A stretch of DNA of 58,571 bases from a virus. Made by a program: the position numbers and the translations under genes. The notes beneath the pieces were generated by a model that searched no databases, was not told where the DNA came from, and was given only the letters and a program-made list of their open reading frames with translations. Where the stretch lies: IMG/VR virus record IMGVR_UViG_3300036886_000519, positions 1 to 58,571 of that record, one strand, 5' to 3'. This document shows positions 1 to 58,571 of the stretch, one piece after another (position 1 is the first letter of the stretch; each line of letters starts with the position of its first letter).

Positions 1-216
1 TCACTCGAAGTCCTGCTCGCTCAGGCAAAGCTGCTTGAGCATCTTGTGATAGGCACGCTTGTCGACCTCATCCTTCAGGTTGCGCACGGTGGTCATCTCC
101 GCTCCGTAGTAGAGAAGTCCGTGGCTGCCCTTGCCGCGTTGAGCCACCCAGCGCGCTTCCACACCGCGCTCCCTGCCCAGGGCCTGAATACGCCGCACAA
201 ACTCGTTGCCCCTCAC
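1..216 (-). CDS. hicA: HicA-family mRNA interferase toxin
   Basis: A 71-residue protein of the YcfA/HicA type, a small dsRBD-like RNase that cleaves mRNA and is neutralised by HicB. The C-terminal half carries the family signature GKGSHGLLYYG (conserved Gly-Ser-His with the catalytic-type His), then a basic stretch and a final helix ending CLSEQDF. The length is normal for the family. The start is a GTG at 214-216; no ATG lies in frame, and upstream codons run into the intergenic gap. A HicB antitoxin would normally follow immediately, which here falls off the left edge. It sits 38 bases beyond the integrase stop on the same strand. It may be the first gene outside the prophage or a moron. 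The family call is firm; the start is less so. Confidence 0.8.
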   Translation of the reverse strand: MRGNEFVRRIQALGRERGVEARWVAQRGKGSHGLLYYGAEMTTVRNLKDEVDKRAYHKMLKQLCLSEQDFE

Positions 217-223
217 ACTTTCC

Positions 224-252
224 AGTATCGGACAAAAATGTCCTGCCCGCAA
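224..252 (-). promoter_or_regulatory. Candidate hicA promoter with palindromic operator in the spacer
   Basis: Read on the minus strand, TTGCGG (252-247) and GATACT (229-224) are separated by exactly 17 bases, and that spacer holds the perfect inverted repeat GGACA-TTTT-TGTCC (243-230). The -10-like box ends 7 bases before the GTG start of hicA, so a transcript from it would be nearly leaderless. The hexamers are weak matches to sigma70, so the promoter is inferred. The palindrome itself is plainly visible. HicB-type antitoxins commonly repress from a palindrome at this position. Confidence 0.3.
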
Positions 253-254
253 GA

Positions 255-1223
255 TTACCCCACCTTGATCGGGATGAAGAGCGCCGGATTGCGCTTTGGC
301 ATATCGACCACGTGTGCGTAGCGTGAGGTCATGCGCGGGTCGGAGTGGCCCAGAAGCTCCTGCACGGCGCGCAAGTCGCCGGTGTGCAAGTAGCCCAAGG
401 TGGCGGCGGTGTGGCGCAGCGCATGGTTGGAGAGGCCTGGACGCTTCAGGCCGGCCAGCCGCAGGCAATGGTCCGTCTGCGTGCGGATGCAGCCGCGGGT
501 CAGACGATGACAGTGATAGCTGATGGTGCTGAACAGCGGCGTGCCGTCGGCGTCGGCCGCTACTTCGCCGCGGAGCGCCACGTACCCCTTGATTCGGCTG
601 CCGGTGTCCGGGCGCAGGTACACGATCCGGTCGCGGGTCTTGCCACGCACCAGCAATACGATATTCTCGCCCTTCTCGGTGAGATCCTCGACATTGGCGC
701 GCTGCACCTCGATGGTTCGCAATCCATGCAGCCCCGCCAGGCTGATCATCAGCAGATTGCGCAGCCTCCGGAGCTTGTCCCGGCCGGTGGTCTGGTCGGG
801 ATCGGGGATCACCGACAGCAGCTTGGCCAGTTCCTCATCGCAGAGGTAGTTGAAATCCTCAGTGGCGCGGCGCACGCGCGGGGACTTCACGCCGGCGGCG
901 GGATTGTCGGGCCGCAGGCCGGCGTTGCGCGCGGCGTCGTAGAAGCGCCGGACGATCAATAGCTTCCAACGGATGGTGACGGGATTGTAGTTGGCCTCGA
1001 TCAGCGCCGAACGGTAGCGCTTGACGTGCATGGTGGTGATGGTCGCCGGGTCAAAGTCCTGCGCGATGCACCAGGCGGCCCAGATCTCGACCTCGTTGCG
1101 GTAGTTGTGGACGGTGTCCGCGGAAGCGTCGCCATTGGCCACGTCGACGCGCAGGAAGTCGGCGAAGGCGGCGTCCAGTTCGGAGCGCGTTCGCGGGGGC
1201 CGGTACGTTACCAGGGAAGTCAT
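255..1223 (-). CDS. int: Tyrosine recombinase / phage integrase
   Basis: A 322-residue site-specific recombinase of the phage integrase family. An N-terminal SAM-like core-binding domain (about residues 15-110) is followed by the catalytic domain. The catalytic set is complete: R169 (in GLHGLRTIEV), K195, H267-x2-R270 (HALRH), H293 (ELLGHSD) and nucleophile Y302 (SRYAHV). The start ATG at 1221-1223 is preceded by GAGGA at good spacing; an in-frame upstream extension lacks a ribosome site. It lies downstream of the tail genes on the same strand and is the last gene of the leftward block, so it marks the left border of the prophage. A separate serine recombinase lies at the far right of the window. 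No attachment site could be identified by eye. Confidence 0.93.
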   Translation of the reverse strand: MTSLVTYRPPRTRSELDAAFADFLRVDVANGDASADTVHNYRNEVEIWAAWCIAQDFDPATITTMHVKRYRSALIEANYNPVTIRWKLLIVRRFYDAARNAGLRPDNPAAGVKSPRVRRATEDFNYLCDEELAKLLSVIPDPDQTTGRDKLRRLRNLLMISLAGLHGLRTIEVQRANVEDLTEKGENIVLLVRGKTRDRIVYLRPDTGSRIKGYVALRGEVAADADGTPLFSTISYHCHRLTRGCIRTQTDHCLRLAGLKRPGLSNHALRHTAATLGYLHTGDLRAVQELLGHSDPRMTSRYAHVVDMPKRNPALFIPIKVG

Positions 1224-1282
1224 TGTGGAATCCTCATTGGGGGATGCTGTCGAACCCATGAACCCTCTTCTGGGGCGGCATA

Positions 1283-1621
1283 TCAAGGCACCATCAGGGC
1301 ACTGATCAACGGTTGGAGCCAATTGCGATCGGCGCTGGCGCTGTAAGCCCTCCAGGTCTCGACTGCGGTTCTGATGCGGGCGATTTCGGCGTCGGTGAAC
1401 TCGAAGTCCTTCGTTGGAATCGACAGTGCCGGATTCCAGACGGTGCGCTCTTGGCCATTGACGAACTCGCGCTTGAGATCGATCATCTTTTCCTCAGCCG
1501 GATCGAGAGCGAGCTTGTCTTGCATCGCCCAGATCGCGCGAATGGAACCCACGTCTGCTCGCTGCACTCCCAAGAGCGCGTGCAGGTTCAGACGCTGGGT
1601 GTGGTCCAGCGTCAGTTTCAT
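1283..1621 (-). CDS. Small conserved phage protein, unknown function
   Basis: A 112-residue soluble, mostly helical protein with no membrane segment. It is rich in charged residues with a Trp-containing C-terminal helix (ETWRAYSASADRNW). The ATG at 1621 is preceded by AAGGAAC. It sits between the tail fibre gene and the integrase, at the end of the late operon. That position is often occupied by a fibre-related or host-takeover accessory gene. From memory, similar small proteins with a KLTL...QRLNLHALLG start occur in prophages of GC-rich bacteria, always as hypothetical proteins. No catalytic motif is visible and no function is proposed. Confidence 0.7.
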   Translation of the reverse strand: MKLTLDHTQRLNLHALLGVQRADVGSIRAIWAMQDKLALDPAEEKMIDLKREFVNGQERTVWNPALSIPTKDFEFTDAEIARIRTAVETWRAYSASADRNWLQPLISALMVP

Positions 1622-1632
1622 TGGTTGTTCCT

Positions 1633-2724
1633 TTACGGGTTGGAGTAGAGCAGGATGTAGCCCGCCGTGACTCCGGCGGGATTCTTCACTTTGATTACGC
1701 CCGACCAGCCAGAGGGATTCGAGGCGCCCATCAGTTCCGCGAAACGGTAACCGTTCCCGGCGCCGCCCGCGACGATGAGTTCGCCGTTGTTCAGTACCTT
1801 CAATAGTGTGTGGTCCGTGAGGTTCGACTGGTTGCTTCTGACGACCAGCGGGTCGCTCAACTCCACGCCCACGTCGAGGCTGAGCGCGCCAGAGACAATA
1901 TCGCTGGCCGCGTGCGTGTGAGTGGGAAGGTCAGCGGCCGAGAGCACGGTGCCGGCAGTAGCGCGTCCCTTGGCGTCCACCGTGACCTTGGTGAACGTGC
2001 CCGGTGTGACGCCGGAGTTCGCCAACGAGATCACGCCGGCGTTGACGGCGAGCCCGCCCACTGTATCGATTTGAACGATGCCCTTGCTGGTGGTTGTTGC
2101 GTCCGGGTACGAGAACGATCCGAAGGTCTGGCCTGGCGCGAAGTCAAGGATGGCATCGAAGGCGATGTGGTCGTTGGCGTTGAGCGCAATGCCGAGGTCG
2201 CCAGAATCGTCAGCCTTGCGCCACTTCACGGCACCGGTATTCGGCAGGCGCATGAGACCGGTGGCGGCCTTGTTTCCGGACCCGAACTCCGCGCCGTCCT
2301 GGAACGTCTTCACGCCGGTGATTGTGACCGCGCCGTTTCTCAGGACGTAACTCCGCGCGGCTGCGGTACCGATGTCGTTCTCGATCGCAAGAACCGCCGA
2401 CTGGAGCGCGGTGATGAAGGCCGAAACCATGTTGGCGCGGACGGTCGCGCCTTGGGAGTGCTGGGCAGCCGTTGTGCCGAACGCGCCTCGCTGGCAGCCG
2501 GTGAACTGGGTGGCGTTCTTCCCGGTGTAGACGATCAGCTCGTCGTTGATCGAGAGTACGCCGTAGGCGTCAGCGAAACCGCCGGAGGTCGACTGCACGC
2601 TGATGGTCGTGTCGCCGGCCAGGATCTGGAGTGTGGTCGTGGTCTCCAGGGGCTTCGTCGAGAAGGTGTCGACCGGCGAAAACAGAGTCGCTGCACCGTC
2701 GATGCTGTCCGGATAACTACTCAT
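1633..2724 (-). CDS. Tail fibre / receptor-binding-type protein
   Basis: A 363-residue protein with the low-complexity, beta-rich, Gly/Thr/Ser-rich composition of phage fibres. The first ~100 residues contain a module (ILAGDTTISVQSTSGG... DELIVYTG... CQRGAFGT) that recurs in the preceding tail protein. The middle has fibre-type repeats (VNAGVISLANSGVTPGTFTKV, DLPTHTHAASDIVSGALSL), the typical shaft or tip repeats of fibres with THTH motifs. It overlaps the upstream tail gene by 8 bases, so the two are translationally coupled. The ATG at 2724 is the only good start. Its role is probably host recognition at the tail tip. The receptor cannot be inferred. Confidence 0.75.
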   Translation of the reverse strand: MSSYPDSIDGAATLFSPVDTFSTKPLETTTTLQILAGDTTISVQSTSGGFADAYGVLSINDELIVYTGKNATQFTGCQRGAFGTTAAQHSQGATVRANMVSAFITALQSAVLAIENDIGTAAARSYVLRNGAVTITGVKTFQDGAEFGSGNKAATGLMRLPNTGAVKWRKADDSGDLGIALNANDHIAFDAILDFAPGQTFGSFSYPDATTTSKGIVQIDTVGGLAVNAGVISLANSGVTPGTFTKVTVDAKGRATAGTVLSAADLPTHTHAASDIVSGALSLDVGVELSDPLVVRSNQSNLTDHTLLKVLNNGELIVAGGAGNGYRFAELMGASNPSGWSGVIKVKNPAGVTAGYILLYSNP

Positions 2725-5700
2725 TAAGCCTCCCCGCGTTTGCCATCAGGCGGTCTGGCAAGACTGGCACAGCGACGACGGCCTCCAGTGCCCGGGCGGC
2801 GCGTGGCTTGTGGTATGTCACGGCCGTCGCCCGAGCCTGGCTCGCCACATCGAGCGGAACCGGGCGGCTGTTCAAGCAGAACTGGTCGAAGGCCCAGAGA
2901 CAGAACGAGTAGAGGCCCCGATTGCGCCACATGGCGTAGGCCTGTGCCATCGGCGGATCGGGCGGGCCGTAGATGCCGGTGAGGTACATGCACTCCTCGG
3001 GCGGGCGGCCTAGCATGAGCGGAAACTCCATTGTCTGGCGCATCCGGATGGCGTTCTTCTGCCAGACGTCGTAATCGAAGCCCTCGCAGCGGAAATACTT
3101 GATGCTGTACGAGGCGGTTTTCCACTCGTTCGGCAGATTCACGTGGAAGTTGAGTTGGCGTCGATTGGCGTCGTGCGGCCAGAGGCATTCGAAGACCGCC
3201 GAGGGGTGGAACTGCCGCACATACGCGATGACCTCCTGGCAGTAGGCCCAGATGCGGTCGCGCAGGAAGTTGGCGGACTCGATGTCGTCGTTGGGATCGT
3301 CGGTGTTTGCCAGGAACCGATGCATTGCCCGGCCATGCGCCGCTTCAAAAGCGGCCTTGGTCTCGGCGTCGTAGTAGGGCATCCCAGACTCGTTTGGGAA
3401 ATACCACCACTGCGTCTCGCCGAACTGCAAGATGACCGACAGACCCGCCGCGGCGATCTCGTCGGCGCACTCCCTGTACATCTGCTTCAAGTAGGCGCGC
3501 ACGCGCGTGCCGAAGTGCATCTGCGTCGAGGGCACCGGCAGGTCCACTGACGCGCCATCCCAGTAGCGCGCTGCCATCTCGACGGGCGGGCGGTAGCATT
3601 CCATCGAGAAAGCGAATGATGCCTGGATGCCAGCGGCCTGAAAGTGAGTGGCGAGGTCGCGAATCCATCGCCGCGCGCCCTCGGTCATTACCGGAGCGAC
3701 AGCGTCGATCATCTCCCAGTCGCCCTCTGTGCCCGCCGTGCCGAGGTTGTCTGTCAGTGTGAGCGTCACCGAGTTCGGCGGGCCGACAGCGACAGCGGGA
3801 AACGTCCAGGCGGGAGCTTTCGATTGGATGCGCAGCGTGGTCGAGGTGCCGTAGTTGTCGTCGGCCCACACGCCGGCGAACATGCCATTGATCGCCGCCC
3901 GGAAGTGGCTGACGATGTCCTGAAGCGTCTCGCCGAAGCCGATGGCGTGGTTGATCCGCGTGCCGGAGATCGAGATCCAGACCACGTCGTTGAGGGCTGG
4001 GCTGCCAGAGAACTCGATCGTGGCACAGGGGTACGTGGAGCCCACACGCCGTCGCTTGTTGTTCCAGAAGACGCCCATGTAGACGTCGGCATGGCCGCGG
4101 AAGCCGAGCTTCTCAAGCTGCCAGACGTGCCAGGCCGGGGGCTTCTTGTAGCCGTGGTCGGTGTCGAAGTCGATGGCGAGCGAGACGTTGGAGTATGTCT
4201 GCGGCGCGTCTGGAACGTCCTGCGGTTCGAGCGGCCAGAGGTAATCGAAGTAGAAGTAGCCGCCGGAGGTTGCGGTGATCTCGACCACGTGTACCCCGGC
4301 AGCCAGTCCGCCGCGAAGTTTCACGTTCGCCGTGATGCCGCCATATTCAGCGAGATAGAGATCGTGCACGGAGGTCACGCCATCGACAGCGACGCTGATC
4401 ACGCCGCAATCGGTATCGAGGAAGGTGCCGAGATAGAGGTCATGCTGACGCGGGTGGCTGTAGCGAATCGTGACCTTGCCGGAGGCTGTGCGCTTGGCGT
4501 GGCCCATGCTCCACCACTGCGAGGGCCAGCCCTGCGCGCCGTACTTGTAATCCTCCCAGTAGCCGGTGTACTTGCATCGTCCATCAGACTCTTCGATTCG
4601 AGGTGCGCCGCCGCCGACCTTGAGCGTACGGTCGCCGGTCACGGCGATGTTCGACAGGGCGACGCGCCACTCGATATCGGAGGCTACGCCGGTCACCGGC
4701 GAGACCTTCTTGAGGCGCGTCCCGGCGGGCCACGCAGCGGGGGACGAGTTCTGGTGGCCGCGCTGGACGGAGATCTGCGTGACTCCGTCGAGGGAGACAA
4801 GCAGCAGGCGCTCCTCGCTCGATGAGTCCCCGATGAAGTACCGGCCGCCTGTGAGCTTCGAAACGTCGTCCACCTGGAGCACGGTATCGTTGGCGGCGAC
4901 GTCCGCGGTGAGGAAGCAGCCGTCATCGAGTTCCTCTTCGGCGGGTTCAAAGCGCGGCGCGAAGACTATGTAGATCTTGCGGCAGTCGTTCATTGGGACG
5001 GTGCGGCCCAGCTTGTCGAGGAGCGGCTGCGTGAAGTCCAGCGCGATGCGGTACTTGGTGTCGTTGTCGCCGCCGGTGAAGCGCGGGATGCGGAGCCCGG
5101 TCCAATCGGCACTTTGGGGGCCCACCCCTTCGTGGCCCGAAGTGACGAGGACGCGGTCCAGGTTGCCCAGCTTGCCGTAGCGGGCGACGGGAAGCGGCGG
5201 GGTTGCGAACGTCAGCACCAAAGTTCCCGAGGGCGCACCCTCCGGGCCGGTGCGGATGGCCGTGGCCGTGATCACGCCGGACTGATCCGGCCCGTAGCGC
5301 CCTTCCACCTCCTCGCCCGGGGTGTTGATGATCTCGGCCATTTTGACGAGCAGGTCATAGGCGGTGCCATCCACCTGATCGCTGGCCACCGTGTAGCGCG
5401 TATCGCGGAAATACAGGTGCAGCCAATCCAGACCGCTCTCGGGCAGGTAGCCGTATGCTTCGACTCGGCAGCTTGCCGGCGTCTCCGAGCCAGCGATCGC
5501 CGTGGCGTGATCGAGCAGGCGAACTTCGTAGAGGTCCCCTGCGCCGCAGACGAAGGTGATCGCGTCCCAGGAGACGGAGGGGTACTTGGCCGCATCGAAG
5601 CGAACGGCGCCGTCGAGGGTGTGGTCGTACTCGATATCGAACTCCAGATTCAGACCGGAGAGATCCGTCCGCGGCAGGTGTTTCAGGCGCAGGTGATTGA

Positions 5701-5881
5701 AGTAGTCGTAGGCGTTGTAGAGGCACAGGACCGCGAAATCCTCGGCCGCCTGGAAGATGCCGGAGATGGAGATGCCCGTCTGGGTGGCGTCGTGCAGCGT
5801 GGTGGTCGCCGCGCGGCCGGAGAAGCCCTGCACGTGCATAGTCCGGCGCGGGTCGAAGATGATGAGTGGCTCAGAGGGCAT
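2717..5881 (-). CDS. Large tail protein with TIM-barrel glycosidase-like C-terminal region
   Basis: A 1054-residue virion protein. The N-terminal third is beta-rich. A module near residues 310-400 (VLQVDDVSKLTGG... SEERLLLV... VQRGH) is shared with the fibre encoded next. The C-terminal ~400 residues look like a TIM-barrel sugar hydrolase: alternating hydrophobic strands, an FGETQWWYFPNESGMPYYD segment, AVFECLWPHDANRRQ, and a Trp-rich end (YSFCLWAFDQF) typical of sugar-binding clefts. Candidate catalytic acids are visible but not assigned. It starts one base after the upstream tail hub stop and overlaps the fibre by 8 bases. From memory, related proteins are sometimes labelled non-contractile tail sheath or tail protein. 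It probably decorates the tail tip and cleaves or binds surface glycans. Confidence 0.65.
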   Translation of the reverse strand: MPSEPLIIFDPRRTMHVQGFSGRAATTTLHDATQTGISISGIFQAAEDFAVLCLYNAYDYFNHLRLKHLPRTDLSGLNLEFDIEYDHTLDGAVRFDAAKYPSVSWDAITFVCGAGDLYEVRLLDHATAIAGSETPASCRVEAYGYLPESGLDWLHLYFRDTRYTVASDQVDGTAYDLLVKMAEIINTPGEEVEGRYGPDQSGVITATAIRTGPEGAPSGTLVLTFATPPLPVARYGKLGNLDRVLVTSGHEGVGPQSADWTGLRIPRFTGGDNDTKYRIALDFTQPLLDKLGRTVPMNDCRKIYIVFAPRFEPAEEELDDGCFLTADVAANDTVLQVDDVSKLTGGRYFIGDSSSEERLLLVSLDGVTQISVQRGHQNSSPAAWPAGTRLKKVSPVTGVASDIEWRVALSNIAVTGDRTLKVGGGAPRIEESDGRCKYTGYWEDYKYGAQGWPSQWWSMGHAKRTASGKVTIRYSHPRQHDLYLGTFLDTDCGVISVAVDGVTSVHDLYLAEYGGITANVKLRGGLAAGVHVVEITATSGGYFYFDYLWPLEPQDVPDAPQTYSNVSLAIDFDTDHGYKKPPAWHVWQLEKLGFRGHADVYMGVFWNNKRRRVGSTYPCATIEFSGSPALNDVVWISISGTRINHAIGFGETLQDIVSHFRAAINGMFAGVWADDNYGTSTTLRIQSKAPAWTFPAVAVGPPNSVTLTLTDNLGTAGTEGDWEMIDAVAPVMTEGARRWIRDLATHFQAAGIQASFAFSMECYRPPVEMAARYWDGASVDLPVPSTQMHFGTRVRAYLKQMYRECADEIAAAGLSVILQFGETQWWYFPNESGMPYYDAETKAAFEAAHGRAMHRFLANTDDPNDDIESANFLRDRIWAYCQEVIAYVRQFHPSAVFECLWPHDANRRQLNFHVNLPNEWKTASYSIKYFRCEGFDYDVWQKNAIRMRQTMEFPLMLGRPPEECMYLTGIYGPPDPPMAQAYAMWRNRGLYSFCLWAFDQFCLNSRPVPLDVASQARATAVTYHKPRAARALEAVVAVPVLPDRLMANAGRLNE

Positions 5882-5882
5882 G

Positions 5883-8800
5883 TTACGTTTGGATCACCAC
5901 CGTGAGGTCGGAGCCAGGATCGGGTGACGCGACCGCGAGGATGTCGAACGCCAGGTCGTCGCCTTCGTGGAGCACGGGCGTCGGCCAGATCGTCGGGCGG
6001 ATGCGCTCCCCCGCGGCGTGGTCCTTCGTCACGATGGCGTCGAAGGTCTGGTTGTCTGGGTCCACGCTGATGAGCCGCACGTACTCCTCATTCGCGCCGC
6101 CCGGATTGATGTGGATGAACTTGCCGGGCTCCAGGCCGAGGCGGCTCGCGCCGTAGGAGGCGGTCTGGATCGTCTGCGTCGTTGGGCTGCCGGTCACCGC
6201 CTGCGCCAGCACGAGGCCGTAGTCGCCATACGGCAGGCGGCGCGTGGCGGGAAGCCCGTAGCCTTCGTTGTTCACTAGGAAATCGTAGGTGTTCTTGTAC
6301 GCTGTCGGCACCGACTGCGCGATGCCCGTGTACTCGAGCGGCTCCCAGGAGGCTCCGCCGTCTCTGCTGATCTTGACCAGGTAGGCCGACTGGCCGTCGA
6401 CGGTGCCCTGCTGGAGATAGGCGTAGATGCAGCGGATCGACGCCGCGTCTTGCACCTTCATAGGGATCGCCACATTCTCGGCGACGGTAAGGGGTCCCGG
6501 AATCTGGAACGTGTAAGCCCCGCCAGAGCAGGTGCGGTCGCCGGGCATGAAAGGCTCGTTATGGTGCGAGAGCGGAAATACCGGGTACGGCCCGTAGCCG
6601 AAATGGTTCGCCACGCCCACCACTGCCGCCACGATGCAGGCGCTGGGGAGTTTGGCCTCCACACGCGCGGGCAGGCCGGGTGTGCGGAAGAAGCCTTTCT
6701 TCACGCTGAAGGTGAACGTCTTCTGGTCGAGCTTGTAGAAGCGGATGCCGGACTGGTGCGCGCACTTCAGCGTGCCGAAGGTGGCCTGGTCCGGGGGCGC
6801 CGGCTGGTATGGCGGATAACTGTGCTCATCCCCAGGCCAGTTCCGCTGGAAGAGGAAAGTCCCGGATCCAACGACGTCTCCCACGTCGCCCGGCCCGACG
6901 ATCTGGGCGCACTCGTAAGATCGGCGGCCAGGGGTGTCCGGATCGGCCGCCTCGTCGTTGAACACCACGAAGTCGCCCACACGGAACACCCGGCTGGTGT
7001 CCGGGTTCACCGTGCAGGAGACGCTTAGCGGGTCGGTGTCCCGATCGACCGCCGCATCAAGACTGGCCCACAGGTCCGTGGCTAGCTCGTCCACATAGTA
7101 GAGCGCCAGCGTCACCTCGTGCGCGCCCACGATGTTCGCGTTGCCGGAGGCGTCCGGAAGCACCTCCATCTGGTCGAGCGCGAAGGTGCCGTAATCGGCA
7201 AGCTTTGGAGTCGCACTCACGACGCCGGGAACTCCGTTGTCTTGCAGGTTCTCGTCCGGAACCGGCGAGGCCACCACGTCGGCGGGCTTCGGACCTGCGG
7301 CCAGATCGTACATGGAGTCCGTGGTCGTGCGGCCCTGAATGTCGATGGAGTAGTCCTTGTTGAGCTTCCAGCAGGAGACGCGGAACTCGCCCAGACCTCC
7401 GGGCATGTCCGGATGCGTCATCGAGCAGACCATGCCCGGCTCGGTGTTGAGCGCCAGGACCGTGGTCCGGAAGACCAACTGGCGCGCCGCCTTCCACTCT
7501 GCGATGCTGATGCCGCCCAACTCCTCGCGCAACCGGATACTGATGATTCGCGCCGCCTGCGACTTGGTGGAGGCGCCGGAGAGATTGACGTTCGATTTCA
7601 GGAACAGCGGACCAGCCGCGCCGCCCAGCAGCGTGGCGCGGTCGATATCGTAGACGGTGACCGAGTTGTTGACGAACTTGTAGTCCTGGTCCGCGAAGTT
7701 GGCGGTGAGGTGGTCGAACGAGGGCTTGAGCGGGGCCAACTGGAGCGAATTGAACACGATGTTCCCGATGCTGAAGGCCTCGACCGTCGAGGAGTTCACG
7801 CGCACACCGATCTTGAGCTTGCCGAACGCGAATGTGTAGTACCCCAGGCAGTTCATCAGCACTTCCTGGAGCCAGTCGCGGAGGGGCTTCTCCTCATTCA
7901 ACGTGCCTCGGAATTTGAACTGCGTCTCGCTGCCGGCGCCGACGAGCGCGGTCACCTGCTGGTCGCAGATCGCCGCCGCGTCGACGGCGGCTTGCACATC
8001 GAAGAACGTCTCCGCGAGGTTCAACTGCGCGGGGGTGGCGTTCGCGCCCAGCCGGAGTCCGCGCGCCCGCAACAACATGTTGATGGCGATCCAAACCGGA
8101 TTCACGAGGGGCGGACCGAAGACTCGCACGCCAGGCGAGGTCCACATCCACCCGCTCATGCCCATCTGGACGTACGCCACCATAGCGTGGTCGCCGGGCT
8201 TGGTGAGTTGTAAGCCCTTGGTGTCGCTGCGACGGATCACGAGAAACGCGGTTCCGGCCGCGTAGTTGTCCTTGTATGTTGAGTTGCCGGAGAAGACCTT
8301 GCGCCAGTCGCCACCGGTGGCGTTCCCGGATTGGTCGAGAGAGAACCAATCGCCGTCGGCCGCGGGGTCCGCGCCCAGGACCTGCCGGATGCCGTAGGTG
8401 GGTTGGTTGGGCCAGCCATGCTGCGCCTGGCCGTCGAGCGTGCTGCCGACGAAGACCGCGCCAGTGCTGCCCATGGCGACTGGATTCCTGTTCAGGTCTT
8501 CGTAGTGCGCGGCGGTGTAGGAGATGAGCGGTCCTTCGCCCACGATCCCCAGTGCCTCGTAGAAGTCGCTCTCGTCGCGGCCCGCCGCCACCTTGCAGTT
8601 CACCGGCATTTCGCTATCGGTGTAGATCTCCGGAATGACCTGGTCGTAAATGGAATCTGAGACCAGCGACACGCTGGTGATGCTCGACCGTCCGAAGCCG
8701 AAGACGCCGGTGGAGTTGTCCTTGATGGTCACTCCTTGCGGCTCCGCGATCACCGCACCGTAGTACCGCTTCATGCCGTGCGCCAGGCAGCCGTTGGCCG

Positions 8801-9791
8801 TGTCGTATCCCTTGTCGCAGTTGGTTGGATCGCCGGAAGGGAAATGGACCAGGTCCATCGCACCGGCAGCGGCGAACGGGCACGCGCCAATGTTGAACGC
8901 CTTCCAGCAGGAGCGCGACACCTTCCGTGTCGGGTAAGGAAGATTCAGTTCGTACAGACCATCGGCGGCGGTGACTTTGAACTCCGCGCCGGAATCGAAC
9001 TGCCAGTTGATGATGTCGCCCTTCCACAGGTCGAGCTTGATCTGCTGACCAACGTGGTAGAGCGAGAACTCGATGGTCGCGCGGAACAGATCCACGTCGT
9101 TCGCCAGATCGCGCATCACGCGGTCGGCGTTGCCGAAGGTGAACGTGGCGTCGTCGGCTTCGTTGCCCATGCCCTGCGAGATGCCATCGAAGTCCACCAG
9201 GCGCGGCAGGTACAATTGCGCACCGATGGTGCAGCGCCGGTCGGAGAGGTAGATGGCGGGGTAGCCGCTCTGGAGAGGCTGGATCTTAAGCAGCGGGATC
9301 ATCTGCTGTACTTGCGAAAGCAGAGCGTCCTTTAGTGCCTGCGGCGGAAACCGGGTCTCCGTCGAGGAGAGCGTGTAGGTGGGATTCGAAGCCGGGATCT
9401 CGACCAGCGTAACGCCGAGGCTGCAGGCGTGGTCCGCGAGCATCTCCCAGGAGAGCGGCTCGTTGGCGAACCGGCAGGTGTAGGCCGTCGTGCTGTTGCC
9501 GTTGTCGTTGGGTGCGTTGTAAGTGAATGCGCCGTAGGGGCCGTACTTCAACTCCCAAAAGTCGCGGAGAGCGCGCCGGTCAGCGTCACGCAGGAAGGCG
9601 CGCCGCACGGTGAAGCGTTTCGCGCCCGCACCCAGCAGGAAGCGCTGCTCGATCTTGGCGTTGCCGCTCCCAAACTGGTGGATCGCCACGTCCGGATGGT
9701 TCGACCGCCCGAATGGGTAGTCGGAAACGATGGGGAACGTGCCGGAGACGGCGATCTCAGGAACGGCGATGTTGCCGAGGAAGTCAGGCAT
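5883..9791 (-). CDS. Tail tip hub: fused gpM/gpL/gpJ-like protein
   Basis: A 1302-residue tail-tip protein that appears to join several lambda-like tip proteins. Residues ~45-100 resemble the distal tail/DUF2460 type (FTVRRAFLRDADRRALRDFW). Residues ~180-345 resemble the DUF2163/gpL type and carry four cysteines, C295, C304, C325 and C335 (SCWKAFNIGACPF ... NCDKGYDTANGC). That pattern binds a [4Fe-4S] cluster in lambda gpL. Residues ~550-850 resemble the gpJ/GTA hub family. The C-terminal ~400 residues are beta-rich, fibronectin-like or carbohydrate-binding-like. The start ATG at 9791 follows the upstream stop by six bases with only a weak GAG site, suggesting coupled translation. It should sit at the distal tail and organise the fibre and glycosidase. 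Confidence 0.8.
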   Translation of the reverse strand: MPDFLGNIAVPEIAVSGTFPIVSDYPFGRSNHPDVAIHQFGSGNAKIEQRFLLGAGAKRFTVRRAFLRDADRRALRDFWELKYGPYGAFTYNAPNDNGNSTTAYTCRFANEPLSWEMLADHACSLGVTLVEIPASNPTYTLSSTETRFPPQALKDALLSQVQQMIPLLKIQPLQSGYPAIYLSDRRCTIGAQLYLPRLVDFDGISQGMGNEADDATFTFGNADRVMRDLANDVDLFRATIEFSLYHVGQQIKLDLWKGDIINWQFDSGAEFKVTAADGLYELNLPYPTRKVSRSCWKAFNIGACPFAAAGAMDLVHFPSGDPTNCDKGYDTANGCLAHGMKRYYGAVIAEPQGVTIKDNSTGVFGFGRSSITSVSLVSDSIYDQVIPEIYTDSEMPVNCKVAAGRDESDFYEALGIVGEGPLISYTAAHYEDLNRNPVAMGSTGAVFVGSTLDGQAQHGWPNQPTYGIRQVLGADPAADGDWFSLDQSGNATGGDWRKVFSGNSTYKDNYAAGTAFLVIRRSDTKGLQLTKPGDHAMVAYVQMGMSGWMWTSPGVRVFGPPLVNPVWIAINMLLRARGLRLGANATPAQLNLAETFFDVQAAVDAAAICDQQVTALVGAGSETQFKFRGTLNEEKPLRDWLQEVLMNCLGYYTFAFGKLKIGVRVNSSTVEAFSIGNIVFNSLQLAPLKPSFDHLTANFADQDYKFVNNSVTVYDIDRATLLGGAAGPLFLKSNVNLSGASTKSQAARIISIRLREELGGISIAEWKAARQLVFRTTVLALNTEPGMVCSMTHPDMPGGLGEFRVSCWKLNKDYSIDIQGRTTTDSMYDLAAGPKPADVVASPVPDENLQDNGVPGVVSATPKLADYGTFALDQMEVLPDASGNANIVGAHEVTLALYYVDELATDLWASLDAAVDRDTDPLSVSCTVNPDTSRVFRVGDFVVFNDEAADPDTPGRRSYECAQIVGPGDVGDVVGSGTFLFQRNWPGDEHSYPPYQPAPPDQATFGTLKCAHQSGIRFYKLDQKTFTFSVKKGFFRTPGLPARVEAKLPSACIVAAVVGVANHFGYGPYPVFPLSHHNEPFMPGDRTCSGGAYTFQIPGPLTVAENVAIPMKVQDAASIRCIYAYLQQGTVDGQSAYLVKISRDGGASWEPLEYTGIAQSVPTAYKNTYDFLVNNEGYGLPATRRLPYGDYGLVLAQAVTGSPTTQTIQTASYGASRLGLEPGKFIHINPGGANEEYVRLISVDPDNQTFDAIVTKDHAAGERIRPTIWPTPVLHEGDDLAFDILAVASPDPGSDLTVVIQT

Positions 9792-9797
9792 CTCGAC

Positions 9798-11186
9798 TCA
9801 GAAGGTAACCGCCGGCGCCAGCGGGAAGGCCCCCGCCCAAGGCGACACGCTCATACCCCGCGTGATCAGCATCTGGACCGTGCATTTGTTTGGGTTGGTG
9901 TCCAGCGGCCCGAACAGCACGTTCGAAGGAAACGTGATCGTTCGTCCGCCCGTCGCGTCCTGGCAGATTTCCAGCACGGTGGTGTAGCCCGGCTGCGTAG
10001 TGGAGAAGTCGAACACGGGGCTGGTGACACTCGTCGTCAGTTTGAACTTGCGGTAGCCGTTCCCGCCTCCGTTGAAGAGCGCGCCGAAGTTGTAGCTTGC
10101 TGAATTGATGACGGTCGGGTTGAAGTCCATCGCTGTGCGGTAGCCCGGCGCGGACATGTAGGAGTTCAGATTCAGGCTGTTCGGTGTGATGTTGAACCCG
10201 AACAAGCTCCATGGGCCGCCGGACGTCGAGCCGCCAATCGAGCTGCCGGATGGCGTACCATTCGGGTTCAGAAAGCGCACTCGGAAGTCCTCGTAGGCGT
10301 CCATCTGTTCCGGCTTGATATCGAGGACCATGTAGGGCGGCCCTGCGGGGACGCTCTCTCCGAATCGAACGTAAGCTCCGTTTCTTCCGTTGATCTGGAG
10401 GATCTTGTTCAACGAATCCCAGGTCGCGTCCATCGAACCTAGACTCCCGGTGGTGAGCCAGAACGGCAGTGCGTTCTGCGCCCCGCTCCCGCCCGGTTTG
10501 GCATCGATCTGGCCTTGTACCCCGCTCGTGACACCGTCCAGGTAGCCGAACTCCGCATTGCTGACCGAGCCGGTACCGATCTTCGCTGCATCCACGCCCG
10601 ATGCGATCTGTGAGTCCGCCACCGTGCCAGAGACTTGCCCGAAGCTGTAGTCGCCGGTTTGCGCGCTTACATCGCCTGTCCGCCCGAACACGCTACTCAC
10701 GCCTGCGTCGATGGCGCCCGGTTGCCACCGCCGGTTCGACTGGCTCCAAAGGAGCGACTGCCCGTCTGACGCCCCGCCGCCGAGGATCTGCGAAGGCTGG
10801 ATCATCACGGTGGGCACGGGCGCGTTCAGGACGCGCACCTGGTTCACGCGCAGCGGCGTCGCACTCGCACTGGTAAGCACGACCCAGCGCTCCGACCACG
10901 CCAGCCCGCTCCTCGGGCGGTAGATCACAACGTAGCTCGTCCCCGCGGGAGTGGCCGTGTCGTTGGGTTCGAGATCGACGGAGATGATGCCGTTCGTTAT
11001 CGTATAGGACTGTTCCCACCGGGTGATGGTGCGCGCATCCAGTGTCGTCATATCCGGAGCGCTCACCGTGATGCGGCCGGAGAACAGCGTGCCGCCGAAG
11101 CCGGTGTAGCCGGTATCCCGGATCTGGGTCGGCGTGGCTTTGGCGACCGTAGCCAAGAACAGCAAGAGAAGAAGAGCACGTTTCAT
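9798..11186 (-). CDS. Fibre-like protein with an N-terminal signal peptide
   Basis: A 462-residue protein. Residues 1-18 are a textbook Sec signal peptide: MKRA, a run of leucines, then A-x-A (VAKA) before the cleavage point. The rest is beta-rich and fibre-like. It includes VFGRTGDVSAQTGDYSFGQVSG and a coiled linker (SDGQSLLWSQSNRRWQPG) of the kind seen in phage upper-fibre proteins, and ends in a jelly-roll-like domain. It lies between the tail hub and the distal tail protein, so its position says virion component. A Sec signal on a tail protein is odd and may mean a secreted or envelope-located decoy, or a membrane anchor. The ATG at 11186 has AAGGAACC upstream. Confidence 0.65.
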   Translation of the reverse strand: MKRALLLLLFLATVAKATPTQIRDTGYTGFGGTLFSGRITVSAPDMTTLDARTITRWEQSYTITNGIISVDLEPNDTATPAGTSYVVIYRPRSGLAWSERWVVLTSASATPLRVNQVRVLNAPVPTVMIQPSQILGGGASDGQSLLWSQSNRRWQPGAIDAGVSSVFGRTGDVSAQTGDYSFGQVSGTVADSQIASGVDAAKIGTGSVSNAEFGYLDGVTSGVQGQIDAKPGGSGAQNALPFWLTTGSLGSMDATWDSLNKILQINGRNGAYVRFGESVPAGPPYMVLDIKPEQMDAYEDFRVRFLNPNGTPSGSSIGGSTSGGPWSLFGFNITPNSLNLNSYMSAPGYRTAMDFNPTVINSASYNFGALFNGGGNGYRKFKLTTSVTSPVFDFSTTQPGYTTVLEICQDATGGRTITFPSNVLFGPLDTNPNKCTVQMLITRGMSVSPWAGAFPLAPAVTF

Positions 11187-11201
11187 GACGGTTCCTTTGC
11201 G

Positions 11202-11603
11202 TTATGCAAGTTCGAGCAGTTCGATCTGAACGTCCGACCTTCCAGGTCCGCAGGACTGCTGCCAGTCGCCATTGAACCGGACGGTGTACCGGCCAACGGT
11301 TGCGACGCCAGTTGGATCGTAGGAGAACTGGGGGCTGGTGTCGTAGGGGTCGTAAAAGTAGAACGGTTCGGTCGCGCCATTCCGCGCTTCGAAGAAGTTC
11401 CGAAGCGTCAGAAGCGCGGTGGGCGTGAGGCGCTTCGCCTGCCGCCACCGCCGCCTGCTATTGGTCGCCAGCACCGACCGTTGGGACTCTCCGTTCTTGT
11501 ACTCGTTCTCGATCAGCGGGTACGCCCGCTCATGGATGAACGACTTGCACAGCGACAGCGGGAGCACGGTCACCGGCGCCGCGTTCTGGACGCTTCCGGG
11601 CAT
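11202..11603 (-). CDS. Distal/minor tail protein (DUF2460-like)
   Basis: A 133-residue tail protein. The centre carries RLTPTALLTLRNFFEARNGA followed by EPFYFYDPYD, a segment characteristic of minor tail proteins that link tube and tip. A related segment (RRALRDFWELKYGPYGAFTY) occurs near the N-terminus of the tail hub. The start codon shares one base with the upstream stop (TGATG at 11605-11601), so expression is coupled to the muralytic-type gene. The size and position between tape measure and hub match a gpM/distal tail protein. It probably forms the ring that joins the tube to the tip. Confidence 0.7.
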   Translation of the reverse strand: MPGSVQNAAPVTVLPLSLCKSFIHERAYPLIENEYKNGESQRSVLATNSRRRWRQAKRLTPTALLTLRNFFEARNGATEPFYFYDPYDTSPQFSYDPTGVATVGRYTVRFNGDWQQSCGPGRSDVQIELLELA

Positions 11604-12118
11604 CAGCCAGTCACAATATCCGCGAGTCGTTGGTCTGGACGCACACCCAGCCGGTCGGCCACGAAGTGGGCGTAGCCTGCCGGGTCATTCCTATCGGACG
11701 CGGGTGCGTAGACACGAAACATCTCCTCCACGGTCGGAGGCTTCCCGCCCGTGTAATGACCATCGATGTACTGGCCGACGAGCACCCGCAGGATACGCCA
11801 CCCCTCATCGAGGGCGCGGCGGCTCAGCTCCTCGCGTGCCGCGCCGGGGAAACGGTGCGAGGCCCAAGCCACGAAGTCCACATAGCCGCCGCCCGTGGGG
11901 TAGGGTTGGCCCTTTGCGTCCCGCCAGATGCGGATATTGCCGGGGTTCGCGTTGCTCTGGGCACAGGTCGGATAGCGGATTTTGCGTGCCTTTGCCTGGG
12001 CTTCCGTTACGAAGAATCCCTCGTTCTCTGCGATTGCCCGCGCGAGTTTGTCGGTCAGTTCCTGGCGCGTCATGACAAGATCTGCCCTGCCAGATGTGGG
12101 TGCATTCGCTTCCTCCAT
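11603..12118 (-). CDS. Virion-associated lysozyme/transglycosylase-like protein
   Basis: A ~171-residue soluble protein. Recognisable blocks are an AIAENEGFF start, NANPGNIRIW (the NNPGN-type signature of P5/P7-like virion muralytic proteins), a FVAWASHRF block, GWRILRVLVGQYIDG, and TVEEMFRVYAPASDRNDPAGYAHFVADRLGV. In that family this layout is associated with peptidoglycan cleavage or insertion during genome entry. The Glu in the first helix (AENEG) is the likely catalytic acid. It directly follows the tape measure, fitting a role in local cell-wall opening. Start choice is uncertain: ATG at 12118 is used here, TTG at 12133 and ATG at 12073 are alternatives. It is also the only endolysin candidate I see in the window. 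Confidence 0.6.
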   Translation of the reverse strand: MEEANAPTSGRADLVMTRQELTDKLARAIAENEGFFVTEAQAKARKIRYPTCAQSNANPGNIRIWRDAKGQPYPTGGGYVDFVAWASHRFPGAAREELSRRALDEGWRILRVLVGQYIDGHYTGGKPPTVEEMFRVYAPASDRNDPAGYAHFVADRLGVRPDQRLADIVTG

Positions 12119-12122
12119 TCGC

Positions 12123-15100
12123 CTAGCTGACAATCGTTCCGGGGCTCAACTGAAGGCTGGTGAGCTCGCGCCGGTTCGCGTTCGATTTCGTCGCGGCCAT
12201 CGATGCGCTCTGCACCAAGCGCGGGTTGTTGGTAATGGCCTGCACCGCTTGACCCTGCAGCAACGCGGTCGTGGCGGGCCCGTCGAGTTGAATCACCAGC
12301 CCGCCACCGGACGGAGTGCCGGCGCCAATCCGGTCGAGACCGGGCAAGCCTCCCAGCGCCGGGAGCGGGGTGCCGTTGTTGTACTGCGGCGATTGGAACA
12401 GCGACCCGGCGGTCTCCACCAGCGACAGGGGCGTCACTGTACCGGGCATGCCGGTCGTCTTCTGACCGGTGGTCATGGCGTACAACTGGATCAGGTCGCG
12501 GATCTGGGGCGAGCGGATCGCCATGTCGATGTTGCCACCGAACTCGGATTTGGTCATATCCACGATCTGCTTCAACACGCCCTTGTCCGCGATATCGACC
12601 CCGTAGAGCGCCTTGATCTTCTCCTTCGCCTTATCCGCAGCGCCCTTCACGAACAACCGCACGATGCCCGCGACTGCTCCGGCGATGCCACCGATGGCCG
12701 CGCCGAGGGGACCGCCGAACTTGTAACCGATCAGCGCCCCGCCCGCTGTGGTCTCCGCGACGCCGATCTTGCCACCGCGCCGAAGACCGTCCATCGCCAG
12801 AAGAGCGCCACCCATGAGCGCGGCATCCGATTTGCCGAGAGCCTGGAGCTTGTCGCCAAACGATCCGTACTGGCTGATCCAGCCGCCAGTGGCCATACGC
12901 CCGCCGCCCATGTTGACCCAGTCGTTCTCGCCAAATCCGAGGAACGATTTGAGGCCCGGCAACATGCCCGCCAGCCCAGCCTTCGAGAACATCCCTCCGG
13001 CTGCTGGCGCGGCACCCATGCCGGCACCGCCTGCTGGCGAGGACGGCACGAACGGCGGCGTCCCGCCCACTGTCGTGCCTGAAAAGAGGACGGTACCTCC
13101 CGATCCGAAGATTGGAGGCAGGATGGACCCAAGCCCACCGCCGCCACTGCTGCCGGGAACGAACGGAGGGGTACCGCCAGGCGCGCCGCCCGCGAACACC
13201 GGGACCGCACCGATCCCGAGGATGCCGCCCAGCCCGCCGAGCAGGCCGCCCCCACCCTTGCCGCCACCGATACCGCCCTGCTGCATCTGGACGTTCGCGC
13301 CGGGGACGAACAGGTTCATCAGCATCGCAGCTACGCGTGAGGTCACGACGTCCTTGATGGCGGTGAGCAGCGCGGTCTTGAGGGAGTTTCCGATGGCGGA
13401 CCACACCGACTGCGACTTGGTCAAGAGCGCGTCGAAGACGCCGCCAGCCTGCTGCTTGAGCGATTGGAAGATGCTTTGGTACTGGTCCGTCACGAGTTTG
13501 CGCGTGGACGTCGCGCCCTTGATCTGAGCAACGTCGATCTCCGTGCTGGTGGCCTTCTGGAGCGCGTCCTTCTCGTGCTGGCCCAATTCGCGGATCTTGT
13601 TACCGATCTGGTCGAGATACGGTTCGTAGAAAATGCCCTGCGCCATCGCCGCCTTCTTCGCCTCGTCCACCTGGCGTTCCGTGCGGGCGTCGATCTCCTC
13701 CAGTTCGATTCTGGTCCGGTTCTTCATGGCCTGGACCTCGATGGCGGTCTTGGCGTTCTCCAGTGCGACCTTGTCCTGAAGCGTGCGCGCGTCCACCGAC
13801 TCCAGTTGGGCCAGTTGCAGATTCTTCCGCTGATCCACCGCCGCAATAGCCGCCGAACGGCCCTGGTCGTCGATAGTGTCCTGCCATTGGGACTCCTGCT
13901 CCCACACGTAGAGGCTCTGCTTCATCGGTTCGAGCACGAATTGCTCGACCAGCTTCTGCTGCCGCACGGCCATCGCCTTCCACATCGCTTCGATGCGGCG
14001 CGACTCCTCCTCGTTGAACTTCATGTCGAACGCCGCGAGCCTTTCCGCGGTTGCCTTGTGGATTGTTTCGAGAGTGGAGGCGTTGAGCTTGAAGTGCAAA
14101 ACGGCGCCGCTCTTTTCATCGGTGTACGTGGACCGCTGCGCGATCTCGCGATTCTCCTCCTCCTTGATCCTTTCGATTCCAGCTGCGCGCTCCTCGATCG
14201 AGCGCAGCACGACATTCAGCGATTCCCTCGCGGCTTGGGTTTCGGAGTGCGTGGACTCGATGATCTTCATGGAGTCCTCGATGCGGGCACGCGCCTGGTC
14301 ATGCTCCGCGCTCTTGCGCTCCTCGACGGCGCGCATGTAGACTTCCTGGGCCGACTTCTCGGCTTCGCCCCGCTTCTTTCGCTCCGTCGCGATCCGGTTA
14401 ACTTCGTCGTCCGAGAGTTCGCCCTTGCCCAGGATCTTGATTTTCGGAAGGCCCACGCCGCTGAAGTCGCCCCACGACTCGCCCGCCAGCAGCTTTTTCC
14501 CGGAGATGATCTCGCGAACCTGGCCGTCCGTGTAGCCCATCTTCTTTACGTCGTCGGACTTGAGCTTGCCCTTGAGAAGATCCTGCTGGAGTCCCTTGCG
14601 GCGCATGTCCTCGTACTGCTGGTCCAAGCCAGCCTTGGTATCCTGCCAGGTCTTCCAGATGATCGCGCCGCCCGCCACGACACCGGTCAGTAGCAGCGCG
14701 ATGGGATTCGCGGTAAGCGCAAGGGCAAGCCCCTCGACGGCACTTGCAATTCCCGCAATCTTCGTGATGATGCCGTACGTGACAATTGCGCCGGCCACGA
14801 AGATCGCCGCTTCCCCGAACTTCACCAGCCAGTCGGAGTTGTCTTTCAGGAAGCCCACGAGATCACGCAGATTGACGATCCACGACCTCAGATACCCCTG
14901 GAACTCCGCTCCAATCGCCTCCTTCAGCTCGATCACTTCCCGGGCGAGAATCTTGCTCTGCCCCTCTGCGGTTCCGGCCGCAGCGCCAGCCGCGCCTTGA
15001 ATCTTCGCCCCCTCGCGCATGACCGCGTTGTACCGGAGTTGCCTGACCTCGTTTTCGTCGAGCGTCTTGCCGGTGAGCTTCTCCTGCCGGTCCACATCCT

Positions 15101-15674
15101 TATTCAGATCGACGAAGATCCCCATGCTCCGGAGCCCGCGCGAGGTGCCAGACTCGATTGCCAGGAGCAGCTTCTCCATAGCCTCGCCCGGCGAGATATT
15201 CTCGATGGCGGCGGCATCCTTGGCCATCTTCGCCAGACCAACACCCTTCGCCAGATCCATGTCAGAGACGATCAAGCGGCTGATAGTGTGGGATGCTTCC
15301 TCCCCGTAGAAGCCGATCTTGCGCACGGCTTCCGCCTGCGCCATAGCAGCACTCTCGGAGACCCCGTGCGCCTTGGCCAGCGCCTTCATGGAGGCTTCGA
15401 GGCGCGCCTCGTGCGCCGCCATCTGAACGGCGCCGAGCGTCCAGTCCTTGGCCCACTCAATGCCTTTCTTGATGGCGTCGGCGAGGAGGTTGCCCGCCGT
15501 CGCGCCCTTCACCATGCTGGCCGTCATACCGTCGATGCCGGCAGACGCGCCCCGCGCAGCCTTCGATGCCGCCTGCTCCATGCTAGAGAGGCCGGTATTG
15601 ACGCTCTTGATCGAGGCGTTCGCTCTGTTGACGTCCACCTCGACGACGAGTTCGAGCTTATTGTTGTCGGCCAT
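12123..15674 (-). CDS. Tail tape measure protein
   Basis: A 1183-residue tape measure protein that sets tail length and helps DNA entry. The N-terminal ~250 residues are helical and Ala-rich. A hydrophobic region around residues 290-350 (FVAGAIVTYGIITKIAG, ALALTANPIALLLTGVVAGGAIIW) gives the usual candidate membrane segments. A long charged coiled-coil region (residues ~430-700) leads to a Gly/Pro-rich stretch and another hydrophobic patch (LGAAIGGIAGAVAGIVRLFV). At about 0.15 nm per residue it predicts a tail of roughly 175 nm, consistent with a siphovirus. It starts inside the end of the preceding chaperone frame, as in lambda-like phages. The ATG at 15674 is the only credible start. Confidence 0.93.
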   Translation of the reverse strand: MADNNKLELVVEVDVNRANASIKSVNTGLSSMEQAASKAARGASAGIDGMTASMVKGATAGNLLADAIKKGIEWAKDWTLGAVQMAAHEARLEASMKALAKAHGVSESAAMAQAEAVRKIGFYGEEASHTISRLIVSDMDLAKGVGLAKMAKDAAAIENISPGEAMEKLLLAIESGTSRGLRSMGIFVDLNKDVDRQEKLTGKTLDENEVRQLRYNAVMREGAKIQGAAGAAAGTAEGQSKILAREVIELKEAIGAEFQGYLRSWIVNLRDLVGFLKDNSDWLVKFGEAAIFVAGAIVTYGIITKIAGIASAVEGLALALTANPIALLLTGVVAGGAIIWKTWQDTKAGLDQQYEDMRRKGLQQDLLKGKLKSDDVKKMGYTDGQVREIISGKKLLAGESWGDFSGVGLPKIKILGKGELSDDEVNRIATERKKRGEAEKSAQEVYMRAVEERKSAEHDQARARIEDSMKIIESTHSETQAARESLNVVLRSIEERAAGIERIKEEENREIAQRSTYTDEKSGAVLHFKLNASTLETIHKATAERLAAFDMKFNEEESRRIEAMWKAMAVRQQKLVEQFVLEPMKQSLYVWEQESQWQDTIDDQGRSAAIAAVDQRKNLQLAQLESVDARTLQDKVALENAKTAIEVQAMKNRTRIELEEIDARTERQVDEAKKAAMAQGIFYEPYLDQIGNKIRELGQHEKDALQKATSTEIDVAQIKGATSTRKLVTDQYQSIFQSLKQQAGGVFDALLTKSQSVWSAIGNSLKTALLTAIKDVVTSRVAAMLMNLFVPGANVQMQQGGIGGGKGGGGLLGGLGGILGIGAVPVFAGGAPGGTPPFVPGSSGGGGLGSILPPIFGSGGTVLFSGTTVGGTPPFVPSSPAGGAGMGAAPAAGGMFSKAGLAGMLPGLKSFLGFGENDWVNMGGGRMATGGWISQYGSFGDKLQALGKSDAALMGGALLAMDGLRRGGKIGVAETTAGGALIGYKFGGPLGAAIGGIAGAVAGIVRLFVKGAADKAKEKIKALYGVDIADKGVLKQIVDMTKSEFGGNIDMAIRSPQIRDLIQLYAMTTGQKTTGMPGTVTPLSLVETAGSLFQSPQYNNGTPLPALGGLPGLDRIGAGTPSGGGLVIQLDGPATTALLQGQAVQAITNNPRLVQSASMAATKSNANRRELTSLQLSPGTIVS

Positions 15675-16002
15675 GGTGTCCGGGCAGCTTCTCGCGTTCC
15701 AGTAGATCCCGCTCTTCCGCGATGATCAGCATTGCGCAAAACTCGTCCGCGCGAATCTCGTCGAGTCCGATTTGGACGGACAACTTGAGCGCGCCCATCA
15801 GATCGAGGGCGCGCCGGATGAGCAGTCCCTTCTCCGCGCATTGGGCGGCGTCCAGCCGATCCAGCGGGCAATGCTCGCACCGCTGGCCGTCCTCCTCCGG
15901 CGCATCGGGGCACAGGCCGGGATCGCATAGTTCTTCCCGGCGCAGCGCCCAATGCACCAGGAACCGGAACGACGGATCATCCGGCCACTCCCCCGCTAAA
16001 AA
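15658..16002 (-). CDS. Tail assembly chaperone T-frame, reached by -1 frameshift
   Basis: This frame has no credible start of its own: its first start codon is a GTG at 15957 without a ribosome site. It is open upstream and meets the end of the preceding gene at AGTTTTTAG (16004-15996), where a -1 slip on five T residues turns TTT-TAG into TTT-TTA and continues LAGEWPDDPSFRFL into HWALRREEL. The T part is about 114 residues. It carries five cysteines (C-x4-C-x10-C-x2-C-x9-C, starting CDPGLC), a possible metal site, followed by helices. It ends 17 bases inside the tape measure gene. By analogy with lambda gpG/gpGT, the fused form chaperones the tape measure. Seen: open frames and slip run. Inferred: that slippage occurs. 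Confidence 0.65.
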   Translation of the reverse strand, partial: FLAGEWPDDPSFRFLVHWALRREELCDPGLCPDAPEEDGQRCEHCPLDRLDAAQCAEKGLLIRRALDLMGALKLSVQIGLDEIRADEFCAMLIIAEERDLLEREKLPGHHGRQQ

Positions 16003-16004
16003 CT
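15996..16004 (-). promoter_or_regulatory. Putative programmed -1 ribosomal frameshift site
   Basis: On the minus strand the sequence reads AGT TTT TAG. The five T residues let the tRNA in the P site move back one base on an identical TTT codon while the TAG stop waits in the A site. After the slip the frame stays open for a further 113 codons to 15658. A GC-rich stretch (GCGGGGGAGTGGCC) follows directly and could form the stimulatory structure. This is not the classic X-XXY-YYZ heptamer, so slippage at a stop codon is the proposed mechanism. Confidence 0.55.
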
Positions 16005-16607
16005 TGCGTCGCGGTCCTCCGCGAATGCGGTGTCCATCGCGTCGATGGCAGCCTTCACCGCGACAGCCTGGTGGATGATGGGCACGTCGCCCGCATACCC
16101 CTCGGTGGCGGTAACGAGCTTCTTGTAGAGCGCCGCAGCGGACGCGATGTTGATGGTCACCTCCTGCCGGCCAAAGGGCAGGTCCAGCAGCCGCGCGAAG
16201 CCGCGCCGGTACTCGAATACATCCTTGGCCGAGGGCATCTTCAGCAGGTGGACGGTGGTGGCGCCCAGCACGCGGAGAGTGACCGTGAAGGAGTCACCAT
16301 CTGGAAGGACATCGTCCACTTCCGCCAGGCTCAACTGCTCGACGACCTTCATGGCCTCGAAGGCATCGACCTCCGGGTCTTCACCTGCGCGGATCTTCCC
16401 CACTAGCGCGGCGTCCACATCTTCGCCGTTGGCGACGGTGGTCTCGGAGATGCCGCGCCCCAACTGCTTCACCAGCACCTTGCGGCGGCGCTGGCGGGTG
16501 ATCCATTCGTCGTCGGACGGAAAGCGGACTCGAACAGTCTTCACGCCGCCCGGCGTCCTAAGATTGATGGCAATCGGTCTGCTTGCGTCAAATACTGGGG
16601 TTTCCAT
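15996..16607 (-). CDS. Tail assembly chaperone (gpG-like)
   Basis: A 203-residue protein lying between the tail tube and tape measure genes, the invariant site of the tail assembly chaperone in siphoviruses. It starts METPVFDASRPIAINLRTP and consists of a short beta-rich N-terminus followed by helices; it has no enzymatic motif. The ATG at 16607 has AGAGGATT upstream at good spacing. The gene ends TTT-TAG with a T5 run at the stop (15998-16002), which is where the -1 slip into the next frame is proposed. It should act in the cytoplasm during tail assembly and be absent from the virion. Position supports the call more strongly than sequence similarity. Confidence 0.75.
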   Translation of the reverse strand: METPVFDASRPIAINLRTPGGVKTVRVRFPSDDEWITRQRRRKVLVKQLGRGISETTVANGEDVDAALVGKIRAGEDPEVDAFEAMKVVEQLSLAEVDDVLPDGDSFTVTLRVLGATTVHLLKMPSAKDVFEYRRGFARLLDLPFGRQEVTINIASAAALYKKLVTATEGYAGDVPIIHQAVAVKAAIDAMDTAFAEDRDASF

Positions 16608-16621
16608 TGTTGAATCCTCTC

Positions 16622-17662
16622 CTATTGGCAGATGGCGTCCACGCCGCACTTCGCTACCGCGGTGATGATGCCGTTGGTCGCGTCGTAGATCGGAGTCGCC
16701 TCCACGGCGACCGTAACGATCTGGTCCGTCTCGCCCACTTCTGCCGTGGCGAACGCTACCTTCTGCCAGGTGATGTCGAGCGAATTGTTGGCGTCGAACT
16801 GGAGGTGGATCACCGCGGTGCCGGTGGTCTGCGCCTTGAGCAGCGTCAATTCCGTCGAGTTGTGATCGAAACGAGCCACGAACTTGAGAGCGCCCGTCCG
16901 GTTACCGAACTCCAGCCTGCCGCGAATGGCGCCGGTGGTCGCGTCGCCCGACGTCTGGAAGCCGGAGCCAGGATAGAACCCCGCATCCATGCGGATGTTG
17001 TTCTTCCACGACGTTTCGAGCGAGACGATGTTCTTGCTCATCACGTAGTCGACGCCGTTGATCGTGAGCGTTAGGGACGCGGACGGCAGGAGCTTCTCCA
17101 CCGTCGCGGCCGGCATGGTGATAGCGGAAGGCTCCGTCAGTTTCCCGCAGCCCTGGAACTCAACGGTGATCTTGCTGTTCGCGCGGCCCGGGCCGGAGCC
17201 AATCGAAATCGTCCATCCCTCGACCGCGCAACCGGGCATCAGGCGGTCGATCACAGAGCCAGCACCCGGGCGGATCTGCTCCACGAAAGAGAAGGACGGC
17301 AATTCAGTCGCGTCGCCGTTCGACGGGATCAGCGGAGTGCAGGTGTATGTGAAGTTCGGCGTCGTGCCCGACTTCACTACCTTGCCCAAGCCGAAACACA
17401 TCGCCCACACCGCGATCTCCGCGCTCAGGTACTTTTCGAGCGTGCCGGCGATGTCCCAGGAGGTCTTGAACGTGGTCGTCGCGAACTCGTGGCCTTTGCC
17501 GTACTCCTCGGCGTCGTTCTCCGTGTTCAGTTTCGGGTTGGCGAGTTGGGCGTTGAGCTTCTTCAGGCGCCACATCGCCGCGACCAGATTGGCGGTCGCG
17601 ATATCGGTCTGCTTGCCGAAGCCGAAGCAGATCTGTACTTCTTGCAATCTAGTCGTCGACAT
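16622..17662 (-). CDS. Major tail tube protein
   Basis: A 346-residue tail tube protein. It begins MSTTRLQEVQICFGFGKQTD and contains Gly/Thr/Ser-rich beta segments (ITVEFQGCGKL, LTLTINGVDYVMSKN, FVARFDHNSTEL) typical of the tube fold, with a C-terminal Ig-like or beta-sandwich section. The length is larger than a minimal tube protein (~200 residues), consistent with an added decoration domain. The ATG at 17662 is preceded by GAGGAGG, the strongest ribosome site in this block, as expected for a highly expressed structural gene. It lies between the terminator-type proteins and the chaperone pair. Confidence 0.8.
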   Translation of the reverse strand: MSTTRLQEVQICFGFGKQTDIATANLVAAMWRLKKLNAQLANPKLNTENDAEEYGKGHEFATTTFKTSWDIAGTLEKYLSAEIAVWAMCFGLGKVVKSGTTPNFTYTCTPLIPSNGDATELPSFSFVEQIRPGAGSVIDRLMPGCAVEGWTISIGSGPGRANSKITVEFQGCGKLTEPSAITMPAATVEKLLPSASLTLTINGVDYVMSKNIVSLETSWKNNIRMDAGFYPGSGFQTSGDATTGAIRGRLEFGNRTGALKFVARFDHNSTELTLLKAQTTGTAVIHLQFDANNSLDITWQKVAFATAEVGETDQIVTVAVEATPIYDATNGIITAVAKCGVDAICQ

Positions 17663-17810
17663 GCGTCGTTACCTCCTCGGTGTTGGCCGGCGGTTCGCAC
17701 TGGCTCCAGCCAGAGACCAAAAGCGGTGTCAGGACATCGGGCGTTGCTTCGAACTCTCTCGGCTCGCCCTGCCCGAATGGGGGTGCAAGCCACACGCGGT
17801 CTTCACTCAT
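17649..17810 (-). CDS. Small acidic phage protein
   Basis: A 53-residue protein starting MSEDRVWLAPPFGQGE and ending in an acidic tail (NTEEVTTHVDD). It has the pattern 'EATPDVLTPLLVSGWSQCEPP', from memory common to small phage proteins next to tail tube genes. The start ATG at 17810 has GAGG upstream and overlaps the end of the tail terminator gene by 8 bases; its own end overlaps the tail tube start by 14 bases. It is therefore tightly embedded in the operon. The function is unknown; a minor connector or assembly role is possible. Confidence 0.65.
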   Translation of the reverse strand: MSEDRVWLAPPFGQGEPREFEATPDVLTPLLVSGWSQCEPPANTEEVTTHVDD

Positions 17811-18276
17811 CGCCAGCCTCCGTAAACGTGATGGGCACCTCGAAGTAGTCCAGACCTTCCGCGTCCGTCTGCCGCTGGATCTGCGGCAGGTCCATTGGGT
17901 AGCAAGAGGGGTGGACGGTAGCATTGAGCATCTCGATGCCGGCCGCAGTCGGGATGCCCTTGGTGATCAAACGGAACAGCCGATAATAGGCAGTGGGCGG
18001 ATCGCCTTCGAACGTCTCCTTCGCGCGCAGGAACAGCGTGACCTGATGCTTCCAGACATCGACGCCGCCGAACGAGCCGGGCTGCGTGCCCTGCCAGACC
18101 GCCATGATGGACGGTGAGGGCATTGCGTGGATCGCATGGACCAGGCTGACGTTCTTCGGGTACGAGTCGTGATACGGGTAGATCCGCATCGGATCGCCGC
18201 CCACTTCGGCGAGCAGATCCGGAATATCGCGAAGCATCGCGACGAGGTTCGTGACGATTTCAGACGAGTCGATCAT
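17803..18276 (-). CDS. Tail terminator-like protein (gpU position)
   Basis: A 157-residue soluble alpha/beta protein. The N-terminus is helical (SSEIVTNLVAMLRDIPDLLAE), followed by beta strands (HQVTLFLRAKE, YFEVPITFTE). Size and fold pattern fit tail terminator proteins that cap the tube and join it to the head. Its place immediately before the small protein and the tube gene matches gpU. The ATG at 18276 overlaps the upstream stop in an ATGA arrangement. The assignment rests mainly on gene order. Confidence 0.6.
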   Translation of the reverse strand: MIDSSEIVTNLVAMLRDIPDLLAEVGGDPMRIYPYHDSYPKNVSLVHAIHAMPSPSIMAVWQGTQPGSFGGVDVWKHQVTLFLRAKETFEGDPPTAYYRLFRLITKGIPTAAGIEMLNATVHPSCYPMDLPQIQRQTDAEGLDYFEVPITFTEAGDE

Positions 18277-18728
18277 AGTTGCTTACCGCCGAGGGCCTTC
18301 TCAACCAGCAGCCGCGCCTTCGACTCCCGCAGAACGCGATTCGCCGCCTCGAGCACGGCAACCCTGTTCTTCGGCGAGAACGAAATCCACGGCTCAATCT
18401 TGTTGGTGATCCACGCCTTGATCCGGTCCTTGCGGGTGGAGTTGCTGGCCTTCGCCTTGTTCTCGCTGACCGTCCGGACCAGAAAATTCCGGAGCATGTC
18501 GCCGGTGAGCATGAGGTTGCGCCGGTTTCCCTTCCCAAGCTTCGTTTTCCAGATCGCGTATCGCTTTGTGAGCGGCTTCGCGGACGAGTCAGTCGGACCC
18601 TGCGCGGCCGCCAGGCGGTTCTTGACCGCCGCCACGCCGACGTTCCCGATCTTGAACATTTGGGTCTGCCGGAAGTTCAACCGGTCCAGCCGGATTTGCT
18701 TCTTCTGATAGACACGAACAGACGGCAT
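18273..18728 (-). CDS. Tail completion protein (gpZ-like position)
   Basis: A 151-residue, strongly basic protein rich in Lys and Arg, with helical segments (MFKIGNVGVAAVKNRLAAAQ, RNLMLTGDMLRNFLVRTVSE). The segment LMLTGDMLRNF is typical of the HK97 gp10/gpZ family of tail completion proteins, where 'tGxLrrSi' is the common motif. It lies between the head-tail joining gene and the terminator gene. The start ATG at 18728 shares a base with the upstream stop (TGATG). Its likely role is completion of the tail end that meets the head. Confidence 0.65.
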   Translation of the reverse strand: MPSVRVYQKKQIRLDRLNFRQTQMFKIGNVGVAAVKNRLAAAQGPTDSSAKPLTKRYAIWKTKLGKGNRRNLMLTGDMLRNFLVRTVSENKAKASNSTRKDRIKAWITNKIEPWISFSPKNRVAVLEAANRVLRESKARLLVEKALGGKQL

Positions 18729-19030
18729 CAAACCCTCCGCAATGCGAGGTTGTATCCACCAGCCTGATCCACCAGCGTTTGCCACACGATGTAATCAACG
18801 CCCTGGATCGTGGCGCGATCTCCACGAACCGGGGGCGTAGCGAAATCGGAGATCGAAAGAGCGAGGTGCAGATACACGCGGTCCTGTTGCCGTTCTTCAT
18901 CGGTTGCCCGAGTCACCATTCCCGTCGCGGAAAACGAGTCACCCGACTCGGGTTGATACACCACGGGCTCACCAAACGTCTGCTGGCACGCAGCGTTCAG
19001 CAGGGCGCAGAGATTGCTCCAGGTGCTCAT
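18728..19030 (-). CDS. Head-tail joining / adaptor protein
   Basis: A 100-residue protein with an N-terminal helix (WSNLCALLNAACQQTFGEPV) and beta strands ending in WQTLVDQAGGYNLALRRV. This layout matches gpFII/head-tail adaptor proteins, small beta-barrel proteins that form the ring between connector and tail. It follows the capsid and decoration genes and precedes the tail completion gene, as expected. The ATG at 19030 is preceded by GGAGCAATC-type sequence. Call based on size, fold pattern and order. Confidence 0.6.
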   Translation of the reverse strand: MSTWSNLCALLNAACQQTFGEPVVYQPESGDSFSATGMVTRATDEERQQDRVYLHLALSISDFATPPVRGDRATIQGVDYIVWQTLVDQAGGYNLALRRV

Positions 19031-19077
19031 ATGGGGAAGACCTGGGGCGGTCCAAGCAACCGCCCCGAATGATCAGC

Positions 19078-19785
19078 CTATGCGGATGCGGTCGTGTAGA
19101 GCACCCAAACCTCGATCACGCCGGCGGTCAGCGGGCCGGTCGCGATCGTGACATTGATCTTCCCAGCAGCCGTCATTTTGAACGGCGTCGCTTGGCACGT
19201 CGGAACGATCACCGCATCAAGGCTCGGCTTGGCCGTCGCCGTCAGGATGGAGTTGGCCGCGGAACCCGCAGCGGTGCCGATGGCCACAGTGGCCGACCCG
19301 CTCGCCGTGCATGCCGCGGTGGCGTTGACGACACCACCGAACACTACCGCGTTGTCCGGGATGGTGTCGCTGTTGGCCGGAGTGCAGGTGGCGCCGCCGT
19401 CCACGGAATAGTCATAGATCGCATGCGCGACCTTGATGCCGTGCGCCTGCCCTGAGAAGCCGGGCACGCCAAACAGGTTGACCCGCACAACGGCGACGCC
19501 CGTCGCGGCGGCCACCTCAACCGCTCCGATCAGCAGGTTGCTGCCGACGGTGGAGGTTACCCTCTTCGCCGAGTCGTCCCAGTAGGCCAAATCGCCCTGC
19601 GCAAAGGTGCTGCTGTCCTTGGCGAGGTCGTAGACACCCTCGACGTCGCACTCGACATCGGCGCCCGAGAGCGTGTCGTTGGCGGCCACACCGAAGACGT
19701 TGCCCACCTTGAAGCCGCCCCCGGACAGCACGTCGTAGGGCGCAGCTAGGGTGAGATTATCACCGCTTTTTACGAAATTCGTCAT
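19078..19785 (-). CDS. DUF2190 head decoration protein with C-terminal extension
   Basis: A 235-residue protein. Residues 1-115 match the DUF2190 pattern: NFVKSGDNLTLAAPYDVLSGGGFKVGN at the start, a FAQGDLAYWDDSAKRVTS core, and VVRVNLFG at the end. These are small beta-barrel cement proteins encoded next to the capsid. The remaining ~120 residues are a Thr/Ala-rich beta domain (FKMTAAGKINVTIATGPL) that is not part of DUF2190 and could be a surface-displayed domain. The ATG at 19785 has AAGGAGAAAGG upstream, a very strong site. It probably stabilises the capsid after maturation. Confidence 0.8.
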   Translation of the reverse strand: MTNFVKSGDNLTLAAPYDVLSGGGFKVGNVFGVAANDTLSGADVECDVEGVYDLAKDSSTFAQGDLAYWDDSAKRVTSTVGSNLLIGAVEVAAATGVAVVRVNLFGVPGFSGQAHGIKVAHAIYDYSVDGGATCTPANSDTIPDNAVVFGGVVNATAACTASGSATVAIGTAAGSAANSILTATAKPSLDAVIVPTCQATPFKMTAAGKINVTIATGPLTAGVIEVWVLYTTASA

Positions 19786-19831
19786 GATTCCTTTCTCCTT
19801 TTTGTTTGCTCGGAATGTTGACTCAGCCGCC

Positions 19832-21901
19832 CTACGCCGCGGTGTTCTTCTGCAAGCCGCGATGGTCGATCGCCGCCGCCGCAAAATCCAGGCGAGCCTT
19901 GATCTCGACCCCGTCCACCTCGAAGCCCTGCCGGGTCTCGATGTAGACACCCTGCTGCCCCTCGAGATAGCAGTACTCGATCGTGTCAATCGTGCTCGGG
20001 TCGGCCGCCGTGTACCAGTTGGTGTCGCCGTAGGTGGCGACCGCGTCCAATCGCGGTTCCACGATCGGCACCATGGTGCGCACGAAGGCGGGCACATCGG
20101 CGGAAGATGCGGTTGCCGCCAAGTTGATGGGATTGGTGATCTGGACAGCAATGCCTTCGAGCGCCGCCGGGATGATCAGGAACTTGGGAATCAGGTTCAG
20201 GATCGTGCCCTTGGGCGCAGTCTGCTTGCGCATCGCTTTGCGCGCCGCGGTGATGTTGGCCACGGCCGCGAGAGCATTGGTGGCGGTCAGGTTCTTGTGC
20301 GTTGCGTGGAACAGAGGCACGCCATCGGCCATGTTGGCGTTCGCCGTGATCACAGCCCACACGGTGTCGCTCTCGAGCGTGGCGGCCGCGATGCCCAAAC
20401 CGGCAGGAATCCGTGTCAACGCCTGGAGGTCGTCGTTGAGGACCACCTTCCTGGTGATCGGTACAATCCCGCCCCAGGTCGTGAGCGCGTAGGACTCCTT
20501 GGAATCGCTCAGATAGATGCGAACGAACTCACCGTTTTCGTTGGTCTTCTGCAAAGCCGCGATGTCGCTCAACTGGATGCGATTCACCGGCTTGAAGTCG
20601 GCGGCCGTGACCTGCCGGCAAAACGGCACGAAGGTGCGGGGCGCCGCCTCATACGCCTGGCGCAGGGTCTTGTTGGCGACGTTTGCCAGGATGCTGGGGA
20701 AGTCGCTGGTGGTCATGGAGCCTTGGAAATACTCGGAGGCCCCATGCCGGCCCTGGAGCGCAACACGAGCGATCTCGTGCCGGTCCATTCCGCGAGTCTT
20801 CACGCCGGCGGCATTCAGGCATTCGCGTGCCATGTCCACCAGCGTGAGCCCGGCAAATTCGCGGCCCTTGTCGACCATCTCGCGAGACGCGCGAGGGCTG
20901 CCCCTCAGGAGCAACGCGGCCTCCATCCCTTCGCGCCGCTTGTCCGCCTCGTCTTTGCCGCCGAAGTGGGGCGGGTTAATCTGCACGGTGGGATGCTTCT
21001 GGAACTCGGCATCGAGCTTCGTCATGATGCGCTCACGAGCGGTGTCGACGGACACGCCCTCGTCAATGAGCGCTGCGAGGAAGCTCTCCTCCACCTTGAA
21101 TGGGCCGGTCGCGATCGCGCGAATCGTGCTCGCGCGCAACCGCTCCGCCTTCACCGCCTCGTCGCGCGCGGCGGCGAGGAGTATTTCGTTCTGACGGGCC
21201 TCAACGCCCGCATCCTGCGTGGTCGTTTCCATGCCAGGTTTCTCCTTTGTGTGGGCTGATGCCCGTTGCTGTTCAACTACACTCGGTTGTGCCGGTAGCG
21301 TTCCCGCCGCCGACATGAAAGTTGTGTCCGCGTCGGCGGCCACTGATACGAGAGAGATTTCGAACGGTTCCCAATCTGTCGCGGTGAATTCTTTGCGCTC
21401 CTGGCCCTTCGGTGTGGTGTCGACTTTCTTGTAGATCCACATGCCGGGGCTGAGGTTCTGAATGATGCCGCCCTTGACGTCGTTCCAGATCGGCGTTACC
21501 GCATCGCGTTTGCTGAACTGGATCGTTGCCAGCCCGGTGGACTTCTTGGCCCATGCCTTGCGCACGACGCCGAGTTGGCTCTCCACCCCGTATGCGCTGT
21601 GCGAGTCCAGCACGGGACCGCCGTTGTTCAGGCGATCCATGCGGCAGCCTTTCATGTCAAGGATGAGGTCGTATTGCTCGCCAGTGCGCCAGTCGAACCG
21701 GGGCACCTTGGCACCCGTGTACCAGACCGCGTCGATGGTTCGGGCGTCATCATTGGCCGATGGCGGAGCGAAGGTCGCCGCCACTGTGAAGCGCTCGATT
21801 TGGACTTCCGGGCTTTCCTGTTGGCTCTCGGGCTGCGCCGCCGCAGCGATGACCTCCACCGGCGCAGTCTCCAGCGCGGTCCCCGTGATTTCTTCGGGCA
21901 T
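19832..21901 (-). CDS. Prohead protease - major capsid protein fusion
   Basis: A 689-residue polyprotein. Residues ~30-200 form an HK97-type prohead protease (S78/U35 group) with His101 (LDSHSAYG) and Ser183 (FEISLVSVAAD) as the likely catalytic pair. Residues ~210-330 are charged and helical, resembling a scaffold. From ~360 on is a Mu gpT/HK97-fold major capsid protein (SDFPSILANVANKTLRQAYE, GGIVPITRKVVLNDDLQALTRIP, GVYIETRQGFEVDGVEIKARLDF). Protease and capsid are normally separate genes; here one start serves both. The start is ATG at 21901, with GGAGGAG eight bases upstream; an ATG five codons earlier overlaps that ribosome site. It presumably self-cleaves during head maturation. Confidence 0.9.
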   Translation of the reverse strand: MPEEITGTALETAPVEVIAAAAQPESQQESPEVQIERFTVAATFAPPSANDDARTIDAVWYTGAKVPRFDWRTGEQYDLILDMKGCRMDRLNNGGPVLDSHSAYGVESQLGVVRKAWAKKSTGLATIQFSKRDAVTPIWNDVKGGIIQNLSPGMWIYKKVDTTPKGQERKEFTATDWEPFEISLVSVAADADTTFMSAAGTLPAQPSVVEQQRASAHTKEKPGMETTTQDAGVEARQNEILLAAARDEAVKAERLRASTIRAIATGPFKVEESFLAALIDEGVSVDTARERIMTKLDAEFQKHPTVQINPPHFGGKDEADKRREGMEAALLLRGSPRASREMVDKGREFAGLTLVDMARECLNAAGVKTRGMDRHEIARVALQGRHGASEYFQGSMTTSDFPSILANVANKTLRQAYEAAPRTFVPFCRQVTAADFKPVNRIQLSDIAALQKTNENGEFVRIYLSDSKESYALTTWGGIVPITRKVVLNDDLQALTRIPAGLGIAAATLESDTVWAVITANANMADGVPLFHATHKNLTATNALAAVANITAARKAMRKQTAPKGTILNLIPKFLIIPAALEGIAVQITNPINLAATASSADVPAFVRTMVPIVEPRLDAVATYGDTNWYTAADPSTIDTIEYCYLEGQQGVYIETRQGFEVDGVEIKARLDFAAAAIDHRGLQKNTAA

Positions 21902-21928
21902 AAAGGACTCCTCCATGTAGCTGTTGAT

Positions 21929-23497
21929 TTACGACCTGTAGCTTCTCGTTGGCGAATCCCACTGCCTGGCTGAATGTTTCACCGTGCCGGTCTGCTGTGG
22001 TTTCGCGGGTGGCGCCGGCGTCGTCTCACCGCCGACGGTCTGCTGCTCGACGCCCTTGTCGTTCACTTTGCGCGGATCGCAATCCAGGATGATCTGCAAT
22101 TCATCGAGCAGATCGTTCATCCGCTTGATTTCCTGCAACTGCTTCTCAGGGTCGTAGCCGTTCTGCGCGATAGCCTCGGACAACGTCAACGTGCCAGTGC
22201 GGATGCGCTTCAACTCGGCCATGGCATCCTTCAGCGGATCCACAGACTCGAACTTGGGCGCCGTCCATTGCACGCCATAGTTCGCCTCGGGAATCTTGCC
22301 GATGAACACCAAGGTGTCAATAAACCTTCGCCACGTCGGCCGGCAGTACATCGGGATCAGCGTCAACCACCGAAACGCCTCGATGGCGTTACGGAACCCA
22401 AGCATGCCCGCGCGATAGGAGGAGTAGTTGACGTTGGACAGATCCCCGGATAGCAACTCATAGGGAACGTCGATGCCGGCTCCGATCCCCTGGAGCTCGG
22501 TCATCAGGTAGTCGCGGTACCCGCCAGCCGGCGACGGCGCGTTGAACTTGATGTCCTCGCCCGGCTTCAAATACTCGATCATGCCGGGATACATCCGCTC
22601 GAGCGTGTTGCCGGTTTTCGGGTCCGTGGACTTCGCGCCGATGGGCAGACCGCCCGCACCCTCGGGCCGCGTGACGATGCCAGCCAGGCACGCCTCAGTC
22701 TTCTTCCGCATGCGCTCAGCGTCGCGGTAATCGTCGAGGTCCCGCATCGCCAGCATGACGGGCGCTAGCCAGGGCACGCCGCGCACTTGGCCGGGCCGCA
22801 AGATGCAGTAGGTGTGCATCACTTGGGCGGCTGGCACCGGTTGGCTCAGAATTCCACCGCGCGGATTCAGCATGAAGACGCCGCCCGGGTGATAGTTATA
22901 CAGCCAGTAATACTCGCGCTGTCCGAAGAGGTTGAATTGAACGCCCTGGACGATGTGTCCTGTGGCGATACCCATCGTCCTGGAGACATCCAGGAAGTCC
23001 CCCTCCAGCACCTGCAACTGGAGTGGCACACGGAAATTGTCCTGCGGCAGCCGCGGCCGGAACCGGACGATACCGTCACCGCTTTCGGCGGTGGTCCTCA
23101 CGATGAGCGCCTGCATCCCATAGAAGTCCAACTGCCCGCCCGGGTCGCAGTTCTCAGCGAAGTAGAGCCACTCAGCATCGATGATCTTGTCGAGCGCCGG
23201 CGTCCCCGTCTTCGCCTGGGGCACGATCCCGGTTCCCACTGTGTTCCCGACCAGTTCGGCGATGGCCTTGCTCGCGTACGGGTTGTTGCGCAGCAGATCG
23301 CGCGACCGGTTGCGCAGGTTGATCAAGGAGGCGCCTACCTCGGTGTTCGCGTCGCCGCCCGCCGCGGACCATCCGTCCGTACGACGCCCCGACTTCGCAC
23401 CGTCATACGCGAACATCTCGGTCGCCGAGCGAAACCGCGCGCGCCGATATGCCCGCTCGGGCGAGAAGTATCCGATCACTTTGTCGAGGGCGCTCAT
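21929..23497 (-). CDS. Portal protein (lambda gpB family)
   Basis: A 522-residue portal, which forms the dodecameric channel at the head vertex for DNA entry and exit. Family traits include the early block TEVGASLINLRNRSRDLLRN, NPYASKAIAELVGNTVGTGI, VLEGDFLDVSRT, QVMHTYCILRPGQVRGVPWL and SNVNYSSYRAGMLGFRNAIE. The C-terminal ~70 residues are polar and Pro-rich. The length is normal for the lambda-type family. Its stop is 28 bases upstream of the protease-capsid gene, and its start abuts the gpW-like gene with no gap (23497/23498). Confidence 0.93.
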   Translation of the reverse strand: MSALDKVIGYFSPERAYRRARFRSATEMFAYDGAKSGRRTDGWSAAGGDANTEVGASLINLRNRSRDLLRNNPYASKAIAELVGNTVGTGIVPQAKTGTPALDKIIDAEWLYFAENCDPGGQLDFYGMQALIVRTTAESGDGIVRFRPRLPQDNFRVPLQLQVLEGDFLDVSRTMGIATGHIVQGVQFNLFGQREYYWLYNYHPGGVFMLNPRGGILSQPVPAAQVMHTYCILRPGQVRGVPWLAPVMLAMRDLDDYRDAERMRKKTEACLAGIVTRPEGAGGLPIGAKSTDPKTGNTLERMYPGMIEYLKPGEDIKFNAPSPAGGYRDYLMTELQGIGAGIDVPYELLSGDLSNVNYSSYRAGMLGFRNAIEAFRWLTLIPMYCRPTWRRFIDTLVFIGKIPEANYGVQWTAPKFESVDPLKDAMAELKRIRTGTLTLSEAIAQNGYDPEKQLQEIKRMNDLLDELQIILDCDPRKVNDKGVEQQTVGGETTPAPPAKPQQTGTVKHSARQWDSPTRSYRS

Positions 23498-23710
23498 TTA
23501 CTCCCTGCTGTGCATGGCCAGGCTGAAAGGCGATGGCGTCGGCCCCGAACCGGTGGCGATCGCTGTGTCGATGTCGGCGAGCGCCTTCCGCATGTCGTCG
23601 ACGCTGTTGTACTCGACCGCGCGGTCGGTGAACTGTACACGGCGCGTACCGCTGAAGATGGCGCGTTGCAGCGTGTCGCGCATCGATTGCAGTTCAGTCA
23701 GTTGAATCAT
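23498..23710 (-). CDS. gpW-like head-tail connector
   Basis: A 70-residue protein with the gpW fold pattern: an N-terminal helix (MIQLTELQSMRDTLQRAIFSG), a beta hairpin (TRRVQFTDRAVEYNS) and a C-terminal helix (VDDMRKALADIDTAIA). gpW binds the portal and is needed before tails can join. It lies between terminase and portal, the usual site. The ATG at 23710 overlaps the terminase stop by four bases (ATGA). An earlier in-frame extension would run into the terminase gene and has no support. Confidence 0.85.
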   Translation of the reverse strand: MIQLTELQSMRDTLQRAIFSGTRRVQFTDRAVEYNSVDDMRKALADIDTAIATGSGPTPSPFSLAMHSRE

Positions 23711-25644
23711 TTGAACCAGTTCCCGCCACCGCCACGCGTGCCCCAAAAGCAGTCGCGCGTGCCCCAATACCCGTCATTGGTTGGCGCCCTCGCTACGTCG
23801 GCCGGAATGCTCCCCTCGAGTTCCGCCCAATCCTCGTCCGAGAAGCGATCGATTCCACAGACCGCCGCAGCCGCGCGGCACAGCACCGCGAGGTCGAGTG
23901 GTTCGTTCCTGATCGACTTGTCAGGTATCCACTCCACCTTGCCGCTCGACCGGATGATCCGCGACTCGGAGCAGAGCCCGCGATAAAAGTCCTGATCCTT
24001 GTAGGCGTAGTGCTGGTACCCAGGCGGGTACGTGCCATCGTCGGGCAGCACTATCCGTAGCCAATCGTAGAACTCCTGCTTGGCCCAGTGCGTGCCAATG
24101 TGCCAGATCCGAACGTTTTGCCGCTTGCGCGCGGCGTCTGTAGGCGACACCGACGCGATCAGTTTCAGAAAGTTCGGCGTGCCCTTGGTCGGCACCACGG
24201 TGCGCGGGGCATAGATCCTGTCGCCTGCCGGGCCGTGAGCCGGCTGCGGATGGCGCGCGGCGAACTCGTACACCATCTGCGGCCGAAATCCGGTGTCGAT
24301 CGTCATGGCCATGATGGGCATGGTCCTGCCCGACTCGCACGGCCAGTCCACCGCCAGCAATGCTTCCAACTCCTGCCAGACTTCCGGCGAGGACGTTTTG
24401 AGCGATTGCCCGGCCTGATCGGGCACCTGGATCACCCGGTAGTCAACCGACCAGGACTCCTTGCCGCGCCCATATGCCTTGATCTCCACCTCGAGCCGGT
24501 CATCCTGGACGTCCACGCCAGCCACAAGCAGCGACGCCTTCGCTGGCACGATCCCGAGGTCGTAGTCCTCGCGCCGCAGATAGACCTTTTCCCAGTCGGG
24601 CGCCGACCCGCGTTCTGTCCAGAGTTCCGCCAGCACGGTGTTGAGGAACGCCTTGAGCGTCTCTGTCGAGCCCTTGGCGACCAGGAACTCCGCGGCGATC
24701 GTTCCCCAGGACCGCTTCGGCGAGATTAACTGCGACACACGGAATCCCGGAATCGGCGACCCAGGGTTCTGCGGACGGTACTCGCCGCGCTCCACCATCC
24801 ACGACTTCTGGTTGTGCGGGATATTCTGATGGCAGTTCTCGCAGAGGTATGCCGCGTTCTCCGGCTCGCCTTCCGGCCACACGACCCCGCCGCCAGTGCC
24901 GTCGCCGAACACCAATATCTGAAAGTGATTGCATAGCGGGCACGGGACGAAGTACTCGCGCTGGTCGCTGGTGTTCCACGCGGCTTGGATCCTGCTCTCC
25001 CCATCGACGGTCGGCGTCGAGCACATGATTACCTTCTTGTTGTGCTCGAACTCTCCGGTGCGCTGCATCGCTAGCGATACGGGATCGCCCTCCGATCCTG
25101 CGCTCAGGGGGTACCTGTCCACCTCGTCCAGCAACAGATACCGAATCGGACGCATGGCCAGGCCGGACGGCGAGATGGCACCGGTGAATGTGATGTGCCC
25201 GGAACCGTTGGCGAACACCTTGTGCATCGCCGTGTTGTTTGAATCGCGCGACTTCACCGCGGCGAGCTTCCCGCGGAGTGCCGGCGAGTGCCGGAACAAC
25301 GGCGCGACGCGATCCTTGGAGAGCGCCTTGGCGTCTTCCGCTCGCGGCTCCACCGCCAGCGTCGGCCCCGGATCTACGTCCGCGATGTAGCCCAGGAAGT
25401 TCACCATCACGGAGGTCTTCAACATCTGTGCAGCGGACATCAACACCACCTGCTTGCACGGATGCGACGGACTCAGGACGTCCATAGGCTCCCGCTGGAA
25501 GGGCCTGGTATGCCACTGGCCCCGTTCCGCCGATCCGGACCCGGTGAGCACCACATTCTCGTCGGCCCACTGCGACACGGAGATATCGCGTGGTGGCAGC
25601 AATGCTTCCGATCCAACCTGGTACATCGAGAATGGTGCAGTCAT
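23707..25644 (-). CDS. Terminase large subunit (GpA family)
   Basis: A 645-residue packaging ATPase/nuclease. The ATPase domain has an atypical Walker A region at residues ~70-78 (SAAQMLKTS) and a Walker B at ~169-176 (YLLLDEVD). A four-cysteine zinc knuckle (CPLC ... CENC, around residues 230-270) is common in this family. The nuclease half has the acidic pattern VAGVDVQDDRLEVEIKAYG and a later MTIDTGF. It ends with a Gly/Trp-rich tail. Translation is coupled on both sides by ATGA-type overlaps, with the small subunit upstream and gpW downstream. GpA-type terminases usually cut at cos sites, so cohesive ends are likely. Confidence 0.95.
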   Translation of the reverse strand: MTAPFSMYQVGSEALLPPRDISVSQWADENVVLTGSGSAERGQWHTRPFQREPMDVLSPSHPCKQVVLMSAAQMLKTSVMVNFLGYIADVDPGPTLAVEPRAEDAKALSKDRVAPLFRHSPALRGKLAAVKSRDSNNTAMHKVFANGSGHITFTGAISPSGLAMRPIRYLLLDEVDRYPLSAGSEGDPVSLAMQRTGEFEHNKKVIMCSTPTVDGESRIQAAWNTSDQREYFVPCPLCNHFQILVFGDGTGGGVVWPEGEPENAAYLCENCHQNIPHNQKSWMVERGEYRPQNPGSPIPGFRVSQLISPKRSWGTIAAEFLVAKGSTETLKAFLNTVLAELWTERGSAPDWEKVYLRREDYDLGIVPAKASLLVAGVDVQDDRLEVEIKAYGRGKESWSVDYRVIQVPDQAGQSLKTSSPEVWQELEALLAVDWPCESGRTMPIMAMTIDTGFRPQMVYEFAARHPQPAHGPAGDRIYAPRTVVPTKGTPNFLKLIASVSPTDAARKRQNVRIWHIGTHWAKQEFYDWLRIVLPDDGTYPPGYQHYAYKDQDFYRGLCSESRIIRSSGKVEWIPDKSIRNEPLDLAVLCRAAAAVCGIDRFSDEDWAELEGSIPADVARAPTNDGYWGTRDCFWGTRGGGGNWFK

Positions 25645-26201
25645 CAGTAACCGGCGTCCGAGATGGCTTTCGCCATCTTGCGGCGCAGCGCGTTCGTCTC
25701 GCCGGCGAGTATCCGGTGAATCTCTGCTTCACTTTTCGCGGCGGCCACCAGCGGCGCCACGCGATCCGGGTACGCTGACAGCGCATCACCGACGATCGCG
25801 GACCAATGCGCAGCATACTCGCCAGCCTTGGTAGCCTGGATCAACTTCCCGGCGCGCTCCTCATACTCCAACTGCGCCGTCTTTGCCTTGAACGTCTCGC
25901 TTACAGCGCGGGCCCGCAGATATGCAGCGACAGGATCGCTCGATACGTCGGGCTGACTGGGCATGCCCGAACCGCCACGCGCTGTTGTGGGTGGCGCACG
26001 GAGTGGCACCACTTGCGGTCTGGTCGCCTGGTGCAGCGTCTTGCCCGCGAACGTGTTCCTTTCCCATTCCTGGTTCGCCCGCTCCGGATCGATGGTCCCG
26101 TCCGCGTTCGGCGTGATCCGCTTCGTCTTGATCGCCTTCTGGACGGCGCTGAGGGCAACACCGCGCAACCGTGCGTACGCCCGCTGAGAGACTCCAGTCA
26201 T
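25644..26201 (-). CDS. Terminase small subunit (Nu1-like)
   Basis: A 185-residue protein. The N-terminus has a winged or HTH DNA-binding segment (MTGVSQRAYARLRGVALSAVQKAIKTKRI, then DGTIDP...ANQEW) of the kind that recognises the packaging site. A Pro-rich linker leads to a helical C-terminus (AYLRARAVSETFKAKTAQLEYEERAGKLI) for oligomerisation and contact with the large subunit. It opens the late operon. The ATG at 26201 is the first good start. Its stop overlaps the large-subunit start by one base. Confidence 0.85.
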   Translation of the reverse strand: MTGVSQRAYARLRGVALSAVQKAIKTKRITPNADGTIDPERANQEWERNTFAGKTLHQATRPQVVPLRAPPTTARGGSGMPSQPDVSSDPVAAYLRARAVSETFKAKTAQLEYEERAGKLIQATKAGEYAAHWSAIVGDALSAYPDRVAPLVAAAKSEAEIHRILAGETNALRRKMAKAISDAGY

Positions 26202-26312
26202 ATGGATACCTGGCGGTCAGCCAATCTCACGACCGCCGTCATTGAATCTTTCTTCCGAAAAGTCGAACTTCGGCCTTGCTTTCCGCCGCCACCGAAGTGA
26301 TGTATGGGTTCG
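26202..26312. other. Divergent intergenic region
   Basis: This 111-base gap separates the leftward terminase operon from the rightward DUF3489 cassette, so it should hold two divergent promoters. No convincing -35/-10 pair or terminator could be picked out by eye. A cos site is also expected close to a GpA-type terminase, but none could be identified. Confidence 0.3.
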
Positions 26313-26558
26313 ATGCCACGGACCACCAAGACCACCAAGCAAACCGCCGCCGCCTGCTACGCAGAGCGCCACGCCGAGTGCCAGGACCTGCTCAGGCGGA
26401 TCGCGAGCCGCCTGGAGCAACACAAGAAGGAGCAGGCACAGGAGCCCCTCAACTGGGGCTACCCCGGCGACCTCGGCCACATCACGGAAGAACTGGCCTA
26501 CGTCCTTGCCAGCCTCGGCGACCGCAGCGCGGTCGACGCGAAAGGACTGGACTACTAA
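26313..26558 (+). CDS. Small conserved protein of the DUF3489 cassette
   Basis: An 81-residue, basic, helical protein starting MPRTTKTTKQTAAACYAERHAECQ with a central NWGYPGDLGHITEELAYVL segment. From memory, proteins of this type (short, Thr/Lys start, 'NWG.GD..H' motif) are found just before DUF3489 genes on mobile elements. It reads against the surrounding phage genes. A start at 26304, three codons earlier, is possible; neither has a strong ribosome site. The function is unknown. Confidence 0.65.
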   Translation: MPRTTKTTKQTAAACYAERHAECQDLLRRIASRLEQHKKEQAQEPLNWGYPGDLGHITEELAYVLASLGDRSAVDAKGLDY

Positions 26559-26579
26559 CCAACGACAAGGAGAATCACA

Positions 26580-27128
26580 ATGCCCACATTCACAATCGAC
26601 AACGACAACAACATCACTGCCTTCACTGCCGCCGAGCAGGTTTCGGAAGGCCAAGAGCATTTTGCCACCGAGAAGGAACTCTCCAAACTCTCCGCTGGCT
26701 GGCCCATCGCGCGGTTCGTCGAGGTTTGGAACAGCTTCGCCGGCGTGCCGCCCTTCGGCGACCTGAAGCCGGTCAAGAAGTTCACCGACCGCAAGACGGC
26801 GGCGGCCCGGATCTGGAAGGCCATCCAGGTACTGACGCCAACCCCCGCGCAACAGGCGGCCCCGGTCGCGCCGAAGAAGGCCAAGGCGACCAAGCAGACC
26901 CGCGCAAAGGACGCGACGCCCACGGCGCGTGAGGGCAGCAAGAAGGCCCAGGTACTCGAACTGCTCCGCCGCACCGAAGGCGCCACGCTCGCCGACATCA
27001 TGGCCGCCACCGGCTGGCAGAAGCACAGTGTGCGCGGCTTCATCTCCGGCGCACTCGGCAAGAAGATGGGGCTCAAGGTCGAAAGCATTAAGCGCGAAGA
27101 CGGGCAGCGCGCCTACTCGGTGAAATAG
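26580..27128 (+). CDS. DUF3489-domain protein, probable DNA-binding
   Basis: A 182-residue protein. The N-terminal ~75 residues carry a FTAAEQV..G..HFATEKEL sequence and RKTAAARIWKAIQ. A Lys/Ala/Thr-rich linker (residues ~85-115) follows. The C-terminal DUF3489 domain is KKAQVLELLRRTEGATLADIMAATGWQKHSVRGFISGAL, a winged-helix-like domain followed by KKMGLKVES and GQRAYSV. The fold suggests DNA binding and regulation. The ATG has an ideal CAAGGAG site eight bases upstream. It is the middle gene of a rightward three-gene cassette lodged between the early and late phage operons, probably a moron. Confidence 0.8.
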   Translation: MPTFTIDNDNNITAFTAAEQVSEGQEHFATEKELSKLSAGWPIARFVEVWNSFAGVPPFGDLKPVKKFTDRKTAAARIWKAIQVLTPTPAQQAAPVAPKKAKATKQTRAKDATPTAREGSKKAQVLELLRRTEGATLADIMAATGWQKHSVRGFISGALGKKMGLKVESIKREDGQRAYSVK

Positions 27129-27138
27129 GAGGCCATCC

Positions 27139-27447
27139 TTGCCACGCCCCGTACAACACGCACGCGAGTATACCCGCCCCGGCGTCGCCTTCCGCATCCA
27201 CCCCGATCGGAAGGACCGCATGGCCGGTGCGATCGGGACGGTTCTGAACAAGACCGTTCGCCCCAAGTCGGACGTCTTCCAGGAACTGCTCCGCCGCCAG
27301 CAGGAAGACGATGCGCTCGACTCTGCCTATTGCTGGCTGTCCGACGCCTTCCCCGGCTTCTACTTCGGTTTCATCGGCCCCGACGAGCAGGGCTGGCTGC
27401 AGTATGGTTGGATTCCGGAGGGCCAGCCCCAGTACGGTTGCGAGTAA
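27139..27447 (+). CDS. Small unknown protein, TTG start
   Basis: A 102-residue protein that I do not recognise. The N-terminus is basic (PRPVQHAREYTRPGVAFRIHPDRKDR) and the C-terminus aromatic and Gly-rich (FPGFYFGFIGPDEQGWLQYGW). The start is TTG at 27139, chosen because a perfect AGGAGG lies six bases upstream and overlaps the stop of the DUF3489 gene; no ATG fits. Translation is thus coupled to DUF3489. Its stop lies nine bases before a strong hairpin. Confidence 0.6.
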   Translation: MPRPVQHAREYTRPGVAFRIHPDRKDRMAGAIGTVLNKTVRPKSDVFQELLRRQQEDDALDSAYCWLSDAFPGFYFGFIGPDEQGWLQYGWIPEGQPQYGCE

Positions 27448-27455
27448 GCCCTCCC

Positions 27456-27484
27456 CCGCCGCCGGCTTCAACCACCGGCGGCGG
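27456..27484. terminator. Perfect GC hairpin between convergent genes
   Basis: The arms CCGCCGCCGG (27456-27465) and CCGGCGGCGG (27475-27484) are perfect 10-base complements around a 9-base loop. The hairpin lies exactly between the stop of the rightward cassette (27447) and the stop of the leftward early operon (27495), the usual place for a bidirectional terminator. It lacks a U-tract, so intrinsic termination may be partial or Rho-assisted. Confidence 0.6.
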
Positions 27485-27494
27485 TTGTCGTTCG

Positions 27495-27908
27495 TCAATC
27501 CCCACCGTCGGCGTCCCTGACCCTGGCATCCGCTGCCAATGCGGCTATCTTCTGCAAGACGATCTCCTCACGCAGCAGACCGGCGATGGTCCTCATCCCG
27601 ATGTCCTCGACCAGTCTCGTGATCCGCGACTGCAAGGTGTCATCGCGCAACAGGACGGCGGCGGCCTTGGCACTAACCTCCTCCACCAGCGAGGCGAACT
27701 GCCTCTGGATACCCTCCGAGCGCACGTGACACTCCGAACACCGTACGAAGGTCCCGTTGATTCGCAGGAGGATGCGGTTCTCCAACTCGGCGATTTCCTT
27801 GCGCACCTCCGCCACCAATGCACGGTTTTGCAGGCTGACGTAAGTGGCGATCAGCCCTGAAATCAGCCCGATGATCGGAACCGCAAGCTGCAGCACGTTC
27901 CCGTTCAT
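27495..27908 (-). CDS. Single-pass membrane protein with coiled coil
   Basis: A 137-residue protein. Residues ~5-27 (VLQLAVPIIGLISGLIATYVSL) form one membrane segment. The rest is helical with heptad-like charged repeats (EVRKEIAELENRILLRINGTF, LVEEVSAKAAAVLLRD). Such a layout is seen in inner-membrane spanins and other lysis or entry-exclusion proteins, and the gene lies at the end of the early region near late genes. There is no outer-membrane partner in view. The start ATG at 27908 has GGAGGGG upstream and overlaps the previous stop. A CSECH sequence is present but is not taken as a haem site. Confidence 0.55.
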   Translation of the reverse strand: MNGNVLQLAVPIIGLISGLIATYVSLQNRALVAEVRKEIAELENRILLRINGTFVRCSECHVRSEGIQRQFASLVEEVSAKAAAVLLRDDTLQSRITRLVEDIGMRTIAGLLREEIVLQKIAALAADARVRDADGGD

Positions 27909-28096
27909 AATCGCCCCTCCAGGATTCTCAACTCCGCCGACCAGTCCTTCAGCCCCAGGCACAGACCATGCACATCGGGATTGCCTGCCCGCAGCTCGCG
28001 CTCGATCGCCGCTATCTCCCGACGACAGTGATCAATGTCACGCTGCAACTGGCTGTCGCTCAGCGCTGATGTCGCCGAAGCTTCTTCCATCGCCAT
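27905..28096 (-). CDS. Small helical protein, unknown
   Basis: A 63-residue, acidic, fully helical protein starting MAMEEASATSALSDSQLQ, with a coiled-coil-like core (DIDHCRREIAAIERELRAG). Its first 59 bases overlap the end of the DNA methyltransferase gene in another frame, and its stop overlaps the membrane protein start (ATGA). An AAGGAGG site ten bases before the ATG at 28096 supports translation. The function is unknown; position suggests it works with the following membrane protein. Confidence 0.55.
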   Translation of the reverse strand: MAMEEASATSALSDSQLQRDIDHCRREIAAIERELRAGNPDVHGLCLGLKDWSAELRILEGRL

Positions 28097-29294
28097 CGAG
28101 CGTCGCCTCCTTGCCGCTGAATTCCTGGAAGCGCCGGCAGATTACGTCGCAGTACTTCGGCTCCAGTTCGATGAGCCGCGCCTGGCGGCCGGCCTTCTCG
28201 CACGCGATCAGCGTGGTTCCAGAGCCGCCAAACGGATCGAGCACCGTGTCACGGCCCTTGCTGCTGTTCCTGATGGCGCGCTCGACCAACTCGACCGGCT
28301 TCATCGTCGGGTGCAGGTCGTTGACGTGCGGTTTCTTGATGAACCACACGTCGCCCTGGTCGCGGGCGCCGCACCAGAAGTGCTGCGTGCCTTCCTTCCA
28401 GCCGTAGAGGATCGGTTCGTATTGGCGCTGGTAGTCGGATCGCCCCATCGTGAAGGTATTCTTCGCCCACACGACAAACGTGGACCAATGGCCACCCGCA
28501 TCGCGGAACGCCTTCTGCAGCGTGTGGATCTCTGACGAGGACATGCAGACGTAGATTGCGCCCTTGGTGACAGCCAGCATGTTCACGCAGGCGTCGCGCA
28601 GAAACTGCTCGAAGTCTTCGCCGAGGTCGTCGTTTTTGATTGGCCGTGCTTTCCCGCGGAGCTTATCCTTCATCGTCGCCCCGTAATTCACGTTGTACGG
28701 TGGATCGCAGAAGACCATGTCGGCCAGGCCGCCGGCCAGCACCTTCTCGACGATTTCCATCTGCGTCGAGTCCCCGCAGAGTAAGCGATGGTCGCCCATG
28801 ATCCACACGTCGCCAGGCACTGTGACCACAGCAACCTGCGTCTCGGGGACAGCGTCTTCGTCGGTCAGACCCTCTGTGGTCTCCTCGTCGCCGGCCAGAA
28901 TCGTTTCCAGTTCCTCTTGGGAGAACCCGATCAGGTCGAGATTGAACCCACTGACCTCGAGGTCCTGCAACTCGATGCGCAGCATCTCCTCGTCCCATCC
29001 AGCGTTGAGCGCGAGCTTGTTATCTGCCAGCACCAGCGCGCGCCGCTGCGCTTCGGTCAGATGGTCGAGGACGATCACAGGTACCTCGGTCATCCCGAGC
29101 TTGCGGGCTGCCAACAGGCGGGCGTGGCCGGCGATAATGATCCCATCGCTGCCGGCCAGGATTGGCGAGGTCCACCCGAACTCGGCGATCGACGCCGCGA
29201 TCTGGGCGACCTGCTCGGCACAATGAGTGCGGGCATTCCGGGCGAAAGGAATCAGTTTCTCGACCGGCCACGTCGCCACCTGTAGGTTCGTCAT
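28038..29294 (-). CDS. ParB-like / DNA methyltransferase fusion, DPPY (m6A) type
   Basis: A 418-residue fusion. Residues ~1-110 are a ParB/sulfiredoxin-type N-terminal domain (IPFARNARTH, QVAQIAASIAEFGWTSPI, DGIIIAGHARLLAARKLG). Residues ~160-400 are a beta-class DNA methyltransferase with DPPY at 197-200 (motif IV) preceding DPFGGSGTT at 353-361 (motif I). DPPY is usual for N6-adenine methylation. The start ATG at 29294 overlaps the upstream stop (ATGA). It may modify phage DNA against host restriction or regulate gene expression. No cognate nuclease is adjacent, so it is an orphan enzyme. A paralogue with a different catalytic motif lies at 30238. Confidence 0.9.
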   Translation of the reverse strand: MTNLQVATWPVEKLIPFARNARTHCAEQVAQIAASIAEFGWTSPILAGSDGIIIAGHARLLAARKLGMTEVPVIVLDHLTEAQRRALVLADNKLALNAGWDEEMLRIELQDLEVSGFNLDLIGFSQEELETILAGDEETTEGLTDEDAVPETQVAVVTVPGDVWIMGDHRLLCGDSTQMEIVEKVLAGGLADMVFCDPPYNVNYGATMKDKLRGKARPIKNDDLGEDFEQFLRDACVNMLAVTKGAIYVCMSSSEIHTLQKAFRDAGGHWSTFVVWAKNTFTMGRSDYQRQYEPILYGWKEGTQHFWCGARDQGDVWFIKKPHVNDLHPTMKPVELVERAIRNSSKGRDTVLDPFGGSGTTLIACEKAGRQARLIELEPKYCDVICRRFQEFSGKEATLDGDGRSFGDISAERQPVAA

Positions 29295-29566
29295 GCGTTG
29301 TTGGGGTGCGTGGATTTCTGGAACAGGCCCAGCGCATTGTGCAGATCGACGATCCTGGCGATCATCGGCACAACCACGCTCAGCAGTTTTTCCCAACTGA
29401 ATTGCTTTGCCAGGTCCGCACTTGCGTCGAAGCCGGACTTGACCACGTCGAGCACGAGTTCCAGTTTCTTGTTGCCCTGGCCAGGCAGCGGGATCGCTTG
29501 CTCGACCGCCTGGACGGCTGCCAGGACCAGGGGGAAGATTCGGAGAATGATGAGTAGAGTGTTCAT
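29291..29566 (-). CDS. Small protein with hydrophobic N-terminus, holin-like size
   Basis: A 91-residue protein. Residues 2-21 (NTLLIILRIFPLVLAAVQAV) form a hydrophobic helix that could be a membrane anchor. The sequence EQAIPLPGQGNKKLELVLDVV follows, then a helical region. A second moderately hydrophobic stretch (KLLSVVVPMIARIV) is near the C-terminus. Size and layout would allow a holin, but only one segment is clearly membrane-spanning. The ATG at 29566 starts a coupled pair with the methyltransferase. The function is not established. Confidence 0.5.
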   Translation of the reverse strand: MNTLLIILRIFPLVLAAVQAVEQAIPLPGQGNKKLELVLDVVKSGFDASADLAKQFSWEKLLSVVVPMIARIVDLHNALGLFQKSTHPNNA

Positions 29567-29622
29567 TCGTTTTGGCTCCAGTCAGAAGTGGGGCGGCCTG
29601 CAGTAGCCGCCCCGGTTCGAGG

Positions 29623-30192
29623 CTACGCAGTCGCCTTCGGCTGCGCCTGGTTCACGACGTTGCCGATCGCCGTGGTCGCGGTGGCCAGCGCCTGGACGAT
29701 CTGCTGCAGCGTGGCGAGCAACGGCGTAATGGTCGCGTCCACCTGCTTGGCGACGGCGGCGGCGACGGCCTGAGCATCCACGCTCACGCCGGCGGCGCTC
29801 ACATCGGTGGCGCGGTTGGCGGGCACGGCGCCCGCGGTGAGGTTGGCCCCGGAAGCACGCATCACCGGGTTGAGCTCGTCGGTCCACAGCGCATCGGCCG
29901 CGATGTCGGCGTGCCGGATGGCCTGCTTGCCGACCATGTTGGCGGTCTCGACCGCGTTCTGCAGAGCCTGAGACGCGATCTGATTCATCCGCGTCTGCTC
30001 GGTCAGAGCCTGGCGCGCGGCCTGGATGTCCAGGTCCTGGTAGGCGTCGTAGGTCCGCTTGATGTTGGCGTATGTCACCCGTTGGTTCTCGTTGTGGGCG
30101 GCGCCGCCGGTGGCGTTGGCGTTTTTGAAAGACTCGTCCGTCCCGGTCTCGAACTCGCGTTCGGCCTGGTTGGGCGTGGCTACTTCGGGCAT
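29623..30192 (-). CDS. Ala-rich helical protein, unknown
   Basis: A 189-residue soluble protein. The N-terminus is polar and disordered (PEVATPNQAEREFETGTDES), then a long helical, Ala/Gln-rich body (DIQAARQALTEQTRMNQIAS, AVETANMVGKQAIRHADI), and an Ala/Val/Thr-rich C-terminus that could form a coiled coil. I recognise no domain. The ATG at 30192 has an ideal CAAGGAG site. It lies between two ParB/methyltransferase genes, so a role in DNA packaging, modification or nucleoid interaction is conceivable but unsupported. Confidence 0.55.
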   Translation of the reverse strand: MPEVATPNQAEREFETGTDESFKNANATGGAAHNENQRVTYANIKRTYDAYQDLDIQAARQALTEQTRMNQIASQALQNAVETANMVGKQAIRHADIAADALWTDELNPVMRASGANLTAGAVPANRATDVSAAGVSVDAQAVAAAVAKQVDATITPLLATLQQIVQALATATTAIGNVVNQAQPKATA

Positions 30193-30237
30193 GCTAGTTT
30201 TCTCCTTGTCGATTGAATGAAGTGCAACTGCTGTTTC

Positions 30238-31803
30238 TTAGGAAGCCTGACGGCTCCCGTAGAAGGGCGCCGGACCGTGATGCTGAATCCGGCGTGAATC
30301 ACGAAGCCGGGGATTGTCGACCTGCTCCTGCGGTACGCCGCGCGCAGCCGCGACCTCCGAAAGGGGCTGCCCAGTTTCCGCGAGAACGGCTCCCTCGCCG
30401 GCGAGGTTCGCCATGCGCCGCAGGATCACATCGCAGTAGGCCGGACTGATCTCGCACCCGTAGCCGACCCGGGCAAGCACGTGCGCGGCCGCCATGGTCG
30501 TTCCGCTCCCCATGAACGGATCGAAGACGATGTCGCCTGCGTCGGAAAATGCCTTGATGAAGAACTCGGGCAGCGCTCGAGGGAATGGCGCAGAGTGCGA
30601 TCCCTGAGTGCTCTCTGTTGTAGCCTCGATCACGTTGCTCGGCCGCGCAAGGCCCTCATGCCTGCCGTCCATCAGTTTGCGACGCATGTGGCCCCATCCC
30701 TCTGATCCTTGTGGAGGCGACGAGGCTGCTGTCCCACGCGGGCCCGTCCCCAGCAGCCCGCTCCCGGAGTTCGATTTCGGGTTGTCTGGCGAGTAGTCGA
30801 AGCAATCGTCTGAGGGGTGACTCACCGCATCCACACGGAACTTGATTTGCTGCTGGCGGCAGAAGTGGAAGATCGGCTCGAACGCGTTCTTGAAGCGGTT
30901 GCCCCAGCCGCCAGGCACACCGTTATCGGTTTTGCGCCAGCAGAATTCGTCAACAAATCGCCAGCCCCACTGCCGCCGGTGGGCTAACACCAGGTCCATC
31001 ACGTATAGATTCCGCTCGCCTTCATCGGCGTGCGCCTTGATGTTCAGGAAGTAGGATCCGTCCGGTGTCAGCACCGACTCGACGCCGGCCGCCACAGCAC
31101 GGAACCACTCCACGTACTCCTCGGGCGGCACCGGCTTGAACCCGCTCGACGGGTCGTACTCGCGCTGCGTGGCGTAGGGCGGGGACGTGATCGCCACGTT
31201 CGCGCTGGCGCCGGCCATCAACTTCTCGACGGCGGCCTGGTCCCGGCAGTCGCCACAGATCAGACGGTGCGGCCCGATCAACCACACGTCCCCAGGCATC
31301 GTAACCGGCTGCGCGGGAGGTTCCGGAGCCGGTTCCTCCTCGGCGCCGGCGGCTGCCTCTGGTTCCTCGCCGGCCAGCAGCACGCGCAACTCCTCGTCGG
31401 AAAACCCCACCACCGCCAGATCGAACCCATCCATCTCGAGCGACTGCATCTCCTCACGGAGCGTCGCCTCGTCCCACCCCGCGTTCAGCGCCAGCTTGTT
31501 GTCGGCGATTACAAGGGCCCGTTTCTGCGCCGGCGTCAGGTGCGCCAGCACGATGACGGGGACCTCGTCCATCACCAGCTTGCGGGCGGCCAGAAGCCGC
31601 GCGTGGCCGGCGATGATGACGCCTTCGCCGTCCACCAGGATCGGATTCACGAAGCCAAACTCGACGATGGACGCCGCGATCTGCGCTACCTGCTCCGGAG
31701 AGTGAGTCCGCGAGTTCCGGGCGTACGCCAGGAGTCGGCCGGCGGGCCAGATCTCGATGCGCCGCGCCATGGCGGGCGTAATGGCTGCAGGAAGTGTTGC
31801 CAT
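30238..31803 (-). CDS. ParB-like / DNA methyltransferase fusion, SPPY (m4C) type
   Basis: A 521-residue fusion with the same ParB-like N-terminal domain (residues ~15-120: LLAYARNSRTHSPEQVAQIA, GEGVIIAGHARLLAARK) as the 28038 gene. Its methyltransferase half has TSPPY at 206-210 rather than DPPY, the usual mark of N4-cytosine methylation. It ends with a DPFMGSGTT-type motif I. A Pro/Glu-rich linker (~148-168) joins the domains. It is also orphan. The start chosen is ATG at 31803; a GTG at 31860 gives 19 more residues and cannot be excluded. Together the two enzymes could lay down two modifications on the same DNA. Confidence 0.85.
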   Translation of the reverse strand: MATLPAAITPAMARRIEIWPAGRLLAYARNSRTHSPEQVAQIAASIVEFGFVNPILVDGEGVIIAGHARLLAARKLVMDEVPVIVLAHLTPAQKRALVIADNKLALNAGWDEATLREEMQSLEMDGFDLAVVGFSDEELRVLLAGEEPEAAAGAEEEPAPEPPAQPVTMPGDVWLIGPHRLICGDCRDQAAVEKLMAGASANVAITSPPYATQREYDPSSGFKPVPPEEYVEWFRAVAAGVESVLTPDGSYFLNIKAHADEGERNLYVMDLVLAHRRQWGWRFVDEFCWRKTDNGVPGGWGNRFKNAFEPIFHFCRQQQIKFRVDAVSHPSDDCFDYSPDNPKSNSGSGLLGTGPRGTAASSPPQGSEGWGHMRRKLMDGRHEGLARPSNVIEATTESTQGSHSAPFPRALPEFFIKAFSDAGDIVFDPFMGSGTTMAAAHVLARVGYGCEISPAYCDVILRRMANLAGEGAVLAETGQPLSEVAAARGVPQEQVDNPRLRDSRRIQHHGPAPFYGSRQAS

Positions 31804-32085
31804 CTGTTGAGGGGCCCTTCGGCCAACCGTGTCGAACACCGGCGCGGCCAGGGTGACCACCCGCCCTGACCACCCAGTTAAGTGACTCTAACTAGAGACT
31901 TTGTGCCACCTGGCCACCCGCGGCAAATAGTGGCCAGGGAGGACCCAAGATTCGATCCGGCAGTGCCCGTTTGGCGTCGGACGCCACCCGTTGGCGCCCG
32001 GGTGGCCCGTGTTGCGACGTCTGGCTCCGGGTTGGCTGGATGGCCACCCGCCGCCTCGGGCGCGCCTGGCCGCCACTGACCGCCA
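31804..32085. other. 282-base intergenic region with CCACCC repeats
   Basis: No credible gene lies here. It holds five CCACCC hexamers (31857, 31870, 31914, 31984, 32044) and one GGGTGG (32000) within about 195 bases. Two copies sit in the longer form TGGCCACCCG (31911-31920 and 32041-32050). A short palindrome CTCTA-AC-TAGAG lies near 31887-31898. It is upstream of the SPPY methyltransferase gene and could be its control region. Confidence 0.4.
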
Positions 32086-32358
32086 TCACCGCACCTCGAC
32101 GTGCCACTTGCGAATGCGTGCTGCGATGGTGAACGCCGTCTGCTGCGCTGCGGTTGCACCCACGCTGCGGCAGCGCTCCGCTTCGTCCTCCGCGATCTCG
32201 AGGCAGACAGCCTTCGTTGAAGTCACGGCCTGCTCGCGTGCCTCGGTCAAGGCGACCCGCAGTGTTTCGGTGACTCCCTCCGCGTTCTCCTTGGCGGCGA
32301 TGTTCAGTGCGCGGCACACCCGCTCAGCAAGCTTCTCTGGGGTAATCACGCTTGGCAT
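32086..32358 (-). CDS. Small helical protein, unknown
   Basis: A 90-residue acidic, Ala-rich, helical protein starting MPSVITPEKLAERVCRALN and ending AARIRKWHVEVR. I recognise no family. It overlaps the preceding small gene by 13 bases. The ATG at 32358 is preceded by GGAGCGAGACC, a fair ribosome site. It belongs to a run of three overlapping small genes (32086-32857). Confidence 0.5.
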   Translation of the reverse strand: MPSVITPEKLAERVCRALNIAAKENAEGVTETLRVALTEAREQAVTSTKAVCLEIAEDEAERCRSVGATAAQQTAFTIAARIRKWHVEVR

Positions 32359-32537
32359 GGTCTCGCTCCGTTCACCGCTTGCTCGGCGGCGGGTCGCTGG
32401 TCCCGCCGGCCAGCCCATCTGGCCTCCGCCGCCAACTGCCGCAACTCGCGGCGGAAGGGCCAGCCGTTCCACGACGCCACCAGCCCGCGCTCGATTGCGA
32501 CATGCCTGCCGCCCTTGCCGTTCTTACGTACCCTCAT
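32346..32537 (-). CDS. Small basic protein, unknown
   Basis: A 63-residue, very basic protein (MRVRKNGKGGRHVAIERGLV, WNGWPFRRELRQLAAEARWA). The high Arg content suggests nucleic acid binding. Its ATG at 32537 overlaps the upstream stop in an ATGA arrangement, and its end overlaps the next gene by 13 bases. The coupling on both sides supports it as real. The function is unknown. Confidence 0.5.
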   Translation of the reverse strand: MRVRKNGKGGRHVAIERGLVASWNGWPFRRELRQLAAEARWAGRRDQRPAAEQAVNGARPCQA

Positions 32538-32857
32538 GGGTTCACCATGCATCCGGTTACGACCTGCAGAAAGACGGAACGGAGATCGTCGCCGTGTCCC
32601 AGTTGCTTCAGAGACCAGGCGATATGCCCGCCTTCCAGGTGCTCGCGAAAGCTGTATCGGGTGCCACCATAATCTGTGAGGTTAGCGCCGCGCCCCTCAG
32701 CCTCTCGGCGAAACATTACCGCCCGGTTCACATGCCCTTTAGGGTGGCGGACGACGTGGGCAATCAACCCGAGTGCCTGCAAGCGTTTCAGACGCTGCTC
32801 CGATATCTTGTCCTGGAGTTCGCCGTCAGCGTTGTACAGCGGGATCAGTCTCGGCAT
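32534..32857 (-). CDS. Small unknown phage protein
   Basis: A 107-residue protein starting MPRLIPLYNADGELQDKISE, with a winged-helix-like look (EQRLKRLQALGLIAHVVRH followed by a strand) and an aromatic central part (YGGTRYSFREHLEGGHIAWSL). It could bind nucleic acid; no firm family match. The ATG at 32857 begins a run of three overlapping small genes read leftward. Confidence 0.5.
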   Translation of the reverse strand: MPRLIPLYNADGELQDKISEQRLKRLQALGLIAHVVRHPKGHVNRAVMFRREAEGRGANLTDYGGTRYSFREHLEGGHIAWSLKQLGHGDDLRSVFLQVVTGCMVNP

Positions 32858-33043
32858 AGTGATACACGCGTCCCAGAAGGGATGCGAGAAGGAGTTTCAT
32901 GAGAGTCTCGGCTCTCGCAGATTGTTAGGGAGGAGTTCTTCGGAGGGTGCGCTTTGCGCTTGCCTGTCGAACCGCGCCTTCACCGTAAATATACGCAAGG
33001 CGCGGGAAAAGTGTAAACCGATGTGCGGGACAATCGAGGGGGT
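32858..33043. other. Divergent intergenic region
   Basis: This 186-base gap separates a leftward small-gene run from the rightward gene at 33044, so it should contain both promoters. An inverted repeat GAGAG-TCTCGG-CTCTC is at 32901-32916. A nine-codon frame with an AGAAGGAG site starts at 32899 and stops at 32928; it could be a leader peptide but may be chance. The AT-rich patch TAAATATAC near 32986 is a possible -10 for the rightward gene. Confidence 0.3.
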
Positions 33044-33550
33044 ATGGATGAGCCGTTTCGTTTGTTTCGATGGAAGCCCACGCAGGGGAACATTTCTGGA
33101 CGACTCTACACTTGTGCTCGGCCAGGACGCTCGCATGGCAGGCAAGTCAAACAGATTCCAGATGACTGGGTCGATGCCTGGGTACTCGGCATGCCCGCGA
33201 GGGAGCAGTTGTTCATTGTCTCTCTCCTCGGATCGAAGGAGGACGGCAAGAGCGAGTTCAGCTATTACTCCTTTCGAAGCGGCTTCGAAACTCCCGCCCC
33301 GGACCACCGCCCCACCTTGCAGCAATGGCTGGACACGAGGTACGGGTCTGGCCGCTATCAGGTGCTTGAGTTTCCTACCGTCGACCTGAAGCCACTCGCC
33401 CCCGAGACCCTGAGCAACGTGGGTTCCACGATCCGCGCGCTTCTTCTGGACGGCCGGACTGTCGTCTTGGTGGACTCGGGCGGCATCGGGAGAACGGGTA
33501 GAGTCTGTCACTCCCTGGGATTCGTGCAGGTCAGCGATGCACTCGTTTGA
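33044..33550 (+). CDS. Tyrosine-phosphatase-fold protein lacking the catalytic Cys
   Basis: A 168-residue protein read against its neighbours. Near residue 143-152 it has VDSGGIGRTG, which lines up with the phosphatase P-loop HC-x2-G-x-GRTG but has Asp144 where the nucleophilic Cys should be. The preceding strand (GRTVVLV) and following helix (RVCHSLGFV) fit the fold. The rest includes MDEPFRLFRWKPTQGNISGR and QLFIVSLLGSKEDGKSEFSY. It may therefore be a pseudo-phosphatase or a binding domain. The ATG at 33044 is close to GAGGGGG. Its last 20 bases overlap the convergent gene at 33531. The phosphatase comparison is inference from one motif. Confidence 0.55.
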   Translation: MDEPFRLFRWKPTQGNISGRLYTCARPGRSHGRQVKQIPDDWVDAWVLGMPAREQLFIVSLLGSKEDGKSEFSYYSFRSGFETPAPDHRPTLQQWLDTRYGSGRYQVLEFPTVDLKPLAPETLSNVGSTIRALLLDGRTVVLVDSGGIGRTGRVCHSLGFVQVSDALV

Positions 33551-34241
33551 TCCACGGCTGATCAACATCCGGGTTATAGAATCGCGAGCGCGTCTCCATT
33601 GGCGGTGGCCCGATAAGCTCGATGGACTGGCAGGTAACCTCGCCAATCCGGTGCTCGGCGCCGATGTAGTACGCCGCGCCATAGCGGGCGGCGAAGGGCC
33701 GTCGCTCATAACCCTCGCAGAAGTACAGGCTCTCCATGGTCCATCCCAGCGCCAGCGCCTGGTCTCGAATCTCATCTACCAGTTGCTTCGCGCGGGCGAT
33801 GCGTTCGGCTTCGGGGCTGGGCTTCGGGGGGATTGGCTCCGCTCGCTTCGTGCGATCGGACTCCTCAGGCAGCGGCGGCTTGTAGTCGCACGCACGAAAT
33901 GTCCGCACCGCGGCGAGCAGTTGGGCCTCGCTGAAATGCTCGACCGCCCAAGCGTGCACGGCGTTGAAGCGCACGCGCAAATCTTCAAACGCGGCTGCAT
34001 CGAGATGCCCGGTGGTCGCGGCCCTCTTAGCAGCGACCATGCGTGACCGCAGCCAGATGTAATACTCGGGATCGAGCCGCCGGTATACCGTGTCGTTGAT
34101 CTGGAAGTCGCGGGCGAACTGCTCCGGGTTCGCGGTCGTCCACGTCGCGAGGGAAGTAGACACGAACAGGCAATCCCGCGAGTTGTCTTCGGGTGCCTCC
34201 GGCATCAATTTGGCGCACTGCTCCTGTAACTCCATGCTCAT
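33531..34241 (-). CDS. Unknown early-region protein
   Basis: A 236-residue soluble protein without a family that I recognise. Visible features are an N-terminal segment with RDCLFVSTSLATWTTANPEQ, helical stretches (IWLRSRMVAAKRAA, FNAVHAWAVEHFSEAQLLAAV), a basic/acidic linker (SDRTKRAEPIPPKPSPEAER), and a C-terminal block (ALGWTMESLYFCEGYERRP). AGGAGAG precedes the ATG at 34241. It is the last gene of the replication block, directly after the primase-helicase, so a replication accessory role is possible. Confidence 0.55.
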   Translation of the reverse strand: MSMELQEQCAKLMPEAPEDNSRDCLFVSTSLATWTTANPEQFARDFQINDTVYRRLDPEYYIWLRSRMVAAKRAATTGHLDAAAFEDLRVRFNAVHAWAVEHFSEAQLLAAVRTFRACDYKPPLPEESDRTKRAEPIPPKPSPEAERIARAKQLVDEIRDQALALGWTMESLYFCEGYERRPFAARYGAAYYIGAEHRIGEVTCQSIELIGPPPMETRSRFYNPDVDQPWIKRVHR

Positions 34242-34291
34242 GATTGCTCTCCTGGCTGGGTGTGAATGCCCGGTTTCTCAACTGCGCGTCA

Positions 34292-37200
34292 TCATGGCGG
34301 CTCTTCGCCGATGGTCACCGGCGCGATGGCTGGTCTGGTCGGTTCAATCTCGCCACGGTGTTCGACGTGGGGACGTTGTGGAAACGTGGTGGGGACGTTT
34401 GCGGCCAACGTCCCCACCATTAATGTCCCTTGTTTTGTGTCAGTTGCAGACGCGGTGGGGACGGTGGGGACATTGGTGGCACTTTCAGGCCACCTACTAA
34501 TATTGTTTTCGCTCTCTCCCTCTATATCTTCTATACACACGCGATTTTCTTGCGCGCGAGAATTCCGGGGTACGTCCCCCATGTCCCCAACGTCCCCACC
34601 GCCTCCGTAATCGATTGATTCTATGGGGCCAAACTGGTGGGGACGTGGGTCGGCAAACGTCCCCACCATGTCCCCACCAATGTCCCCACCAAACAAGTCC
34701 AGGAGGTTCGTACTGCGGGAACCAGTTCCGCCGGGGCTATCGCCGCCGTCAGCTAACGCGAGGGCATAAAGCACGCCGGTCTTGTGATTGTTATGGCTGC
34801 TTTGCTTTACCGTGAGCCCGTTGAATACTCGATCACGCTTCGCGGCAAGCGCCTTGCCCAAACGGGTCTGCTGCGAGCGCGCCGAACCGTCTCCACGCAC
34901 GCTGAGCATCAGGTCGCGCTCTTCGCAAAACTGATTCAGTTCGCCAACTTTCTTCGGTTCCTCGCGATATGCCTCCCACCAGGTTCCGGTGAACTCGCGC
35001 CACATCTGACCATCGGTATCCGCCGCTTCGTAGAGTTCGTTCAGATTGCAGAGGAAGCCGGGGATTCCCGCAACCTCTAACACGCCGCCCATGATTCCGG
35101 ACCAGCTTTCGAACGACCCCAGGCGCGTCGCGTGTAAGGGTTTCCCGGCAGAGATCCAGGCTTGAACCACGGTGAGTGCTGCATGGACGAGCGCCGAACG
35201 ATTCTCTCGGGCCCATTCGGTGATCAGTGGATGTTTGAATCCTGCTCTCAGCCACGGCATGTCGATCCTCGGATCAATGCGGAGCCGGATGCAGCGCCGG
35301 CTCATCTCGCCGGATAGCCGCGGGTTATTGCCGGTCATCAGCCAAAGGGCATTGTTCCGGAGGTGCAACATCGTGGATTCGCCCAGGAGCCGGTCCGTCC
35401 ACCACGGCAAGGTCACAACGGATGCCAGCGCGGCTGAATCCAGTTTCCGTTTCTCACTGAGGTTGTCGAGGAGGATGATGGGCCGGCCTGTAATCAGTTC
35501 AGCCGTGATCATCTTCCGAACCTCGTCTTCACTTTCCGGTACAGTCCGTCCTTCGGACGCAGAACCAGTCGAAACGATGCTGATCAAGCTGGCCAGCAAC
35601 CCTTTGCCGGAGCCCTGCGTCGGGGCCTCGATCAGGTGTATCGGAGCTAGGTCGCCAATGATGCGCTGCAGAAAGGGGAGGAGTATTGCGGCGACGGCAT
35701 GAGCGCGATCCGAATCGCTTACAAACGGGAAGTCCCCGAGCAGTTCATCCACTATGAGCCCTCTAGCGTGCGCGATTTGCTCCCGTGAGGGAATGATTGG
35801 AACTTCCGGGATTTCCAACGACTCGTCGGAGAACATCCAGAGCGCGTCGGCGCGATGGTAGCCGGCGGCGATGATCAGCGCGGCGTCTTTTCCGAATGTC
35901 GGGGTTCGAACTACCGATTCCAGCGGCGGGAGCGCCGGATCCGGGTTCACCATCATGTCTCGGGCCGTATCCCTCGATGGCGGCGCAGCGAGCACCGCTT
36001 CCTCGGTCACTCTGAGCCAGTTGGCGCTTCGGGCCAGTATGCCGTACATAGCCGTGTCGCCGAGCGCTTCGATCCGCCCCTGGGTGCCCGTGCCGGCAAT
36101 GCGCACAAGAGCGCCGCCTTTCTGGAAGAGGAACGGCTTATTGGTGATGTCTGGCCCTACTGGCTCGTTAATCGCGTGAATTGCAGTCCAGGCGTCGGCG
36201 ATCACGTCACGCAATTGCCGATTGTTGACCTGGATGCCTCGCAGCGGCTGTGGTTCCGGATCTGCGACCGGCGCGGTCGCGGCGTTCCCCCTCGGACTGC
36301 CGCCGCCGACAACACCAGTTTGGGTCGCGCGCCGAGGGCGAGCGATTTCCACGACCTTCAACTGCTTCCGAAGCGTGGTGACCGGCAGCCGAAGCTTCCC
36401 ACACCGCGACTGAATTAGCCTGAGGTACCGATCCTGTTCAATGGGGGCGAGCCGACCGACCTCCGATAGGATCGGCTCGAGTATCCGGCTGAGATCAGCA
36501 TCCGGAACGTCGGTACTGAGCTTTGAGATGGCCAGTTCCAGCGGGGTCTGGGCTGCGTCGAGGATACCTTCGAAATCGGCCGCCGTCTTCCCCGAGGCGA
36601 AGAACTCGTTAACGTCAATCTTGGCGTCGGCCAGTAGCGCTTCGGCTTCGGCGCTTCCGCCTGGCAATGCACCCAGCTTCTCCCGAGCCGTACGCTGCTT
36701 CTCGGCGAGAGGCAAAACCGCCACGCGTGTCGCAATCCCGTGAGCGGAGAGAATCCGCGCGGTCTTCAACGCGCCCTGCATCCCCGCCTCGGATATCTCG
36801 TTGTCCTGGCAGATGTAGACCGTTTTCACGCCGGCGAGTTTTGGCAGCAACCGTTCCCAGTCGGCCTCGCGGATCTGCACCGTTACAGGCGACACCACCG
36901 GGAATCCGTGCTCCATCAGGGAAATGCAATCCGTGACCCCTTCAGTGATGATGACCCGCTCGGGCCGCGCAAGCAGCACATCCTCGTTGTAGAGGACGTC
37001 ATTCCGGATGTACGGCGAGACGTGGCTGTTGTTGCGGTCGTTGCGAATCGCCAGTTTCTTGTACTTCGACTTCTCCCATTCCTGATCCGGCGTCCAGGGC
37101 GTGCGCCGTCCGATCATGAAGACGACGTGCCCGCGACTCCAATATGGGAAGACGATCCGGCCATCGAAAAAGGGGAGCAGTCCGTCCTGCGCCGTGGGCT

Positions 37201-37828
37201 TGAAGACGGAGGTGGCCGTCAGCTCACGCATGGTGAAGGCGCCAGGCCCGTCCATCAACGTGCGCGCCACGCTGGGCTCGCCATTTTCCGCGTACCCGAT
37301 CTGCAACCGGCCGATCGTCTCCTCGCTGATTCCGTATTTCCCCCGAAACCAGGCGAGGACCTCCGGGTTCCCGACGAGCCGCTGGTGATACACACCCGCA
37401 GACGCGGTCAGCACCTCACGCACGCGAAGCCTGATCTGGTGAGCTTCCTCGGCCTGTTCCGGACTGCCGGAAGCGAGCGTCGACAAAGGCGGCAGTCGAA
37501 CGCGTGCCGCCAGGAAGTCGCGAGCCTGCCGGTGGGAGTCCGGCATTGAGCCAGACTGCCCGCGGGTGACCACGCCGAACCGGACGAACTCAACCAACTG
37601 CAGCACATCGCCGCCGGTACCACAGGCGTGGCAAAACCAGCCCTGCTTGTCGAGCCAGACATGAAGCGAGCGGTGCGACTGGCTCCGGTGGTTCGGGCAA
37701 TCGCAGTACAGGGTCTGTCGCGATTCCTGCGTAATGCGGCCGCCGAGGAGTTCGCGGCCTATCTCGCCAATGTCCACATCGGTGACCTGCCGGTAGTAAT
37801 CGTGGATATCTACCGGAAGCGCAGTCAC
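34292..37828 (-). CDS. Primase-helicase, DnaG-like N-terminus fused to ATPase
   Basis: A 1178-residue replication protein. Residues ~40-75 form a CHC2-type zinc site (C44-x2-H47 and C66-x2-C69). Residues ~290-345 are a TOPRIM domain (VIITEGVTD, then TVYICQDNE), the catalytic core of DnaG-type primases. Residues ~695-900 are a P-loop ATPase with Walker A at 735-743 (APTQGSGKG) and Walker B near 780 (PIILLDNLSE), presumably a replicative helicase. The last ~140 residues are low-complexity (GGDIGGDMVGTF, GDVGDMGDV, NVPTVPT), dictated by DNA repeats. The start is GTG at 37828 with GGAGG eight bases upstream, overlapping the RecD2 stop. It is likely the phage's initiator of replication. Confidence 0.88.
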   Translation of the reverse strand: MTALPVDIHDYYRQVTDVDIGEIGRELLGGRITQESRQTLYCDCPNHRSQSHRSLHVWLDKQGWFCHACGTGGDVLQLVEFVRFGVVTRGQSGSMPDSHRQARDFLAARVRLPPLSTLASGSPEQAEEAHQIRLRVREVLTASAGVYHQRLVGNPEVLAWFRGKYGISEETIGRLQIGYAENGEPSVARTLMDGPGAFTMRELTATSVFKPTAQDGLLPFFDGRIVFPYWSRGHVVFMIGRRTPWTPDQEWEKSKYKKLAIRNDRNNSHVSPYIRNDVLYNEDVLLARPERVIITEGVTDCISLMEHGFPVVSPVTVQIREADWERLLPKLAGVKTVYICQDNEISEAGMQGALKTARILSAHGIATRVAVLPLAEKQRTAREKLGALPGGSAEAEALLADAKIDVNEFFASGKTAADFEGILDAAQTPLELAISKLSTDVPDADLSRILEPILSEVGRLAPIEQDRYLRLIQSRCGKLRLPVTTLRKQLKVVEIARPRRATQTGVVGGGSPRGNAATAPVADPEPQPLRGIQVNNRQLRDVIADAWTAIHAINEPVGPDITNKPFLFQKGGALVRIAGTGTQGRIEALGDTAMYGILARSANWLRVTEEAVLAAPPSRDTARDMMVNPDPALPPLESVVRTPTFGKDAALIIAAGYHRADALWMFSDESLEIPEVPIIPSREQIAHARGLIVDELLGDFPFVSDSDRAHAVAAILLPFLQRIIGDLAPIHLIEAPTQGSGKGLLASLISIVSTGSASEGRTVPESEDEVRKMITAELITGRPIILLDNLSEKRKLDSAALASVVTLPWWTDRLLGESTMLHLRNNALWLMTGNNPRLSGEMSRRCIRLRIDPRIDMPWLRAGFKHPLITEWARENRSALVHAALTVVQAWISAGKPLHATRLGSFESWSGIMGGVLEVAGIPGFLCNLNELYEAADTDGQMWREFTGTWWEAYREEPKKVGELNQFCEERDLMLSVRGDGSARSQQTRLGKALAAKRDRVFNGLTVKQSSHNNHKTGVLYALALADGGDSPGGTGSRSTNLLDLFGGDIGGDMVGTFADPRPHQFGPIESIDYGGGGDVGDMGDVPRNSRAQENRVCIEDIEGESENNISRWPESATNVPTVPTASATDTKQGTLMVGTLAANVPTTFPQRPHVEHRGEIEPTRPAIAPVTIGEEPP
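34367..34687. repeat. Iteron-like GTCCCC/GGGGAC array inside the primase gene
   Basis: Twelve exact copies of GTCCCC or its complement GGGGAC lie in 321 bases: 34369, 34391, 34410, 34457, 34466, 34574, 34583, 34592, 34639, 34659, 34670 and 34682, with one GTCCCT variant at 34425. The fuller consensus is (A/C)(C/T)GTCCCCACC. Two arms, TGGTGGGGACGTT (34387-34399) and its exact complement (34407-34419), form a 13-base perfect inverted repeat around a 7-base loop. The copies occur in all codon phases and both orientations, so selection seems to act on DNA. A replication origin bound by the phage's own proteins is the leading idea. Confidence 0.75.
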
Positions 37829-40017
37829 TGCCGTGCCTCCGGGTGGAGCAGGAAGGAGAGAAAGGTGTTGCGGCGGTCCACCTGGCGTTTGGCGGCGCAG
37901 TTGTCGATGCCCCACCGGTCCCCGAGAAGAATCACGGAGTCTGTCGCGCGCGTTACTGCGGTGTACAGCAGATTGCGGTGGTGCATGAAGGAATGCGACT
38001 TGTGGGCGATCACCACCGCGCAGGGGAATTCCGATCCCTGCACTTTGTGGATCGACGTCGCATAGGCCAACTGGATATTGCCGAGCGCATCGCTGCCACT
38101 CTTAATCTCTACCCGTCGGCCATCGAAATCGATGGAAAGACTGCCGTCCGGCGTGGCGTCAACCACGACGCCCATCGCGCCGTTCATAACGCCCAATTCG
38201 TAGTCGTTCTTCGTCTGGATCACCTTGTCGCCCGGATATGGCCGCGCGCTGTGGCCAGCCTCGACGGTAGGCACATCCACCCCGAACAACTTCTGCTGCA
38301 AGAGGCGCTGCAACTCGATATTCAACTCCACTGTGCCGAGCGGGCCTTTGTGCGTCGGCGTGAGCACTTGCACTTCACGAATCAGGTCGTAACCGAACCG
38401 CTCCCACAGCACCTCCTCGAAGAGAAGCAGCAGCATGCGCCGCACATCCTCGCGGTCCGTGAATTTGTCGATGACGTACCAAGGCCGGCGCGCGCCGACG
38501 AACGAATCCGACGTGGGCCGCACCTCGCCGTTGAGGATGGCTGTGGAGTTCTCCTTCAGAACACCGGCCTGGCGGATGATCCGGGTGAGCACAGTCGTGG
38601 GGATCGCAACCGACCGCACCAGGTCTCGCAGAAGGTTACCTGGGCCCACCGGCGGCAACTGGTTGTGGTCCCCGACGAGCACCACGGCGGTGCGCGTAGG
38701 GTCCACGGCCTGGAACAACCGCCAGGCGAGGGCGATATCCACCATCGAGACTTCGTCCACGACGAGAATGTCCGCTTCAATCGGATTCAGTGCATCCCGC
38801 GAATACGTGTTGCCGTTGAAACCCAACAACCGATGAATGGTGCTTGCTTCATGGCCAACTACTTCCTCGAGGCGTTTTGCAGCCTTTCCAGTGGGCGCCG
38901 CGAGCACGATCTTCAACTCCAATCGTTCGGCGATGCTGGCGATGGTCGATACCGCGTATGTCTTGCCGCTACCGGCGCCGCCGGTCATGAGCGAGATGGA
39001 AAAGTTGAGGGCGTTCCTGACCGCATCGCGCTGCTCGGGATTCAATTCGCCGCCCTCAGCATCGAGAAGATGCTCTATGTCGACGACAGCGTGCGGGCTG
39101 CGCCGACCGGCGGTCTGAAGGACTTCGGCGAGTTCCGTCTCCATCCGGTGAATCTCCGGATCGGCAACTACCAACCGCTCGAACGGCTGCGAGACAAGCC
39201 GCCCCTCGGCAATCAGAGCTTCGAGATGCCCTTCAATCACGTCGCGGCTGTCGAGCGTGTCCATCACCAGGAGCGTGTTGGCGCGGTCAAGCAAGTCTTC
39301 GTACTCGACCCAGCAGTCCCCGTCATCGAGGGCGGCCAGCACGCAGTAATGGAGCCCGGCGCGAAGCCGCGAGGGCAGGTCCTTGGGCGTTCCCATCTTG
39401 CGGGCGATCTTGTCGACCCGTTTGAAGCCGTAACCGGCTATTTCCCGCATCAGCACATAGGGATCGTTGTCCAGGATCGGCACGACCTGGCTGCCAAATT
39501 TGCCCACGAGCGTAGTTACCTGGTAATGGGTGAGCCCGAAGCGGGACAGGTAGGTCATCGCGGCGTTGAAGTCGCTGTTGGCGATCCAGATCCGTTGGAG
39601 ATCCAGGATCGCCTCCACCGGCGCCTTCGCGATTGCGGCCACGGCCGCGGGCTGGCTGCGGATCGCCGCGTCGAAGCGCGCGCCGAAATGGTCGGCGATC
39701 AGCCGCGCTTTGGCCGGGCCGATGCCTTTCACGTCCGGGTGATTTGCCAGGAAGTTTGCCAGCCCGTCCGCGTCCATCTCTTGATCGAAGCCCATGCAGT
39801 CGGCCGCGAATTGCCGTCCGTACTTCGGATGGTTGGTCCACTGGCCTTCCAGACGAACCGCGTCATTCTCCCTGGCAAACACCTTCCCGGCAAAAGTGAT
39901 GAGATTACCGTCCGATGTACGGAGGCGCCCGGCGCTGAATGCCGCGCCCGAGTAAAAGACTATTTCCACGACGCCGCGGAGGGAACATCGGACCTCTGAG
40001 GTTGCCGCCTTCGTCAT
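37825..40017 (-). CDS. RecD2-like DNA helicase
   Basis: A 730-residue SF1B helicase of the RecD2/ExoV type. The N-terminal OB-like part is followed by a helix-hairpin-helix (FLANHPDVKGIGPAKARLI, ~90-108), as in stand-alone RecD2. Helicase motifs are complete: Walker A GGAGSGKT (346-353), PTGKAA (~375), DEVS (421-424), GDHNQLPPVGPG, and near the C-terminus ATSIHKVQGSEF and LLYTAVTRA. It unwinds DNA 5'-3' in the family and is often linked to replication or recombination. The ATG at 40017 overlaps the ERCC4 nuclease stop (ATGA), and its own stop overlaps the primase start, so nuclease, helicase and primase form one translational unit. Confidence 0.9.
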   Translation of the reverse strand: MTKAATSEVRCSLRGVVEIVFYSGAAFSAGRLRTSDGNLITFAGKVFARENDAVRLEGQWTNHPKYGRQFAADCMGFDQEMDADGLANFLANHPDVKGIGPAKARLIADHFGARFDAAIRSQPAAVAAIAKAPVEAILDLQRIWIANSDFNAAMTYLSRFGLTHYQVTTLVGKFGSQVVPILDNDPYVLMREIAGYGFKRVDKIARKMGTPKDLPSRLRAGLHYCVLAALDDGDCWVEYEDLLDRANTLLVMDTLDSRDVIEGHLEALIAEGRLVSQPFERLVVADPEIHRMETELAEVLQTAGRRSPHAVVDIEHLLDAEGGELNPEQRDAVRNALNFSISLMTGGAGSGKTYAVSTIASIAERLELKIVLAAPTGKAAKRLEEVVGHEASTIHRLLGFNGNTYSRDALNPIEADILVVDEVSMVDIALAWRLFQAVDPTRTAVVLVGDHNQLPPVGPGNLLRDLVRSVAIPTTVLTRIIRQAGVLKENSTAILNGEVRPTSDSFVGARRPWYVIDKFTDREDVRRMLLLLFEEVLWERFGYDLIREVQVLTPTHKGPLGTVELNIELQRLLQQKLFGVDVPTVEAGHSARPYPGDKVIQTKNDYELGVMNGAMGVVVDATPDGSLSIDFDGRRVEIKSGSDALGNIQLAYATSIHKVQGSEFPCAVVIAHKSHSFMHHRNLLYTAVTRATDSVILLGDRWGIDNCAAKRQVDRRNTFLSFLLHPEARQ

Positions 40018-40463
40018 GCTCCCCACCTCGTGTGCGCGGCGAGAAGATACGCCTGCACGAAGTGACAGGCCGCCTGACGGCTGGAACAGAAGAACACCGG
40101 GATGCGGTGATCGAGGATGATGGCGAGCGCGCTGCCGAGCACTGCGTTCGGATGGGAGCCACCCCGGTAACGTCCTTGCAGAACTTCCAGGAGGCCTGCC
40201 TCGACGACCACGCAGGCAGCGCGATAGCCAGCCAGTTTCGAGAGTTCGCGTCGGAAGCGGGCTCGCTGGTGAATAACCGTGGAAACGAAATCGTCGAGCG
40301 TTTTCCGTTCCACGGCGACCTCACCCTCCAGGCCTGCTACCGAGTAATCCCCGGCTGGCAGAGCGCGGCGTTCCAGCACCACCAGCCGGGAATCGAACGA
40401 AAACGGCTCCTGCTCCCTCGTGTCGGCGATGAGCGTGACCAGCGCCGGGCTAGAACGGGACAA
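40014..40463 (-). CDS. ERCC4-type structure-specific nuclease
   Basis: A 149-residue single-domain nuclease of the XPF/ERCC4 fold. The active-site pattern is clear: an Asp in LIADTREQEP, the LPAGDYSVAG segment, and VERKTLDDF, which matches the family's ERK-x3-D (here E-R-K-T-L-D-D). It lacks the helicase and helix-hairpin-helix domains of XPF. In phages such proteins act on branched DNA in recombination or genome resolution. The start is TTG at 40463, with AGGAGG 12 bases upstream; no ATG fits before the conserved region. It overlaps both neighbours. Confidence 0.85.
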   Translation of the reverse strand: MSRSSPALVTLIADTREQEPFSFDSRLVVLERRALPAGDYSVAGLEGEVAVERKTLDDFVSTVIHQRARFRRELSKLAGYRAACVVVEAGLLEVLQGRYRGGSHPNAVLGSALAIILDHRIPVFFCSSRQAACHFVQAYLLAAHTRWGA

Positions 40464-40905
40464 GCGCGTCGCCCGCCTCCTGCCGGAACTTGCTCGGCGT
40501 CCGATCGTTTACGATGCGGCTGTTGAAGTAAATGTTCTCGTTGTCGCCCTTGGTCTTCTTGGTGACCTCCAGCTTGACGTCGAGCAGCTTGCCCAGATTT
40601 CTGGGCAAGTCCGACAGCTTCTCCAGGTCCAGACCGCAGACGTGCAAATCGGTCTTCACGAACTTCAGCGTGTTGGCGGTAAAGACGCTATTGCGCCACA
40701 TGAGGCGGTTGATGTGGCGCGGCGCGAGGATACGGAGTGTCCACTTCAGCATCGGGTTGCCGGTGGTGTGCGCTTCGGTGAGTTCCACCTTCTCGACAAC
40801 CACCTGATACTTCCCGTCGGGAACGCTCTCCATGTCCGAGCGCTCCGCCGGAGTTTCACTCCGGAAGTCGTCGTCAAACTGCGATAAATCAATGTTCTTG
40901 CTCAT
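40450..40905 (-). CDS. DUF669 family protein, probable ssDNA-binding
   Basis: A 151-residue protein starting MSKNIDLSQFDDDF with an ESVPDGKYQVVVEKVEL block, TGNPMLKWTLRIL and NVYFNSRIV-type ending (NENIYFNSRIVND). This is the DUF669 pattern of phage proteins next to Sak4/Erf-type recombination genes. Members are thought to act as OB-fold ssDNA-binding proteins. It would fill the SSB slot, which is otherwise empty in this window. The ATG at 40905 has an ideal AAGGAG site. It is followed directly by ERCC4 and preceded by the Sak4-like ATPase. Confidence 0.8.
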   Translation of the reverse strand: MSKNIDLSQFDDDFRSETPAERSDMESVPDGKYQVVVEKVELTEAHTTGNPMLKWTLRILAPRHINRLMWRNSVFTANTLKFVKTDLHVCGLDLEKLSDLPRNLGKLLDVKLEVTKKTKGDNENIYFNSRIVNDRTPSKFRQEAGDALVPF

Positions 40906-40928
40906 ACTGGAATCTCCTTGGGACGGAT

Positions 40929-41684
40929 TTACTTCGCGGTCGTGGCCGCGGGCTTGCTGCTTGCTGCCGGTTTGACCGATGTCGACGTGCCGTTGAATGC
41001 GGTCAAGAATGCCTTGAAATCGAGATCGAGGATGTCGGGCAACCGGCCCGTGCGGTCGCCGGCCTCGTAGTAGAGGCTGGGCTTGGTGCGGATCACGCGG
41101 CGCACGAGCTGTTCGCCGTTCTCGCCGCTGCTGACTTCCAAGTCGCAGAACAACACCATGTCGGCCATCCCGAGCACGATCTTGCGGGCCTTGTCCGGCA
41201 GCGTCGGCACTACGCGCGTGTATTTGCCAGTGCGCGAGTCCATTTCCATTTCTTTCGCGTGCGAGATGAGGAACAGCCCGTAGGGCAGGAAGGCGAGTTT
41301 GGTGAGCACGCGCTGGAACTCGTTGTTGACGAGCGCATAGCCCTTGCCGTAGCCGAGATCGGATTCGTGCTCGACCTTGAATTTGCGGAGGATGAATTCG
41401 GCGCAAAACTTGTAAGCGTTGTCGATCGTGTCCAGAATTACCGTCTTGAATGGGTGTTTGCCTTCGACGATCTCGGCGCAGGCCGTCAGCAGGTCCTCCC
41501 AGGAGAGGATGGGCACCTGGAAGACGTCCAGCGCGTTCAGACCCGGTTCCGTGGCCAGGAACAGCGCCCCTTCGGTTTGTGCGCAGGTGCTGGACTTTCC
41601 GATTTTGGTTTGCCCGTACCACAACACGGTGAGGTCCGCGAGGTCCGGTTTGGGCGGTGTCTTGGCAGTGGGAAGTATCGACAT
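40929..41684 (-). CDS. Sak4-like RecA-fold ATPase (phage recombinase)
   Basis: A 251-residue single RecA-core protein. Walker A is GQTKIGKSS (24-32); Walker B is VILDTID (about residues 81-87). A conserved VPTLPDKARKIVLGMADMV stretch follows; the C-terminus is a short Ala/Ser/Lys tail. Single-domain RecA-like proteins of this type with an adjacent DUF669 gene are typically Sak4, which pairs with an SSB to promote single-strand annealing. The ATG at 41684 is preceded by GAGAAACC. It is the core of the phage recombination module here. Other phage AAA ATPases share the fold, so the functional assignment is likely, not certain. Confidence 0.8.
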   Translation of the reverse strand: MSILPTAKTPPKPDLADLTVLWYGQTKIGKSSTCAQTEGALFLATEPGLNALDVFQVPILSWEDLLTACAEIVEGKHPFKTVILDTIDNAYKFCAEFILRKFKVEHESDLGYGKGYALVNNEFQRVLTKLAFLPYGLFLISHAKEMEMDSRTGKYTRVVPTLPDKARKIVLGMADMVLFCDLEVSSGENGEQLVRRVIRTKPSLYYEAGDRTGRLPDILDLDFKAFLTAFNGTSTSVKPAASSKPAATTAK

Positions 41685-41704
41685 GATGGTTGGGTTTCTC
41701 CTTT

Positions 41705-42724
41705 TCAGAAAGCTGGTTCACTCACTTCTGGCGGCGCCACCCGCAACTCCTCGTTGGGCGCCACCCGCTTGTAGAAGTTCTCGATGACGTTGGGATTACC
41801 GTTCGAGCGGCACAGCGCGAAGTACGCGCAAGGCCTGTGATAGTTGAAGCAGAAGCCGGTGTTTTGATAGAAGACGCCGCGCCGGCGGGCGTCGAGGTAT
41901 GCCTGGGTCAGTTCCCAGAGTTCGCTGCGCAGAATGTCGAAGCGGTCACGGGAGAGGTAAAGCATTTCCCGGTGGAGCATGGCCGGATCGGTGTACTTTT
42001 CCGCGAGGCGCTCCTGGAACTCCTCATCCGTTTCCGGCAGCTTGCGCTTTGCGGTTGTCTTGCCCGTCTTCGACTTGGCCAGCAGTTCCGCGCGGCGCGC
42101 GTCGAACTCTTCCTCCGTCTCGCCCTTGCTCTGCTGGAGCTTCGCTTTGACGAGGATGTTGTAGAGGATGCCGGTGATGGTGATGCCCATCGTCTGCTCC
42201 ACGTAGGAGGCGTAGATGGTGATCTGGAAGTCCGTCCATAGCCGCTCCAGATAGTCGGCGTCGAGTTGCGCCGCGGTCTTGTGCTCCAGGAGGAAGTAGT
42301 CGTTTCCGATTCGGACGATGCCGTCGACCTTGCCGGCGAGGACAAAGCTGCGGGATGCCGCGCCCGTGGCCGGATTGATAATAGGCCCTTCGAAGGTCTT
42401 CTCCAGCGCCACCACTTCGAACTCTTCTGCCGCATACCGCGCCGCGTAGGCATTCATCATCGCGGTGGCCAGATGCCAGTCCCGGCGTTGGCCCTCGTCA
42501 TACAGTCGGTTGGGGCAGAGAGTGCCGATGAGATCCAGCACGCGCTCGAGGTCGCGGCGTTGGTGCCACAGCTCAAGGCACTCGTGGGCGAGGGAGCCGA
42601 AATGGAGGTTCCCATCACGCTCCAGACCGACCAATTGCTGGATGTAACGCCAGTCCACCGCCTTCCGGCAATTCCGAAAGAGCGACCACATGCTGTAGGT
42701 GGAGGTCATGAGATAGGCGCTCAT
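41705..42724 (-). CDS. Cas4/RecB-like PD-(D/E)XK nuclease with Fe-S cysteines
   Basis: A 339-residue nuclease. The active site is D134 (GKVDGIVRIG) and E147-x-K149 (FLLEHKT), in the PD-(D/E)XK order. A Cys near the N-terminus (C19, FRNCRKA) and three near the C-terminus (C292, C299, C305; CFNYHRPCAYFALC) form the four-Cys pattern of Cas4/AddB-type [4Fe-4S] nucleases. A charged insertion (~215-245) is unusual. It likely acts as a DNA-end exonuclease that feeds the Sak4-like recombinase. Its ATG at 42724 overlaps the stop of the sigma-like gene. Confidence 0.85.
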   Translation of the reverse strand: MSAYLMTSTYSMWSLFRNCRKAVDWRYIQQLVGLERDGNLHFGSLAHECLELWHQRRDLERVLDLIGTLCPNRLYDEGQRRDWHLATAMMNAYAARYAAEEFEVVALEKTFEGPIINPATGAASRSFVLAGKVDGIVRIGNDYFLLEHKTAAQLDADYLERLWTDFQITIYASYVEQTMGITITGILYNILVKAKLQQSKGETEEEFDARRAELLAKSKTGKTTAKRKLPETDEEFQERLAEKYTDPAMLHREMLYLSRDRFDILRSELWELTQAYLDARRRGVFYQNTGFCFNYHRPCAYFALCRSNGNPNVIENFYKRVAPNEELRVAPPEVSEPAF

Positions 42725-43239
42725 CGGGCACCTCCGGCGACGAAGTAGCGGGGCCCGATGCCGGCGGCGTCGAGCGCTTCGCGAATCAGCCGTTTCCGGA
42801 CTTGGATGATCTGGCGGGAGCAGCCCAGCGCCTCAGCAGTTTCAACCGTGGAGTGCCAAAATAGCGCCAGCGCGGTCTCTTGAACGGCACTGGGCAGCGG
42901 GGCGAGCGCTCGTTCGAGGTCAATCCGGAACCGCCCGCGAGCCGCCGAACTTGGAGCGGAATCGGCGACCGGGATCTCCTGCTCCCTCCGGCTGGGCGCC
43001 AGGTGGTACCGCAGGATGGACGTCAGTTCTTTGTCCATAACACGCGATGCGAAGGTACGGACCGACGCTCGCTGGCTATCGAACTTCGGCCAGCGGGTGA
43101 TAAAGGTCAGGACGAGTCGGCTTTCTACGTCTTCTCGTTCACCGACAGCGAACCCGCAGCGTCGAACGAACGCATTGGCCTTCCGCTCCGCGAGGTTCTG
43201 GACAACCGGGATCGCCTGGTCAAGAGTGACGTCAGCCAC
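42721..43239 (-). CDS. Sigma-factor-like / HTH regulatory protein
   Basis: A 172-residue protein. The layout is that of an ECF-like sigma factor: a helical N-terminal part (AERKANAFVRRCGFAVGERE...SRLVLTFITRWPKF) and a C-terminal region-4-like HTH (LPSAVQETALALFWHSTVETAEALGCSRQIIQVRKRLIREAL). The linker contains APSRREQEI. It lacks a clear region 2 -10 recognition helix, so it may be a late-gene activator or decoy, not a true sigma. The start is GTG at 43239 with AAGGAGG seven bases upstream. It is in the early operon just after the HTH gene, a sensible place for a middle or late switch. Confidence 0.6.
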   Translation of the reverse strand: MADVTLDQAIPVVQNLAERKANAFVRRCGFAVGEREDVESRLVLTFITRWPKFDSQRASVRTFASRVMDKELTSILRYHLAPSRREQEIPVADSAPSSAARGRFRIDLERALAPLPSAVQETALALFWHSTVETAEALGCSRQIIQVRKRLIREALDAAGIGPRYFVAGGAR

Positions 43240-43591
43240 GTCGGCCTCCTTGCGGAATAGCGATCCCCACACCGGCCAGTTCGATCTCCATCGAGAAAGG
43301 CAACCCGTGCCGCACTTGGACCTCACGGATCTCGCCGGCCTCCACATCACGGACGTAGGCAAAGAACTCCGCAATCTGTGGCCGGAGTTCCGACGTGGGC
43401 GCCGACGGCTTGCCGGTCGTCACGGGCGACCCGAACTTAACGTCGCGCACCATGACTGGCCCGGGGTTGAAAACCAGTTCGCCGCCGCGGATCTGGAGGT
43501 ATTCAAAGCGGCCGAAACCGAGTTGCTGCATGGCGGCGACGAACGCCGCCTCGGACGGCAGCAAGTCCTGGATCGTGACGGGCTGGGTCAT
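43232..43591 (-). CDS. Unknown early protein
   Basis: A 119-residue protein starting MTQPVTIQDLLPSEAAFVAA, with a beta-rich centre (FEYLQIRGGELVFNPGPVMV) and a C-terminal EVQVRHGLPFSMEIEL section. No family recognised. It overlaps the AlpA-type gene upstream (ATGA) and the sigma-like gene downstream by eight bases, so all three are translated together. It may be a regulatory partner. Confidence 0.5.
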   Translation of the reverse strand: MTQPVTIQDLLPSEAAFVAAMQQLGFGRFEYLQIRGGELVFNPGPVMVRDVKFGSPVTTGKPSAPTSELRPQIAEFFAYVRDVEAGEIREVQVRHGLPFSMEIELAGVGIAIPQGGRRG

Positions 43592-43800
43592 CGCGCCACC
43601 TCCGCGAGGTCTCCACCTGCCTGGCGGCTCAGAAGCCAATCCTTCACGTCGGACGGGGCGTAGCGGATCATCTGGCCGATCCGGTGGAAACGAGGTCCCT
43701 TGCCGTCCGTCCGCCAGGTTCGCAACGTCCCGATCGAGACTTGGAGTGTCCCGGCCAGTTCCTTCTCTTCGAGTAGTGTTTCTAGGGGGTTGTCGCTCAT
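43588..43800 (-). CDS. AlpA/excisionase-type HTH protein
   Basis: A 70-residue MerR/AlpA-like winged-helix protein: ELAGTLQVSIGTLRTWRTDGKGPRFHRIGQ, then MIRYAPSDVKDWL. This 'K.PRF.RIG..IRY...DV..WL' pattern is the standard Xis/AlpA helix-turn-helix with a wing. Such proteins act as excisionase or as the first regulator of an early operon. It is the first gene of the leftward early operon, and its ATG at 43800 is preceded by a box AGGCGAA, one of the repeats seen upstream. Confidence 0.85.
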   Translation of the reverse strand: MSDNPLETLLEEKELAGTLQVSIGTLRTWRTDGKGPRFHRIGQMIRYAPSDVKDWLLSRQAGGDLAEVAR

Positions 43801-43861
43801 TTCGCCTGTCCCTCACGCCTTGTGCGTGTTTGGTACAAGGTGATGATCCGCCCTAACCGCG

Positions 43862-43903
43862 TAGGCGAATCAAGATAGGCGAGGTAGGCGAAAAGGTAGG
43901 CGG
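43862..43903. promoter_or_regulatory. TAGGCGA operator cluster upstream of the early operon
   Basis: Three exact TAGGCGA boxes (43862-43868, 43876-43882, 43885-43891) and one TAGGCGG (43897-43903) lie in the 108-base gap between the stop of the gene at 43909 and the early operon start at 43800, with centre spacings of 14, 9 and 12 bases. A fifth related box, AGGCGAA, abuts the ATG (43801-43807). The same word forms an inverted repeat at 46097-46114. Clusters of the same 7-mer in two promoter regions suggest one regulator binds both. Confidence 0.6.
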
Positions 43904-43908
43904 CGCGG

Positions 43909-44769
43909 CTATCGGCGGGTGCGCAACTTGGGGTCTGTGCGCAGGATTCCTTCTATACGCTTTGATTTGCTGGACTTGTTGCCCAGCGTTCCCTTCATCC
44001 ACTTGTAGAAATCCGACTTGTGGACGCCGGCGTCTTCGAAGATGACCTGGTCGGTGCAGTTGAAATCGCTCTTGTACTTCTCAACCACCGCGTGCCGCTG
44101 CTCGACCGGAGTTGGCGTGATTTCGTCCGCGTCGGTGATCTCCAAGGCAACAAAGCGGCCGTCTTCCGAAAGCCCAACCCGCTCCTCCATTGAGATGAAG
44201 TCGCTATGGCGCCGGGCCAGGGTCTCACGCAACTCGACCGTCAGGTGATTGCTCGTGGGCGCGACGGCCACGAACGGTGTAGTGCACGAGAGCGCCAGCT
44301 CGCGAAGGGCGGACCGGAAGTCGTCGCGCCGGGCAAAAACCAGCAAAAAGACCGGATGATTCCGCGTGGCGCGGCTCGTCGAAAGCCCCAGTTCCCAAAC
44401 GCCGTGCGCCCTAACTTGCAGATTCTGGGTCCGGACGCAAAGCCCCTCCACTATTGGTCGCACCAACGCTCCGATGTCCAGCGTGCAGACGAGTGCGTCC
44501 TTGGGTGCCAGAGGCACGTCATCGCAGAGCTTGTGAGGGTGTCTGCAGATGGCGGCGAGCGTCCCATCTCCGTACTGAACGATCCTGCGCGGGCAGTCAT
44601 GATCGCGGGGATGGGGGCAAGGGTACGTCGCGCCGATATCTTCGGTCGGCCGCAGGTGGGGACGGATCAGCGGGAATTCAGTGCCACAGAAATGTTCCCA
44701 GTAGGCCGGAATCGCGGCGAGGCCTGGAACGCTCTCAATCCCCTGCCAAAGCCGCGTCAGCTTGCGCAT
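43909..44769 (-). CDS. Zinc-ribbon protein with HTH-like C-terminus, candidate repressor
   Basis: A 286-residue protein. Residues ~48-85 hold a Cys/His-rich segment (YPCPHPRDHDCPRR, AAICRHPHKLCDD) that looks like a four-Cys zinc ribbon. The middle has ATRNHPVFLLVFARRDD and SNHLTVELRETLAR. The last ~60 residues (DQVIFEDAGVHKSDFYKWMK and SKRIEGIL) resemble a small HTH of the phage-repressor sort. It lies between two DNA regions carrying TAGGCGA boxes and is encoded with the gene at 44735 (35-base overlap), so I suggest it is a regulator. That is inference: no classical CI domain is visible. The start chosen is ATG at 44769. Confidence 0.55.
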   Translation of the reverse strand: MRKLTRLWQGIESVPGLAAIPAYWEHFCGTEFPLIRPHLRPTEDIGATYPCPHPRDHDCPRRIVQYGDGTLAAICRHPHKLCDDVPLAPKDALVCTLDIGALVRPIVEGLCVRTQNLQVRAHGVWELGLSTSRATRNHPVFLLVFARRDDFRSALRELALSCTTPFVAVAPTSNHLTVELRETLARRHSDFISMEERVGLSEDGRFVALEITDADEITPTPVEQRHAVVEKYKSDFNCTDQVIFEDAGVHKSDFYKWMKGTLGNKSSKSKRIEGILRTDPKLRTRR

Positions 44770-45919
44770 CGTGGGCGGTCTCCTCGGTAAGGACGAACCC
44801 GCGAGCGCGCAGCCAGTCCTCAATCACCATTGCCTCTTCGCCGCGGTTGTAGCCGGATTTGTTGCCGGCTTTGATAGTGACCGTTCGGGGCTTCTTTTCG
44901 CCCTCCAGCTTGATCTTGAAGACCGCCTTGCGGATGTGTGGTTCCGTTTCGATGTCCCTCTGGATCAGCGCCAACGCATGAAACAGGCCTTCGGCGCGAT
45001 GAATTTCTACGTGTTCAAAGGCGCCGCCCCAGGAGTATTCAACCTCCCGAAGGTTCACTGAATCCAGCCCGGAAATGTCGCGGCAGTTCAGGGATGCGCG
45101 GCCATCCTTCTTGAGCGGCTCGAGAGTGTACTTTTCGATGAACACGAACCGGTCTTCCCCGCCGAAAATGTGGCGGCCAAAAAGCGCGCGGTACTCGCGC
45201 ACGTCTGCGAACGCCGACGCGTTGATGCGGAGTTCGTTGTGGACGACGTCGTAGATCACTACGTCCGTCTTCTCAGGGCGGAAGAATGTCGACGTCGATC
45301 TGGGACCCTTCCGACTCGGCTCGCGCTTGCACGGCTGTCCATGCTCGATGAGGAACCGGACCTCACCGGCAGAGTCCTTTCGAGTAACGCGGCATCCAGC
45401 GCCACGCTTCTTCGCCAGAAAGTAAGCGTCGAGCGATTCCTCCAACGCCGACAAGTCCGCCGGCAGGTCGTCGATGGCGATAACCTCTTCCGGGTTGGCC
45501 GCACGGAAGCTCTCAAAGGATTTCCGTTTCTGGAAGAACTCCTCATGCTCCTTCCTTTCCAGCGCCTCGGGGTTCTTGAGCCAAATCTGGGTGGCCAGAT
45601 CCAGCGCCGTGACTTCACCGTCTGAATCAATCTGGCTTGCCACCGCCATGTCCAGCAACTCATCAAAGCGCCCGTCCGAGCCAAGGCTGCCGATCAAGTG
45701 CAGCGCTTCGACCAAATCTCCCGGCATTTCCTCGTCTGGCTGGGCGAGGATGCCTCCGAGCGCCGTAGCGTCGATTTCCTGATCCGCGCTGGATGGAAGG
45801 GAGAAGCCCTTCATTTCCAGGAACAGTCGGAAAGGTTCGAGCAAAGGGATCAAATTCGCAGGTTGGATCTTCTTCAGAAGGTCTGGCTGCGCAAAGCTTT
45901 TCAGGTTGAATCGGGCCAT
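44735..45919 (-). CDS. Unknown protein, partner of the candidate repressor
   Basis: A 394-residue protein that I cannot place. The N-terminus (MARFNLKSFAQPDLLKKIQPANLIPLLEPF) and the helical middle are acidic and contain KNPEALERKEHEEFFQKRKS. The C-terminal half is mixed alpha/beta (TDVVIYDVVHNELRI, REYRALFGRHIFGGEDRFVF, KPRTVTIKAGNKSGYNRGEE). No catalytic motif or membrane segment is visible. The ATG at 45919 has a GGAGGTGG site; an in-frame ATG at 46042 would run through a poorly coding stretch. It is the first gene of a two-gene leftward operon behind the inverted TAGGCGA operator. Confidence 0.6.
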   Translation of the reverse strand: MARFNLKSFAQPDLLKKIQPANLIPLLEPFRLFLEMKGFSLPSSADQEIDATALGGILAQPDEEMPGDLVEALHLIGSLGSDGRFDELLDMAVASQIDSDGEVTALDLATQIWLKNPEALERKEHEEFFQKRKSFESFRAANPEEVIAIDDLPADLSALEESLDAYFLAKKRGAGCRVTRKDSAGEVRFLIEHGQPCKREPSRKGPRSTSTFFRPEKTDVVIYDVVHNELRINASAFADVREYRALFGRHIFGGEDRFVFIEKYTLEPLKKDGRASLNCRDISGLDSVNLREVEYSWGGAFEHVEIHRAEGLFHALALIQRDIETEPHIRKAVFKIKLEGEKKPRTVTIKAGNKSGYNRGEEAMVIEDWLRARGFVLTEETAHDAQADAALAGD

Positions 45920-46096
45920 CGTGGGCCACCTCCCAAGGGTGTTTTGGCTGTAGCGGCAGGCCAAGGGGGGAATGTCATGACCCGGAGTACAACTCCACAG
46001 CGTAGCATGGCGAACAAACAGCGAATCAAAATCACCAGCCATGTTGCTGAAAACGTGATAAATCGAGTTCTTGCCAAAGGGCCCCTGTGGATTATT

Positions 46097-46114
46097 TAGG
46101 CGACCCCTCGCCTA
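46097..46114. promoter_or_regulatory. Perfect inverted-repeat operator TAGGCGA-CCCC-TCGCCTA
   Basis: TAGGCGA (46097-46103) and TCGCCTA (46108-46114) are exact complements around a 4-base CCCC loop. The half-site is identical to the boxes at 43862-43891. It ends eight bases before the -35 of the rightward promoter and lies upstream of the leftward gene at 45919. A dimeric regulator binding here could control both directions. Confidence 0.6.
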
Positions 46115-46121
46115 TTTTTCC

Positions 46122-46150
46122 TTGTTTTCGCGTTTTATTCGCCCTATAAT
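46122..46150 (+). promoter_or_regulatory. Sigma70-type promoter for the TcmP/DUF5131 pair
   Basis: A perfect TATAAT (46145-46150) with TTGTTT (46122-46127) 17 bases before it. TTG is the most conserved part of the -35 box, and the spacer is ideal. Transcription would begin near 46157, about 77 bases before the GTG start of the first gene. It is the best -10 box noticed in the window. A related sequence, TCGCCCTA (46139-46146), overlaps the -10 region, so the TAGGCGA regulator might block it. Confidence 0.5.
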
Positions 46151-46233
46151 GCGAGTTGGCCGGGTGGATCTTCCAGCGGTGAAATCCGCCTTATGCTAGG
46201 CTGCCGGGTTGGTCGGATGGAAGGACGTTCTCA

Positions 46234-47370
46234 GTGGCGATGCGAAGCACAGTCTTCTTTGAAATCCAGCAGCCTCCATCGAAGGTGAAGTCGCTGATAG
46301 CGAGCCAGTACTTCAAGGCCTGGGCAATGGTCATGACGGGAACGAAGTCGAAGGAGTCGAACGTCGGTTACATCGATCTCTTTGCGGGCCCAGGAATGTT
46401 CGACGACGGCTCCGAATCAACACCGATTCTGATCCTCAAAGATGCCATCGGCACCGACAGGATCAAGCACAGCCTTTGGAGCTACTTCAACGACCGGGAC
46501 CAGGGCAACATCGATTCGCTCCGCCGCGAGATCAGTAGCCTCGCTGGAGTCGAATGTCTTGTCCACGAGCCTGGCTTCAACTGCGAGTTGGTCTCGCCGG
46601 CAATTGCTGATTACCTCCGTGCATATTCTCTGAGGCCCACCTTCGTTTTCGCCGACCCTTTTGGCTACGTGGGCATATCCCTCCAACTCCTGGACCGGCT
46701 ACTGAAGCACAAGAAAAGTGAATTGCTGGTTTTCTTCAATACGAATCGTATCAGCCCCGGCGTCGCAAACCCGTTCGTGAAGGAGCACATTGACGCGCTG
46801 TTCGGCGTCGAGAGGGCAGCAGCCGTGCGCCAGAGGGTAAGGGATCTCCACGGTCTCGATCGTGAGGAGGCTGTCCTCGACAGTTTCGAAGAGGCTATGC
46901 GCAATGGTGGATTTGCTTACATCACCCGATTCCGCTTCGCAAGCATGTCGCAGCACCGGACCAGCCACCATCTGATCCACTGCTCGAGGCACCCGAAGGG
47001 CGAGGAGATAATGAAGGACATCATGGCCCGCCACAGCCATAAACGTCCTGATGGGGTCGCTACATTCGAGTTCAAGAAACAGACGATTCAGCGCTCACTT
47101 TTTGACCAGGAGGCTGGTTATACTGAACCGCCGGAGGAACTGGCTGAGGCCATCCTCAGGGTTTTTGCAGGCAGGACAATGACTCTCGCAGAAGTTTGGC
47201 GTGCGCATGCTCACGGCACGAACTTCGTCGAGCGGAACTATCGGGAGGCCTTGCTTTATTTGGAGGCTCAGGGAAAGATCAGCGTTGAGCCGCCGTCGGC
47301 CGTCCGCGGCACTCGAAACGGGCAACAGGTCTGGGGAAGCGACACAAGAGCCAGATTCCCGCGACAATAG
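46234..47370 (+). CDS. tcmP: Three-Cys-motif partner protein TcmP
   Basis: A 378-residue TcmP protein. The N-terminal domain has IDLFAGPGMFDDG and later FVFADPFGY, resembling motif I and IV regions of an SAM-dependent methyltransferase-like fold, so a modifying activity is possible. The last ~90 residues (TMTLAEVWRAHAHGTNFVER, YREALLYLEAQGKISVEPPS) look like a winged helix. By definition the family is found beside a three-Cys protein, and one follows here 18 bases downstream. The start is GTG at 46234 with GGAAGGA upstream; ATG at 46240 is possible. TcmP is often seen in defence or mobile islands, but its role is not established. Confidence 0.85.
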   Translation: MAMRSTVFFEIQQPPSKVKSLIASQYFKAWAMVMTGTKSKESNVGYIDLFAGPGMFDDGSESTPILILKDAIGTDRIKHSLWSYFNDRDQGNIDSLRREISSLAGVECLVHEPGFNCELVSPAIADYLRAYSLRPTFVFADPFGYVGISLQLLDRLLKHKKSELLVFFNTNRISPGVANPFVKEHIDALFGVERAAAVRQRVRDLHGLDREEAVLDSFEEAMRNGGFAYITRFRFASMSQHRTSHHLIHCSRHPKGEEIMKDIMARHSHKRPDGVATFEFKKQTIQRSLFDQEAGYTEPPEELAEAILRVFAGRTMTLAEVWRAHAHGTNFVERNYREALLYLEAQGKISVEPPSAVRGTRNGQQVWGSDTRARFPRQ

Positions 47371-47388
47371 AACAGAGAGGGGTGCACC

Positions 47389-48135
47389 TTGGGCTTACGC
47401 TCAGAGATCGAGTGGACGGAATCAACCTGGAACCCTGTCACGGGCTGCACGAAAATCAGCCCTGGCTGCAAGCACTGTTACGCCGAGCGGATGGCCAAGC
47501 GGTTGCAGGCGATGGGGCAGAAGAACTACGCAAACGGCTTCGAGTTGACGTTGCAGGATCACACGGTCGAATTGCCTTTGCGATGGAAGAAACCCCAGAC
47601 CGTTTTTGTGAATTCGATGAGTGATCTGTTTCACGAAGATGTTCCTGTTCACTTTATCAAGAGGGTCTTCGATGTCATGAATCGCGCCTACTGGCACCGC
47701 TTCCAGGTACTAACGAAAAGGTCCGAACGACTGGCAAAGATCGACGGAGAACTGGAATGGGCACCGAACATCTGGATGGGCGTAAGCATCGAGCTCGACA
47801 AATACTGCGCTCGCGCATCCGATCTTCGCAGCACTGGGGCGCACGTGAAGTTTCTTTCCTTGGAGCCCCTATTGGGACCATTACCTAGCCTCGATCTTTC
47901 AGGGATCAACTGGGTCATTGTCGGCGGCGAATCCGGACCAGGCGCCCGTCCGATGGACCAGACGTGGGTGACGGCTTTGAGGGATCACTGCACTCACGTC
48001 CAGGTGCCGTTCTTCTTCAAACAATGGGGTGGAGTTGTCAAGAGCCGGACCGGTCGTTCGCTTGACGGCCGCACATGGGACGAGATGCCCGATGAGGATC
48101 TCGCTCCCGAAGAAGCACTGCGTATTCTGGCGTAG
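47389..48135 (+). CDS. DUF5131 / phage Gp37-Gp68 family three-Cys protein
   Basis: A 248-residue DUF5131 protein. The motif is C-x6-C-x2-C in [17 protein letters not shown], resembling the CxxxCxxC of radical SAM enzymes but with a different spacing. The rest has the barrel-like pattern [51 protein letters not shown] and WVIVGGESG. It ends [10 protein letters not shown]. From memory the family is widespread in phages and islands with no known substrate. The start is TTG at 47389, with GAGAGGGG at good spacing. It forms a pair with the upstream TcmP, the classic arrangement. Confidence 0.85.
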
Positions 48136-48223
48136 CCGCGCCAAGTATGGATCATTCCCGCACCAATTCGTCTGCAAAAGGCAGATGCCCGGGTCCGGAT
48201 CGGTGGTAGAGATGTCCTGCCCG

Positions 48224-51200
48224 TTACGCGGGTGCCCCTACCACCTCGACAACCTCAGCGATCACCCGCACCTGCCCTTCGTCCGTACCACTCAGGATGA
48301 TCGGCGCGAAATCGGGATTAACGGGTTTCAGAGTGATCCTCGTGTGGCGCCAGGACTCGCCGGCCTTCGCCTTCTCGCTATCGTAGCGCTTGACGGTGTA
48401 GCGCTCGCCGGTCTCCGAGTCCGTGGCGTCACGCAGTTGGACGAGGACGGTCTTGCCCTGGCGGGTGCCGGTGACCGGGGCGGCGAAGAGGCAGTAGGAG
48501 CCGTCGGGAATGGTGGGCTCCATCGACTTGCCGACAATCTGGGCGACGAACATGCCCGGGCGCAGGCGGTGCCGGGTGTCGACGGCGACCCACTCCCAGC
48601 CTTCGTCCTCGACGTGCTGCGGATCGCCAAAGGCGCCCGCGGCGGCCTTGAGCGGCAAGAGTGGCACGCAGGTTATGTAGCGCTCCTCGGGTCGGCCTCC
48701 AGCGAGCCGCAGCCCAGACGGTAGTGCCCCAGCAGGCAATACCGAGGCTCCTGCTCGCGGAGCGCTCTGCAGTCGTCGATAAGCCTCTGCCGCCATCCAT
48801 GTGGTCACAATCTTCTGGAACGGCTCGTCGTTCATGAACCGGACGAAGATCTCCTCGTTCTGATCCATGCGCTCGACGAAGAGCCTGTCCAGCAGATTCT
48901 TAAACACCAACTCGAACTTGTCCTCCGGGTTCACCGCGGCGGCCTGCCGCAGCCCCTCGTCGGCAACCGCCGCCTGGACGATTTGATCGAAGAAGAGCTG
49001 GTCGGCTTGGTTGAAGTCCGTGCCGAACCGCTCGTTGACGATCTCGATGAGCTGCGAGAGCGGCACCGGTTGTTCCCGAACCAACCCGCTGCCTACCTCG
49101 GTGGGACCGTCCAGGGGGCGCGCGCTGCCGTCCTGCAGCGAGATCGAGCCCTCGCTGATCTTCTGGAGGCGGTAGTACTCGAGTCGCACCTCATCGTCGA
49201 ACAGGTAGGCCGCCCCACCCCTCCGTCGCGGCAGCTTCGCCGAAAGATGGCGCAGAAACACGTACAGGCGCTCAAGGTCCGAGTCCTGATAAGGGACCAC
49301 TTGGCTCAGGAAGCCATAGAGGTTGCGAAAAGCCAGTACTTTCCCGCGCCACAACTCCGCCTCCTCCTCGTTGTCCCTCTGGAGCACTGTGAACCGCGAT
49401 ACCGCGGGATCGAGCGCCGCATTCATAGCCTGATGATCCTGCGCACTCTGGCGCTGCCTGGGCTTGAAGTAAACGGTGCAGAAGCGTTCGACCTCCTCGC
49501 CGAGGTAAACGCCCGAAGCATCCAGCTCCGCCCTGATGGCGTACATGCGCGCGGGATCGACCTCTTCGCCCATCTCAGCGCCTTCGTAGAACGTCTTGAA
49601 CGCCTCCCTGATCTCCTCGCGATCGTTGACAAAGTCGAGAACGAATGTGTCCTCCTTGAGAAGGTGGGTCCGGTTCAGCCGTGAGAGCGTCTGCACGGCC
49701 TGGATGCCCGCGAGCCGCCTATCCACAAACATCGTGTGCAGGAGCGGCTGGTCGTACCCGGTCTGGTACTTCTCCGCCACCAGCAAGACGTGGTACTCCT
49801 GTGTCGCGAACTTCTCCGGAAGCTCCTTCTCGCGAATGCCGAGGTTCATCCTCTCCTCGGTGTAGGTCACGTCCGGGAGCTTGTCGTCCAACACCGTCCC
49901 AGAGAAGGCAACCAGTGTCTTAATCGGGTAGCCCTTCTCCTGGATGTAACGGTCAAAGCTCTGCTTGTAGCGCACGGCTTCCAGGCGCGAGCCAGTGACT
50001 ACCATGCCCTTGGCCCGACCGCCGATCTTGTGCCGAGTGACCGCCTGGAAGTGCTCGACCATGACCTGGGTTTTCTGGGCAATGTTGTGCGGGTGCAGGC
50101 GCATGAAGCGGGCGAGCGCCCGCGCGGCCTTCTTGCGCTCGACGTTGGGATCGTCCTCACAGGCCTTGAGCAGCTTGAAGTAGGTCGCGTAGGTCGTGTA
50201 GTGCTTGAGGACGTCGAGGATGAACTCCTCCTCGATCGCCTGGCGCATGGTGTAGCGGTGGGTTGGCTGTCCGTCGCGCCCGAACACCGCGAGCGTCTTG
50301 TGCTTGGGTGTGGCGGTGAAGGCGAAGAAGCTCAGGTTCGCCTGCCGGCCGCGCTTGGCCATACTGCGAAAGAGCTCTTCCATTTCATCGCAACCTTCCT
50401 CTGCCGCGCGCTTGTTCGCTTCTTCCCGTAAGCCCTCGCCGCCGAGGACTTCCTTGAGGTCGGTGGCGGACTCGCCGCCCTGCGAACTGTGGGCCTCGTC
50501 GATGATCACAGCACGACGCCGCGTTGGCAGAGCACCAGCCCCATTCGCACCCTTCTCCTCAGCAATCTTACGCATCTGGCGCAACACCACCGGGAACTTC
50601 TGAAGCGTCGTGATAATGATCGGCACTGCCTTCTCGAGTGCCTCGGCGAGCTGTCGCGAGCTCTCGTCGATCTTCTGCACCACACCGCGCTTGTGCTCGA
50701 ACTGGTAGATCGTGTCCTGGAGCTGTTTGTCGAGCACCACGCGGTCTGTCACCACGATCACGCTGTCGAAGACCCGCTCGTTGGCCATGTCATGGAGACA
50801 GGCGAGGCGGTGCGCAAGCCAGCCGATCGTGTTGCTCTTTCCACTTCCAGCCGAGTGCTCGACGAGATAGTTGTGCCCCACGTCCTCCCGCCGGGCCGAG
50901 TCGACCAGCAGGCGGACGGCCTCGAGCTGGTGGTAGCGGGGGAAGATCATCGACTCGACGTTCACTTTGCGCCCCTGGTCGTCGCGCTTCTCTTCAATCT
51001 GCAAATGCATGAAACGCGCCAGGAGATCAAGAAAACTGTCTCGCTGCAGCACCTCTTCCCAAAGGTATGCCGTGCGGTAGGTGCGCCCGGCAGGATCGGG
51101 AGGGTTGCCGGCGCCGCCGTCGCAGCCCTTGTTGAAGGGCAGGAAGTGCGTCGCCCCGCCGGCTAGCCGCGTGGTCATCAGCACTGACTCAGTATCGACG

Positions 51201-51775
51201 GCGAAGTGGACGAGAGTGCGCCGCTTGAAATCGAAGATCTGTTCCCGAGCGTCGCGGTCCTGCTTGTACTGCCGACGCGCTTCCTCGACGGTCTGGCCGG
51301 TGAGAGGGTTCTTGAGCTCCAGCGTAACGACGGGGATTCCGTTCAGGCTCAACGTGACATCGATCGACTTCTCCGAACGCGGCGAGTAGTGTAGTTGGCG
51401 GGTGAGCCCCAGGCGGTTCGCAGCATAGCGGGCCTCGAGTTCCGGGTTCAACCCGTGCGCCGCCTTAAAGAACGCCACATGGAGTGTCCGCCCGTAACAC
51501 TTGAAGCCGTGGCGCAGGGTAGCGAGGGACCCATTCACATCCATCCACTTGCACAGGTCGGTGAGGATCTGGTTGCCGGTCTTGTCGCCGTGCAGCGCCT
51601 CCAGTTTCGCCCACTCCTTTTGCTGCGTCTCTCGGATGAACGCCAGCACCGTCGCCGGGAAGATCGCGCGCTCACGATCGAAGCCTTCGCAGGCAACGCA
51701 CGCATACCCGTTCTGGAGTAGATGCGCCTCGATGACCGTCTCGAAGGCGCACTCCCAGTAGCGAGGCTCAATCAT
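48224..51775 (-). CDS. hsdR: Type I restriction HsdR with C-terminal S24 peptidase domain
   Basis: A 1183-residue motor/nuclease subunit. The PD-(D/E)XK nuclease site is D139 and E153-L-K155 ([19 protein letters not shown]). The translocase has Walker A at ~307-314 (HSAGSGKS), DEAH at 426-429, and FTATP further on. The last ~140 residues are not normal for HsdR: they form a complete S24 (LexA/CI/UmuD) domain, with Ser1084 ([13 protein letters not shown]) and Lys1129 (YTVKRYD). Ala1046-Gly1047 lies 37 residues before the Ser, close to LexA spacing (34). The ATG at 51775 has GAGGAT upstream and overlaps the PtuB stop. It is the last gene of the defence operon. Confidence 0.92.
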
Positions 51776-52422
51776 GATCCCATCCTCATCAGTCGTTGCG
51801 CCAGCCACCAGACCGCTACCTGACAATAGGGAGCAAGGTGGCCACCGCCCGCGATGTACCGGTCTCGTTCACGCTCAAGCCGCGCTCGCGGCACCGGGCC
51901 ATGAGTTTTTTCCTTCTCGCGCTTCCACCATTCGGAAATGGCGGTGAGGACCCCTTTCCTGTTGTTCTTTAACAGGGGCAGGTTAAGATTCAGTACTACG
52001 TTCAACTGCGCATCGAACTCGGCATCGTCCGATTTGACCGAGCCATCGATCTCATAGCGCACGCGCGCCTCGATATGGTGTGCCGGGTCGGCGGGATTCC
52101 ACCGGAGATCGCGGTCACCCTTCCTCGTATCGCAATACTGGGAATCCCACGGCTGCCCCCTTCCACCCAGGCAGGCTCCGAGCAAATTGCGGTAGTTGAG
52201 CTGTTCGCCCGGGGAGCGGGATTGACTTCGCCAGTGCTCGATCTTCATGGTAGCTGGCCCGTCATGAACCCGTCCCAAGCAGTAGCAGCATAGCCCCCGC
52301 TGCTCGGCCACCAAAGCGTGCCTTAGGTCGTCCTTCTCCGCATAGTTGTCATAGTCGGAGTGCGGAGTGAGCCGATGCGTCGTCAGACTCGGCGGCTCGG
52401 GCCCCTTCGTGATCGCCCTCAT
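51772..52422 (-). CDS. ptuB: PtuB-like HNH nuclease (Septu effector, TIGR02646 type)
   Basis: A 216-residue HNH nuclease. It starts [20 protein letters not shown], the N-terminal signature of the family, and has a [10 protein letters not shown] zinc knuckle (C45-C48), IEHWRSQ with catalytic-type H63, [10 protein letters not shown], and YCDTRKGD (C97, D98). In Septu, PtuB is the effector paired with the ATPase PtuA. The gene starts inside the ptuA stop (ATGA) and its own stop overlaps the hsdR start (ATGA), so all three are translated together. It sits between the specificity subunit and the HsdR motor, an unusual arrangement. Confidence 0.85.
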
Positions 52423-53672
52423 TCCTTACCCTCGATAAAGTCGAGGAGAGTTCGGGCACGTGTCACTTCTGGATCGTCTTCCCCGAGGCGGGCCGTTAAG
52501 GCGGCCAATAACTCGCGTGCGCGCTCGAAATGCTGCTTTCCGGTCTCCTGGGAGAGTTCTGAGAGCAGTTGGTTCACCTCCTGTGCTCGCGGGTCTGCAT
52601 GCATGATCTCCTCCAGCACCCGGCTGGAGTCGACGCCGAAGGAGTGGGTCGGCGAATAGACCTGGCCGTCCGCGATGATCTGGATCCGGTCGTGCTCCAC
52701 TTCACCGATGACCTGGGGCGAATGTGTCGTTGCGATGAACTGGCACCGGGGAAACGCTGTGGTCAGGTTGCGCACAATCTGCCGCTGCCACTTAGGATGC
52801 AGGTGCAGGTCGATCTCGTCGATGAGGACAACCGCCTCCGCCTCTGCGGCCGGATCCGCCATTGCCGGGTTGGCCTGCACCAGTCGGCGTGTCAGGTCGA
52901 GCACCAGAGCAAGCACGCCGCGCTCGCCATCGGAAAGCTGCCGCACGCGGAGCGTCCTGCTGCCCCGATCGATCAACAGCATCTGGCGATCCTCGCCACC
53001 CACACGCAGGTTGGCATAGCCTGGAAGGAACCGCGCCACGGCGTCCTCAAAGGCGGCGAGCGCACGACCCGCTACCGGACGTTCCGCCTTCAGTGCCTCC
53101 TGGACCCGCATCCAGGCTGAGAACTCTCCGAGCCTAAGCTCGCGGCTCGTGAACGCGTCCGCGAACGCCGCAGTGATTCCTCCGGCTGCCACGCTTTTTC
53201 TGGGAGTTCGCTCCCACGGTACTGCCCGACTGGTCGAGAAGAGGACCGCAAGAGGCCGCCCGCCGGGCTCGTTCCCGCTGACGGGTAAAGGCGGCGTGCC
53301 GATGTAATCAGCCTTTTCCGGTGTCTCGTGGACCTCCTTCCGCGGCATGCCTGCCATTTTCTCTTGGGCTGCGCTGGCCTCACGCGGTCTGTGGATTAGG
53401 TAGCGGTACTCCGTGTCACCGATCTGTACGCCGCACTCGACATCCAAGGCATCGGCTCCAACGCGAATATCGTCTGCGGTGAACGATTTGCCCGGTATCC
53501 GCAGCCGGTTCACGTCCTTGACGACCGCCAGCAAGCACACGCTAAGCGCGTCGAGCAAGCTCGTCTTGCCGACGCCGTTGACGCCCACGACCAGGTTGAA
53601 TCCGGGCTGGAATCGGAACTCAGCCGCGTCGATGGCCCGAAGGTTCGCGAGCTTCAGCGTAGTGGCTCTCAT
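52419..53672 (-). CDS. ptuA: PtuA-like AAA/ABC-type ATPase (Septu)
   Basis: A 417-residue ABC/OLD-type ATPase. Walker A is GVNGVGKTS (30-38); the signature is LSDGE (246-250); Walker B is VVLIDEID (281-288); the H-loop is THSP (316-319). Its C-terminus is helical. There is no TOPRIM domain, which separates it from OLD nucleases and fits PtuA. ATPases of this type sense the phage and control the HNH partner. The start ATG at 53672 overlaps the hsdS stop. An in-frame extension upstream has no ribosome site and lies in hsdS. Confidence 0.85.
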   Translation of the reverse strand: MRATTLKLANLRAIDAAEFRFQPGFNLVVGVNGVGKTSLLDALSVCLLAVVKDVNRLRIPGKSFTADDIRVGADALDVECGVQIGDTEYRYLIHRPREASAAQEKMAGMPRKEVHETPEKADYIGTPPLPVSGNEPGGRPLAVLFSTSRAVPWERTPRKSVAAGGITAAFADAFTSRELRLGEFSAWMRVQEALKAERPVAGRALAAFEDAVARFLPGYANLRVGGEDRQMLLIDRGSRTLRVRQLSDGERGVLALVLDLTRRLVQANPAMADPAAEAEAVVLIDEIDLHLHPKWQRQIVRNLTTAFPRCQFIATTHSPQVIGEVEHDRIQIIADGQVYSPTHSFGVDSSRVLEEIMHADPRAQEVNQLLSELSQETGKQHFERARELLAALTARLGEDDPEVTRARTLLDFIEGKE

Positions 53673-54958
53673 GCGCCCCTCCCGACGTCGATTTGCCCGG
53701 TCACGGCTGCGGCGATGAGCGCGGAGCGGCGCTCCCTGAGCAGGGCGACCGTGCGCTCCGTCGCAGCACCTAGGGTGTCGAGCTTCGCAGTCTCCGAAGC
53801 AACATAGGCAACGATCTCCGATTGCTCGTCGGAAGAAGGAAGCGGTACCTCGATATCGCGGAAGCCCTCCCAGTAGAGCCGCAAACGGTCCCACACGATC
53901 CCGTGAGAACGCCGTGCGCACTCGGCGCTAAAGGCTGACGTCCTAAACAATAGACCCGCGTACGCCGACGACAACGAGCCTGCTGGCGCTGCGACGACAT
54001 AGTCCGGGCTGACGAGGCCGTCCTGAGGAGCAATGCCGACAGCACCCTGCCACATACGCATCTTGTTGAACGCGACGTCGCCCCGTCGAGCGATCTTGTA
54101 GGTGTTGAAATCTGCAGCGGTACTCTCGATTCGTTCATCGGAAAACTCGCGAAGCACTACCCCGGCGTTGATTGAAACCTCCAGCAACGGCAGGTCTGGT
54201 TCTCCGCGTTCGTCTCGCTCGCGGAAGAGCCATGCGACCCTGGACGTTTCCCAACGTGCAGGGATCTCACCAAGCCAGGGGATGCCGGAGTCGCGTAGCG
54301 GGGTGAGAGGGTCGATACCCCGGGTGACCGCGCACGTGATGATCGCCCGGCTCTTCTCGGCCAACAGCCCGAGCAGCCGTTCCTTCGCCGCCACCAGGGC
54401 ATCCAGACGCGCCGTCTCCCGCTCGAGGTAGTCGGCGATGACTCGTTGCAGCGAGATCGGTGGGGCAGGCAATACCATCGCCCCGATATCCGACTTCGGA
54501 ATCCCAAAACGCGTCACGCCATTCGCTGCCGCGAGCTCTAGCTGCACGCGCACAGGCTTTGCCTGGAGACAGCGGAACAAGAATGCTCCTGCCATCCGGC
54601 CTTGGTGCGGACGGAGAACCGCAAGGTGATAACCGCAGATCAGATCGTCGGCGGCCTCACGGACGAGCGCAGGCACGCCGATATCGTCCCAGGACTCGGA
54701 GTCCTTGGTAATAACGACATCGTCTACGGCTAGCCGAAACTTATGGATCTCGTCTTCAGTGGCGGTCGCCTGCATGAAGTCCAGATTGAGGTCGATGAAG
54801 TCATTGTTGTAGACGTCTGAGTAGTTGCAAAGGCGGATGGCAATTTCGTTGTCTGCCGGAATTTTGTCGACGTTACTAACGAGATAGTCGGCTACGGATC
54901 GGAGTGGCTTTGCCTCCCAGCCGTCGGGAAGCGTTTTCACCCACCCGAGGTGGCTCAC
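53669..54958 (-). CDS. hsdS: Type I specificity subunit HsdS
   Basis: A 429-residue protein with two target recognition domains in tandem, each followed by a conserved helical spacer (first: QRVIADYLERETARLDALVA...LLGLLAEK; second: QSEIVAYVASETAKLDTLGA...LRERRSALIAAAVTGQIDV). The start SHLGWVKTLPDGWEAKPL and the half-way WLGEIPARWETSRV are typical starts of each half. The half-sites differ, so the recognised DNA should be bipartite and asymmetric. Its ATG overlaps the HsdM stop and its stop overlaps ptuA. Variable repeats at the spacers were not seen. Confidence 0.9.
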   Translation of the reverse strand: MSHLGWVKTLPDGWEAKPLRSVADYLVSNVDKIPADNEIAIRLCNYSDVYNNDFIDLNLDFMQATATEDEIHKFRLAVDDVVITKDSESWDDIGVPALVREAADDLICGYHLAVLRPHQGRMAGAFLFRCLQAKPVRVQLELAAANGVTRFGIPKSDIGAMVLPAPPISLQRVIADYLERETARLDALVAAKERLLGLLAEKSRAIITCAVTRGIDPLTPLRDSGIPWLGEIPARWETSRVAWLFRERDERGEPDLPLLEVSINAGVVLREFSDERIESTAADFNTYKIARRGDVAFNKMRMWQGAVGIAPQDGLVSPDYVVAAPAGSLSSAYAGLLFRTSAFSAECARRSHGIVWDRLRLYWEGFRDIEVPLPSSDEQSEIVAYVASETAKLDTLGAATERTVALLRERRSALIAAAVTGQIDVGRGA

Positions 54959-56940
54959 TCCGTCACCTCCCGCAGCAGCCGCACGATCTCCTCTTCTGCC
55001 TGCTTCAGGTCAGTGTCGATCTCATCGAGCGGACGCGGCGGGCTGTACCTGTAGAAGTGGCGGTTAAAGTTGATCTCGTACCCCACCTTGTCCTTGCTGC
55101 GGTCCATCCAGGCATCTGGTATATGGGGCCGCACCTCTCGCTCGAAGTAGGCGTCAATGTCCTCTTTCAGGGGCACGTTCTCGAAATCGCGGAGTTCCGG
55201 GTCGGGCTCGAAGCCTTCGTTCCTACCGCCCTTGGCGGCCGGCTCGGCCTCGGAATCCTTGCACGTGAACACGCTGCGGAAAAGCCTTTGCTCTGCTTCC
55301 TTCCAGCGGGATCTGCGCCCCTGTAGCAAATCTTCGATGCGGTTCCATACCGCGTTCCAGCCCCGCTGAGGCTCCCGCCCGAGCGCCACGTCCACGGCCT
55401 GCACGTCGTCGAGCAGGTGCGGACAGGCGTCGAGAAAGCGGGCCTTGTCCTCAGAGGTCATCTGGTAACGCAGGCGTAGGGGCCGCTCGACGGTGACGCG
55501 GGTATAGCCGAAGTCGGCGTTGTCGAAGACCTTCAATCGCTCACCGTCTATTAAGCGGCCGTACAGCCGCACGATCTCGTCGATCTGGCTCGTCGTCATG
55601 TGCCGGCGCTTGTCGCCGAGGCTGCGTTTGCTCTCCTCGCTGCCACCGGGAGTCCAGATGTCGCGGCCATCAAGGAGCTGGATCTTGCCCTTGCGCCGCT
55701 TCTCCTTGCGGTTGGTGACAATCCAGATGTAGGTGCCGATTCCTGTGTTGTAAAACATCTGTTCGGGCAGGGCGATTACGGCCTCGAGCCAGTCGTTCTC
55801 GATGACCCACTTTCGTATGTTGCTCTCGCCCGAGCCCGCGCCACCGGTGAACAGTGGCGAGCCGCTGAAGACAATTGCCAGCCGCGAACCGTGCTTGCGT
55901 TCGGCCGGGCGCACCGTCTCAAACTTGCGAACCATGTGCTGCAGAAACAGCAGTGACCCGTCGTTCACGCGGGGCAGGCCCGCGCCGAAGCGGCCGGCGA
56001 AGCCAAACTTCTCGTGCTCCCGCTGGATCTCCTTCTGCTGCTTCTTCCAGTCCACGCCGAACGGTGGGTTGGTGAGAAAGTAGTCGAACGTCTCGCCTGC
56101 GAACTGATCCTCGGTGAAGCTGTCGCCGAAACGAATGTGATTCGTGCCGCCGTTCTGGTCCACCTCCTTCATTAGCATGTCGGAAGCGGCGGTAGCGAAG
56201 GCGCGCTTGTTGTAGTCCTGCCCGTAAACGTATAGCCGGGCCGCGCTGTGGTGTTCTCGCAGGTAGTTCTGGGCCTCAGCCAGCATGCCGCCGGTGCCAC
56301 AGGCCGGGTCGAGCAGCGTTCGCACGGTGCCGGGGGTGGCGAGCAGTTCGTCGTCGCGGATGAAAAGGATGCTCACCATCAGGCGGATGACCTCGCGCGG
56401 AGTGAAGTGGTCGCCCGCAGTCTCGTTGGCAAGCTCATTGAAACGCCGGATGAGGTTCTCGAATATGAGCCCCATCTGCGGGTTCTTCACTCTCTCCGGG
56501 TGCAGGTCCACGTCGCAGAACTTGGACACAACGAGGTAGAGGATGTTCGCCTCGCCCATCTTCTCGACCTCGTTTTCGAACTCGAAGTACTCGAAGATGC
56601 GGCATACGTTGGCCGAAAACCCCTTGATGTAGCTGACGAGGTGCTGACCGATGTGGTCAGGATCGCCCTTCAGTCTCTCGAAGTTGAGCGGCGAGTGGTT
56701 GTGGAACCGCTGGTTCGCCGCCTTGTTGAGCTTGGCGTCCAGTGCCTCGCCTTTCAGCTTGCTTCCCCACCGTTCGTGTTCGGCCAGGACCTTGCGCTTC
56801 GTGGGCGCAAGCACGCAGTCGAATCGGCGCAGTACGGTCATGGGCAACATGACTCGCTCGTACTGCGGCGGGCGGTACGGGCCACGCAGTAGGTCGGCGA
56901 TTTGCCAGATCAGGTTTGCAAACGAATTGTGATCAGACAT
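54955..56940 (-). CDS. hsdM: Type I DNA methyltransferase HsdM
   Basis: A 661-residue gamma-class adenine methyltransferase. The N-terminal helical domain (FANLIWQIADLLRGPYRPPQY) is followed by motif I DPACGTGGM (211-219) and motif IV NPPFG (291-295), the latter the NPPF form of adenine methyltransferases. The C-terminal ~150 residues (EAEQRLFRSVFTCKDSE, YFEREVRPHIPDAWMD) form the coiled region that meets HsdS. Residues are complete, so it should be active and protect host DNA. The ATG at 56940 follows AGGAGCGAACC. It is the first intact gene of the defence operon; two decayed fragments lie directly upstream. Confidence 0.93.
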   Translation of the reverse strand: MSDHNSFANLIWQIADLLRGPYRPPQYERVMLPMTVLRRFDCVLAPTKRKVLAEHERWGSKLKGEALDAKLNKAANQRFHNHSPLNFERLKGDPDHIGQHLVSYIKGFSANVCRIFEYFEFENEVEKMGEANILYLVVSKFCDVDLHPERVKNPQMGLIFENLIRRFNELANETAGDHFTPREVIRLMVSILFIRDDELLATPGTVRTLLDPACGTGGMLAEAQNYLREHHSAARLYVYGQDYNKRAFATAASDMLMKEVDQNGGTNHIRFGDSFTEDQFAGETFDYFLTNPPFGVDWKKQQKEIQREHEKFGFAGRFGAGLPRVNDGSLLFLQHMVRKFETVRPAERKHGSRLAIVFSGSPLFTGGAGSGESNIRKWVIENDWLEAVIALPEQMFYNTGIGTYIWIVTNRKEKRRKGKIQLLDGRDIWTPGGSEESKRSLGDKRRHMTTSQIDEIVRLYGRLIDGERLKVFDNADFGYTRVTVERPLRLRYQMTSEDKARFLDACPHLLDDVQAVDVALGREPQRGWNAVWNRIEDLLQGRRSRWKEAEQRLFRSVFTCKDSEAEPAAKGGRNEGFEPDPELRDFENVPLKEDIDAYFEREVRPHIPDAWMDRSKDKVGYEINFNRHFYRYSPPRPLDEIDTDLKQAEEEIVRLLREVTE

Positions 56941-57064
56941 CGGTCAGGTTCGCTCCTGGGACCGCATGTACTCGGTCGCGTCGGATGTTCGGGCTGAGCA
57001 CGTCGGCGGCAACCCAAAGCCTATTCTCTAATCCAAGGTCTCCGCCGTTAGGTTCATCACCCAT
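56933..57064 (-). pseudogene. Remnant N-terminus of a different HsdM
   Basis: A 43-residue frame starting MGDEPNGG, then DLGLENRLWVAADVLSPN. That is the N-terminal signature of a large HsdM subfamily (L-G-F-E-x2-L-W-x-A-A-D-x-L-x2-N), after which homology stops. The intact HsdM downstream does not use this signature, so the fragment is from another lineage. It has its own AAGGAAGGG site and overlaps the start of the intact hsdM by eight bases. It looks like a scar from replacement of one type I system by another. Confidence 0.5.
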
Positions 57065-57270
57065 TGGAGATCCCTTCCTTCCGGAAGTACTCGGCGCGCA
57101 GATCCTCGCCGTTCTCGCCGAGATTCAGCGATCTCCGACGTTCCACATCCCACGTGGCCGACAACGGCGAAAACCAGTTCGTTGGCTGCGTGCTTCAGGA
57201 TCAATCCACGGGAATCCTCGCACCGGGTCGTGGCGACGACGCGCGGTAACGGGTTCTCAGCAGCAGCCAT
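57028..57270 (-). pseudogene. Truncated, frameshifted P-loop protein fragment
   Basis: The frame is coding-like for ~50 residues (PRVVATTRCEDSRGLILKHA, NELVFAVVGHVGCGTSEIAES), then changes composition. Deleting one or adding two bases near 57113 restores GENGEDLRAEYFRKEGISNG before a stop. GHVGCGTS resembles a P-loop, and from memory the opening recalls the N-terminal nucleotide-binding domain of phage-defence (deoxy)cytidylate deaminases; no deaminase domain is present. The ATG at 57270 has a perfect GAGGAGG upstream, so it was once translated. It is probably the remnant of a defence gene. Confidence 0.5.
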
Positions 57271-57282
57271 TCGGAGGCCTCC

Positions 57283-57765
57283 TCACATGTATGGTGAACA
57301 ACCGCTATTGTCTCTCACAGACGGACTCGGATGCATTGGTTGGACGTCGTTCCACAACTTGCGCTGGCGGATCCAAACGACTTGAGCACAGATGCTGCGT
57401 AAAAAGCGTTCATTGAGCCCGGAAATTGCACCCTCCGGCGAGAGCAGGTGCTCCTGGATGTCGGGAGCGAGCATGAGCAGATTCATGATTTGGGTGATCC
57501 TGGCCCGTGTCACGTACCCGAGTCGCGCCAGGTCTGCGTAGTCGCGGACTTCTCCACGCTCGACCATCTCCTGGAACTTGATGGCGAGGGCCATCAGTCT
57601 GGTAATCCGAGGAATTCGCGGGCGATCGCCCGAGTTGCTGAACGGGTCGTGCTGCGTTCTGCTGCCCTCGCGGCGACACTGGCGCACTGGCAGCGTCACC
57701 TCCACCTGAATGGCCCCGTCCGCGCGCGGACCTGGGCCGGCCATGGTCAGCACTTTCCTTGGCAT
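57283..57765 (-). CDS. HTH protein linked to the serine recombinase
   Basis: A 160-residue protein. The N-terminal ~50 residues are basic and Pro/Gly-rich. Then LALAIKFQ-like MALAIKFQEMVERGEVRDYA, DLARLGYVTRARITQIMNLL is a clear HTH, followed by MLAPDIQEHLL and a C-terminal segment (FLRSICAQVVWIRQRKLW). This HTH type is commonly encoded right after large serine recombinases. It overlaps the end of the recombinase gene by 19 bases; its ATG at 57765 has AGGAGCCAAGGA upstream. It may be a directionality or control factor. Confidence 0.75.
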   Translation of the reverse strand: MPRKVLTMAGPGPRADGAIQVEVTLPVRQCRREGSRTQHDPFSNSGDRPRIPRITRLMALAIKFQEMVERGEVRDYADLARLGYVTRARITQIMNLLMLAPDIQEHLLSPEGAISGLNERFLRSICAQVVWIRQRKLWNDVQPMHPSPSVRDNSGCSPYM

Positions 57766-58571
57766 AGTTCCTTGGCTCCTGTGTTGCTGAAATTGACGGT
57801 GACTTTGCCGGTCCGGCCGTCGTAGCCGACCTTGGCAACCAGCAACTGGATCATCTGCTCCTGCTCCTTGGTCGTCAGGGAGGACCAGATGGCGTCGAAC
57901 TCAGCCAGTATCCGGCGGAGGTCCTCCGCATTGATGTGGTCCGTGTCGAGGTCGCCACGCTCGGCGGTGAGCTCCACCAACCGGCGCTCCGTGGTCTCGA
58001 TCTCGCGCTGAAGAGTAGCCATCCGCTCGAACCGCGCGCCGGAGTCCACGCTGGTATCCGCCGCTTCTCGCGCGAGGTTCTGGTTGAGCTGCCGGAGGCT
58101 TCGCCGTTGGGCTTCCGACTCCTGGTCAATCTCCCGCCGCCGGCGCGCCACCTGGTTGAGAGCTTCGGTGGCGACTGCCTCGGCCAGTTTGGGGTCGGTC
58201 CCAATGCGGCGGATGCTGTCAAGGACGGCAGATTCGATCGCCTGGGCCGGAACGGACTTCGTTTCGCAGTTCTTCCATCCCTTCTGCTGAGCGTTGTAGC
58301 AGACGTAGTAGCGGTAGCGTTTGGACTTCCGCATCGTGTAGGTGTGCATCATGGGGGTCTCGCAGGGCACGCAGAAGAGCAGGCCGCGCAGCAGGGCGCC
58401 GAACTTGTTCTTGAGGCTGGCGCCGTTGTCGCCATTGTTGCGTCGTAGAGTTTCATGGACTCGATCCCAGGTATTCTGCTCGATGATTCGCTCATGCTCC
58501 CCTGGGTACAGGCAGCCTTTGTGGTCCACCATCCCGGTGTAGATGGCATTGGTGAGGACCCCGTGCATCGT
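57747..58571 (-). CDS. Large serine recombinase, C-terminal part (runs off the window)
   Basis: The window holds 274 residues of a large serine recombinase; the catalytic resolvase domain is beyond the right edge. Visible parts are the end of the recombinase domain (IYTGMVDHKGCLYPGEHERI), the zinc ribbon (FCVPCETPM ... YVCYNAQQKGWKNCETK, four cysteines), a long coiled coil (EIDQESEAQRRSLRQLNQNL, RFERMATLQREIETTERRL) and the end SSLTTKEQEQMIQLLVAKVGYDG. These are the DNA-binding and synapsis domains. Its stop overlaps the start of the HTH gene. It could mobilise the defence island independently of the tyrosine integrase at the other end. Confidence 0.88.
   Translation of the reverse strand, partial: TMHGVLTNAIYTGMVDHKGCLYPGEHERIIEQNTWDRVHETLRRNNGDNGASLKNKFGALLRGLLFCVPCETPMMHTYTMRKSKRYRYYVCYNAQQKGWKNCETKSVPAQAIESAVLDSIRRIGTDPKLAEAVATEALNQVARRRREIDQESEAQRRSLRQLNQNLAREAADTSVDSGARFERMATLQREIETTERRLVELTAERGDLDTDHINAEDLRRILAEFDAIWSSLTTKEQEQMIQLLVAKVGYDGRTGKVTVNFSNTGAKELCQGKC

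Follow-up and report, generated by a model that had tools for sequence, protein, structure and literature searches.

The segment 34367-34687 of the window, by which we mean the whole 58,571-bp stretch of viral DNA that was analysed, is very probably the replication origin of this phage; its iterons, situated in the 3' end of the primase-helicase gene, would be bound by the predicted winged helix of that very protein. This reading is built on selection on the DNA word, a conserved dyad, concerted change of the word among relatives, co-variation of the word with three protein residues and homology to an initiator that is proven and acts on an origin arranged in the same way; from these we infer that the array works as an origin in this phage, that the initiator binds it, that the centre melts, and that two helicases are loaded and priming proceeds both ways. 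A preliminary description of the DNA had proposed an origin embedded in an initiator gene, and the proposal is now well supported by a synonymous-codon null, more than 160 dyad arrays, the co-variation of a helix and the pWTY27 homologue.

The 58,571-bp virus contig contains integrase, portal, major head/protease and probable tape-measure genes, and because of these its source is a tailed, probably temperate phage. Its closest relatives in bacterial assemblies are found in Acidobacteria, notably in Bryobacterales and Solibacter bins. The primase-helicase is built, in this order, of a CHC2/Toprim primase N-half, an AAA+-type helicase C-half, a predicted C-terminal winged helix and a fast-evolving tail with the array, which lies wholly inside the reading frame 34292-37828. 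The open frame itself reaches a GTG at 37915, while relatives start at the equivalent of 37828. Matches were found to Pfam DNAG_N, Toprim_2 and, weakly, Zn_ribbon_DnaG, as well as to phrog_47 and phrog_10537. The features of the initiator and its surroundings are as follows.

34292..37828, minus strand, primase-helicase initiator gene (Pfam, PHROG and relatives)
34757..34966, minus strand, predicted winged-helix DNA-binding domain, residues 955-1024 counted from 37828 (AlphaFold2)
34841..34882, minus strand, predicted recognition helix, residues 983-996 (model helix 99-112 and co-variation scan)
34877-34879, 34865-34867 and 34853-34855, minus strand, codons of residues 984, 988 and 992, respectively (from coordinates)
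33531..34241, minus strand, 236-aa protein, neighbour on the array side (no Pfam, PHROG or PDB match)
37825..40026, minus strand, RecD2-like helicase, adjacent upstream gene of the replication cluster (Pfam and PHROG matches)

An AlphaFold2 model of a 140-residue segment (34757-35176), made with an 83-sequence alignment and having a mean pLDDT of 87, contains helices at 77-86, 91-94 and 99-112 and strands at 121-126 and 136-139. Foldseek against the PDB gave no significant match for either model, so the term winged helix rests on predicted secondary structure; sequence searches of the PDB gave no match.

By an exact-word count of the whole window, exactly 12 GTCCCC/GGGGAC hexamers are present in 34367-34687, which reproduces the earlier count of twelve in 321 bases, in both orientations and in different codon phases. 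Other 321-bp stretches of the window outside the array hold at most two copies each, and there is no overall enrichment of the word (34 found, 44.7 expected window-wide). When all hexamers were compared, GGGGAC/GTCCCC was the densest in any 321-bp stretch of the window. The twelve copies occur on either strand and occupy each of the three codon phases (0,0,2,1,0,0,0,0,0,2,0,1), and the peptide underneath changes (GGD, VGT, RPH, GDV, VPT) while the DNA word stays. We kept the tail peptide fixed and drew codons from the phage's usage in 20,000 simulations; the mean number of copies was then 1.6 and the highest 7, against the 12 observed. This bears out the earlier suggestion of selection on DNA, and the view that the word itself is under selection can be regarded as well supported at the sequence level. 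The individual sites, all located by word search, and the central spacer, supported by its GC content, are listed here.

34368..34374, plus strand, iteron TGGGGAC, left outer
34390..34396, plus strand, iteron TGGGGAC, left outer
34410..34416, minus strand, iteron TGGGGAC, inverted, 19 bp from the preceding copy
34456..34462, plus strand, iteron TGGGGAC, left inner pair, 9-bp step
34465..34471, plus strand, iteron TGGGGAC, left inner pair
34472..34573, no strand, central spacer, presumed melting region
34574..34580, minus strand, iteron GGGGGAC, right inner triple, 9-bp steps
34583..34589, minus strand, iteron TGGGGAC, right inner triple
34592..34598, minus strand, iteron TGGGGAC, right inner triple
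34638..34644, plus strand, iteron TGGGGAC, inverted, 47 bp outside the inner triple
34659..34665, minus strand, iteron TGGGGAC, right outer triple
34670..34676, minus strand, iteron TGGGGAC, right outer triple
34682..34688, minus strand, iteron TGGGGAC, right outer triple

Read on the plus strand, the array has the layout FF-R-47-FF / 108 / RRR-47-F-20-RRR, a mirror image about 34522. Measured from start to start, the hexamers of the left half follow the order 34369>, 34391>, 34410<, 47 bp, 34457>, 34466> (9-bp step), those of the right half the order 34574<, 34583<, 34592< (9-bp steps), 47 bp, 34639>, 20 bp, 34659<, 34670<, 34682<, and the 108-bp centre separates the two half-arrays. A degenerate TGGAAAC at 34379-34385, between the first two left outer iterons, restores an 11-bp ladder at that place. 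The inverted repeat reported at 34387-34419 does have perfect 13-base arms (34387-34399 and 34407-34419) and a 7-base loop, but it is not a separate element: it consists of two facing iterons 19 bp apart. GC content is 0.49 at 34475-34570 compared with 0.61 for the whole primase-helicase gene.

All 14 near-full-length relatives (L003-L015 and L018, 59-93% identity) have an array at the same place. The words in this comparison were TGGGGAC, GGGGAAC, TGGAGAC, GGAGACT, TGGGGAT and TCGGGA; site positions and orientations are kept while flanks and peptide drift, and a change of word between relatives hits nearly all sites of an array together. The preliminary description expected the hexamer to be kept while the amino acids drift, which is the case among near relatives only, the hexamer being replaced at nearly all sites elsewhere. 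Relatives that share only the N-half and have two other helicase halves also possess arrays, of the GTTCCAGT type and of the GTAGAAAGG/TACCGAAAG type, and these are situated mostly outside the helicase gene.

The facing word matches could also be compensatory changes in a DNA or RNA hairpin that is itself selected, given the perfect 13-base arms at 34387-34419 and the fact that facing words are complementary by definition. However, same-strand copies at 9-bp steps change jointly with the facing ones, yet cannot pair together. Inspection of the alignment showed that complementarity of facing pairs in relatives extends barely past the word and that pairing is not conserved independently of it, as it should be in a hairpin or attachment element, and a hairpin would leave the co-variation with protein residues described below unexplained. 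We regard it as extremely improbable and rejected it.

To see how widespread such arrays are independently of any given word, any 7-mer repeated within 420 bp was sought in all 271 fetched loci and in locally shuffled controls. At least six copies were found in 220 of the 271 loci, and the controls never exceeded five. With identical arrays merged and near-identical ones kept (some loci from different queries are the same contig), there are 170 distinct arrays next to related initiator genes in viral contigs and prophages, 165 of them with a centre and 154 with two or more pairs of mirrored sites. Prophages of cultured strains are among them, such as L209 in Bryobacterales F-183 and L216 and L245 in Desulfosarcina alkanivorans. 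GC content of the centre averages 0.516 versus 0.616 in the flanks and is the lower one in 148 of the 165 arrays. The centre lies at most 250 bp from the stop of the helicase half in 76 of 85 loci with the window's helicase type and in all 24 with the second type, g2C. No array of at least six copies was present near the gene in the cultured phages RcXuper, DSS3P8, RpAliso, phiAsp2 and CcrColossus, which encode a distant homologue. Other plasmids and one actinobacterial genome record with this helicase have arrays just past the stop codon. The array is inside the gene for one helicase family and just downstream in others (all g2C arrays and most of those of the third type, g3C, are outside), which makes the peptide incidental. 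The tail that follows the DNA-binding domain is free to vary, which explains the overlap of array and gene in the window. Selection on peptide repeats of a low-complexity tail, with the DNA word as a by-product, could appeal to the recurrence of GGD, VGT and VPT, but the use of three phases and both strands, the synonymous-codon null, the drift of tails around unmoved sites and the intergenic arrays reduce its probability practically to nothing, and we rejected it, the null having already refuted it.

Several further observations were made on these loci. In g3C loci the array can sit 1-3 kb downstream of the initiator, and the array at L028:8726-9040 is still immediately before the gene of the 236-aa protein. 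L227, L228, L230, L234, L235 and L245 have an extra site pair on one side only, at a distance from the centre of about 360-370 bp, or of 447-456 bp in L228. A DNA-pattern scan for the window's own word gave five hits, and those inspected lie near integrase genes. Clusters of GTGGGGAC located at the 3' ends of tyrosine recombinase genes or beyond them (L030:1914-2648 and L034:2592-2809) have no dyad centre and are possibly other origins or arm sites of the recombinase. In the Methanosarcinales-associated virus vir525 (L279:3995-4328) a TGCGGGTA array stands directly after a phrog_10537 gene and, by its sequence, extends the system to archaeal viruses.

The protein that reads the array is almost certainly the primase-helicase itself, through its C-terminal domain, as far as can be judged from comparison of sequences. 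The 236-aa neighbour was favoured at first, as it always follows the array in near relatives; it stands directly after the array in most relatives that have the N-half, including cases with the primase at a distance of 1.3 kb. However, it was detected in only 6 of the 45 array loci that combine the window's helicase half with another primase half, and we dropped it because the other 39 lack it. The common primase N-half was also discarded as the reader since the word class follows the helicase C-half. We compared residue differences with word differences in sliding 20-residue windows, allowing for overall protein distance, and the window that tracked best was in the C-terminal domain in three separately aligned helicase families (about 975-1000 in the window's family, 341-365 and 374-395 of 395 in g2C, 532-558 of 559 in g3C). 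The peak at the recognition helix is modest among well-sampled windows, with a partial correlation of 0.34 followed by 0.26 at 845-868, and a scan by columns is for this reason the stronger evidence. It compared every variable helicase residue with every word position in 84 sequences (effective number 62) of the window's family, using a word alignment made without protein information. The three best of 3,564 pairs of residue and base were 988 with base 16 (z 6.9), 992 with base 17 (z 6.2) and 984 with base 15 (z 5.7); these residues are one turn apart on one predicted helix and pair with consecutive bases. That the 236-aa protein or some other phage protein reads the array instead is very unlikely, given that the word class tracks the helicase type and not common neighbours, and that the best co-varying residues are in the helicase C-terminal domain in a scan which covered the initiator protein.

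At residue 988, Thr or Ser occurs with C in 43 sequences and with T in none, while Ile, Val or Met occurs with T in 32 and with C in 4 (Fisher p 4e-18, a value that treats related sequences as separate). A fairer number than this and the raw counts is given by independent contrasts on a tree from the helicase part without the C-terminal domain: of 15 pairs differing in residue class, 13 show the predicted change of base and two do not fit, one exception being L083, whose words are mixed (9 C and 5 T). The helicase parts of L076 (Thr988, GTGAACG) and L072 (Ile988, GTGAATG) are nearly identical. At residue 992 Lys goes with G, and Ser, Asn, Thr, Gln, Ile and Met go mostly with C; at residue 984 Arg and Lys go with A, Gln and His with G. 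In loci fetched later, which share no 60-mer with the first set and include many close relatives among themselves, the rule for 988 held in 58 of 58, of which 55 have Thr with C and only three Ile with T, and the rule for 992 in 31 of 33; Ile or Met992, a class for which nothing had been predicted, came with C in 27 of 27, and Gln or His984 tracked G. The Ile988 arrays L083, L086 and L087 contain both C and T words, the Thr988 arrays L081 and L085 only C words, and turnover of the word in progress is the simplest reading of the mixed ones. It seems reasonably likely to us that residues 984, 988 and 992 specify three consecutive bases of each iteron, and that after a change of one residue a dozen iterons are converted one by one, also within coding sequence. 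The mixed arrays would then be intermediates, and origin specificity would evolve stepwise and could be predicted from sequence across many phages and plasmids. A test of the code on the plasmid relatives was dropped because their recognition helices are too diverged for safe alignment.

By its features the window would belong, as a functional class, to the initiator-helicase iteron origins of the pWTY27/PICI/P4 type. Short repeats stand in two sets flanking an AT-rich region beside the initiator; the initiator has a helicase ATPase and a C-terminal DNA-binding domain, of which the fold is predicted, and co-variation points to recognition of the repeats by this domain. RepA of the Streptomyces plasmid pWTY27 is homologous to the helicase half of the window's initiator (34.9% identity, 80% of the query), and its array of iterons GTGGGAAC, directly 3' of repA, is laid out as FF-16-R-40-FF/72/RR-40-F-16-RR, the same FF-R-FF/RR-F-RR dyad as in the window. 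RepA binds its iterons specifically, as shown by EMSA and DNase I footprint, the minimal replicon consists of repAB with the adjacent iterons, replication is bidirectional, and the dyad was interpreted by the authors as a stem-loop for RepA (PMC3583192). Unlike the window, pWTY27 is a 14-kb plasmid with the primase on a separate gene, repB, and with intergenic iterons; its spacings are 16/40/72 whereas those of the window are about 20/47/108, and the recognition-helix sequences differ.

The Pri-Rep-ori modules of PICIs and SaPIs are similar to the window in that two iteron sets, with an AT-rich region between them, follow the initiator immediately on its 3' side, and in PICIs, as with the repeats and initiator of pWTY27 (PMC3583192), initiator and repeats support autonomous plasmid replication (PMC6092414). 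The C-terminal domain of SaPI Rep is described as recognising iterons directly downstream of its gene (PMC7581432). In the PICI element of E. coli CFT073 the steps measure 9 bp, the inverted pairs 23 bp and the spacers 45 bp. The window differs from PICIs in its Toprim primase half, its different helicase half and its coding array, and PICIs are small phage satellites whereas the 58.6-kb record encodes portal, major head/protease and probable tape-measure proteins; the window was accordingly not taken for a satellite of this kind.

Phage P4 has a primase-helicase initiator, alpha, with a winged-helix origin-binding domain at its C-terminus. The type I sites of its ori (FFF-22-R-43-FF) are arranged as in the half-array of the window, and crr is directly 3' of alpha. 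P4 is nevertheless a satellite phage in which ori and the distant crr are both outside the alpha gene and half-arrays are not mirrored, while the window has a single dyad array, and a P4-like element was therefore rejected. The modules of the array in the window recur in P4 ori and in an E. coli PICI ori that is functional (PMC6092414).

In phage lambda too the origin is inside the gene of its initiator, O. The likeness to the window is positional only (homology was judged by family searches): lambda O is neither helicase nor primase and recruits the host helicase, and lambda iterons are near-palindromic and do not form two facing half-arrays.

The initiator might bind the array as an operator, copy-control or handcuffing site while the true origin is elsewhere. 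Plasmid iterons can also regulate copy number, P4 divides its sites between ori and crr, and no clear GC-skew switch marks the array in the window, skew being uninformative here. Against this, the record contains no dense array other than that at 34367-34687, the centre of this array is AT-richer, the 3' end of a gene is an unusual location for an operator, and the array follows the initiator directly on its 3' side, a position shared with PICIs and pWTY27, in which plasmid replication depends on this region (PMC6092414, PMC3583192). We find such a regulatory role of the array unlikely.

Under the origin reading, about 12 good copies of TGGGGAC(G/A)T, together with degenerate ones, would be the iterons, in two mirror-image half-arrays around the AT-richer centre. 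The C-terminal domain of the initiator would bind TGGGGACGT DNA specifically, and initiator molecules would occupy each half-array through the recognition helix, as the co-variation suggests. The assemblies on the two half-arrays, opposite in orientation, would work on the AT-rich centre and be loaded as a pair of opposed helicases, as the analogy with pWTY27 and SaPI Rep suggests, and the attached Toprim primase domain would prime bidirectional synthesis. In evolution, changes of the word would go along with changes at 984, 988 and 992 in the recognition helix.

Initiator-helicase iteron origins are already known as a kind. According to the literature searched, what is new is their large-scale presence in full-size temperate phages, the overlap with the coding sequence of the initiator, the mirror-image form kept through wholesale replacement of the word, and a residue-to-base code that was predictive on loci fetched later. 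Database searches miss the origins of most environmental phages because the repeated word differs in each lineage; here layout and the recognition helix of the initiator identify such origins. One origin architecture links P4, PICIs, the actinomycete plasmid type and full-size temperate phages, and it can be written over coding sequence. A joint change of specificity in the initiator and a dozen sites becomes directly testable with near-identical pairs differing at 988 and with arrays of mixed words.

Some other features of the record should also be mentioned. Integrase-family genes are present at both of its ends (255-1322, minus strand, phrog_1; 57747-58568, minus strand, phrog_95), and attachment regions may lie at or near the ends of the record. 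Two N6_N4_Mtase DNA methylases at a short distance from each other (28038-29396 and 30238-31860, minus strand) each have an N-terminal ParB_N-like domain. Large genes at 48224-56940 (minus strand), with helicase-like phrog_3830, phrog_8323 and phrog_2668 of unknown family and DNA methyltransferase-like phrog_34860, are possibly a defence cluster.
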